Origin: a virus
IMG/VR virus record: IMGVR_UViG_3300043446_002610
Span: 1-31,075 of that record
Strand: one strand, 5' to 3'
DNA: 31,075 nucleotides
Shown: positions 1 through 31,075 of the stretch, piece after piece
Numbering within the stretch: the stretch's first letter is position 1
Layout of the letters: each line of letters opens with the position of its first letter
The notes under the pieces: generated by a model
Seen by the model: the letters and a program-made list of their open reading frames with translations, nothing else
What the model was told of the DNA's origin: nothing
Database searches by the model: none
Program-made: the position numbers and the translations under genes

Positions 1-57
1 AATGGCGCACTGATCAAATACGAAACTCAATACCCTAACTTAACAATTAAAATTTAA
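1..57 (+). CDS. C-terminal end of an upstream gene (partial)
   Basis: The first 18 codons are open in frame 1 and end at a TAA at 55-57, twelve bases before the next start. The residues (NGALIKYETQYPNLTIKI) look like an ordinary soluble C-terminal strand. Close packing and shared strand fit the tail of the preceding phage gene. Too short to identify. Confidence 0.4.
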   Translation, partial: NGALIKYETQYPNLTIKI

Positions 58-68
58 AGAGGACAAAA

Positions 69-257
69 ATGGCACAGCCTAAATACATTGAAAAATATCT
101 ACGCATGACCCCTGAAATGAATCAGATCTTTGATGATCTTGATGCTTATCGTGACTATTGTAGATTCAATGGACTAAAATTCAATGAGCGTGATCTCTAT
201 CGCAGTGATCAGTATCGTAGATTTGATCGTGACCGTAAACGCAGCGAAAAACACTAA
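69..257 (+). CDS. Small conserved T4-like phage protein, unknown function
   Basis: A 62-residue, highly charged protein with an SD (aaagagga) just before the ATG. It opens with PKYIEKYLRMTPEM and continues with IFDDLDAYRDYCRF, a pattern I recall from small hypothetical proteins of T4-like marine phages (memory, not searched). The second half is rich in Arg, Asp and Tyr, with a basic tail, which could suit nucleic-acid or protein binding. No catalytic motif or membrane segment is visible. Its stop overlaps the ATG of the next gene by one base (TAATG), so translation is probably coupled. Confidence 0.8.
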   Translation: MAQPKYIEKYLRMTPEMNQIFDDLDAYRDYCRFNGLKFNERDLYRSDQYRRFDRDRKRSEKH

Positions 258-1357
258 TGGCTAATGTATTTTTAGTTGACTTAGAACCAGTTGAAACTCG
301 CTATACCGCGCAGTGGAAAACTCATGTACCCGAACTGTTGAGAAAGGCAGGTCATCATGTTCAAATTCTTAGTGGCCCTGAAGATATTCCTAGTGCAACC
401 ACTCCAGGTGCTTTTCTTAACTTTGGTGGCACTAATATCTATAAGTCTAGCCAAGTCGAAGGCATGGGTCGTTTATTTTGCTCCGGAGCAGTTAGGCCTG
501 GCGATCATTTTATTTTTACTGATGCTTGGCATCCTGGCATCATAAACTTAAAATACATGAGTGAACTCTTGGCTATTCCTGTTAAGATTCACGCACTGTG
601 GCATGCTGGTAGTTATGATCCACAAGATTTTTTAGGTCGGTTAATTGGCAATACTCCGTGGGTCAGACACGCCGAAAAGAGTTTCTTTCATGCCATCGAC
701 TACAACTATTTTGCCACAGACTTTCATATTGAGATGTTTGTGCGTAATTTACTCAATGACGGCATGAATGAAAACCCATGGTTAGATGAAGATCTTAAAG
801 ATGCAGTAAGTGGTCGCTGGCCAAATGTTGTACGCAGCGGCTGGCCTATGGAGTATATGACAAATACACTATCTCCATTCACCGGTATGAACAAGCGTGA
901 TCTTATTGTGTTTCCACATCGCATCGCACCCGAAAAGCAAGTGGATATTTTTAGAGATTTAGCTGCAAGTATGCCACAATATGAATTTATTGTATGTCAA
1001 GACCAAACACTGACCAAAACAGAATATCATAATATTCTTGGACAGGCAAAAATTGTGTTCAGTTGCAGCTTACAAGAAACGCTGGGCATTGGTTGCTATG
1101 AAGGAGCTATTGTGGATGCTGTACCCTTGGTTCCAGATCGATTAAGTTATACAGAAATGTATGACGAAGAATTCAAATATCCCAGTGCTTGGACTGAAAG
1201 TTATAGTTCATACACTGCTAATAAATTAAAACTAATTGATTTTATTGCACAGACTATGACCAACTACGAACTGTTACTGCCCAAAGTAGCTAAACTTACA
1301 AAAGACTTAACTAATAACTTTTTCAGTGCGGGTAAACTACTTGACAACATTCGATAA
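257..1357 (+). CDS. Glycosyltransferase-like protein (GT-B fold, probable)
   Basis: A 366-residue soluble protein. The N-terminal half looks Rossmann-like (FLVDLEP, then HVPELLRKAGHHVQIL). The C-terminal half has two features of retaining GT-B enzymes: a VFPHRIAPEKQ segment near residue 219, like the family 4 (G)RLxxEKG motif, and an ETLGIGCYEG segment near residues 273-283, like the nucleotide-sugar-binding E-x7-E region, followed by VPLVPDRLSY. It would transfer a sugar from a nucleotide-sugar to an unseen acceptor (glycan, DNA base or protein). The next gene is a DegT-like PLP protein that overlaps it by 32 bases, which suggests a shared sugar-related task. Substrate unknown. Confidence 0.6.
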   Translation: MANVFLVDLEPVETRYTAQWKTHVPELLRKAGHHVQILSGPEDIPSATTPGAFLNFGGTNIYKSSQVEGMGRLFCSGAVRPGDHFIFTDAWHPGIINLKYMSELLAIPVKIHALWHAGSYDPQDFLGRLIGNTPWVRHAEKSFFHAIDYNYFATDFHIEMFVRNLLNDGMNENPWLDEDLKDAVSGRWPNVVRSGWPMEYMTNTLSPFTGMNKRDLIVFPHRIAPEKQVDIFRDLAASMPQYEFIVCQDQTLTKTEYHNILGQAKIVFSCSLQETLGIGCYEGAIVDAVPLVPDRLSYTEMYDEEFKYPSAWTESYSSYTANKLKLIDFIAQTMTNYELLLPKVAKLTKDLTNNFFSAGKLLDNIR

Positions 1358-1937
1358 AATCGCCGAGTTCGAACAACAGTTAGCCGAATTCACAGGTGCG
1401 CCATATGCTGTAATGACTGACTGTTGTACGCATGCAATTGAACTATGTCTCCGTTACGACAAAATTAAACAGTGTAGGTTTACACCATATACCTATATCA
1501 GTATACCTATGACCATGCACAAGTTAGGTATTGAATATCAATATATCGGAGAACCATATCAAACTTGGCAAGGCGAGTATCACTTTTACGGCACAAGAAT
1601 TACTGATTCTGCAAGACGACTAGAACAAAACATGTACAAGTCAGGAAGGTTTCAGTGTTTGAGTTTCGGTCATAATAAACCTTTAAGTATAGGTCGTGGT
1701 GGAGCTATCTTATTAGATGATGTCGAGGACTATGACAAACTTAGACAAATGCGTTACGATGGCCGTGATTTGTCTATAACCCCCTGGGAACAACAACAGA
1801 CTTTTACAGTTGGATATCATTATAGACCAACAATAGAAGAAGCCGAACGAGGTACAGATATGTTATCAACTTATACTAGCACTGAACCAAAGTTTGTAGC
1901 TTATCCAGACTTAAGAAAAATTACCATTGTCAATTGA
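1326..1937 (+). CDS. Half-length DegT/DnrJ/EryC1-like PLP protein
   Basis: 203 residues starting at a GTG inside the preceding gene. The start FDKIAEFEQQLAEFTGAPYAVMTDCCTHAIELCL matches the opening of sugar aminotransferases (cofactor phosphate loop, then a helix). SFGHNKPLSIGRGGAI at about residues 113-128 resembles the family's Schiff-base segment, with Lys118 as the candidate PLP lysine. Family members usually have about 370-400 residues; this one stops soon after that lysine and lacks the small C-terminal domain. It may be a compact phage version, a partner subunit or a decayed enzyme. Role in making an amino sugar for the neighbouring glycosyltransferase is inference. Confidence 0.65.
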   Translation: MRVNYLTTFDKIAEFEQQLAEFTGAPYAVMTDCCTHAIELCLRYDKIKQCRFTPYTYISIPMTMHKLGIEYQYIGEPYQTWQGEYHFYGTRITDSARRLEQNMYKSGRFQCLSFGHNKPLSIGRGGAILLDDVEDYDKLRQMRYDGRDLSITPWEQQQTFTVGYHYRPTIEEAERGTDMLSTYTSTEPKFVAYPDLRKITIVN

Positions 1938-1962
1938 CACAAGACCTAAATAATCTTATAAT
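1934..1962 (+). promoter_or_regulatory. Consensus sigma70-type promoter before folE
   Basis: TTGACA at 1934-1939, a 17-base spacer, and TATAAT at 1957-1962: perfect consensus in both boxes. The -35 overlaps the last codon and stop of the PLP gene. Transcription would start near 1969, with the SD (taggaga) right after it. It probably drives folE and the genes joined to it. Confidence 0.75.
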
Positions 1963-1968
1963 TTAGGT
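1944..1968. promoter_or_regulatory. Inverted repeat covering the folE -10 box
   Basis: ACCTAAAT (1944-1951) and ATTTAGGT (1961-1968) are perfect 8-base inverted arms around a 9-base centre. The -10 (1957-1962) lies in the centre and inner right arm. Because it precedes or straddles the predicted RNA start, a repressor operator is more likely than an RNA hairpin. No regulator is identified here. Confidence 0.45.
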
Positions 1969-1978
1969 AGGAGAATAC

Positions 1979-2722
1979 ATGACACATAAACAAACAGCAT
2001 TAGACGCTATGGCAGGCGATGGCGGATACAAAGAATCATATCTGTCAGACGCTATTCGCGCTCGCATGAAACGGGACGGCAAGAGATTTTGGGCTGGCGA
2101 CAATGTAAGTGATTACTTACATGACACAGACAAAGAGCATTTGATTAACGAAGCCACTGAAGCTTTTGAAATGGTGCTGGATCGATTGTTGATTGATCGC
2201 GAAAACGACCCAAATAGTAAAGGTACAGCACGCCGACTAGCTAAAATGTATTTTAATGAAATCATGGTAGGGCGCTACGAGCCTGCACCGGATGCCACAG
2301 CGTTTCCTAACGATAGCGAGGATAGATACGAAGGCATGTTGGTTGTTCGCAGTGAGCTTCGCAGTATGTGTAGCCATCATCACCAACCAGTTACTGGCGT
2401 TGCTTATATTGGCATTATTGCAGCTGAGAAACTTATTGGATTATCGAAGTACACAAGAATCGCACAATGGTGCGCCCGTCGTGGTACACTACAAGAAGAA
2501 CTGGCCAATGACATTGCTAGAGAGATCGCCAAAGCAACAGGCGCAAAAGACTTAGGTGTATATATTCAAGCAACTCATGGTTGTTGTGAAAACCGTGGCA
2601 TTATGGCACATAGTAGTCTAACACAGACTACGGTCTTGAAAGGCGCATTTAAAAACGACCATGGCACTAAAAAAGAATTCATGGACAATATTAAACTACA
2701 ACAGGAGTTTGCACCGCGATGA
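1979..2722 (+). CDS. folE: GTP cyclohydrolase I (FolE-type)
   Basis: Converts GTP to dihydroneopterin triphosphate, the entry step of the 7-deazaguanine (preQ0) pathway and of folate synthesis. 247 residues, normal length. The core is clear: RSMCSHHHQPVTG with zinc ligands Cys131 and His133/134, then IGLSKYTRIAQWCARRGTLQEEL, and QATHGCCENRGI near residue 200 with the further zinc Cys. An ATG with SD (taggaga) gives the start. queD and queE in the same window indicate that its product feeds deazaguanine synthesis, although the phage also carries DHFR and thymidylate synthase. A small gene overlaps its stop by four bases. Confidence 0.95.
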   Translation: MTHKQTALDAMAGDGGYKESYLSDAIRARMKRDGKRFWAGDNVSDYLHDTDKEHLINEATEAFEMVLDRLLIDRENDPNSKGTARRLAKMYFNEIMVGRYEPAPDATAFPNDSEDRYEGMLVVRSELRSMCSHHHQPVTGVAYIGIIAAEKLIGLSKYTRIAQWCARRGTLQEELANDIAREIAKATGAKDLGVYIQATHGCCENRGIMAHSSLTQTTVLKGAFKNDHGTKKEFMDNIKLQQEFAPR

Positions 2723-2928
2723 TACAACAACTAACTGAAATTATTGACAGAATTAAAAACTTGCAGGAGTTTACAGTTACCACAGACTTGCCCGAAACTT
2801 TTGAGTTTCGTGGTGCTGTGCCCTATGATACCTTTATTGATGGTGAAAAAATCACAATGAAGATTCATGCATTGACATTGCAAGAAGCTACAGACAAGGC
2901 CATGCAGTACTTGGGAGAGCACTCATGA
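2719..2928 (+). CDS. Small hypothetical protein
   Basis: 69 residues, acidic, starting at the ATG that overlaps the folE stop (ATGA). It has an N-terminal amphipathic stretch (IQQLTEIIDRIKNLQEF), a beta-rich middle (FEFRGAVPYDTFID) and a C-terminal helix (LTLQEATDKAMQYLGEH). I do not recognise a family; there are no membrane segments or metal motifs. The next gene again starts at an ATGA overlap, so it sits in a coupled folE operon. Confidence 0.7.
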   Translation: MIQQLTEIIDRIKNLQEFTVTTDLPETFEFRGAVPYDTFIDGEKITMKIHALTLQEATDKAMQYLGEHS

Positions 2929-3227
2929 AATGGTTCGATAAATGGTTATATGGCAAGGTTCGCGATATGTGGGACAATAGCCCCAAATATGCTGCTACAA
3001 TTGGCGCGAGTCGGCCCGAACCTGTGGCCTTGGACTCAGATAACAAAGTCGAAGTGGACGGCATTCAATTCAAAGTGATGTCAGCACATGGTGGTGTAAT
3101 TGTTCAAACAAAAACATTCAATCCAAAAACTGATAGAAATGTTTACAACACTCATATCATTCCTGATGGCGAAGATATTGCTGAACGAGTTGGCCAAATT
3201 GTCAGCTTAGAGCTGTTACGGCATTGA
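2925..3227 (+). CDS. Hypothetical protein
   Basis: 100 residues with an ATGA overlap to the gene before. The N-terminus is aromatic and basic (MKWFDKWLYGKVRDMW), a pattern I recall from short T4-like phage proteins. The C-terminal half looks beta-rich (VEVDGIQFKVMSAHGGVIVQ) and ends RVGQIVSLELLRH. No enzyme motif is visible. Its last codons contain the -35 box of the next promoter, so it closes this short operon. Confidence 0.7.
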   Translation: MKWFDKWLYGKVRDMWDNSPKYAATIGASRPEPVALDSDNKVEVDGIQFKVMSAHGGVIVQTKTFNPKTDRNVYNTHIIPDGEDIAERVGQIVSLELLRH

Positions 3228-3252
3228 CAGTTAAACCCTATCCCAGTATAAT
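3224..3252 (+). promoter_or_regulatory. Consensus sigma70-type promoter before the cupin/PRTase genes
   Basis: TTGACA at 3224-3229, 17 bases, TATAAT at 3247-3252, both perfect. It overlaps the stop of the previous gene and lies about 20 bases before the cupin start, with an SD (AGGAG, 3261-3265) in between. Confidence 0.75.
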
Positions 3253-3270
3253 CAAACTTTAGGAGCAATG

Positions 3271-3723
3271 ATGGTTCTCAAACTTTTGGAACGATTAGGC
3301 CGGCGGCGTATTGTTATGGATAGGGTTAACAACGAACCTTATTTGGAACGGTATTATCTTTTTCTCAAAGATCGCAAGCATTTTCCCTTTAATGTTTTTC
3401 TACACAAGTTTCTAAAAAGTGATCCTGATGATTTACATGATCATCCCTGGCCTTACTTTACTGTGATTCTCAAAGGCGGATATTGGGAATGGGTTCCTGA
3501 ATATGATGCCGCAGGTAACAAGATTGCAGAAATTGCAAAATGGCGTGCCCCTGGCCACTTTCGTTTGTGCAAGTCTAACAGCCTACATAGAATTGAACTA
3601 GATCCCGGCGTTGAATGTTGGACACTGTTTATGCCAGGACCGCAACAGCGTGATTGGGGCTTTACTACTCGTAAAGGTTGGATCCAACACGAAAAATATC
3701 TTGCACAACGAGCACAACAATGA
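3271..3723 (+). CDS. Cupin-like metal-binding protein
   Basis: 150 residues. Of two consecutive ATGs (3268, 3271) I prefer 3271, which lies five bases after AGGAG. HDHPWPYFTVILKGGYWEW (His56, His58) is a cupin first motif, and SNSLHRIELDPGVECWTLF later fits the second half, so a small beta-barrel with a His-bound metal is likely. I recall similar cupins in T4-like phages without known substrate. It ends by ATGA overlap with a phosphoribosyltransferase, suggesting a nucleotide- or sugar-related role, but this is inference. Confidence 0.7.
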   Translation: MVLKLLERLGRRRIVMDRVNNEPYLERYYLFLKDRKHFPFNVFLHKFLKSDPDDLHDHPWPYFTVILKGGYWEWVPEYDAAGNKIAEIAKWRAPGHFRLCKSNSLHRIELDPGVECWTLFMPGPQQRDWGFTTRKGWIQHEKYLAQRAQQ

Positions 3724-4262
3724 ATAAAACTTATATTAACAATCGCGAATACAAAGGCCTAGTCAGTCAATTGGGCCGTAAAATTGCTACCAGCGCATGG
3801 CGTCCTGACTATATTGTAGGAATTACCCGTGGTGGTCTTTATCCTGCACTGCTGTTAAGTCATTATCTAGATGTACCTATGCAGACTCTCAGCGTTCAAC
3901 TGCGTGACAGTGAGATGGGACCCGAAAGCAACTTGTGGATGGCCGAACATGCATTTGGCTATCACAGCGTTGACGGCATGAGAGGCGCAAGTAATCCGAC
4001 TCTGCGAAAGAATATTTTGTTAGTTGATGACATTAACGATTCAGGCGAAACTTTTAACTGGATTATGCAAGATTGGGAAGCAGGTTGTTTGCCTAAAGAT
4101 CCTGCATGGGATGAAATTTGGAATCACAATGTAAAGTTTGCTGTTACAATTGACAACTTAGCCAGCAAGTGCCGTGTGAAAATGGACTTTGCAGGCAAAG
4201 AAATTAATAAAGAAGAAACTCCCGAGTGGATTGTTTTTCCTTGGGAAGAATGGTGGGCGTAA
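3720..4262 (+). CDS. Phosphoribosyltransferase, xanthine/hypoxanthine-like
   Basis: 180 residues, starting at the ATGA overlap with the cupin. The PRPP-binding loop is plain: ILLVDDINDSGET at residues 99-111 with the acidic pair Asp103/Asp104. Before it are YIVGITRGGLYPALLLSHYL (pyrophosphate loop) and QTLSVQLRD, as in type I purine PRTases of the Gpt type. It would join a purine base to PRPP. An extra segment between about residues 60 and 95 (MAEHAFGYHSVDGMRG) is unlike the short bacterial enzymes. With guaC and the deazaguanine genes nearby, a guanine/xanthine salvage role is plausible; the base is unknown. Confidence 0.8.
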   Translation: MNKTYINNREYKGLVSQLGRKIATSAWRPDYIVGITRGGLYPALLLSHYLDVPMQTLSVQLRDSEMGPESNLWMAEHAFGYHSVDGMRGASNPTLRKNILLVDDINDSGETFNWIMQDWEAGCLPKDPAWDEIWNHNVKFAVTIDNLASKCRVKMDFAGKEINKEETPEWIVFPWEEWWA

Positions 4263-4268
4263 AATATT

Positions 4269-5123
4269 ATGAATTATCACTTACATGAAAATGGCTGGAC
4301 TGTTATATTAGACGACTTTGATTTTAAAACAGCTAGTCGAGATGACATAAAACAAATATCAGACTTGATTGCAAAACAAACTGTAGTTGTTGCCAAACAA
4401 CAAAATTTATCAATAGCCGATGAAGTGCGGATTATTGAAATGTTTAAAGATCCTGAACAGATTCCTAAAAAATGGACTGAAGAACAAAAAATCGAAAGAA
4501 GAGTACGACGATTAATGGTTCCTGATTCAAATGATTACTTAGTTAGAGTAACAGGTGAATTAGATGATCACGGCGAACCAGGAGTATTTGGTCACAAAGT
4601 AGATTTGGATTGGCATGTAAATCATCCTGCAAATCCCGAAAGACATCCTATAGTTTGGTTATATGGTGTTAGAGGAACGAAAGGATCAAAAACAAGTTGG
4701 ATTAATAATATTCTAAGTTATAATGATTTTTCAGAAGAAGAAAAAGAATATTTGAAAACTATCAAATGTGTTCTAGGATACATGCGTGGTTCATATAGTC
4801 CAGAAAAATTCAGTAACAAAGATGTTGAAATAAACGAATTTTTTACCCCAAACATTGTTCACACTCACAGTGAAAGTGGTCAGACTGGCTTATACTTTCC
4901 TTTTTTACAAATTCACCATATTGTTGGTATGTCTCTGGAAGAAAGCAAAGAATTTCTTATTAAGATCAGAGATAGAATTCTTCAAGAAAAATATATGTAT
5001 CATCACTATTGGGACGATGGGGACATTGTTATTTCCGACCAATGGTTAGGTATACACAAGCGATGGGCATTTGAGGACATGGAACATAGACTATTACACC
5101 GAGCGTGTTTTAGATACATTTAA
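4269..5123 (+). CDS. TauD/TfdA-like Fe(II)/2-oxoglutarate oxygenase with altered metal motif
   Basis: 284 residues. The C-terminus matches TauD: GDIVISDQWLGIHKRW supplies the distal metal His (His263), and HRLLHRACF supplies the 2-oxoglutarate-binding Arg (Arg274/278). The proximal motif, normally HxD in a WHTD context, reads DWHVNH here (His116, Asn118), so the usual Asp is Asn. Such enzymes hydroxylate amino acids, sulfonates, bases or lipids. The base composition is more A/T-rich than its neighbours, which may indicate separate acquisition. The start at 4269 is six bases past the PRTase stop with no strong SD. Confidence 0.65.
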   Translation: MNYHLHENGWTVILDDFDFKTASRDDIKQISDLIAKQTVVVAKQQNLSIADEVRIIEMFKDPEQIPKKWTEEQKIERRVRRLMVPDSNDYLVRVTGELDDHGEPGVFGHKVDLDWHVNHPANPERHPIVWLYGVRGTKGSKTSWINNILSYNDFSEEEKEYLKTIKCVLGYMRGSYSPEKFSNKDVEINEFFTPNIVHTHSESGQTGLYFPFLQIHHIVGMSLEESKEFLIKIRDRILQEKYMYHHYWDDGDIVISDQWLGIHKRWAFEDMEHRLLHRACFRYI

Positions 5124-5150
5124 CAAAACACAAATGCCTTTGTATAAAAG

Positions 5151-5158
5151 CATAAATA
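5151..5158 (+). promoter_or_regulatory. Possible T4-type late promoter box
   Basis: CATAAATA differs by one base from the T4 late consensus TATAAATA. It is in the 120-base gap before queD, so it could drive queD late in infection. A short A/T-rich match like this can occur by chance, and no sigma gp55 gene is in the window. Confidence 0.25.
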
Positions 5159-5165
5159 TTTGCTT

Positions 5166-5201
5166 AAGAGGTCTTGACGCTCATCCCTCTTTAAATATTC
5201 T
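5166..5201 (+). promoter_or_regulatory. Hairpin plus sigma70-like promoter in the queD leader
   Basis: AAGAGG (5166-5171) can pair with CCTCTT (5186-5191) around a 14-base loop. TTGACG (5174-5179) falls in that loop and, after 16 bases, is followed by TATTCT (5196-5201), a fair promoter. The element may be a weak terminator for the oxygenase gene, an operator, or chance. The rest of the 5124-5243 gap is A/T-rich and holds the queD SD (aaggaga) at its end; I see no preQ1 riboswitch pattern. Confidence 0.35.
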
Positions 5202-5243
5202 GCGTGTCATCAAACTTGCTACTTTAAAATAAGGAGACTAGAG

Positions 5244-5750
5244 ATGGCAAATCTACAACCCGTACATTACAAATATGTAAGTACAAAAGAATACCACGAT
5301 GCTTTTCCCTGTGCTTATAGACAATGGCGTGCTGACAGTCATTGCAACATGATTCACGGCTATAGTTTTAGTATGAAATTTTATTTCGGTACTAATGAAC
5401 TAGATGTTCGTAATTGGGCCATGGACTATGGCGGTCTAAAAGAACTTAAGAAGATACTTGAAGACCAATTCGATCATACACTATTAGTTGCACAGGACGA
5501 TCCCGAATTGGAAGTGTATAAACTACTAGAAGCTAAGAAAATGGCCAAGCTGACTGTTCTTCCACGCTTAGGCTGTGAAGGTCTGGCAGACATGCTGTAC
5601 AAGTATGTTAATGGTGTTTATATTCCAGACTTACTGGGTCAAGGTGAAGCTAATAGACTGTGGTGCTATCGTGTTGAAGTTCGCGAAACACAAGCTAATA
5701 TGGCTTTTCGTGAAGGCTACAGAGAATGGAACGAGGATCTGTTTGCATGA
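5244..5750 (+). CDS. queD: QueD-like 6-carboxytetrahydropterin synthase, divergent active site
   Basis: 168 residues with a clear SD. In the pathway QueD turns dihydroneopterin triphosphate into 6-carboxy-tetrahydropterin. Fold signatures are present: DAFPCAYRQWRADSHCNMIHGYSF (residues 19-42) at the metal and catalytic-Cys region (Cys34), MDYGGLKELKKIL then DHTLLV (Asp77, His78), and a C-terminal VEVRETQ (Glu148). However, two canonical zinc histidines appear as Tyr25 (FxAAH is FPCAY) and Tyr40 (HGH is HGY). I recall the same changes in cyanophage QueD-like proteins. It may use another metal arrangement or another reaction. The downstream cupin overlaps by ATGA. Confidence 0.8.
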   Translation: MANLQPVHYKYVSTKEYHDAFPCAYRQWRADSHCNMIHGYSFSMKFYFGTNELDVRNWAMDYGGLKELKKILEDQFDHTLLVAQDDPELEVYKLLEAKKMAKLTVLPRLGCEGLADMLYKYVNGVYIPDLLGQGEANRLWCYRVEVRETQANMAFREGYREWNEDLFA

Positions 5751-6079
5751 AGTACAGTCTATACGACATAGGCGGAGAAGTTGTCAAAGACAACGAAACT
5801 TACTTACTCAAAGATAATAAAACACTGAACAATCTTGTGTTGAGTTCTACCGAACTTAAGCCTAATCAAAGCACAAGAGGTCACAGTCATCCAGGCCAAG
5901 AAGAAGTATACTACTTTGTAAGCGGTGTGGGTGAAATGGAATTAGGCGACAAACGCTTTCATGTACAAGGGGGCGATGTTGTGCTAATTGAAGATGGTGT
6001 ATTTCACCGTGTTCATAACTTGAGTCACGCAGTAACATTATATTTTGTATGCGTGTTTGACGGCAAACGAAACCATTAA
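5747..6079 (+). CDS. Small cupin protein
   Basis: 110 residues, starting at the ATGA overlap with queD. Both cupin motifs are visible: RGHSHPGQEEVYYFVSG with His46, His48 and Glu52/53, and GGDVVLIEDGVFHRVHN with His87. This gives a complete 3-His/1-Glu metal site in a single-domain cupin, as in sugar isomerases and small dioxygenases. Coupling to queD and then to a queuosine-precursor transporter suggests a role in pterin or deazapurine handling, but the substrate cannot be read from sequence. Confidence 0.85.
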   Translation: MKYSLYDIGGEVVKDNETYLLKDNKTLNNLVLSSTELKPNQSTRGHSHPGQEEVYYFVSGVGEMELGDKRFHVQGGDVVLIEDGVFHRVHNLSHAVTLYFVCVFDGKRNH

Positions 6080-6088
6080 GGAGAAATT

Positions 6089-6709
6089 ATGTTTGACAAA
6101 TTATTAGCCGGTGTGGACCGCGCATTAGTAGCAAAGTTGATGCTAGCACACATCATCATTATTGCTATCAGTAACTATCTAGTACAATTCAAATTGGATG
6201 TTTTTGGCTATCCTCTGGCAGCAGCGGCCTTTACCTTCCCATTGGTAGTTGTACTAACTGACTTGACTGTGAGATTGATCGGTAAAGAAACAGGTCGTGC
6301 TGTAATTGGACTGGCATTTGTTCCAGCTATCATTGCAAGTATTCTTGTAGTAATGGCAGGCGGTGCTCCAGAAAGTGTTGCACTACGAATTGGTTTTGGT
6401 TCTGGCTGTGCTTATTTCCTAAGTAACCTGCTGGATGTTTATGTATTCCAATATTTCCGTGAGAAATATCAAGCATGGTACATTGCACCAACGCTCAGTG
6501 CTGTTGTCAGTACTTTCTTTGACACTTATGTGTTCTTCTTTACTGCTTTTGCCTACGGTGCCAATGAATTCATGGCTGCTAACTGGCATATTGTTGCTAC
6601 CAACCAAAGCATTACCAAGATCCTTGTAAGCCTGTTGGTTATTCTTCCTGCTTATGGTATTTTGTTAAGCTATTTGCAAAAGAGATTGAGCAATCAAGCA
6701 CAAGGTTAA
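6089..6709 (+). CDS. yhhQ: YhhQ/VUT-family queuosine-precursor transporter
   Basis: 206 residues of mostly hydrophobic helices (about six predicted). Segments line up with E. coli YhhQ: ISNYLVQFKLDVFG, AAFTFPLVVVLTDLTVRL near residues 45-62, SNLLDVYVFQYFRE, WYIAPTLSAVVSTFFDTYVFFF and ITKILVSLLVILPAYGILL. YhhQ proteins import 7-cyano- or 7-aminomethyl-7-deazaguanine across the inner membrane. With folE, queD and queE this suggests the phage both makes and imports deazaguanine precursors, for tRNA queuosine or DNA modification. A good SD (aaggagaa) precedes the ATG. Confidence 0.9.
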   Translation: MFDKLLAGVDRALVAKLMLAHIIIIAISNYLVQFKLDVFGYPLAAAAFTFPLVVVLTDLTVRLIGKETGRAVIGLAFVPAIIASILVVMAGGAPESVALRIGFGSGCAYFLSNLLDVYVFQYFREKYQAWYIAPTLSAVVSTFFDTYVFFFTAFAYGANEFMAANWHIVATNQSITKILVSLLVILPAYGILLSYLQKRLSNQAQG

Positions 6710-6712
6710 TTA

Positions 6713-7888
6713 ATGTCAAAAAGGGTATTAGTAATCGGAGCAGGCATTACAGGTGTTTTGTCTGCTTACTATGCCGCTAAACAAGGGTACGCAGTAACAG
6801 TTATCGATCAAGAACGATATGCTGGCATGCGTACCAGTTTTGCAAATGGTGGACAAATCAGTGTAAGTAATAGTGAAGTATGGACTACTCATAGCAATGT
6901 CATTAAAGGCATTAAGTGGATGTTCAAAAAAGATGCACCGTTGTTGTTTAAGCCTTGGCGTTTAGATTGGCGCATGTGGCGTTGGATCGCAAAGTTTCTT
7001 TATTACACTTACACAGGCGCTTACAAAACCAATACAGAACGAACAATTAAATTAGGTTTAGAATCTCGCAGATTATATGATGCTGTATGTGCAGAAGAAA
7101 AAATTAAGTTTGACAGCAAGTACTGCGGCATTTTACATTTTTACAAATCAGAAAATTACTGGCAATCTGCTGTAACAGCAACCAAGTTATACAGAGACAA
7201 TGGTCTAGATAGAACTGTAATTTCAGTTACTCAAATGACTGACTTAGATCCCACCTTAAAAGACATTCAGGATTGTGTGGGCGCAACCTTTACTGCCAGC
7301 GATTGGACAGGTGATATACATAAATTTTGCTATGAATTAATGGCTGTATTGGAAAAGAAATATCAAGTAGTATTTCAGGCAACAACTAAAGTGGATTCAT
7401 TGACCGCCTATTCAAAAACATTTGATGCTGTTATTGTTTCAGCAGGAGTTGGCAGCGAACAATTAGCTAACAGCGTAGGTGATAGACTGGATGTTTATCC
7501 TGTAAAAGGCTATAGCGTTACAATTAACAATGTAAAACCTCCGGCTGTAAGTTTGTTAGACGATGAAGCCAAAATTGTTACTAGCAGTTTAGGCAATAGA
7601 TTCAGAGTAGCAGGTACTGCTGAGTTAGCCGGCGAAAACTATGACATTACAAGAGCACGAATTGAACCTTTATTAAATTGGGTGCATGAAAACTTTCCTA
7701 ACATGAACACACATGACTACAGTCAATGGGCCTGTTTAAGACCAATGACACCAAACATGATGCCCATTGTCAAACAGAGTGACAAAAATCAAAAAGTATT
7801 TTATAATACTGGACATGGACATTTGGGTTGGACTTTGGCACCAGTCACAGCCAAACAAGTAGTAGAACTAATAGAAGAAAAATTATGA
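6713..7888 (+). CDS. DadA-like FAD-dependent D-amino acid dehydrogenase / glycine oxidase family
   Basis: 391 residues, full length for the DAO family. [21 protein letters not shown] (Gly9, Gly11, Gly14) is the FAD-binding dinucleotide fold. [14 protein letters not shown] followed by [14 protein letters not shown] closely follows bacterial DadA, and the C-terminal [17 protein letters not shown] matches its GHG-x-LGWT segment. DadA oxidises D-amino acids to 2-oxo acids, passing electrons to quinones; other family members act on glycine or modified bases. FAD glycine lyases occur in phage thymidine hypermodification, but their partner enzymes are not seen here. It follows yhhQ by three bases and overlaps guaC by ATGA. 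Confidence 0.85.
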
Positions 7889-8898
7889 GAATCGAAGATG
7901 AAGTTAAACTTGACTTTAGAGATGTACTGATTCGACCAAAACGCAGTACACTATACAGTCGCAAACAAGTTGACTTAGCAAAATTTTACAGATTTAAACA
8001 CAGCAGATATGAATGGATAGGCGTGCCCATCATGGCTGCTAATATGGATGGTGTTGGCACTGTGACTATGGCCCAAACACTTAGCGAGCATAAACTGTTT
8101 ACCTGTTTGGTCAAAGACTATACAGAAGCAGATCTTATGCCCTTGCTTAACATAGCAGACTTTTTTGCTGTCAGCACTGGCACTAGCGAAACAGACTTTA
8201 GGCGCCTAAGCATGATTATCAATGCTTACCCAGAAATTAAATTTATCTGTATTGATGTTGCTAACGGATACCAAGAACGATTTGCAGACTATGTTGCTGA
8301 TGTTCGAGAAGCATTTCCAGGTAAAACAATCATTGCTGGTAATGTTGTTACCGCAGATATGACACAGGAACTTATTTTACGAGGAGCAGACATTGTCAAA
8401 GTCGGAATTGGACCGGGATCGGTATGTACAACTAGGATACAAACTGGGGTTGGCTACCCGCAGCTTTCTGCGATCATTGAGTGCGCTGATGCGGCACATG
8501 GCCTCAATGCCCATATTATTGCTGATGGCGGTTGTACTTGCCCAGGCGATGTGGCTAAGGCATTTGGAGCAGGCGCAGATTTTGTCATGTTGGGCGGCAT
8601 GCTAGCAGGACATGATGAAGGTGGTGGTGAAATCAAAGATGGCAGAGTACAGTTTTATGGTATGAGCTCAGACACTGCCATGGAAAAGAATCACGGTGGT
8701 GTTGCTGAATATCGCAGCAGTGAAGGTCGCACTGTTGATATTCCCTATAAAGGTGCAGTCAAAGATACTGTATTAGATATACTGGGTGGTGTGCGTAGTA
8801 CCTGCACTTATGTGGGTGCAGAAACACTCAAACAATTACCCAAATGTACAACATTCATTAGGGTAAACAGACAGATCAATGATGTATTTGTAAAATGA
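7885..8898 (+). CDS. guaC: GMP reductase
   Basis: 337 residues. Reduces GMP to IMP and ammonia with [18 protein letters not shown] at the N-terminus, [20 protein letters not shown] with catalytic Cys181, [27 protein letters not shown] (phosphate site), [12 protein letters not shown] and [22 protein letters not shown] are all GuaC rather than IMP dehydrogenase, and the IMPDH CBS domain is absent. The ATG at 7885 overlaps the DadA stop. It could reroute host guanylate to IMP/AMP or adjust the GTP pool that folE draws on; this role is inference. Confidence 0.93.
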
Positions 8899-9056
8899 AC
8901 AACTTCAATGATGACTTTTTACGAATAAGAAATGTGCCTGACAAGTGGTTACCAGAAGTAGAATATAGAACAATATATCGAGTACAAGTCGGTACATGGC
9001 TTTTTGGATTACTGCCTGTGTATGAGTATAGGTTTACAGATTGGCACAACGAGTAA
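8895..9056 (+). CDS. 53-residue hypothetical protein
   Basis: A short gene starting at the ATGA overlap with guaC and ending five bases before the MazG-like ATG. The product is acidic at its N-terminus ([17 protein letters not shown]) with a possible beta-hairpin ([19 protein letters not shown], then [13 protein letters not shown]). It fills the only space between guaC and the next gene and keeps the coupled pattern, which supports it being real. I do not recognise a family. Confidence 0.6.
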
Positions 9057-9061
9057 AAATA

Positions 9062-9337
9062 ATGAATAAACGAACAGAAGAAGCAATGGGCATTCTGCAA
9101 GAAGAATGCGCCGAAGTCATTGTGGAAGTCAGTAAGTGTAGAAGATTTGGCATTGACACAAATCATTATAAGACAGGCCTGGCACATAAAACTATGTTAG
9201 AAAACGAAATTGGTGATGTACTAGCACTGGTTGACATTCTATTAGAAGAAGGTATAATTACCGAACAAGGTCTTGCCAAAGCAAAGCAAGCCAAAAAAGA
9301 TAAACTATCAGTATGGTCAAATTTATATGAAACTTAA
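9062..9337 (+). CDS. MazG-like nucleotide pyrophosphohydrolase
   Basis: 91 residues from the ATG at 9062; an in-frame TTG at 9041 is less likely. The metal-binding pattern is clear: LQEECAEVIVEVSK (Glu14, Glu15, Glu18) and LENEIGDVLALVDIL (Glu47/Glu49, Asp52), the EExxE...ExxD layout of single-domain MazG enzymes. These hydrolyse (d)NTPs to monophosphates and pyrophosphate; phage versions may clear modified or competing nucleotides or alter host alarmones. Its 3' end overlaps the queE start by 11 bases. Confidence 0.88.
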   Translation: MNKRTEEAMGILQEECAEVIVEVSKCRRFGIDTNHYKTGLAHKTMLENEIGDVLALVDILLEEGIITEQGLAKAKQAKKDKLSVWSNLYET

Positions 9338-10178
9338 AGTCAGCGAAATTTTTTATTCAGCACAGGGCGAAGGTCGCTTTGTGGGTGTGCCCAGTGTATT
9401 TTTACGTACATTCGGTTGTAACTTTACTTGCAGTGGGTTTGGTTGCAAGCCGGGCAGTAGAAGCACAGAAGCAGATGAAGTAGCAGAAAAAATTCATTTG
9501 TACAAAACATTTGAAGAACTTCCTTTGGTAGAAACAGGCTGCGACAGTTATGCATCGTGGCACCCTGCTTTTCGAGATCTAAGCCCCACATACGAAATGG
9601 GCGCATTAATTAATAAGTTGTTAAGCCTTACTCCCAACAATCATTGGCAACAAAAGAACGGCAATGATGTGCATTTAGTTATTACTGGCGGAGAACCTTT
9701 GCTGGGTTGGCAACGAGCTTATGAAGAATTGTTAAGTGACGAAGATATGATAGATCTTAAAAACTTAACATTTGAAACTAACGGTACACAGCGACTATTG
9801 CCCAAGTTCAAAGACTACTTAAAGGATTGGGCACAACAGGGCGAAATTACTTTTAGTGTCAGCCCTAAACTCAGTGCTAGTGGTGAGGACTGGACTGAAG
9901 CAATTAAACCTGAGGTCGTCCGTGAATACGAAACCGTAGGAACAACTTATTTAAAATTTGTTGTTGACAGCGAACGGCACTTTGAAGAAGTTGATCAAGC
10001 TGTGTTCGAGTATCGCAGTGAAGGTTTTAAAGGTGTTGTGTATGTAATGCCACAGGGCGGTGTAGTCACACCTTATGCACAGAATAGAGTGAATGTAGCA
10101 GATTGGGCATTGTCCAGAGGTTATAATTACAGTCCAAGACTGCATGTTGACCTATGGGGTAACGGCTGGGGGAAATAA
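9327..10178 (+). CDS. queE: QueE-like 7-carboxy-7-deazaguanine synthase (radical SAM), long form
   Basis: 283 residues from the ATG at 9327, which overlaps the MazG-like gene; the frame is open further upstream but MKLKVSEIFYSAQGEGRFVGVPSVFLRTFG is the canonical QueE opening. QueE converts 6-carboxytetrahydropterin to 7-carboxy-7-deazaguanine. The SAM motif is unusual: Cys31-x3-Cys35, an added Cys40, and a third family-like Cys only at Cys72 in GCDSYASW, so the normal CxxxCxxC is split by an insertion of about 36 residues. VHLVITGGEPLLGW (SAM/ribose contact) and ETNGT follow as expected. The C-terminal half differs from short bacterial QueE. Confidence 0.85.
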   Translation: MKLKVSEIFYSAQGEGRFVGVPSVFLRTFGCNFTCSGFGCKPGSRSTEADEVAEKIHLYKTFEELPLVETGCDSYASWHPAFRDLSPTYEMGALINKLLSLTPNNHWQQKNGNDVHLVITGGEPLLGWQRAYEELLSDEDMIDLKNLTFETNGTQRLLPKFKDYLKDWAQQGEITFSVSPKLSASGEDWTEAIKPEVVREYETVGTTYLKFVVDSERHFEEVDQAVFEYRSEGFKGVVYVMPQGGVVTPYAQNRVNVADWALSRGYNYSPRLHVDLWGNGWGK

Positions 10179-10180
10179 TT

Positions 10181-10390
10181 ATGACAGAAACAAAACAAAG
10201 AACTATTACGAGAATGATAACTTACAGAATAACCGCTTGGTTGTTCACAATTTTTTGGACATGGCTGTTCACAGGAGATATCGGAAGTGCTACAGGATTT
10301 GCCACAGCACTGCACATTCTCTTGAGTATTGACTACTACATACACGAACGCATTTGGTTAAAGATCAAATGGGGTAAGGTATCTGAATAA
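10181..10390 (+). CDS. DUF2061-type small membrane protein
   Basis: 69 residues. RMITYRITAWLFTIFWTWLF, TGDIGSATGFATALHILLSI and HERIWLKIKWG reproduce the DUF2061 pattern: two helices around a short TG-x-x-x-A turn and a conserved HERxW before a basic end. It should sit in the inner membrane with both ends on one side. Its biochemical role is unknown. It starts two bases after queE and its stop shares a base with the next ATG (TAATG). Confidence 0.85.
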   Translation: MTETKQRTITRMITYRITAWLFTIFWTWLFTGDIGSATGFATALHILLSIDYYIHERIWLKIKWGKVSE

Positions 10391-10632
10391 TGTTTTTATA
10401 TGATGAATCGGTCAGAGAAAGCCCGCAGGAAGATACTTGGGGTTTGAACCGTGCAGAGGGTTGGCGTATTAGACTATGTTGGGCTCCTAAAAAATGTTTT
10501 TTGTCAAAACAGCCGCTATGGGGTAAGTATGCTTACTACGGCGAACGGTGGATTACTGGTCCCGGTGAACCAGTTGTGATAAAATATTGGATAGCCAAAG
10601 ATGAATTTATTATTTGGCAGTTGAAAAAATGA
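10390..10632 (+). CDS. Hypothetical protein, aromatic-rich
   Basis: 80 residues with many Trp and Tyr residues (GWRIRLCWAPKKCF, LWGKYAYYGERWITG). The end reads DEFIIWQLKK, faintly like the (F)xLRW end of the array family further on, but without the W[C/L] helix, so I do not include it. No metal or membrane motif. Coupled to both neighbours by TAATG and ATGA overlaps. Confidence 0.65.
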   Translation: MFLYDESVRESPQEDTWGLNRAEGWRIRLCWAPKKCFLSKQPLWGKYAYYGERWITGPGEPVVIKYWIAKDEFIIWQLKK

Positions 10633-10868
10633 AGTTATTTAATTTTCGTCACTTACAAGAAGTAAACGAAGGTTATTTAGATCATGCTAAATTTGGCTTG
10701 TGGGTAGCAGGCATACAATTTTTATTAGCAGTAATGGGCACTGTTCATGCAGTCATACCATTTATGTTTGCAAGGTGGCCTGAAAAATTAACTAACTATC
10801 TTATTCGCCAAAGTAAAACAAGAACACAAAGTGTGAGAAGAAGTTTAAAATCGAAAGGTATATTTTAA
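10629..10868 (+). CDS. DUF6356-like small membrane protein
   Basis: 79 residues from the ATGA overlap at 10629. FRHLQEVNEGYLDHAKFGLWVAGIQFLLAVMGTVHAVIPFMFARW matches the DUF6356 pattern I recall: a conserved YxxH before the first helix, then VHAxxPFxF. Two membrane helices are likely, with a strongly basic cytoplasmic tail (SKTRTQSVRRSLKSK). Function unknown. It forms, with the DUF2061 protein, a small group of membrane-associated genes behind queE. Confidence 0.75.
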   Translation: MKLFNFRHLQEVNEGYLDHAKFGLWVAGIQFLLAVMGTVHAVIPFMFARWPEKLTNYLIRQSKTRTQSVRRSLKSKGIF

Positions 10869-11233
10869 TGGCAACAGAAAAGAAAGTACCTGCTAAAAAG
10901 ACAGCAGGCAAATTAACAGTAAAAGTAAAAGACCCTAAGGCAGAAGCAACCAAGCGCGGAGAACCTTATGTCAGTATCCTCAGCATTGACCTAGATCCCG
11001 AAAATGTGGGACAAGGTGCGTTTGAATTGGATTGGAATGAACAATTTATTACCAAGCTACTTCGTGCTGGCTATCAAGGCAAAACAGACGCAGACATTGT
11101 GGACCGTTGGTTCCAAGATGTTTGCCGTAATGTTGTATTGGAAACTTTTGAACAATACGAAGCCAATAATCCAAGGCCACTCAGCGGCGTAAAGAAAACT
11201 GATATAGGTGGCGGACGCACAGAGGTAAGTTGA
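10868..11233 (+). CDS. Hypothetical protein with Lys/Ala-rich N-terminus
   Basis: 121 residues. Residues 1-35 are basic and of low complexity (TEKKVPAKKTAGK, VKVKDPKAEATKRG), probably disordered. The rest is folded: YVSILSIDLDPENVGQGAFELDWNEQF, then a helix (DADIVDRWFQDVCRNVVLETFEQYE). I recall similar T4-like phage hypotheticals. The basic tail could bind nucleic acid, but nothing shows it directly. Overlaps its neighbours by TAATG and TGATG. Confidence 0.7.
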   Translation: MATEKKVPAKKTAGKLTVKVKDPKAEATKRGEPYVSILSIDLDPENVGQGAFELDWNEQFITKLLRAGYQGKTDADIVDRWFQDVCRNVVLETFEQYEANNPRPLSGVKKTDIGGGRTEVS

Positions 11234-11895
11234 TGCCCGGCATTCTTTATGTCAACGGCGACAGCCATAGCTATGGGTACGACGCAGGCGGCAAAGACTA
11301 TGCATACGGCAAATATGTTGCAGATGCGTTAGGTTATGATTATGTATGCGATGCTGTGTCCGCTTGCAGTAACGACAGCATAATTGATAGAACACTAAAA
11401 TACTTTGACAGCCAAACTCCAGATCTAATCATAATCGGGTGGAGCACTTGGGAACGAGAAACTTGGTATTGGCAGAATCAAACCTATCATGTCACTGCCA
11501 GCGGTTTTGATACAGTTCATCCACAACTGCAAGATCGTTATAAAAAATGGGTTATCGATAACTGTGATCCCGAATATCAACAGTTCAAAGAACTACAAAA
11601 TCATTCTAAAATTTATCATTTCCATCAATTCTTATCCAACCATAATATTAAACACTTGTTTTTTAATTGCTATAATCATTTCTTCTATACAGCAGAATAT
11701 AATAAATCTAAATTTGATTGGGCTAACAGTTATATTGATCCCTATGATGAAAATTTTACTTATTATTATTGGTTAAAAAATATGGGCTATAAACCTGCCA
11801 ATCCAAAATTTTATCATTACGGCACAGACGCACATCAAGCATGGGCCAATTTCATTTTACCAAAAGTTCAAATGCTATTGACTGCAAATGAATAA
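11233..11895 (+). CDS. SGNH-hydrolase-like protein (DUF6071-like)
   Basis: 220 residues from the ATG at 11233 (a TTG one codon earlier is possible). VNGDSHSYG at residues 7-15 is a GDS block with Ser11 as candidate nucleophile; IIIGWSTWERE is a block III-like strand; the C-terminal GTDAHQAWANFILPKV supplies Asp199 and His201, though in the spacing DxH rather than DxxH. Such proteins remove or transfer acyl groups on glycans. No signal peptide, so it acts in the cytoplasm or on newly made sugar. It could work with the glycosyltransferase near the left end. Confidence 0.7.
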   Translation: MPGILYVNGDSHSYGYDAGGKDYAYGKYVADALGYDYVCDAVSACSNDSIIDRTLKYFDSQTPDLIIIGWSTWERETWYWQNQTYHVTASGFDTVHPQLQDRYKKWVIDNCDPEYQQFKELQNHSKIYHFHQFLSNHNIKHLFFNCYNHFFYTAEYNKSKFDWANSYIDPYDENFTYYYWLKNMGYKPANPKFYHYGTDAHQAWANFILPKVQMLLTANE

Positions 11896-11906
11896 TATGC
11901 TACTAT
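11878..11906 (+). promoter_or_regulatory. Promoter inside the SGNH gene end, driving the exonuclease
   Basis: TTGACT (11878-11883), 17-base spacer, TACTAT (11901-11906). The predicted start, about seven bases after the -10, coincides with the ATG at 11913, and no SD precedes it, so the transcript may be leaderless. Confidence 0.5.
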
Positions 11907-11912
11907 TATCCT

Positions 11913-12884
11913 ATGCGATATCTTATTGTTGACACAGCTAACACATTCTTCCGTGCCCGTCATGCGGCACATCGTCAAGCCGATACTTGGGATCGTTTGG
12001 GTTTTGCCATTCATGTTACACTGGGCAGTGTAAACAAAGCATGGCGAGATCAAAAAGCGGATCATGTAGTGTTCTGTTTGGAAGGCCGTTCATGGCGCAA
12101 GGACTACTATGAACCCTACAAGAAAAATCGTGCAGTTGCCAGAGCGGCGCTTACTGAAGCAGAACAAGAAGAAGACAAATTGTTTTGGGAAACTTTTGAC
12201 GCTCTCAAAACCTTTTTGCAAGACAAGACAAATTGTACTGTTCTTAGACACGATGAGCTGGAAGCAGATGATCTTGTAGCAGGATGGATCCAAGCACATC
12301 CCGAGGATCACCATACTATCGTAAGTTCAGACACTGACTTTCATCAACTGTTGGCAGAAAATGTCAATCAGTACAATGGTATTGCCGACGAGCTTCATAC
12401 CATTGAAGGTATTTTTGATAAAAAAGGCAAGCCTGTAATTGACAAAAAGACCAAGGAACCAAAAACTATTCCTAATCCTGAGTGGATCCTATTTGAAAAG
12501 TGTATCCGTGGTGATCCTACAGACAATGTGTTTAGTGCATTTCCTGGTGTTCGCAAGACTAAACTTTTAGAAGCCTACAACGACCGCGACAACAAAGGTT
12601 TTGCGTGGAACAATCTAATGCTACAGCGTTGGACCGATCACAATGACATCGAACACAAGGTCTTGGATGATTACAATCGTAATCGTGTGTTGGTCGATTT
12701 GACTGCACAGCCTGACGACATTAAACTTAAAATTATCGAAACCATCCAACAAAACTCAGTGGTCAAGAATCGTCCAATGATTGGCGCACAATTTTTAAAA
12801 TTCTGCGGCAAATACGACCTTGTTAAACTAAGTGAAAATAACACTGCTTTTGCAGAGTTTTTATCAGCGAGCTATCCACAATGA
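11913..12884 (+). CDS. rnh: T4-type RNase H / 5'-3' exonuclease
   Basis: 323 residues of the FEN/5' nuclease family. In T4 the enzyme removes RNA primers and flaps from lagging strands. Acidic metal ligands are in place: LIVDTANTFFRARH (Asp7), LEADDLVAGW (Glu117, Asp119, Asp120), SSDTDFHQLL (Asp140, Asp142) and RGDPTDNVFSAFPGVRKTK (Asp201, Asp204), the last starting the helix-hairpin-helix DNA-binding part. Length is near the 305 residues of the T4 protein. The helical arch region (WRKDYYEPYKKNRAVARAAL) contains the usual basic residues. Confidence 0.93.
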   Translation: MRYLIVDTANTFFRARHAAHRQADTWDRLGFAIHVTLGSVNKAWRDQKADHVVFCLEGRSWRKDYYEPYKKNRAVARAALTEAEQEEDKLFWETFDALKTFLQDKTNCTVLRHDELEADDLVAGWIQAHPEDHHTIVSSDTDFHQLLAENVNQYNGIADELHTIEGIFDKKGKPVIDKKTKEPKTIPNPEWILFEKCIRGDPTDNVFSAFPGVRKTKLLEAYNDRDNKGFAWNNLMLQRWTDHNDIEHKVLDDYNRNRVLVDLTAQPDDIKLKIIETIQQNSVVKNRPMIGAQFLKFCGKYDLVKLSENNTAFAEFLSASYPQ

Positions 12885-13114
12885 ATAAAAAATTACTTGA
12901 AGAATTTCAACTACAGGCAGGTGGCAGTCACTACCCTAAAATCAATCCCGACATGCAGGCTGCGTTTGCTAAACTAATTGTTAAATACTGTATAGACTCA
13001 GTAGAAAACGCACAGCTACAGGATATGGTCTATACCAGTTATCAAAAAGACTTTGCCAGAGGCGTTAAAGAACGCATCGTAGCACAACTCAAAGAAAAAT
13101 TCGATGTATATTGA
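12881..13114 (+). CDS. Small conserved phage protein
   Basis: 77 residues, starting at the ATGA overlap with the exonuclease. FQLQAGGSHYPKINPDMQAAFAKLIVKYCIDSV is a pattern I recall from small T4-like phage proteins of unknown role. Mostly helical with a basic C-terminus (GVKERIVAQLKEKF). No catalytic motif. Confidence 0.75.
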   Translation: MNKKLLEEFQLQAGGSHYPKINPDMQAAFAKLIVKYCIDSVENAQLQDMVYTSYQKDFARGVKERIVAQLKEKFDVY

Positions 13115-13373
13115 TTCAGAAAAATTTACAGCCTGTATTCGCACCATTCGTCAAAACGATGACGATTTTATCTTGACTAATGGCATAGTAGTGACTCCTC
13201 GCGCTGGATTTGAAATCAGTAATAGGTGTCCCGAAAATTACAAAGACTTAATTCATGAATGTATTCGACATGGATGGATTAAGCCAGTGGCCTATATGTA
13301 TGATCATGAATTAATGTGGGAAAAACTAAGTACGCCCACTGATCAAGAAGATCCTTATCCAACACCATGGTGA
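13104..13373 (+). CDS. Hypothetical protein
   Basis: 89 residues, acidic. The ATG lies inside the end of the gene before (11-base overlap). The fold seems mixed: NDDDFILTNGIVVTPRAGFEI looks like strands, DLIHECIRHGWIKPVAYMYDHELMWEKL like a helix followed by a strand. Two cysteines, no metal motif. I do not recognise it. Confidence 0.65.
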   Translation: MYIDSEKFTACIRTIRQNDDDFILTNGIVVTPRAGFEISNRCPENYKDLIHECIRHGWIKPVAYMYDHELMWEKLSTPTDQEDPYPTPW

Positions 13374-13377
13374 CTGT

Positions 13378-13572
13378 ATGATGAATTTTCAACATTGGTT
13401 ACATGAAAAGTGGCTAGAGCACTGTGAAGAATATCTGCAATGGTGCAAACAAATGCCTATGTATGATATCAGCGAATACTACGAGCGATATCGCGACTGG
13501 TTAAATGAACAATATAGCAAGGACCAAAACAACAATGACGGAACTGATAGCAAAACCCATTCTAAAGAATAA
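13378..13572 (+). CDS. Small conserved phage protein, helical
   Basis: 64 residues. FQHWLHEKWLEHCEEYLQWCKQMP and YYERYRDWLNEQYSK form two amphipathic, Trp/Tyr-rich helices, followed by a polar tail. I recall similar short proteins in T4-like phages (a WLHEKW...WL pattern). Two in-frame ATGs (13378, 13381) could start it. The next gene begins inside its tail. Confidence 0.7.
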   Translation: MMNFQHWLHEKWLEHCEEYLQWCKQMPMYDISEYYERYRDWLNEQYSKDQNNNDGTDSKTHSKE

Positions 13573-14011
13573 ATTTTGGGTAGTAGAAGATCACGGTAAT
13601 CAAGTTGCTACTATTCAAGCAGTTGACAATGGTGGCTTTGTTTATGTAGATACTAACAACAGAACACGGTTTCCTTCAATTAAACTGTTGTCAAAAGAAT
13701 ACAACATTACCTTTGACAAAGACAGTAGAGCAAAAACAAAACCTGTTCAAGAACATTCAGTATATGGTTATCCTGTAACCAATAAACCTTGGAATATACT
13801 GTGGGATGTCAAACACCAATTTGGTGTGTTTACCAAAACAAACAAAAGTAAAAGCTATTATTGTGCAGGACACTACATTATCAAATTCAACAATGGTTGG
13901 GTTAAAAGTTTTTGTCCTAAATTGATTACGCTAAACCGTTATCCATTTCAAGGTCCTTTTATGACCAAGGAGCAGATGCAGGAAGCATTAAAGGCGGCTA
14001 ATGGCAAATAA
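13535..14011 (+). CDS. Conserved T4-like phage hypothetical protein
   Basis: 158 residues from the ATG at 13535, 38 bases inside the gene before (an in-frame ATG at 13505 would add ten residues). TELIAKPILKNKFWVVEDHGNQVATIQAV, RFPSIKLLSKEYNITF and YYCAGHYIIKFNNGWVKSFCPKLITLNRYPFQGPF are segments I recall as well conserved in T4-like cyanophages. Beta-rich and basic; function unknown. The conserved region starts at TELIAKP, favouring this start. Confidence 0.8.
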   Translation: MTELIAKPILKNKFWVVEDHGNQVATIQAVDNGGFVYVDTNNRTRFPSIKLLSKEYNITFDKDSRAKTKPVQEHSVYGYPVTNKPWNILWDVKHQFGVFTKTNKSKSYYCAGHYIIKFNNGWVKSFCPKLITLNRYPFQGPFMTKEQMQEALKAANGK

Positions 14012-14222
14012 TATCAGCTTGCATTTAAAACAGTTCAATGACAAAGTAAAAGTCATGAATCAAAGCAACAGTAAACAACTGATCCTATCGGCCCAAGAAG
14101 CCCGCGATATTCAAGCAGAATTGTTTGAATTATTAAATTTATGTGCAGTTTTAGCGCACAAAAATGCCTCAGGTAACAGTGACACAGATGTCACTGTTAA
14201 AATGGATGGTGGTACTTTTTAA
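14001..14222 (+). CDS. Conserved T4-like phage hypothetical protein
   Basis: 73 residues, overlapping the preceding gene by 11 bases. LHLKQFNDKVKVMNQSNSKQLILSAQEARDIQAELFELLNLCAVL is mostly helical with an LSAQEARDIQAEL core I recall from T4-like phage genomes, usually beside the previous gene as here. A coiled-coil-like oligomer is possible. No enzymatic motif. Confidence 0.75.
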   Translation: MANNISLHLKQFNDKVKVMNQSNSKQLILSAQEARDIQAELFELLNLCAVLAHKNASGNSDTDVTVKMDGGTF

Positions 14223-14237
14223 CTGCGTATATTAAGG

Positions 14238-14245
14238 CATAAATA
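14238..14245 (+). promoter_or_regulatory. Possible T4-type late promoter box
   Basis: CATAAATA, one base off TATAAATA, lies in the 41-base gap between two genes and 19 bases before the next ATG, a spacing suited to a very short leader. No SD is visible in that gap. Weak evidence alone. Confidence 0.3.
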
Positions 14246-14263
14246 TATTGTAAGATCAAATAT

Positions 14264-14551
14264 ATGAGCAGACCCAAGCCCACAGTACTAATCGATCATG
14301 TCGATAGACAAACTTATAAAACAGAACAGATTCTTAGCAGTGAAGGCATCTGGGCAGTGTTCTACGACAACCAACCCATTAACTTAAAAAGTCATAACAT
14401 GTTGGTCAACTATCCTGGTCCTAAGTATAAAAAGACCAGTTTCAGTAATCCAGGACATGCTATTAATCTTTGTAAGAAGTTAAACAACTTATTCAAGACT
14501 GATAAGTTTACCGTAGTATTGTTAAAAAGCGGTGATCAAATCTTCCCCTAA
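14264..14551 (+). CDS. Conserved T4-like phage hypothetical protein
   Basis: 95 residues, basic. SRPKPTVLIDHVDRQTYKTEQILSSEGIWAVFYDNQPINL and VNYPGPKYKKTSFSNPGHAINLCKKLNNLF form a pattern I recall in T4-like cyanophages, including the YPGPKYKK...SNPGHA core. Mixed strands and helix. No known activity. It lacks an SD and may depend on the box at 14238. The following gene starts 20 bases before its stop. Confidence 0.8.
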   Translation: MSRPKPTVLIDHVDRQTYKTEQILSSEGIWAVFYDNQPINLKSHNMLVNYPGPKYKKTSFSNPGHAINLCKKLNNLFKTDKFTVVLLKSGDQIFP

Positions 14552-14903
14552 AAGATATACACAGAGTCAGCTGACAAAAATATTCGCACTGCAACTTGGT
14601 CGAAGCACAGCTGAATTAAAATTCCTTTGGCACAATCACACAGACGATACCAGCATACGACTTAGTATGACTGGTTTTCAATTTGTCATTAAAGAACTTA
14701 AGCTACAGACTTGGACCTTTGAACTGCCAAGACCTTTGACAAACAAAAACCTAATTCAACTTGAGCGACTGTTTCCGGGGCCTTATTACTACTGGAGTCG
14801 CACCAGCAAGTTTATTGTCATAGACGACCAAGATGCAAATTGGTTGCAGTTATTAGGTGGTGACTTGCCCAGTTACTTAGACAGTTTAGAAAATAATACC
14901 TAA
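14532..14903 (+). CDS. Conserved T4-like phage hypothetical protein
   Basis: 123 residues from a GTG. LGRSTAELKFLWHNHTDDTSIRLSMTGFQFVIKELKLQTWTFELP, LIQLERLFPGPYYYWSRTSKFIVIDDQDANWLQLLGGDLPSYL: the LWHN...RLSxxGF and QLERxFxxPYY parts resemble a phage family I recall from T4-like viruses. Probably a small alpha/beta protein. No catalytic residues stand out. Confidence 0.75.
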   Translation: MIKSSPKRYTQSQLTKIFALQLGRSTAELKFLWHNHTDDTSIRLSMTGFQFVIKELKLQTWTFELPRPLTNKNLIQLERLFPGPYYYWSRTSKFIVIDDQDANWLQLLGGDLPSYLDSLENNT

Positions 14904-14918
14904 GTATACATTTTTTTT
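14874..14918 (+). terminator. Possible weak intrinsic terminator
   Basis: TACTTAG (14874-14880) can pair with CTAAGTA (14900-14906); a run of eight T follows at 14911-14918. The stem is A/T-rich, has a 19-base loop and overlaps the gene end, so termination would be weak. It sits just before a promoter, a fitting place for a transcript boundary. Confidence 0.35.
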
Positions 14919-14920
14919 GG

Positions 14921-14949
14921 TTGCTGGAAATTCTTGTTTTTGCTATAAT
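14921..14949 (+). promoter_or_regulatory. AATTC-box promoter before gene 14982
   Basis: TTGCTG (14921-14926), 17-base spacer, TATAAT (14944-14949) with an extended -10 (TGC just before). The spacer starts GAAATTC, sharing the AATTC box with four other promoters of this module. Confidence 0.65.
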
Positions 14950-14979
14950 TATGGCATAGGTTAACAAAACAGGAGTTGA
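14938..14979 (+). repeat. Promoter/leader direct repeat, copy 1
   Basis: This 42-base stretch (extended -10, leader and SD) matches 15439-15480 with four mismatches and no gaps, both ending AACAAAACAGGAGTTGA. It looks like duplication of a regulatory unit in front of two unrelated genes. Confidence 0.8.
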
Positions 14980-14981
14980 TT

Positions 14982-15407
14982 GTGGCATACATGAGTCAAG
15001 AGAAAAAAGCAAAGATTGCACCTGTGGTCAAGGCCATCTGCAAAAAGTATGGCGTCAAGGCCAGTCTTGCAGTTCGCAATCATAGTACTTTGGTTTTAAA
15101 TGTAAAACAAGGTACTATTGATTTTATTGAAAACTTTATCGAGACCGATCACGCCAGTAATCATGGTCGTAAAATGGATCCACGGCAAATTGAATACATC
15201 CGTAAAAACCGTTCCTTGGATGTCAATGTCTACTGGTACAAAGAACATTTTTCGGGCCGGGCACTCAAGTTCCTGCAAGAAGTCATCCCAGCAATGAATG
15301 ATGGCAATCACGACCGTAGCGATGCAATGACTGATTACTTTGATGTGGGTTGGTACATTGATGTCAACATCGGCCGTTGGAACAAGCCCTACGCCTTGGA
15401 AAAGTAA
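14982..15407 (+). CDS. Conserved hypothetical protein (phage/proteobacterial family)
   Basis: 141 residues from a GTG six bases after AGGAG; the parallel leader upstream of 15482 supports this start over the ATG at 14991. Segments I recall from a widespread family of unknown role: MSQEKKAKIAPVVKAICKKYGVKASLAVRNHSTLVL, VNVYWYKEHFSGRALKFLQEVIPAMNDGNHDRSDAMTDYFDVGWYIDVNIGRWNKPY. The NHDRSDxxTDYFDVGWY block is its strongest signature. Soluble, basic N-terminus. Confidence 0.85.
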   Translation: MAYMSQEKKAKIAPVVKAICKKYGVKASLAVRNHSTLVLNVKQGTIDFIENFIETDHASNHGRKMDPRQIEYIRKNRSLDVNVYWYKEHFSGRALKFLQEVIPAMNDGNHDRSDAMTDYFDVGWYIDVNIGRWNKPYALEK

Positions 15408-15411
15408 TACT

Positions 15412-15424
15412 CAAGTAGTACTTG
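15412..15424. promoter_or_regulatory. Small inverted repeat at a -35 box
   Basis: CAAGT-AGT-ACTTG, perfect 5-base arms, overlaps the first bases of the -35 (15422-15427). It could be a small operator half-site or chance. Confidence 0.2.
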
Positions 15425-15450
15425 TTCGAAATTCCCAATTTTGCTATAAT
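15422..15450 (+). promoter_or_regulatory. AATTC-box promoter before gene 15482
   Basis: TTGTTC (15422-15427), 17-base spacer beginning GAAATTC, extended -10 TGC-TATAAT (15442-15450). Same layout as the promoter at 14921. Confidence 0.65.
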
Positions 15451-15480
15451 AATGGCATACAGTAACAAAACAGGAGTTGA
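15439..15480 (+). repeat. Promoter/leader direct repeat, copy 2
   Basis: Second copy of the 42-base leader unit of 14938-14979 (38 of 42 identical), leading into the ATG at 15482. Confidence 0.8.
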
Positions 15481-15481
15481 A

Positions 15482-15718
15482 ATGAAAGTTCTTTATATTT
15501 CCCCTTTGTTTAGCGATGGTGATGTTCGCCGCAAGTTCATGATTGAAGAAAAAGGCGTTAAGTATCACGCAAAACGAGACCAGGCTGTTTTGGCTTTGAT
15601 GGAGTTGGGCGGAATTAATGCTCCCGACACCGCCGAAGTTCGTGCCCATATGAAGGCAATTCGTTCCGCTCGTCGCGCCATTGAGCGTAACGGTTACTTT
15701 GCCACCCCTGCACAATAA
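15482..15718 (+). CDS. Small hypothetical protein
   Basis: 78 residues, basic. KVLYISPLFSDGDVRRKFMIEEKGVKYHAKRDQAVLALMELG is followed by a helical part (DTAEVRAHMKAIRSARRAIERNGYF). Many Arg/Lys, no Cys. It could bind nucleic acid, but no known domain is evident. The start is fixed by the AGGAG repeat leader. Confidence 0.75.
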   Translation: MKVLYISPLFSDGDVRRKFMIEEKGVKYHAKRDQAVLALMELGGINAPDTAEVRAHMKAIRSARRAIERNGYFATPAQ

Positions 15719-15728
15719 GGAGTTCGAA

Positions 15729-16001
15729 ATGGATGCTACAGAAATTGCAAGAGCAATTATTGCAGGTCAGTTTACCAATGACGACCTGATCAATATCACC
15801 GAGGCCCTAAAATTTGCCCGGGCCCAATTGGGTAAGCGAACCAAAGCCAGTTTGGCCATGGGCGACAATGTTAACTTTTACAATGGTAAACAGGGTCGTG
15901 ACTACACAGGCACCGTGGTTAAAATTGCTCGCAAGTTCGTGACCGTTCGCACCACTAATGGTCTGTGGCGAGTTCCTGCTAATATGCTGACTGTGGTATA
16001 A
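15729..16001 (+). CDS. Small protein with KOW/SH3-like barrel
   Basis: 90 residues; ATG after AAGGAG. The N-terminal half is a helix (DATEIARAIIAGQFTNDDLINITEALKFARAQL). The C-terminal half, MGDNVNFYNGKQGRDYTGTVVKIARKFVTVRTTNGLWRVPANMLTVV, looks like a five-strand KOW/SH3-type barrel, as in many small phage proteins that I recall with the GDxVxF...GxVxKxxRKxxxVxxxxGxWRVPxxML pattern. Likely binds nucleic acid or ribosomal partners; unproven. Confidence 0.8.
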   Translation: MDATEIARAIIAGQFTNDDLINITEALKFARAQLGKRTKASLAMGDNVNFYNGKQGRDYTGTVVKIARKFVTVRTTNGLWRVPANMLTVV

Positions 16002-16007
16002 TAGCAA

Positions 16008-16036
16008 CAGACAATAATTCACAAATCAGGTATAAT
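16008..16036 (+). promoter_or_regulatory. AATTC-box promoter before the MoxR-type gene
   Basis: CAGACA (16008-16013), 17-base spacer beginning ATAATTC, TATAAT (16031-16036). A second possible extended -10 (TGGTATAAT, ending 16002) overlaps the previous stop without a good -35. Confidence 0.55.
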
Positions 16037-16063
16037 ATACTTTTTACAGCAAAGGAGAAAGCA

Positions 16064-17176
16064 ATGTCGAAAGACTCTGGTATGACTGAGAATCGCACTG
16101 TAACGGCACTGACCGCTCGTCGGGCCATTATGAAGTGTTTTAAGAAACAACGACCCCTGTTCCTGTGGGGTCCTCCGGGTATTGGTAAGAGTGAGCTGGT
16201 AGCCAGTATTGCCAAGGACATGGGCGGTTTGATGATCGACCTTCGTTTGGCACAGATGGAACCCACTGACCTGCGTGGTATTCCTTATTATAACAAGGAC
16301 AATGGTTTGATGGATTGGGCTCCTCCCATTGACTTGCCCAGCGAAGATCTGGCCAAACAATATCCTGTTATTTGTCTGTTCCTTGATGAAATGAACAGTG
16401 CGGCACCCAGTATTCAAGCTGCTGCTTATCAGCTGGTTTTGAATCGTCGCATTGGCAAGTATACACTGCCCGACAATGTGGTTGTGATTGCCGCTGGTAA
16501 CCGTGAGTCAGACAAAGGCGTTACTTTCCGCATGCCTGCTCCGTTGGCTAACCGCTTCGTCCACTTGGAAATGCGAGTTGATCACGAATCTTGGGAACAA
16601 TGGGCTACCCTTAACAAGATCAATTCTGAAGTGGTTGGTTACATTGGTTTCGCCAAACAGGATCTCTACGATTTTGATCCCCGTAGTTCCAGTCGTGCTT
16701 TTGCTACTCCTCGCTCTTGGACTTTTGTCAGCGAGCTGCTAGAGGACGATGACTGTACTGACAGTGAACTGACCGATTTGATCTCAGGTGCAGTGGGTGA
16801 AGGTGTTGCAATTAAGTTTATGGCACATCGTAAGGTTGCTGGACAACTGCCCAAGCCTGCAGACATTTTGGCAGGCAAAGTCACTGACCTTAAAGTTAAA
16901 GAAGTTTCAGCCATGTACTCGCTGACTGTGAGTCTTTGCTATGAACTTCAAGACTACATTCAAAGTGTCAAAGGCAAGCCTGACGAGAAATTCCATACCA
17001 TGGCGGATAATTTCTTCCGTTACATGATGGATAATTTTACTACTGAATTGACTGTCATGGGTGCTCGTGTTGCGCTGACTACTTACAACCTGCCGTTTGT
17101 TCCTGGCAAACTCAAACACTTTGATGAGTTCCATAAGCGGTTCGGTAAGTACATTGTGGCTGCTAACAGCAAGTAA
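16064..17176 (+). CDS. MoxR-type AAA+ ATPase
   Basis: 370 residues, SD AAAGGAG. LFLWGPPGIGKSEL (Walker A, residues 33-45), CLFLDEMNSA (Walker B, Asp108/Glu109), VIAAGNRESD (sensor 1, Asn146) and a MoxR-like MPAPLANRFVHLEM arginine-finger region. MoxR ATPases work with VWA-domain proteins to remodel or activate substrates. The VWA partner is the next large gene, after one LRW-family gene, so the three may form a unit. The last 100 residues are helical (DYIQSVKGKPDEKFHTMADNFF). Confidence 0.93.
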   Translation: MSKDSGMTENRTVTALTARRAIMKCFKKQRPLFLWGPPGIGKSELVASIAKDMGGLMIDLRLAQMEPTDLRGIPYYNKDNGLMDWAPPIDLPSEDLAKQYPVICLFLDEMNSAAPSIQAAAYQLVLNRRIGKYTLPDNVVVIAAGNRESDKGVTFRMPAPLANRFVHLEMRVDHESWEQWATLNKINSEVVGYIGFAKQDLYDFDPRSSSRAFATPRSWTFVSELLEDDDCTDSELTDLISGAVGEGVAIKFMAHRKVAGQLPKPADILAGKVTDLKVKEVSAMYSLTVSLCYELQDYIQSVKGKPDEKFHTMADNFFRYMMDNFTTELTVMGARVALTTYNLPFVPGKLKHFDEFHKRFGKYIVAANSK

Positions 17177-17179
17177 TAG

Positions 17180-17214
17180 TTACGGGGGCAGGGTCTTACT
17201 CCTTTCTCCCGTAA
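17180..17214 (+). other. Hairpin after the MoxR-type gene
   Basis: TTACGGG (17180-17186) and CCCGTAA (17208-17214) form a 7-base stem with a 21-base loop, just after the ATPase stop and before the SD of the next gene. No T-run follows, so it is not a clear terminator; it may protect or partly attenuate the mRNA. Confidence 0.35.
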
Positions 17215-17241
17215 GTCCCCCCACTTACACAAGGATCAGCT

Positions 17242-17535
17242 ATGACCGTCAAGTGTGTTGAACTGGATTGGCGATACAAAGGGGCACGCCATTTTGCATA
17301 CAGGATTGAAATTCTTAAGCCAGCAGCAGAAAGAATTCCTTTATTTGCTGAATTACTTAAATGGTGCGTGGCCACTTGGGACATGAGTGTGCCCATTGAC
17401 ATGTACAAAACGGATTTGAAGTTTGAAAGAAATCCGCATTGGGCATGGAGTGAAGGCACCAATGACTGGGACGGTCTTTATATCTATCTTGCTACTGACA
17501 AAGAACGAGAATTATTCACTTTACGATGGTTGTAA
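17242..17535 (+). CDS. LRW-family small protein, isolated first copy
   Basis: 97 residues, with its own SD (aagga). It shows the family plan: FAELLKWCVATWDM (W-C helix), an aromatic middle (NPHWAWSEGTNDWDGLYIYL) and the end DKERELFTLRWL. It sits alone between the MoxR-type and VWA genes, so the family is tied to that pair by position. The terminal Arg codon is CGA, and the next gene has its own promoter. Confidence 0.8.
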   Translation: MTVKCVELDWRYKGARHFAYRIEILKPAAERIPLFAELLKWCVATWDMSVPIDMYKTDLKFERNPHWAWSEGTNDWDGLYIYLATDKERELFTLRWL

Positions 17536-17548
17536 TACTTTGTTATTA

Positions 17549-17577
17549 ATGACAATAATTCAAATTTCTGCTATAAT
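17549..17577 (+). promoter_or_regulatory. AATTC-box promoter before the VWA gene and array
   Basis: ATGACA (17549-17554), 17-base spacer beginning ATAATTC, extended -10 TGC-TATAAT (17569-17577). No other convincing promoter is seen until 26311, so this one may drive the whole VWA-array transcript of about 8.7 kb. Confidence 0.65.
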
Positions 17578-17600
17578 ATATACATTAACAAGGAGCACAA

Positions 17601-18893
17601 ATGGCTACATCAGACAGTAAACAAAAGAACATTGGCGGCAGACTAACCGACAATACTGACCCCTCTCTGGACCGTGCAGTGCGTGAAAAATTGACCACAG
17701 CTCGTATTGGTCTTCTACTCAAAGCACCGTTTTTTGGTAACCTTGCTACTCGCTTGCAATTGGTTAATGCTGACACTTGGTTGACCACTGCAGCCACTGA
17801 CGGTCGCAAGTTCTATTACAATACTGACTTTGTCAACAAACTCAAACCCAAAGAGCTCGAGTTCTTGTTTGGACACGAAGTTCTGCACAATGTCTATGAC
17901 CATATGGGTCGTAACGGTGACCGTGACCGCAGGCTGTTTAATTGTGCTGCTGACTTCTGTGTCAATGCAGATTTGATTGAACAACGAATTGGTGACAAGA
18001 TCACTCCCTGTCTTTATGACGCCAAGTACAAGGGCTGGTCGGCTGAAGAAGTCTACGATGACCTTTACGAAAACGCTGAAAAGATTGACATCGGCGACCT
18101 GCTGGATCAATTGCTAGATGAGCACTTGGATGGCGACGGCGAAGGCGACGGCGAAGGCGACGGTGATGGCAAAGACGGCGACCAAGAAGGCAACGGCCGG
18201 GGTCGTCCCCGTCTCAGCGAAGAAGAACGACAGGCCATCAAAGATGAAGTTCGCGAAGCACTGTTACAGGCCGCACAGGCCACTGGTGCTGGTAACTTGC
18301 CAGCAGGTGTTAAGCGACTGATTAAAGACTTGACCCAGCCTGTGGTTAATTGGCGTGAACTTTTGGAGCAACAAATCCAAAGTACCGTTAAAAACGACTT
18401 TACTTGGATGCGTCCCAGCCGTCGTAGTTGGCACTTGGATGCTGTGATGCCTGGTATGATCCCGGGTCAACAGATTGATGTTTGCATTGCCATTGACACT
18501 TCGGGTTCTATTGGTGAAGAAGACATCAAAGCATTCATGGCTGAGATCAAAGGCATCATGGAAGCCTACGATGAGTATAAACTGCAAGTGTGGAGTTTTG
18601 ACACTGAAATTTACAATCATCAGGTCTTTAGCAGTGACACGCTGGATGACATCATGACTTATCAACCCGAAGGTGGTGGCGGTACTGACTTCATGGCCAA
18701 TTGGGAATACATGAAGGCTAATGATATTCAGCCCAAAAAGTTCATTATGTTCACCGACGGTATGCCTTTTGGTGAATGGGGCGATCCTGAATACTGTGAC
18801 ACGGTGTTCATTATCAAGGGCAATGAACAGGCTGAACCGCCTTTTGGTGTTTGGGCTATCTACGAGCGTGCCAAGGCCTTGGCCAAGGCCTAA
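17601..18893 (+). CDS. Metallopeptidase-like/VWA protein (DUF2201-like), MoxR partner
   Basis: 430 residues. The N-terminal part holds a zincin-like helix, FLFGHEVLHNVYDH (His92, Glu93, His96), as in the DUF2201 metallopeptidase-like domain, followed by RLFNCAADFCVNADL. A Gly/Asp/Glu-rich linker spans about residues 175-200. The C-terminal part is a VWA-like domain with MIDAS motif AIDTSGSIGEED (Asp299, Ser301, Ser303), GGGGTDF near 361 and FTDGMPFGEW near 384. Such proteins bind substrates for MoxR ATPases. It ends TAATG, coupled to the array. Confidence 0.9.
   Translation: MATSDSKQKNIGGRLTDNTDPSLDRAVREKLTTARIGLLLKAPFFGNLATRLQLVNADTWLTTAATDGRKFYYNTDFVNKLKPKELEFLFGHEVLHNVYDHMGRNGDRDRRLFNCAADFCVNADLIEQRIGDKITPCLYDAKYKGWSAEEVYDDLYENAEKIDIGDLLDQLLDEHLDGDGEGDGEGDGDGKDGDQEGNGRGRPRLSEEERQAIKDEVREALLQAAQATGAGNLPAGVKRLIKDLTQPVVNWRELLEQQIQSTVKNDFTWMRPSRRSWHLDAVMPGMIPGQQIDVCIAIDTSGSIGEEDIKAFMAEIKGIMEAYDEYKLQVWSFDTEIYNHQVFSSDTLDDIMTYQPEGGGGTDFMANWEYMKANDIQPKKFIMFTDGMPFGEWGDPEYCDTVFIIKGNEQAEPPFGVWAIYERAKALAKA
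18132..18170 (+). repeat. 12-base coding tandem repeat in the VWA linker
   Basis: GGCGACGGCGAA occurs twice in a row plus degenerate copies, coding for alternating Gly-Asp/Gly-Glu. It is G/C-rich compared with the surroundings and may change length by slippage, which would vary linker length. Confidence 0.7.
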
Positions 18894-19159
18894 TGCTGGC
18901 ATTCTTTGACTTTGGCGGCAACCCGATGCGTAAACTGTATCGTATACTGCAACATTCAAAGCAACCTTTTACGGTCACAGTGACCTTTTATGTGCCTGAC
19001 ACTTCAAAGCCACAGATCTACAATCAGTCCATAGAAGATGTAATTGATGAAATGGTTGCTTGGTGTCAAGACCGTGACTGTGGTCGCAGGGTAGCTTATG
19101 ACATGTTTACATTTCGTAATAGGCCTGAACTGTCAATGTTTTTATTGAGATGGGCATGA
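18893..19159 (+). CDS. LRW-family small protein
   Basis: 88 residues from the ATG that shares a base with the VWA stop (TAATG); an internal ATG at 18926 is possible. IEDVIDEMVAWCQDRDCG is the W-C helix, and RNRPELSMFLLRWA the end. The N-terminal half is a likely strand pair (FTVTVTFYVPDT). The link with the VWA gene makes it the first array member to be translated. Confidence 0.8.
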   Translation: MLAFFDFGGNPMRKLYRILQHSKQPFTVTVTFYVPDTSKPQIYNQSIEDVIDEMVAWCQDRDCGRRVAYDMFTFRNRPELSMFLLRWA

Positions 19160-19356
19160 AATATTGGAACAAGAAAAAGATTGAAAGAAGTCAATGGACT
19201 CGTATTACGGTATCTTCTAATGACTACAACAAAGAAAGATTCTTATGGTGCCAGCGTCAAGAAAGTACTGGAAGATTTTACAGATATTACGGAAATTCTA
19301 CCTGGTGGTTTGAACATAAAGAAGATGCTGTAATGTTTGCGTTGAGATGGGCATGA
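19156..19356 (+). CDS. LRW-family small protein
   Basis: 66 residues, ATGA start. Very basic N-terminus (KYWNKKKIERSQW), core KERFLWCQRQESTGRFYRYYG, end HKEDAVMFALRWA. This is one of the shortest and simplest members, close to a minimal form of the family. Confidence 0.8.
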   Translation: MKYWNKKKIERSQWTRITVSSNDYNKERFLWCQRQESTGRFYRYYGNSTWWFEHKEDAVMFALRWA

Positions 19357-19643
19357 AAAAGAAACGGTTGTTAACTGATAAATCAGGTATGCTACAAGAA
19401 CAGATGCTAGCAAGCATAGTCCAAGAATATGCCAATGAAGTTGATACCCAAGTATTATTTGACATGTTAGAAGAAATTGGTTGGATAAGAGTGGTTTGCA
19501 AAACACCCTTGCTAACAAAACAAAGGCAGGAAATTGATACATGGATCAAAGACAATGTCAAAGGCCACATAGAAAATCGTGGGCCAACTTGGATGTTTGA
19601 AGACAGCAAAGATGCATGTGCATTTATTTTGAAATGGACTTAA
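19353..19643 (+). CDS. LRW-family protein with extra N-terminal helix
   Basis: 96 residues, ATGA start. Residues 1-40 form an added helical part (LQEQMLASIVQEYANEVDTQVLFDMLEEIGW) not present in its neighbours. Core EIDTWIKDNVKGHIENRG has I in place of C/L after the Trp; end DSKDACAFILKWT. Lys codon AAA at the end; the next gene is not a family member. Confidence 0.8.
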   Translation: MKKKRLLTDKSGMLQEQMLASIVQEYANEVDTQVLFDMLEEIGWIRVVCKTPLLTKQRQEIDTWIKDNVKGHIENRGPTWMFEDSKDACAFILKWT

Positions 19644-19644
19644 A

Positions 19645-19983
19645 ATGAACTGTAAAATTTTAATGGTCGTCGCAAGTGTGCTGATTGGTGGTTGCAGCAC
19701 TATTCCTGCTCAAACTGTTGAAAGTTGGGAATATGTACCCGAACCAATTCAAGTTCAAAAACGCAGAGATCAAACTCGCAGTATTAATTGGTTGCAAGTG
19801 CCTAACGATCAACTGCAACAGATTTGCGAACGAGTTACCAAAGGTAGATTTGGAAATAAAAAGATTGCAGGCTGTGCATCTTGGGTTGGCAATAACTGCA
19901 CAGTAATTACTGGCATGAATACCACAACCAGTAATTTAGGTCATGAAATTAGACACTGCTATGACTACGACTTCCACGACTAA
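19645..19983 (+). CDS. Predicted lipoprotein with HExxH zinc motif
   Basis: 112 residues, not in the LRW family. A hydrophobic signal with lipobox (VLIGGCS, Cys17) predicts signal peptidase II processing and lipid anchoring. The C-terminus has LGHEIRHCYDYDFHD, a zinc protease-like helix (His100, Glu101, His104; Asp107 or His111 as third ligand). Two further Cys pairs may form disulfides. It would act in the periplasm, perhaps on cell wall or envelope during infection or lysis. I recall similar small lipoproteins in phages and bacteria. Why it is inside the array is unknown. Confidence 0.8.
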   Translation: MNCKILMVVASVLIGGCSTIPAQTVESWEYVPEPIQVQKRRDQTRSINWLQVPNDQLQQICERVTKGRFGNKKIAGCASWVGNNCTVITGMNTTTSNLGHEIRHCYDYDFHD

Positions 19984-20173
19984 AGAACCGCATAAAAGGT
20001 TGTACAGGTTACCTCAACAGAGTTTTGAGTCTGCTAAAAATATTTTAGACTGGTGTACAGCAACATTTGGCCCAAGACGGTATGGCGGTCCTTGGGAATA
20101 TAACGCCGTTTACCACGATGTTGTTATCTACGGCGACAAAAATATTATGTTGTTTGAACTGCGATGGCTTTAA
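19961..20173 (+). CDS. LRW-family small protein
   Basis: 70 residues; the ATG at 19961 overlaps the lipoprotein gene by 23 bases and there is an upstream in-frame ATG at 19943. Thr-rich start, core FESAKNILDWCTATFG, middle GGPWEYNAVYHDVVIY, end DKNIMLFELRWL. The Arg codon is CGA because the next ATG (cgATGG) is formed by it. Confidence 0.75.
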   Translation: MTTTSTTKEPHKRLYRLPQQSFESAKNILDWCTATFGPRRYGGPWEYNAVYHDVVIYGDKNIMLFELRWL

Positions 20174-20400
20174 CATACATACATCAGAGCCAACTGCGGC
20201 GTTTGGTCAAGGCTCACAATCCCGAGATCGTCAGCAATCACGATCAAGACTTCACTGAGTGGATGGAACAGAATGTGGGAGTATTCACCCAGGACTGGGG
20301 CCGCATCTACTATCTCGATCAAGCACAATCTACCTACGGCACCACTTGGTGGGTGTTAGATCCTGCCAAAGCAACACTGACATTGCTGAGGTGGTCATGA
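20164..20400 (+). CDS. LRW-family small protein
   Basis: 78 residues. Its ATG is built from the Arg-Trp codons of the gene before (10-base overlap). Core DFTEWMEQNVGVF (M after Trp), middle WGRIYYLDQAQSTYG, end DPAKATLTLLRWS, with Leu-Thr instead of the usual Leu-Phe. The terminal codons give GAGGTGG for the next gene. Confidence 0.8.
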   Translation: MALTYIHQSQLRRLVKAHNPEIVSNHDQDFTEWMEQNVGVFTQDWGRIYYLDQAQSTYGTTWWVLDPAKATLTLLRWS

Positions 20401-20618
20401 GAAACACAGTAGTGGTTCCAATGAAACATAGATTTGTCTATGATCAAAAAGGCAGCCCTGTCTGGTGGCAGTGGTGTATAGAAACGCTGGGACCTCCAAA
20501 CAACAGTCAGTGGGGTATTCCTGCCAGCCAACACTATTGGAGATTGGAATCCAGTGGTGCCGCTATATGGTTCGCCAATCCTGCCCATGCAACTTTGTTT
20601 GCCTTGAGGTGGTCATGA
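20397..20618 (+). CDS. LRW-family small protein
   Basis: 73 residues, ATGA start. Core SPVWWQWCIETLGPP with three Trp, middle QWGIPASQHYWRLES, end NPAHATLFALRWS. It has the same length and layout as the next member but little identity outside the core. Confidence 0.8.
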   Translation: MRNTVVVPMKHRFVYDQKGSPVWWQWCIETLGPPNNSQWGIPASQHYWRLESSGAAIWFANPAHATLFALRWS

Positions 20619-20842
20619 TTAAACGACTGCCTTATGGTGTACAAACTGATAAAAAGATTTTGCATCGAGCCGAACCATGGTGTAGAGACCAGTGGGGGCA
20701 AAGATGGGACCCGGTACTCAATCGTGCAGGTACTTGGTGTGTATTTTGGGGAGGTAACAGTGTGACAATGATACCTTATCATTATCAATGGTGGTTTGCA
20801 ACTGAACCACAACAAACATTGTTTATGTTGAGGTGGTCATGA
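20615..20842 (+). CDS. LRW-family small protein
   Basis: 75 residues, ATGA start. Core RAEPWCRDQWGQRWDP, a glycine/Trp-rich middle (GTWCVFWGGNSV), end EPQQTLFMLRWS. Seven Trp in 75 residues is unusual even for this family. Confidence 0.8.
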   Translation: MIKRLPYGVQTDKKILHRAEPWCRDQWGQRWDPVLNRAGTWCVFWGGNSVTMIPYHYQWWFATEPQQTLFMLRWS

Positions 20843-21027
20843 GAATTTTTCAAGTTCCTGGATATCCGCGTAGTCATTATTTTGTAAAAACATTTGATGA
20901 ACTTTTGCAAATTGTGTCTTGGTCGAATAAGAACAATGTCGATATGTTGCACGAATCTAGTACCATACACGGATACGGGTTCAGCATTAAACAAAACTTT
21001 GAATGGTTTGCACTGAAGTGGTTATGA
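20839..21027 (+). CDS. LRW-family small protein, divergent core
   Basis: 62 residues, ATGA start; the shortest member. The core LLQIVSWSNKNNVDM has Ser after Trp. End QNFEWFALKWL. Terminal Lys codon AAG leaves a weaker SD (GAAGTGG) for the next gene. Confidence 0.78.
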   Translation: MRIFQVPGYPRSHYFVKTFDELLQIVSWSNKNNVDMLHESSTIHGYGFSIKQNFEWFALKWL

Positions 21028-21215
21028 AACTTCCAAGAAATCCTGTAAACGGCTGGGTTGTTGCAAGTGTGCAAAGTCCTGAATTAAACAGTTGGTTACT
21101 GTGTTGTAACTGGTGTAGATCTAATTTCAAGCACGCAAATTGGCGTTATGTAGGTGCAGGTGTATTTGAGTTTAGGCGAGTAGACGATTACATGATGTTT
21201 ATGTTGAGGTGGTAA
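21024..21215 (+). CDS. LRW-family small protein ending at Trp
   Basis: 63 residues, ATGA start. Core LLCCNWCRSNFKHANWRY, end VDDYMMFMLRW: the stop follows the Trp directly, since the final Ser/Ala codon is replaced by TAA that forms TAATG with the next gene. The end residue is therefore not strictly needed by the family. Confidence 0.8.
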   Translation: MKLPRNPVNGWVVASVQSPELNSWLLCCNWCRSNFKHANWRYVGAGVFEFRRVDDYMMFMLRW

Positions 21216-21442
21216 TGAATCACTTACCTCGCAAAGGCCAATACGAATTGTTTACATTTAACCATAAGACCTATTCGTTTGACGACCCAACATTTGGTTC
21301 AGATCCGGCTATAATTAATGCACCGACCAAGATGTTTGAATGGCTAAGAGCACAACCAGAATGCAGGCCGTTGGGCGAATGCAATACAGCCTACTATCTT
21401 ACACCGAAACTGTACTTAATATGGAAGTTGAAATGGACATAA
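21215..21442 (+). CDS. LRW-family small protein, variant end
   Basis: 75 residues, TAATG start. Core PTKMFEWLRAQPECRP, end PKLYLIWKLKWT, where Ile-Trp-Lys replaces Leu-Phe-x. The N-terminal part (YELFTFNHKTYSFDDPTFG) looks like a beta-hairpin. Lys codon AAA creates the ATGG start of the next gene. Confidence 0.75.
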   Translation: MNHLPRKGQYELFTFNHKTYSFDDPTFGSDPAIINAPTKMFEWLRAQPECRPLGECNTAYYLTPKLYLIWKLKWT

Positions 21443-21657
21443 AAAACTGGGCTACTATCCCCCGAAGAAATGCTGAGCCAGCATTGGCTTGGGCCCGGAT
21501 GCGTTGCAACACTTACATTACCAACGACTACAGTGTTGAGGGTGGGAGAATAGATGCATATGAAGCCGGAGATGACTTCGAGTATGTTGATTTCTTTTTC
21601 AGTGACACCGAACAGGGTCACAAGGAAATGACTATGTTCATGTTGAGGTGGGCGTGA
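21433..21657 (+). CDS. LRW-family small protein
   Basis: 74 residues from the ATG at 21433, set within the Lys-Trp codons of the previous gene (10-base overlap; ATG 21421 would add four residues). Core AEPALAWARMRCNTY has Ala after Trp; the middle is acidic (DDFEYVDFFFSDTE), end HKEMTMFMLRWA. Confidence 0.75.
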   Translation: MDIKNWATIPRRNAEPALAWARMRCNTYITNDYSVEGGRIDAYEAGDDFEYVDFFFSDTEQGHKEMTMFMLRWA

Positions 21658-21863
21658 GATACTTAGTGAAAGATAAACTTGTCAAATACCCGCCAGCACT
21701 GACACCAGATGATATACAGACTTCAACAATGTATCAGGTTTACAATTGGTGTAGACAAGAATTCGGCGATGATGAGCGGCGAGGTAGGTGGGCGTTTTAT
21801 TCAACTTACTGGAGTTTTCGTGATGAAAAAGATTATGTTTTGTTTATGTTGAGGTGGTCATAA
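21654..21863 (+). CDS. LRW-family small protein, GTG start
   Basis: 69 residues, starting at a GTGA overlap, with GAGGTGG as SD. Core QVYNWCRQEFGDDERRGRWAF, end DEKDYVLFMLRWS. This is a near-consensus member with no insertions. Confidence 0.8.
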   Translation: MRYLVKDKLVKYPPALTPDDIQTSTMYQVYNWCRQEFGDDERRGRWAFYSTYWSFRDEKDYVLFMLRWS

Positions 21864-22123
21864 TGGTAGCAAACACACATCCTCCGCCGCCTAACCCGAA
21901 AACGCTGGCCAATCAGTGGTTGTGGGACTACAATCCTGGTCGCCAGCGTTGGGAAACTTATCGTCAGCCAGCAAACTGGCCGTTTGGCTTGTATGGTTGG
22001 TTGCGTGAAGCGTTTGGCAATCCTCTGTCAGAAGATCCCAACAGTGAGTGGGACTACACCGGTGGGCATATCTACTTGTATCGCGAAGACTATGTAACGG
22101 CATTTGCATTGAAGTGGTCATGA
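21863..22123 (+). CDS. LRW-family protein, Pro-rich start
   Basis: 86 residues, TAATG start. Starts with a Pro-rich run (THPPPPNPK), then WLWDYNPGRQRWETY, core FGLYGWLREAFGNPL, end REDYVTAFALKWS. The Pro-rich run may be flexible or exposed. Confidence 0.78.
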   Translation: MVANTHPPPPNPKTLANQWLWDYNPGRQRWETYRQPANWPFGLYGWLREAFGNPLSEDPNSEWDYTGGHIYLYREDYVTAFALKWS

Positions 22124-22344
22124 ACACAATCAAATTTCCAAAACTGCATCGTGTTATCTACGCTCACACCACAAATGGAGTACGGGCAGCGTACCAAAGA
22201 AGTTACAAGGACCATTTGGTGGATGCTTGGCTTAAAGAAAACTGCCACAATCCTTACTATCACAGTCCCGGGTATCTTGAAGAAAAGTTCATTGAGTTTG
22301 AATGTGACGAGGACGCTGTGTTGTTTGCGTTGAGGTGGGCATAG
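22120..22344 (+). CDS. LRW-family small protein
   Basis: 74 residues, ATGA start. Core HLVDAWLKENCHNPY, strand EEKFIEFEC, end DEDAVLFALRWA. Its stop is TAG and overlaps a GTG (TAGTG), unlike other junctions. Confidence 0.8.
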   Translation: MNTIKFPKLHRVIYAHTTNGVRAAYQRSYKDHLVDAWLKENCHNPYYHSPGYLEEKFIEFECDEDAVLFALRWA

Positions 22345-22601
22345 TGTGGCAATTAGCAAGGCATCGTATGTTGCATGACCGTTATATGAATTTACATCAA
22401 GGAATGGTTGTAGCAGTTGAGCATGACTGGATCAAAACATTTGCCCTACTGCCACACAAAACAATTGGCAACAAATATGTATGGTTGAAAAAAATATATG
22501 TTCGCAGAGTATGGGTATATACTGGCTTTATAGACGAACCCGAAACACAATATGCTGAACTTTTTGACATTCTTCAAGACCAAGTACAAAGCTTACTGTG
22601 A
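22344..22601 (+). CDS. Conserved phage hypothetical, not LRW family
   Basis: 85 residues from the GTG at 22344, with GAGGTGG upstream (an in-frame GTG at 22335 is possible). No LRW end. HDWIKTFALLPHKTIGNKYVWLKKIYVRRVWVYTGFIDEPETQYAELFDIL resembles a beta-rich phage protein I recall (FxxLPxxxxxGxxVWLxxxYVR...TGF...YxxLFDIL). Function unknown. It may be a cargo gene caught in the array. Confidence 0.65.
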   Translation: MWQLARHRMLHDRYMNLHQGMVVAVEHDWIKTFALLPHKTIGNKYVWLKKIYVRRVWVYTGFIDEPETQYAELFDILQDQVQSLL

Positions 22602-22980
22602 TGAACGCACTCTAAAAAAGAGTGGGTTTAGTTCTTGGAAAGCTTACCATCAATGGCATGATCCCGATGTGCAGCAAGGGGCTACGATAATTAAAGATTT
22701 TTATCACGGCTACCCCTTTGTATATGTCTGTGACAACTACAACCACTACTGTTATAAATTACTAGCAGACTATGGACCCGGTGGTCAACGATATGGTATG
22801 CACGATATTCAGGATTGGCTTACAGACAATCACTCCAACAAAGTGCGTTGGGAAATGCATCGTGTCATATATGGTCGTTATCATGGTTGGGAAATAAATG
22901 AAATAGGCGGCGGAGACTATATGTTTTTTGCTTTTAAAAATGAACAAGATTATGCTATGTTTATGTTGAGGTGGTCATAA
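22552..22980 (+). CDS. Long LRW-family protein with extra domain
   Basis: 142 residues, the longest member. The ATG at 22552 lies 50 bases inside the previous gene with no clear SD, so the start is uncertain. The N-terminal part (CDERTLKKSGFSSWKAYHQWHDPD, then IKDFYHGYPFVYVC) is a segment I recall in other phage LRW-ended proteins. Core DIQDWLTDNHSNKVRW, then NEIGGGDYMFFAFKNEQDYAMFMLRWS. It may show the ancestral full-length form. Confidence 0.78.
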   Translation: MLNFLTFFKTKYKAYCDERTLKKSGFSSWKAYHQWHDPDVQQGATIIKDFYHGYPFVYVCDNYNHYCYKLLADYGPGGQRYGMHDIQDWLTDNHSNKVRWEMHRVIYGRYHGWEINEIGGGDYMFFAFKNEQDYAMFMLRWS

Positions 22981-23240
22981 TGGAAATTGAAGAATTAGCC
23001 AGAATGTGCAGTCGTCAATGGATCGGGGATAGTCCGGTAGGGTATCTATCAGGAGAGGCAAGATTTATAACAGGGGATCATTACACTGACTTACATTTAG
23101 ACCAATTAGAAAAGAAATATGGTCTAAGAGTTATAATGACCGCTGTTGCTGACCCCTATGGTCGAAAGAAATATAAGATTAAAAATTATGAAATCTTAGA
23201 CGAAAAAAAGTTTTTGATGTTCATGTTGAGGTGGTCATAA
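22980..23240 (+). CDS. LRW-family protein, divergent core
   Basis: 86 residues, TAATG start. The core Trp is lost (HLDQLEKKYGLRV occupies its place), middle GRKKYKIKNYEIL, end DEKKFLMFMLRWS with a perfect terminus. The end is thus kept more strictly than the core helix. Confidence 0.75.
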   Translation: MEIEELARMCSRQWIGDSPVGYLSGEARFITGDHYTDLHLDQLEKKYGLRVIMTAVADPYGRKKYKIKNYEILDEKKFLMFMLRWS

Positions 23241-23482
23241 TGGTGTATTCAGTATTGTTATTTGAACACGATTCTGAAAAAGAAATTCCCCATTGGTGGC
23301 GGAATTTTTGTAAACACTCTGTTGATGACATAGACGGAGTAAACGAACAACTGTTGGAATACTCTGCTCATTTTGTCTGTATGACAGAGCGCAAGGAAAA
23401 AGGACCAAGACAATTTGGCAAACGCTATATTGATTTCTATGACGAACAAGCGTATACTTGGTTTGTATTGAGGTGGTCATGA
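23240..23482 (+). CDS. LRW-family small protein
   Basis: 80 residues, TAATG start. Acidic; core EIPHWWRNFCKHSVDDID with Trp-Trp and a Cys shifted two residues later. End DEQAYTWFVLRWS. The basic middle (TERKEKGPRQFGKRY) contrasts with the acidic start. Confidence 0.78.
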   Translation: MVYSVLLFEHDSEKEIPHWWRNFCKHSVDDIDGVNEQLLEYSAHFVCMTERKEKGPRQFGKRYIDFYDEQAYTWFVLRWS

Positions 23483-23796
23483 TAACTAGTATTTGGTACG
23501 ACAGTGAAGATAAATTACCTGAAAAAGAAGGTTATTATCTTGGCTACAAAAAACCTACTTTGGGCGACGACGAGGAAGGATTTGGTTTATATTATTGGGG
23601 AACTTATTATCGTCAGTGGCGTGAAAATATATCTACTCATTCGCCAACAATTTTTATAAGTTTTTGGTGTGAACCTCCTGATATAAAATATCCTATGAGT
23701 CAGATATTGATGCCCACTGATGCAGAAATAGATGCTTGGAAAAATGTACAAGATGCTATTTCAAAATACAACATGATCAAAAATTTAGTGCAATGA
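23479..23796 (+). CDS. DUF551-like phage protein, not LRW family
   Basis: 105 residues, ATGA start at 23479. SIWYDSEDKLPEKEGYYLGYKKP followed by TIFISFWCEPP matches the DUF551 layout (W...DxLPExxGxYL...xxxHWxPLPxPP), found in many phages with unknown role. The last 35 residues form a helical extension. Its insertion keeps the coupling pattern on both sides. Confidence 0.75.
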   Translation: MITSIWYDSEDKLPEKEGYYLGYKKPTLGDDEEGFGLYYWGTYYRQWRENISTHSPTIFISFWCEPPDIKYPMSQILMPTDAEIDAWKNVQDAISKYNMIKNLVQ

Positions 23797-24173
23797 GTAA
23801 ATTTGAAATTCACAGCTTATATAAATTGCCGTCAGGTCAATACTTGCCCACAGGACTTAATATCTGGCAAAAACTTTGGTGGCAATTTATTCCTGGTGTT
23901 GTTATTAAAGTTAAATGGCCCCGGGGCAACATTGTAGTTGATCACAACGATCCCAGATGGCGAGATATAGGCGGTGCTGTTTGGGTAGATCTAGGATTTA
24001 GTGCAGATCCCAATGATCATTACCGTTGGTATTTGGAAAAACATGTGGGTCGACAAGGGTGGGATTGGAATTGGGGACTAGCAGATCGGGACGCTACCGA
24101 CGATTGCCTTACCATAAAGATTAGACGAAAATATGCTGACCATGCTACAATAATGGTATTGCAGTGGAGTTAA
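23793..24173 (+). CDS. Long LRW-family protein with altered end
   Basis: 126 residues, ATGA start. An added N-terminal domain (LPSGQYLPTGLNIWQKLWWQFIPGVVIKVKWP) precedes the family part: HYRWYLEKHVGRQGWDWNWG, then YADHATIMVLQWS, with Gln for Arg. Trp-rich throughout. The end codon CAG-TGG forms the GTG start of the next gene. Confidence 0.75.
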   Translation: MSKFEIHSLYKLPSGQYLPTGLNIWQKLWWQFIPGVVIKVKWPRGNIVVDHNDPRWRDIGGAVWVDLGFSADPNDHYRWYLEKHVGRQGWDWNWGLADRDATDDCLTIKIRRKYADHATIMVLQWS

Positions 24174-24388
24174 CTTTGGGTAATCATATATTTGTTCAAA
24201 AAGGTCGTGTGGCACTTGTGGGCGATGAGCGTGATGTTGCTGTAAAAAGTCAGCATCGTATGGCAGTATGGGAATGGTGCGACAAAAATAAAATTAAATT
24301 GGAATACCAAGGTACACTAGACAGAACAGACTTATGGCGTGTAAAAGATGACCAACAGCGTAGCTGGTTTATTTTGAGGTGGGCATGA
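24164..24388 (+). CDS. LRW-family small protein
   Basis: 74 residues from a GTG inside the previous Gln-Trp codons (10-base overlap); a TTG at 24176 is an alternative. Core MAVWEWCDKNKIKLEYQG, end DQQRSWFILRWA. The N-terminal half resembles a short beta-sheet (HIFVQKGRVALVGDE). Confidence 0.75.
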   Translation: MELTLGNHIFVQKGRVALVGDERDVAVKSQHRMAVWEWCDKNKIKLEYQGTLDRTDLWRVKDDQQRSWFILRWA

Positions 24389-24681
24389 AAGGTCCTGTTA
24401 AGATTTTAGGACATACTGTTCCCTTGATCAATAAAAAACAGCCAGAAACTTGGCAGTCATACCTGCGTAGACTGGGCAATGGTATCAATGGCATCGCAGA
24501 AAGAAGCAAAACAATTACCGAAGAGCAAATCGTAGCCAACGCATATAAATGGATGCAGATCAAATATCCTGGTGCCTACACCGTAGAGCAGTTTTACAAT
24601 GCTGACAAAATGAAATGGGATCTGCGATTAAAGTTTGAAGATGCTCAAGAAGAAACTATGTGGTTATTGAGGTGGTCATGA
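24385..24681 (+). CDS. LRW-family protein
   Basis: 98 residues, ATGA start. Basic N-terminal helix region (TWQSYLRRLGNGINGIAERSKT), core NAYKWMQIKYPGAYT, strand WDLRLKFED, end AQEETMWLLRWS. The helical N-terminus is not shared with its direct neighbours. Confidence 0.78.
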   Translation: MKGPVKILGHTVPLINKKQPETWQSYLRRLGNGINGIAERSKTITEEQIVANAYKWMQIKYPGAYTVEQFYNADKMKWDLRLKFEDAQEETMWLLRWS

Positions 24682-24884
24682 GAGAACTTCGCAAAGATCT
24701 TTGGCCTTACAAAGTTACAGTCAACAGTGATTGGAAGAACGATATCACACCTGTAGAAGTTTGGTTAGGTGAACAGCTGGGCACTTTTAAAGGCCGTTGG
24801 AATGTTGTTTATAGGCATAATCGTACTGATTTTTATTTTAGATTCAGCCATGATGCTACATTATTTGCATTAAAGTGGTCATGA
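24678..24884 (+). CDS. LRW-family small protein
   Basis: 68 residues, ATGA start. Core PVEVWLGEQLGTFKGRWNVVY, strand FYFRF, end SHDATLFALKWS. A compact near-consensus member; its codons TTA-AAG-TGG leave a poorer SD than most junctions. Confidence 0.8.
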   Translation: MRELRKDLWPYKVTVNSDWKNDITPVEVWLGEQLGTFKGRWNVVYRHNRTDFYFRFSHDATLFALKWS

Positions 24885-25165
24885 AAGTTAAAGATACACT
24901 AACAATTGATTTAGTGCGTGCCTCCCTGCGTGAAAAGGCCCGCGAGTTTGCTCCAGCGGCACTATGGGAGAAGCCTGCAAGTAACGCTAACATTAGTTAC
25001 ATAAAACAAACTTATCCAAATTGGCAGTACAACGGTGTAGATAGTTTTCAAAATGTAATGCTATGGTGCGAAGAACATCTTGGCAACAACTGGATTTGGA
25101 ACATGGAAACAATTTACTTTAAAACCGAACAACATAAACTGTTATTTTTATTGAGGTGGTCGTGA
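24881..25165 (+). CDS. LRW-family protein
   Basis: 94 residues, ATGA start. A 45-residue helical lead (IDLVRASLREKAREFAPAALW) precedes NWQYNGVDSFQNVMLWCEEHLGNNWIW and the end QHKLLFLLRWS. The core is close to consensus. Confidence 0.8.
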   Translation: MKVKDTLTIDLVRASLREKAREFAPAALWEKPASNANISYIKQTYPNWQYNGVDSFQNVMLWCEEHLGNNWIWNMETIYFKTEQHKLLFLLRWS

Positions 25166-25455
25166 TTAACCGTAAACAATTTCTACAACTGTTTAATAAT
25201 AACAGAAACGGTTTAGGCGATTGGGACAGTCCCTTATGGTTACCAGAACAGTATAATAACCATAAACCCAGTAGATGGTTTGTAAATATTAGACCCTTAA
25301 ATCGTCAAAACTTTAAGACAGAATTTTGGGCATGGGTAAATAAAACCTGCCGAGGTCAAGTTTTATGCTATAGTAGCAGCAATGAGAAACAAGAAGAATG
25401 GTGGGGATTTACACACCGCGACGATATTGTTTTATTTTTACTGAAGTGGAGTTAA
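25162..25455 (+). CDS. LRW-family protein, GTG start
   Basis: 97 residues, GTGA start. Asn-rich lead (LFNNNRNGLGDWDS), core FWAWVNKTCRG (V after Trp), end HRDDIVLFLLKWS. Followed by a two-base gap, not an overlap, before a non-family gene. Confidence 0.78.
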   Translation: MINRKQFLQLFNNNRNGLGDWDSPLWLPEQYNNHKPSRWFVNIRPLNRQNFKTEFWAWVNKTCRGQVLCYSSSNEKQEEWWGFTHRDDIVLFLLKWS

Positions 25456-25457
25456 TT

Positions 25458-25844
25458 ATGACTGATGATATCAATAATGTCAACAATTTCTGCAGAAAAT
25501 ACTATGCAACTGTGGGCCCTAACGGCAACTATCAGCGTAGAACACTGCAAGTTCCACTTAAACAAAATGCAGAATTTTACAACGACTTTGAATTAAGTTA
25601 TCGTAATATTCCAATGTTGAAAATAGTAATGCCCGAGGATAGCTTTGGATATTTGCTTGAGAGTCAAAATCATATTCAAACGCTTATAGGCAGAACTCCC
25701 GAGTCTTACTCGGGCCATATGTACAAAGACATTGCCATGCAGATTGTTGAACGCGAAGACGCAGAAATTAGACTGCGTAATCAACATCCAGGACTGAAAG
25801 ATCTTTATAACCAATATCAAATGATGTTGCATTTAGTACGATGA
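25458..25844 (+). CDS. Hypothetical protein, not LRW family
   Basis: 128 residues, ATG just past the previous stop. DDINNVNNFCRKYYATVGPNGNYQRRTLQVPL, then beta-rich LSYRNIPMLKIVMPEDSFGYLLESQ, and a helical end (AMQIVEREDAEIRLRNQHPGLKDLYNQYQMMLHLV). I recall similar C-termini (RNxxPxLKxLxxQYQxMLxL) in T4-like phage proteins. No end motif. The next member starts by ATGA. Confidence 0.7.
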   Translation: MTDDINNVNNFCRKYYATVGPNGNYQRRTLQVPLKQNAEFYNDFELSYRNIPMLKIVMPEDSFGYLLESQNHIQTLIGRTPESYSGHMYKDIAMQIVEREDAEIRLRNQHPGLKDLYNQYQMMLHLVR

Positions 25845-26065
25845 CTGATTTGTTTAACAATGCCAAAGACTATAAATTTTTGGTTGCGCCAAATTATCTT
25901 ACTGATCACGAGTTGTTGATCATACTGACTGACATAAAATTTTGGAATGAATACTACGATGATTTGGATACATGGTGTCGAGAAAATCGCAGTCAAAGAC
26001 AGGGCATGACTGTTGTCTTGCCTGATGCCGAAACACTAACATTATTTTGCCTACGATGGACATAA
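25841..26065 (+). CDS. LRW-family small protein
   Basis: 74 residues, ATGA start. Core YYDDLDTWCRENRSQRQG, strand MTVVLPD, end AETLTLFCLRWT. Acidic. The CGA-TGG codons form the ATG of the last member. Confidence 0.78.
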   Translation: MTDLFNNAKDYKFLVAPNYLTDHELLIILTDIKFWNEYYDDLDTWCRENRSQRQGMTVVLPDAETLTLFCLRWT

Positions 26066-26310
26066 TCATTAGTGAAGGCAAAGTGTTTGGCGCTCGTTAT
26101 CTAACAGCAGAACCTAGAGTGTCGTCATGGGATTTAGATGGTGACTGGGGAGGTATAAACATATGGGAACAAATGGAAGATTGGTGTACTGAAACATTTG
26201 GTGTATCAGAAGGTTCTTTTGAACCTAGTCAACGATGGTATTGTAATAGTGCAAGATTTTGGTTCAGAGAGAAAAAAGATTTAGAATGGTTTATTATGCG
26301 TTGGAGCTAA
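26056..26310 (+). CDS. LRW-family protein, last array member
   Basis: 84 residues from the ATG inside the previous Arg-Trp codons. Core NIWEQMEDWCTETFGVSEG, middle RWYCNSARFWFRE, end KKDLEWFIMRWS. Its Arg codon is CGT, with no SD-like terminus, and the gene is followed by a promoter rather than a coupled start. This fits the idea that AGG is kept only where a downstream start needs it. Confidence 0.78.
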   Translation: MDIIISEGKVFGARYLTAEPRVSSWDLDGDWGGINIWEQMEDWCTETFGVSEGSFEPSQRWYCNSARFWFREKKDLEWFIMRWS

Positions 26311-26339
26311 TTGACATAAATTCAATTTGGCTATATAAT
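26311..26339 (+). promoter_or_regulatory. Consensus AATTC-box promoter after the array
   Basis: TTGACA (26311-26316), 17-base spacer beginning TAAATTC, TATAAT (26334-26339): perfect consensus. It begins right after the array's last stop and precedes the SD (AAGGAG) of the next gene. Confidence 0.8.
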
Positions 26340-26355
26340 AAATCAAGGAGACTGT

Positions 26356-26649
26356 ATGAGCGACCCAGACGATAAATTTAAACACAGCAAACGATTGCAA
26401 AAAGAAGAAAATGCAATTCATCGTCAACAAAAGATTGCCAAAACACACGGAGCACCCGAACATGCCACAGAAGCACACAGATACAGTAAACATCATGCCA
26501 TGAACTGCGGTGATCCCAAGTGTATCATGTGCGGCAATCCTCGTAAAACTTTTAAACAATTAACAGCACAAGAACAAAGACTATTTCAAGACTTGGACCG
26601 CGAAACAGATCGAAAAAGCAACGGAATCAAACCCCAGGACGAACAATGA
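26356..26649 (+). CDS. Small conserved phage protein with possible Cys-x-metal site
   Basis: 97 residues, highly charged. EAHRYSKHHAMNCGDPKCIMCGNPRKTFKQLTAQEQRLF is a pattern I recall in many phages (HRYxKHHAxNCGxPKCxxCxNPRK). Three Cys plus His residues could bind zinc. The N-terminus is basic and helical. Role unknown. Start set by AAGGAG. The next gene follows by ATGA. Confidence 0.85.
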   Translation: MSDPDDKFKHSKRLQKEENAIHRQQKIAKTHGAPEHATEAHRYSKHHAMNCGDPKCIMCGNPRKTFKQLTAQEQRLFQDLDRETDRKSNGIKPQDEQ

Positions 26650-27116
26650 AAAAAATCTTTTATGAAAAAGTAGGCCGTAAGTATGTGCCAGTACAGGAGT
26701 ACGATGAATACCTCATTGACAGTTTCCCAAAAGGCAGTCATCTGGTCATGTGTTATCCTGCAGGTGAAAGTAGAGTTTATAATGTAGACCCTAACTATGC
26801 TGCTATGATTGCCGCCGGTCGTGTGGCTGCTGATGCTATGTGTCGGGCTATTGGAGAAGCCAGAGAAATGCAAAAAGAAAAATACGGTAATCGCGCCTTG
26901 ACCAATGAACAGTTAGCAGCATGGAATCATTTTATTGAAGTCATGGGCGAAAGCGGTCGTTTTATTCATTACAACAGCATTCGTGACATCGCTGAGGTTG
27001 GCATTAAAGCCTTAGAAGCCGAAGCTGTTAAGTTGATGCAACACGAAACAGTTCGTGCAGCCTATGAACAATTTTTAACTGTAGTTGAACTCTGTAAGGA
27101 GCAAAATCGTGCTTAA
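26646..27116 (+). CDS. Conserved phage hypothetical protein
   Basis: 156 residues, ATGA start. KKIFYEKVGRKYVPVQEYDEYLIDSFPKGSHLVMCYPAGESRVYNVDPNYAAMIAAGRVAADAM is a block I recall in phage genomes, followed by a long helical C-terminal part. It usually sits beside the preceding Cys-containing protein. No catalytic motif. Confidence 0.8.
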   Translation: MKKIFYEKVGRKYVPVQEYDEYLIDSFPKGSHLVMCYPAGESRVYNVDPNYAAMIAAGRVAADAMCRAIGEAREMQKEKYGNRALTNEQLAAWNHFIEVMGESGRFIHYNSIRDIAEVGIKALEAEAVKLMQHETVRAAYEQFLTVVELCKEQNRA

Positions 27117-27399
27117 ATACGGTGAAGTCAATCCCTTAAATGTATTTGGCCTAAGACGACTGGATCACTGCCCGCCCCACTTTATTGAAGTCAAATACAA
27201 ACTACAGTGCAGTGAGAAAAAGATCACAGATTGGATCATTGAAAATTTGGAAGGTCGCTTTTATGCCGGCGACAGTTACATGGAAGAAAATGACCATATT
27301 CATATGGTAAAAAGTGCGGCTTTTGAAATCCCAGGCGAAGCCAGCATGTTTGCGCTAATTTTGGACAAATTGAATACCTGGGAAATGAATTTATCATAA
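27109..27399 (+). CDS. Distant LRW-like protein
   Basis: 96 residues from a GTG after AAGGAG (27,096-27,101 area), overlapping the previous stop by eight bases. KKITDWIIENLEGRFYAG matches the W-helix layout and FEIPGEASMFALILDKLNTW the LF-x-L end, but the Arg-Trp is lost and the protein goes on for about ten residues. It may be a related fold outside the array. Confidence 0.7.
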   Translation: MLKYGEVNPLNVFGLRRLDHCPPHFIEVKYKLQCSEKKITDWIIENLEGRFYAGDSYMEENDHIHMVKSAAFEIPGEASMFALILDKLNTWEMNLS

Positions 27400-27414
27400 G
27401 AAAAAATATTTCTT

Positions 27415-27451
27415 CGAATAATCGCAGTAGTAAATAACTGTATATTATTCG
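27415..27451. other. Two-tier hairpin before gene 27460
   Basis: CGAATAAT (27415-27422) pairs with ATTATTCG (27444-27451); inside, CAGT (27425-27428) pairs with ACTG (27437-27440). The loop holds AGTAAATA, two bases off the T4 late box. No T-run follows, so regulation of the next gene, by RNA structure or DNA binding, is more likely than termination. Confidence 0.4.
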
Positions 27452-27459
27452 GAGTAACG

Positions 27460-27693
27460 ATGTCTGACGACACAGCAGCAAAACAAAGTCAAGTTAATCT
27501 TCAACTAGAAGATCTTATACGAGCTTTAGAAATAATTAATCTTGCATCCACTCGCGGTGCATTTAAGCCGGACGAATTCACTATTATTGGTGGAGTCTAT
27601 GATCGCATATTTGCTTTTTTATCAGCAAGTGGTGCTATCCAACGACCTCAGCCAGCTGAGGCGCAACCAGAAGGAAATCAACAAAATGATTAA
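27460..27693 (+). CDS. Conserved T4-like phage hypothetical protein
   Basis: 77 residues; ATG after GGAG. VNLQLEDLIRALEIINLASTRGAFKPDEFTIIGGVYDRIFAFL is a helical pattern I recall from T4-like cyanophages, with a Pro/Gln-rich tail. Function unknown. It overlaps the next start by eight bases. Confidence 0.8.
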   Translation: MSDDTAAKQSQVNLQLEDLIRALEIINLASTRGAFKPDEFTIIGGVYDRIFAFLSASGAIQRPQPAEAQPEGNQQND

Positions 27694-28369
27694 ACATGTA
27701 GGCAAACATAGCAACCGCAAGGTAGTTATTTTATATCGCAAGGTCCCTGGCGAGGATCATATGTGTCTTATTTGCTATCCCGACACCATGCCCCGTCACA
27801 TTCACGACGGCCTAATGGCTGCACTGGAAAGTGATTCAGGACAACAGGCCAAAGAGTTCAGTGACTACTTGTTCCGTTATACTTTTGCAGATGGCAACAA
27901 TGCACTACAAACTCTGCACAAAGAAGGTATGATCAAAAAAGTTCCTACCAATCAAGTTATTGTAACGCCTGACATGAAAAACACAGTTCGCTTGGATGAA
28001 CTGAATGCTATTCTCGACAAAATGGCTTTAGGCGAAGAAGCAATTAAAGAACTTGCTGACCTAGATAAGAACAGCGGTCTTGTTGGCAAGCGGAATAATG
28101 TTGCTGTTAATGAAGTTAGAACGCCCAAAAACAGTCGCAGTGCCCCAGTAGAAACACCAAATACGATAAGTATTAATGATGTCTTGACAGATGAGCAGTT
28201 AGCTACTCAACGACAAGCTCAAGCAGCAAAGATGATTGCCGAAGCCAAGTCACTATTGGCTGAAGCAGAAAGACTACAAAAAGAAGCACAAGACTTATCT
28301 GTCGCGACACAACAAAATGGCACAACAACAAAACCCAAAAAAGCCAAAGCCCAAAAAGCTGCATCTTAA
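27686..28369 (+). CDS. Conserved T4-like phage protein, helical tail
   Basis: 227 residues from the ATG at 27686; residues upstream in frame are not family-like. IKHVGKHSNRKVVILYRKVPGEDHMCLICYPDTMPRHIHDGL and LHKEGMIKKVPTNQVIVTPDMKNTVRLDELNAILDKMALGE are segments I recall as well conserved in T4-like marine phages. The end (residues 170-227) is a charged coiled coil followed by a Lys-rich tail (TTKPKKAKAQKAAS). Role unknown; a DNA or structural partner is possible. Confidence 0.82.
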   Translation: MIKHVGKHSNRKVVILYRKVPGEDHMCLICYPDTMPRHIHDGLMAALESDSGQQAKEFSDYLFRYTFADGNNALQTLHKEGMIKKVPTNQVIVTPDMKNTVRLDELNAILDKMALGEEAIKELADLDKNSGLVGKRNNVAVNEVRTPKNSRSAPVETPNTISINDVLTDEQLATQRQAQAAKMIAEAKSLLAEAERLQKEAQDLSVATQQNGTTTKPKKAKAQKAAS

Positions 28370-28655
28370 TAGTAAGACAGCGTGGAAAGACATACTCAAA
28401 CAAGTAGACAAAAAAGAAGTTCCTATTCAAGTTTTAGAAAAGCTAAATGTTAATTTAAAAGACGGCACAATAGTTGTTGTTGATGTAAAGAAACTTTTAG
28501 CAGAAGGCATTGATCACGAAGAACTTGAACAGCATGTAAACACAAGACTAGAAGAGCTAGACATGTACATTGAAAATGTAGACTTCTTTGTAGACTTAGA
28601 GATGGTAGAAAAAACGGTCCAACCCGAAACGGATCGCTTGCTTAAAAAACTATGA
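28317..28655 (+). CDS. Conserved T4-like phage hypothetical protein
   Basis: 112 residues from the ATG at 28317, 53 bases inside the previous gene. The start is basic (NPKKPKPKKLHLNSKTAWKDIL), then KEVPIQVLEKLNVNLKDGTIVVVDVKKLLAEG and an acidic helix (LEQHVNTRLEELDMYIENVDFFVDLE). The conserved middle looks like a small alpha/beta unit of T4-like phages. It overlaps the DHFR start by ATGA. Confidence 0.78.
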   Translation: MAQQQNPKKPKPKKLHLNSKTAWKDILKQVDKKEVPIQVLEKLNVNLKDGTIVVVDVKKLLAEGIDHEELEQHVNTRLEELDMYIENVDFFVDLEMVEKTVQPETDRLLKKL

Positions 28656-29161
28656 TAAAAAGTATTTTTGCTGTAGACCACTGGGGCGGCATGGGTCTTA
28701 ACGGATCCTTGCCATGGCACCACAGTGAAGACCTAGCTTATTTTAAAGAACAAACTTCAGGACATATCGTCATCATGGGAAGGCGTACTTGGGAAGATCC
28801 CAAAATGCCTAAACCATTACCAGGCAGGACCACTTATATTGTTACTTCGAGACCTATTTTTGGTTACGAAAATGTAAAAACAATAAGAGGCGATATTGTG
28901 TCAGCAATTAAAAAAATTGCCCAAGACAATCCAAATAAAACTGTTTGGATTATAGGTGGTCCACAACTATTATTGGATACCAAAGACATAGTAGATGAAG
29001 CACATGTCACACATTTTAAAGGTCAGTACAGAACTGATGTACAGTTAGATTTGAAAAAGTATCTCAGCTTATTTCAAGCTCGCAGTGCCTGTCCCAGCGC
29101 GGACCTAAAATGTAACTGGACGGTGTATAAGAATATTGACATTTTTAGACCCATAGTCTAA
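28652..29161 (+). CDS. Dihydrofolate reductase
   Basis: 169 residues, ATGA start. Reduces dihydrofolate to tetrahydrofolate with NADPH, recycling the cofactor used by thymidylate synthase. Signs: NGSLPWHHSEDLAYFK with Trp22 and catalytic Asp27, IVIMGRRTWE, TTYIVTSRP, VWIIGGPQLL and a late VTHFKGQYRTD. Length is typical. Placed directly before the thymidylate synthase gene, as in many phages. Confidence 0.95.
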   Translation: MIKSIFAVDHWGGMGLNGSLPWHHSEDLAYFKEQTSGHIVIMGRRTWEDPKMPKPLPGRTTYIVTSRPIFGYENVKTIRGDIVSAIKKIAQDNPNKTVWIIGGPQLLLDTKDIVDEAHVTHFKGQYRTDVQLDLKKYLSLFQARSACPSADLKCNWTVYKNIDIFRPIV

Positions 29162-29170
29162 AATACCCTT

Positions 29171-30073
29171 ATGAAAACCTATTTAGATAGTATGAAATTT
29201 GTACTGAAAAACGGTACAACTAAAAGTGATCGCACGGGTGTTGGTACTATAAGTTATTTCGGTATGCAACAACGTTATGATCTTAGTCAAGGCTTCCCTG
29301 CTGTTACCACTAAAAAACTAGCTTGGAAGAGTGTAGTGTCAGAGTTGCTGTGGTTCATTGAAGGTTCAGGAGACGAACTACGCCTGCGAGAGATTTTATA
29401 TGGTAGCAGGACCTATGATAAGAGCACTATCTGGACTGCCAATGCCACAGCACCTTATTGGACCAAAAGATATAAAAAGTTTCCGCCTAAAGGTCCACAA
29501 CACGATGGAGATTTAGGTCGTGTATATGGAGTACAGTGGCGTCATTGGCGTACTCCCGAACGGACACTAAATGCTGCACAAAACAATCTTGTTAATGTAG
29601 AAGTAGATCAAATAAAACAATTGATCGAGGGCATCAAAGCAGACCCACACGGAAGACGACATATATTAACAGCATGGAATCCTGGTGAACTTCAGGACAT
29701 GGCCCTGCCTCCCTGTCACTGCTTTGCACAGTTTTATGTGGCAGATGGTAAGTTAAGTTGTCAAATGTACCAGCGTTCATGCGATATGTTTTTAGGCGTG
29801 CCTTTTAACATTGCATCATACTCACTGCTCACACACATGATTGCACAAGTGTGCGGATTAGGCGTAGGTGAGTTTGTTCATGTACTGGGTGATGCTCATA
29901 TATACAGCAACCATATAGAGCAAGTAAAAGAACAATTGCAACGGGAACCATTACCTGCTCCAACCCTTTGGTTAAATCCCGATATTAAGGACATTGATCA
30001 GTTTACAATGGCAGATATTAGACTAGACAACTATCAAAGTCACAGCGCAATCAAAGCAGAAATGGCGGTATAA
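29171..30073 (+). CDS. thyA: Thymidylate synthase (ThyA)
   Basis: 300 residues. Methylates dUMP to dTMP. SDRTGVGTISYFG, DLGRVYGVQWRHW, LPPCHCFAQFYV with catalytic Cys182, YQRSCDMFLGVPFNIASYSLL and LGDAHIYSNH are all present. Asn213 in GVPFNIASY is the residue that selects dUMP; phage dCMP or dUMP hydroxymethylases often have Asp there, so normal thymine is expected. The region near residues 80-110 (ILYGSRTYDKSTIW) carries a moderate insertion relative to E. coli. Confidence 0.96.
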   Translation: MKTYLDSMKFVLKNGTTKSDRTGVGTISYFGMQQRYDLSQGFPAVTTKKLAWKSVVSELLWFIEGSGDELRLREILYGSRTYDKSTIWTANATAPYWTKRYKKFPPKGPQHDGDLGRVYGVQWRHWRTPERTLNAAQNNLVNVEVDQIKQLIEGIKADPHGRRHILTAWNPGELQDMALPPCHCFAQFYVADGKLSCQMYQRSCDMFLGVPFNIASYSLLTHMIAQVCGLGVGEFVHVLGDAHIYSNHIEQVKEQLQREPLPAPTLWLNPDIKDIDQFTMADIRLDNYQSHSAIKAEMAV

Positions 30074-30399
30074 TGGCTTATACTGAACTTTATCCTAAAC
30101 CTTATCGATTAGAAAACAGTTTCAAAATAGAAAACAATCAAGTAGTTGAAACAAAAGAAATAGTTGTGCATACTTTTACAATTGGCGATGTTGAAGATCC
30201 AGAAATCTATGCAGCAGGTCCTTTGATTGATTGGGAAAAAAGTGAACAGGGTCAGTGGGTCATGCAACATGCTGTAGGACAACCTATGTGGCACAGAAAT
30301 AGAGATGTAGTACACTACGGTTTTAGTTTTGCTATTACTGCTAAACTCAAAGGTGCTGACATAAGTTATTTTATGCTTAAATGGGGTAATGCAAAGTGA
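30073..30399 (+). CDS. LRW-like phage protein next to thyA
   Basis: 108 residues, TAATG start with the thyA stop. LIDWEKSEQGQWVMQHAVGQPMWHR and VHYGFSFAITAKLKGADISYFMLKWGNAK form a family I recall in T4-like phages (W-x-x-SExGQWV...YGF...FxLKWG). The end FMLKWG is like the array end with a Gly, which suggests a distant shared fold. It lies outside the array and overlaps the next gene by GTGA. Confidence 0.75.
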   Translation: MAYTELYPKPYRLENSFKIENNQVVETKEIVVHTFTIGDVEDPEIYAAGPLIDWEKSEQGQWVMQHAVGQPMWHRNRDVVHYGFSFAITAKLKGADISYFMLKWGNAK

Positions 30400-31075
30400 A
30401 AATATTGGTAACTGGTGGTGCAGGCTTTATAGGACATAATGTAGTAAAATTACTTGAACAACAAGGGCATCAATGCTATGTTGTAGACACATTTACTAAC
30501 TATGGTTTTGTACCCAAAGACGAGTTAGATTACTTAAAGCGTGAACGAAGGCGCAGAATAAACTCCAGTGTACACAGTGTAGATATTACTAATCGCCAAA
30601 GTATAGACAATATGTTTATGACTTTTCATCCCGAGTTAGTGATACACCTTGCCAGCTTTCCCAGGCAAAAAGTGGTTAATGCCAATCCCAGTTTAGCAAG
30701 TGAAGTAATGACAACTGGACTCATTAACTTATTAGAAGCCAGCAGAATTCATAAAGTTAAAAGGTTTGTCTATATCAGCAGCAGTATGGTATACGGTAAC
30801 TTCACTGACGATGTGCGTGAAGATGCTGTATGTAATCCACAAGGGCAGTATGGTATTATGAAGTTGGCCGGAGAATGGCTAACAAGAGACTATACAAGAC
30901 AAGGCTATTTTGATCATGTTATTATTAGACCTAGTGCTGTCTACGGTGAATGGGATGTAGAAGATCGTGTAGTAAGTAAATTTATGTTGACAGCAATGCG
31001 TGGTGGTGTATTACGAGTAAACGGTGCAGGTGAAAGCTTAGACTTTACTTATGTAGAGGACGCCGCAAAGGGTAT
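30396..31075 (+). CDS. NAD-dependent epimerase/dehydratase (partial, cut by window end)
   Basis: Starts at a GTG in a GTGA overlap and stays open to the end (226 codons). KILVTGGAGFIGHNVV (residues 2-17) is the NAD-binding fold; VIHLASFPRQKVV, FVYISSSMVYG (Ser) and YGIMK with Tyr152/Lys156 complete the extended SDR active site, followed by IIRPSAVYGEWD. It would convert a nucleotide-sugar (UDP- or dTDP-type), linking to the sugar genes at the left end. Confidence 0.9.
   Translation, partial: MKILVTGGAGFIGHNVVKLLEQQGHQCYVVDTFTNYGFVPKDELDYLKRERRRRINSSVHSVDITNRQSIDNMFMTFHPELVIHLASFPRQKVVNANPSLASEVMTTGLINLLEASRIHKVKRFVYISSSMVYGNFTDDVREDAVCNPQGQYGIMKLAGEWLTRDYTRQGYFDHVIIRPSAVYGEWDVEDRVVSKFMLTAMRGGVLRVNGAGESLDFTYVEDAAKG

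What the first reader, a model, noticed from the sequence alone, without database searches (positions are those of the whole stretch)
18893..26310. A very large tandem array of diversified small proteins sharing an LRW C-terminus
Twenty-five genes in about 7.4 kb (26 with the one at 17242) encode different small proteins with the same plan: a W[C/L] helix, an aromatic middle, and a terminal (L/M)F-x-L(R/K)W(S/A/T/L). They differ strongly elsewhere, and several carry their own N-terminal additions. A strictly kept C-terminus joined to variable bodies is what one would expect of a set of phage effectors or decoys that share a recognition tag, or of a fast-evolving anti-host arsenal. I recall single proteins of this kind in T4-like phages; a tandem family of this size is new to me. 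The functional idea is inference.
Basis: partly seen in the sequence, partly recalled or inferred. Interest (0 to 1): 0.92.

Follow-up and report, generated by a model that had tools for sequence, protein, structure and literature searches.

The report
Shuffling gene array in giant phages
Giant environmental bacteriophages carry long rows of dozens of different small proteins that share one fold and one tail sequence, and related phages gain, lose and reorder these genes one at a time at the short DNA join that encodes that tail, so the row looks like a swappable toolkit, probably used against the host bacterium.

Summary
Twenty-five genes at 18893-26310, plus one at 17242, end in [LM]-[RKQ]-W; four genes without the motif are interspersed. 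The window is a fragment of a jumbo tailed phage. The proteins match nothing useful in Pfam, PHROGs, PADLOC or PDB, but over 600 relatives occur in environmental phage contigs (up to 41 in one 321-kb record) and about 19 in cultured Sinorhizobium phage Phosso. Two very divergent members are predicted to share an alpha-beta-beta-alpha core with LRW in its last helix. The tail is doubly constrained: its codons also form the next gene's Shine-Dalgarno and start (AGG Arg strongly enriched), yet W survives in 87% of uncoupled copies. This is not a duplication row: all 26 genes have their closest relative in another phage. The slot (VWA gene to 26356) holds 9-25 motif genes in some relatives and none in others, and order is scrambled. 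Most precise indels are 1-3 whole genes flanked by the junction repeat. I read it as an integron-like cassette array, without a recognised integrase, of host-takeover or anti-defence proteins. Gene-by-gene exchange is well supported; the function is inferred.

The parts
16064..17176 (+). MoxR-type AAA+ ATPase (upstream neighbour)
   Evidence: same pair as Atu_ph07 ASV44729.1/ASV44728.2 described in PMC7824862
17242..17535 (+). Solo family member between MoxR and VWA, ends FTLRWL (TTA CGA TGG TTG TAA), no coupled downstream gene
   Evidence: orthologs ending F-x-L-K-W in array-bearing and empty-slot relatives
17549..17577 (+). sigma70-like promoter ATGACA-17-TATAAT, TGn extended, before VWA and the array
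   Evidence: conserved in L004, L005, L007-L011
17601..18893 (+). VWA/metallopeptidase protein; left boundary of the array slot
18893..19159 (+). array gene 1 (LRWA)
19156..19356 (+). array gene 2 (LRWA); absent at this position in L004 by an exact junction-to-junction difference
19353..19643 (+). array gene 3 (LKWT)
19645..19983 (+). passenger gene without motif; lipobox and GHEIRH
19961..20173 (+). array gene 4 (LRWL)
20164..20400 (+). array gene 5 (LRWS)
20397..20618 (+). array gene 6 (LRWS)
20615..20842 (+). array gene 7 (LRWS)
20839..21027 (+). array gene 8 (LKWL)
21024..21215 (+). array gene 9 (LRW)
21215..21442 (+). array gene 10 (LKWT); genes 10-13 absent in L004
21433..21657 (+). array gene 11 (LRWA)
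21654..21863 (+). array gene 12 (LRWS)
21863..22123 (+). array gene 13 (LKWS)
22120..22344 (+). array gene 14 (LRWA)
22344..22601 (+). passenger gene without motif
22552..22980 (+). array gene 15, 142 aa with N-terminal addition (LRWS)
22980..23240 (+). array gene 16 (LRWS); modelled alpha-beta-beta-alpha core
23240..23482 (+). array gene 17 (LRWS)
23479..23796 (+). passenger gene without motif
23793..24173 (+). array gene 18, 126 aa (LQWS)
24164..24388 (+). array gene 19 (LRWA)
24385..24681 (+). array gene 20 (LRWS)
24678..24884 (+). array gene 21 (LKWS)
24881..25165 (+). array gene 22 (LRWS)
25162..25455 (+). array gene 23 (LKWS); two diverged copies in L004
25458..25844 (+). passenger gene without motif
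25841..26065 (+). array gene 24 (LRWT)
26056..26310 (+). array gene 25 (MRWS, ATG CGT TGG AGC TAA, no coupled gene); modelled beta-beta-alpha-beta-beta-alpha
26311..26339 (+). sigma70 consensus promoter TTGACA-17-TATAAT directly after the array
   Evidence: 12/12 match also in L004, L007, L008
26356..27116 (+). two genes (26356-26649, 26646-27116) forming the right boundary of the slot

Best explanation
This is an expandable, recombining cassette array of a virus-specific family of small proteins in jumbo tailed phages. Each cassette is one gene: a variable N-terminal part, a common alpha-beta-beta-alpha core and a C-terminal helix ending F-x-L-[RK]-W. SHOWN: the codons of that end plus stop (TTG AGG TGG TCA TGA) form a near-identical junction (repeats of 10-34 bp at indels) that also carries the Shine-Dalgarno and start codon of the next gene; related phages differ by exact presence, absence or replacement of 1-3 whole genes bounded by that junction; gene order is scrambled; every gene's closest relative lies in another phage; the same genomic slot is empty in other relatives. 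INFERRED: phage recombination between junction repeats swaps genes while keeping frame, ribosome-binding site and translational coupling, an integron-like outcome without a recognised integrase or attC. INFERRED: the row is transcribed with the VWA gene from one host-type sigma70 promoter, hence probably early. INFERRED: each phage carries a one-of-each sample from a shared pool, as expected of host-takeover or anti-defence proteins whose useful set changes with the host; members would use one scaffold with different surfaces against different host targets.
For: Array and junction. Exact gene-unit differences window/L004. Breakpoints: 94 of 127 unique alignment ends within 20 nt of a motif gene's stop against 28% for random positions. 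Of 26 precise indels, about 20 carry the LRW/ATGA junction as the repeat and contain 1-3 whole motif genes. Empty or filled slot and scrambled order. 26/26 nearest relatives outside the own array. Common fold. Purifying selection, pooled ratio 0.22. Protein-level conservation without coupling. DNA-level constraint, AGG 126 of 181 Arg codons at coupled ends against 83 of 839 background. Jumbo phages. One promoter before VWA, a second directly after the array. No bacterial match with one query.
Against: Function has no direct evidence: no match to any characterised anti-defence or takeover protein, no fold match in the PDB, no positive selection between near relatives. Breakpoints at gene ends could also reflect selection removing broken genes, so the recombination mechanism is inferred. 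Cultured Phosso carries many members without the strict LRW end, so the junction is not essential to the family. Early expression is inferred from promoter consensus alone.
Confidence: 0.55

Rival explanations
1. The proteins are adaptors or clients of the phage MoxR-vWA-peptidase machine: F-x-L-R-W is a C-terminal recognition signal for this AAA+ system, and the array supplies many bodies to it.
For: A solo member lies between MoxR and VWA in many relatives, including ones with an empty slot; the window array abuts VWA and is probably co-transcribed with it; other relatives have 3-6 members between MoxR and VWA. MoxR-vWA pairs were proposed to act in virion assembly and proteolysis (PMC7824862).
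Against: Among loci found by DNA pattern without regard to MoxR/VWA, only 2-3 carry MoxR or VWA within the fetched flank (flanks limited). The tail is predicted folded in a helix. The association partly reflects that VWA was the search bait.
Confidence: 0.15
2. [quoted passage not shown]
For: Tandem arrangement; two diverged copies of the 25162 gene in L004; precedent in PMC5646251.
Against: All 26 genes are closer to genes of other phages than to each other; internal identity is very low; 121Q and G have no match to the family profile, while the same profile finds 19 in Phosso.
Confidence: 0.07
3. The shared end is only a DNA-level effect: unrelated small proteins end alike because TTGAGGTGG is the Shine-Dalgarno site of the next gene.
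For: AGG Arg strongly enriched at coupled ends; most copies are coupled at the junction.
Against: LRW/LKW is kept with CGA, CGT or AAA codons where no gene follows; W kept in 60/69 uncoupled members detected with a profile lacking those columns; common W helix and core fold.
Confidence: 0.05
4. The junction makes the cassettes selfish or neutral hitchhikers: they persist because they insert without harm, with no set function.
For: High gain and loss; whole array absent in relatives.
Against: pN/pS about 0.22 and retention of divergent subfamilies across many phages.
Confidence: 0.08
5. The members are structural or morphogenetic small proteins (decoration, scaffolding) diversified for virion assembly.
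For: Small, Trp-rich (6.1% against 2.1% in other window proteins); near the MoxR-vWA pair proposed for assembly.
Against: In other phages common neighbours of the arrays are replication genes (polymerase, primase, DnaB helicase, exonuclease) rather than structural genes; variable copy number from 0 to 41.
Confidence: 0.1

Closest known systems
[quoted passage not shown] 2017, PMC5646251)
   Same: Large same-family gene arrays in jumbo phages
   Different: Those are described as very similar genes made by tandem duplication; here members are divergent subfamilies shared between phages and reshuffled. No family match in 121Q or G.
Integron gene-cassette arrays
   Same: One-gene cassettes, one of each, gained, lost and reordered at a short conserved junction, read from one upstream promoter
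   Different: The junction lies inside coding sequence (last codons, Shine-Dalgarno, start); no integrase, attI or attC was recognised; nearly all cassettes belong to one protein family.
Phage anti-defence and host-takeover gene islands (T4 early ORFan regions, anti-CRISPR clusters; own knowledge)
   Same: Small genes, variable presence, few homologs outside phages
   Different: Those mix unrelated folds; here one fold family fills the row. No sequence or profile match to known defence-related families.
MoxR AAA+-vWA peptidase pair of group 2.2 jumbo phages (PMC7824862)
   Same: The pair is the left neighbour of the array and often carries a solo family member
   Different: Most relatives of the pair lack the array.
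Uncharacterised proteins A0A6J5KVW6, A0A6J5L6V8, A0A6J7WGK8 of uncultured Caudovirales phages (BFVD)
   Same: Same predicted fold (Foldseek probability 1.00, query TM 0.71-0.74)
   Different: Unannotated; no function or array recorded.
Sinorhizobium phage Phosso family members (e.g. XYS97803.1)
   Same: Same helix and F-K-L-[RTAS]-[WF] end, about 19 profile matches, partly clustered
   Different: Looser C-terminus; annotated as hypothetical.

Membership tests
Tandem-duplication array (phage G/121Q type) | Members most similar to neighbours in the same array | tested here: not met
   26/26 nearest relatives lie in other phages
Tandem-duplication array (phage G/121Q type) | Homologous to the G or 121Q array genes | tested here: not met
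   Profile A2 has no hit in KM507819 or JN638751; it finds 19 in Phosso
Integron | Single-gene cassettes exchanged at a conserved junction | tested here: met
Integron | Tyrosine integrase IntI with attI/attC sites | tested here: inconclusive
   None recognised among the window genes read or the recurrent neighbour genes of other arrays, but no dedicated integrase profile search was run and the window is a 31-kb fragment
Known anti-defence or defence protein families | Profile match | tested here: not met
   PADLOC, Pfam and PHROGs: no significant coherent match
Known anti-defence or defence protein families | Blocks a host defence or host function | not testable with these tools
   Needs experiment
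One protein family (homology of the members) | Shared fold and sequence signature | tested here: met
   Invariant W helix and C-terminal W; iterative profile joins about 670 ORFs; two divergent members modelled with the same alpha-beta-beta-alpha core. Only two models could be made.
Jumbo tailed phage | Large genome with terminase and jumbo-phage core genes | tested here: met
   Five of seven relative records searched (239-339 kb) have a terminase; VWA closest to cultured jumbo phages. The window itself is only a 31-kb fragment.

The most novel reading that the evidence does not exclude
A viral gene-cassette system in which the recombination site is written into the protein: the conserved C-terminal codons, the Shine-Dalgarno site and the next start codon form one element, so any cassette can be gained, lost or reordered in frame and stay translated. 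Jumbo phages use it to hold up to about 40 one-fold, many-target anti-host proteins drawn from a shared pool.
Probability: 0.4. Interest if true: 0.9.

Novelty: new variant of a known kind. Interest (0 to 1): 0.78.

Why it matters
It would explain how a large part of the small uncharacterised genes of some giant phages is stored and renewed, give a ready-made marker (LRW plus TTGAGGTGGTCATGA) for finding hundreds of candidate anti-host proteins, and show that a protein C-terminus, a ribosome-binding site and an exchange junction can be one sequence under three pressures. A cultured phage (Phosso) makes the function testable.

Tried and rejected
DNA-only explanation of the tail: rejected by uncoupled copies. 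Local duplication: rejected by nearest-relative analysis. Positive selection on single genes: not seen. Homology to known families: Pfam, PHROGs, PADLOC and PDB folds gave nothing; eight weak LZ3wCH Pfam matches (best E 0.002) judged spurious. tblastn against cultured phages with single proteins is too insensitive; the profile search of whole records was needed. No tRNA or Rfam element in the window. Literature: no paper found that describes this family or array; only open-licence papers were searched.
Full report
WHAT WAS CHECKED. The window (31075 bases) is a complete IMG/VR virus record, itself a fragment. Scanning all frames for ORFs of 45 aa or more that end [LMVIF][RKQ]W plus 0-2 residues gives the genes of the array (one, at 20400, misses the first regex because of a T but ends LLRWS) and the gene at 17242; nothing of this length outside the row and nothing on the minus strand. 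Nineteen end in R-W, six in K-W, one in Q-W. Starts overlap the previous stop by 1, 4 or 10 nt in most cases. The 15-base junction TTGAGGTGGTCATGA occurs 16 times with two or fewer mismatches against 0.13 expected. Four genes in the row lack the motif.

ONE FAMILY, ONE FOLD. The 26 proteins align with only 12% mean column identity but with an invariant W (the W[C/L] helix) and an invariant terminal W. An iterative C-terminal profile finds about 670 ORFs in 201 fetched loci. AlphaFold2 with alignments of environmental homologs gives usable models for two divergent members: gene 26056 (pLDDT 83.8, pTM 0.74) is beta-beta-alpha-beta-beta-alpha and gene 22980 (pLDDT 80.3, pTM 0.63), which lacks the WC signature, is alpha-alpha-beta-beta-alpha. 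The shared core is alpha-beta-beta-alpha with the F-x-L-R-W end in the last helix; the N-terminal part differs. Foldseek finds no PDB relative below E 0.001 for either and only uncharacterised uncultured-phage proteins as clear BFVD matches. Pfam, PHROGs and PADLOC give nothing coherent. The proteins are Trp-rich: 6.1%, or 5.2% without the tail, against 2.1% in other window proteins.

THE TAIL IS UNDER TWO PRESSURES. At DNA level TTG AGG TGG TCA TGA is the end of one gene and the Shine-Dalgarno plus start of the next. In a set of loci not selected by that DNA pattern, AGG makes up 126 of 181 Arg codons at coupled ends, against 83 of 839 in the gene bodies. But the protein end is kept where nothing is coupled: gene 17242 ends TTA CGA TGG, gene 26056 ATG CGT TGG, and the solo orthologs between MoxR and VWA end F-x-L-K-W, mostly with AAA codons, in many relatives. 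With a profile from which these columns were removed, W is present in 299/316 coupled and 60/69 uncoupled environmental members. Thus W and the preceding hydrophobics are protein-level; the preference for R by AGG, and much of the final S/A, is DNA-level. In the cultured phage Phosso the end is looser, F-K-L-x-[WF].

THE ARRAY IS A SHUFFLED COLLECTION, NOT A DUPLICATION ROW. All 26 genes have a better match (30% or more higher bit score) in another phage than in their own array, even with the near-identical L004 left out. The slot between the VWA gene and 26356 holds 25 motif genes in the window, 20 in L004 and L007, 9 in L008, 10 in L026, and none in L009-L012, L024, L029, L032 (gap 6-71 bp). 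In three empty-slot relatives a hairpin-plus-T-run sequence follows VWA (L009, L012, L032), whereas the array-bearing window, L004, L007 and L008 have a perfect sigma70 consensus promoter after the array instead. Order is conserved in the nearest relative (tau 0.87), weak in L007 (0.36) and L008 (0.49), absent in L026 (-0.2, only five pairs). Gene 18893 at the left edge and 25458/25841 at the right edge tend to stay in place.

GENE-UNIT EXCHANGE AT THE JUNCTION. Window and L004 (VWA 98% identical) differ by whole-gene changes; L004 lacks gene 19156 with an exact join across TTTTTATTGAGATGGGCATGAAA, and the four-gene and two-gene differences also end at junctions. Across related contigs, 94 of 127 unique alignment ends inside arrays fall within 20 nt of a motif gene's stop, against 28% of random positions (the binomial p of 8e-27 ignores relatedness of contigs and is only a guide). 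Of 26 precise indels, about 20 have a 10-34 bp repeat containing the LRW codons and/or W plus ATGA, and contain 1-3 whole motif genes. That the unit is one gene is shown; that recombination happens at the repeats, rather than selection removing other products, is inferred.

SELECTION. Between window and L004 the pooled pN/pS of the array is 0.22, against dN/dS 0.02 for MoxR and 0.05 for VWA. The proteins are functional and moderately relaxed; there is no sign of positive selection on single genes over this short distance.

DISTRIBUTION. One 321-kb record holds 41 members in two arrays and a 240-kb record 36. Five of seven array-bearing records searched carry a terminase. The one genome-contig scan found no bacterial relative, which does not exclude distant ones. 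Among five cultured jumbo phages searched whole, Sinorhizobium phage Phosso has 19 profile matches, partly clustered, Atu_ph07 four weak ones, Pseudomonas phage MIJ3 and Salicola phage SCTP-2 one each, Vibrio phage 2.275.O none; 121Q, G and XbC2 have none. Other arrays commonly sit next to replication genes.

EXPRESSION. A near-consensus extended -10 sigma70 promoter precedes VWA and is conserved in several relatives; promoter-like matches inside the array are no more frequent than in shuffled sequence. The row is therefore probably one transcript with VWA from a host-type promoter. Early timing is inference.

PRIOR WORK. Hua et al. [quoted passage not shown] Iyer et al. 2021 (PMC7824862) describe the MoxR-vWA pair in group 2.2 jumbo phages and a roughly 35-copy zinc-ribbon expansion in phage G; a 2026 review (PMC13282480) says the small ORFs of jumbo phages plausibly hide many anti-defence proteins. 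No held paper found describes this family.

CONCLUSION. Shown: a real family, a common core fold (two models), double constraint on the tail, and gene-by-gene shuffling at the junction in jumbo phages. Inferred: recombination between junction repeats, early expression, and an anti-host or anti-defence role. The most serious rival for function is an adaptor/client role with the neighbouring MoxR-vWA machine.

Noticed in passing
window 19645-19983: Passenger gene inside the array with a lipoprotein signal (VLIGGC) and a GHEIRH motif resembling a metallopeptidase site; kept in the array of L007 at 53% identity.
   Followed up: partly
window 30073-30399: A further protein ending in FMLKWGNAK, outside the array; an ortholog-like protein lies next to an array in L253 (5016-5294) and L255 (4132-4410). 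It may be a diverged family member with a longer tail.
   Followed up: partly
window 1979-2722, 5244-5750, 6089-6709, 9273-10178: Genes that look like FolE, QueD, a queuosine-precursor transporter and QueE, suggesting a 7-deazaguanine (preQ0) pathway for DNA or tRNA modification (recognised by eye, not tested).
   Followed up: no
L009, L012, L032, between VWA and the 26356 homolog: Where the array is absent, a hairpin with a T run follows VWA; array-bearing relatives have a perfect sigma70 promoter before the 26356 gene instead.
   Followed up: partly
window 14921-14979 and 15422-15480: A 59-bp stretch 83% identical between the two places, a possible small duplicated regulatory region.
   Followed up: no
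L271 and L272 (Sinorhizobium phage Phosso): Many annotated hypothetical proteins in tRNA-rich regions end in F-K-L-x-[WF]; the family is probably larger there than the 19 profile matches.
   Followed up: partly
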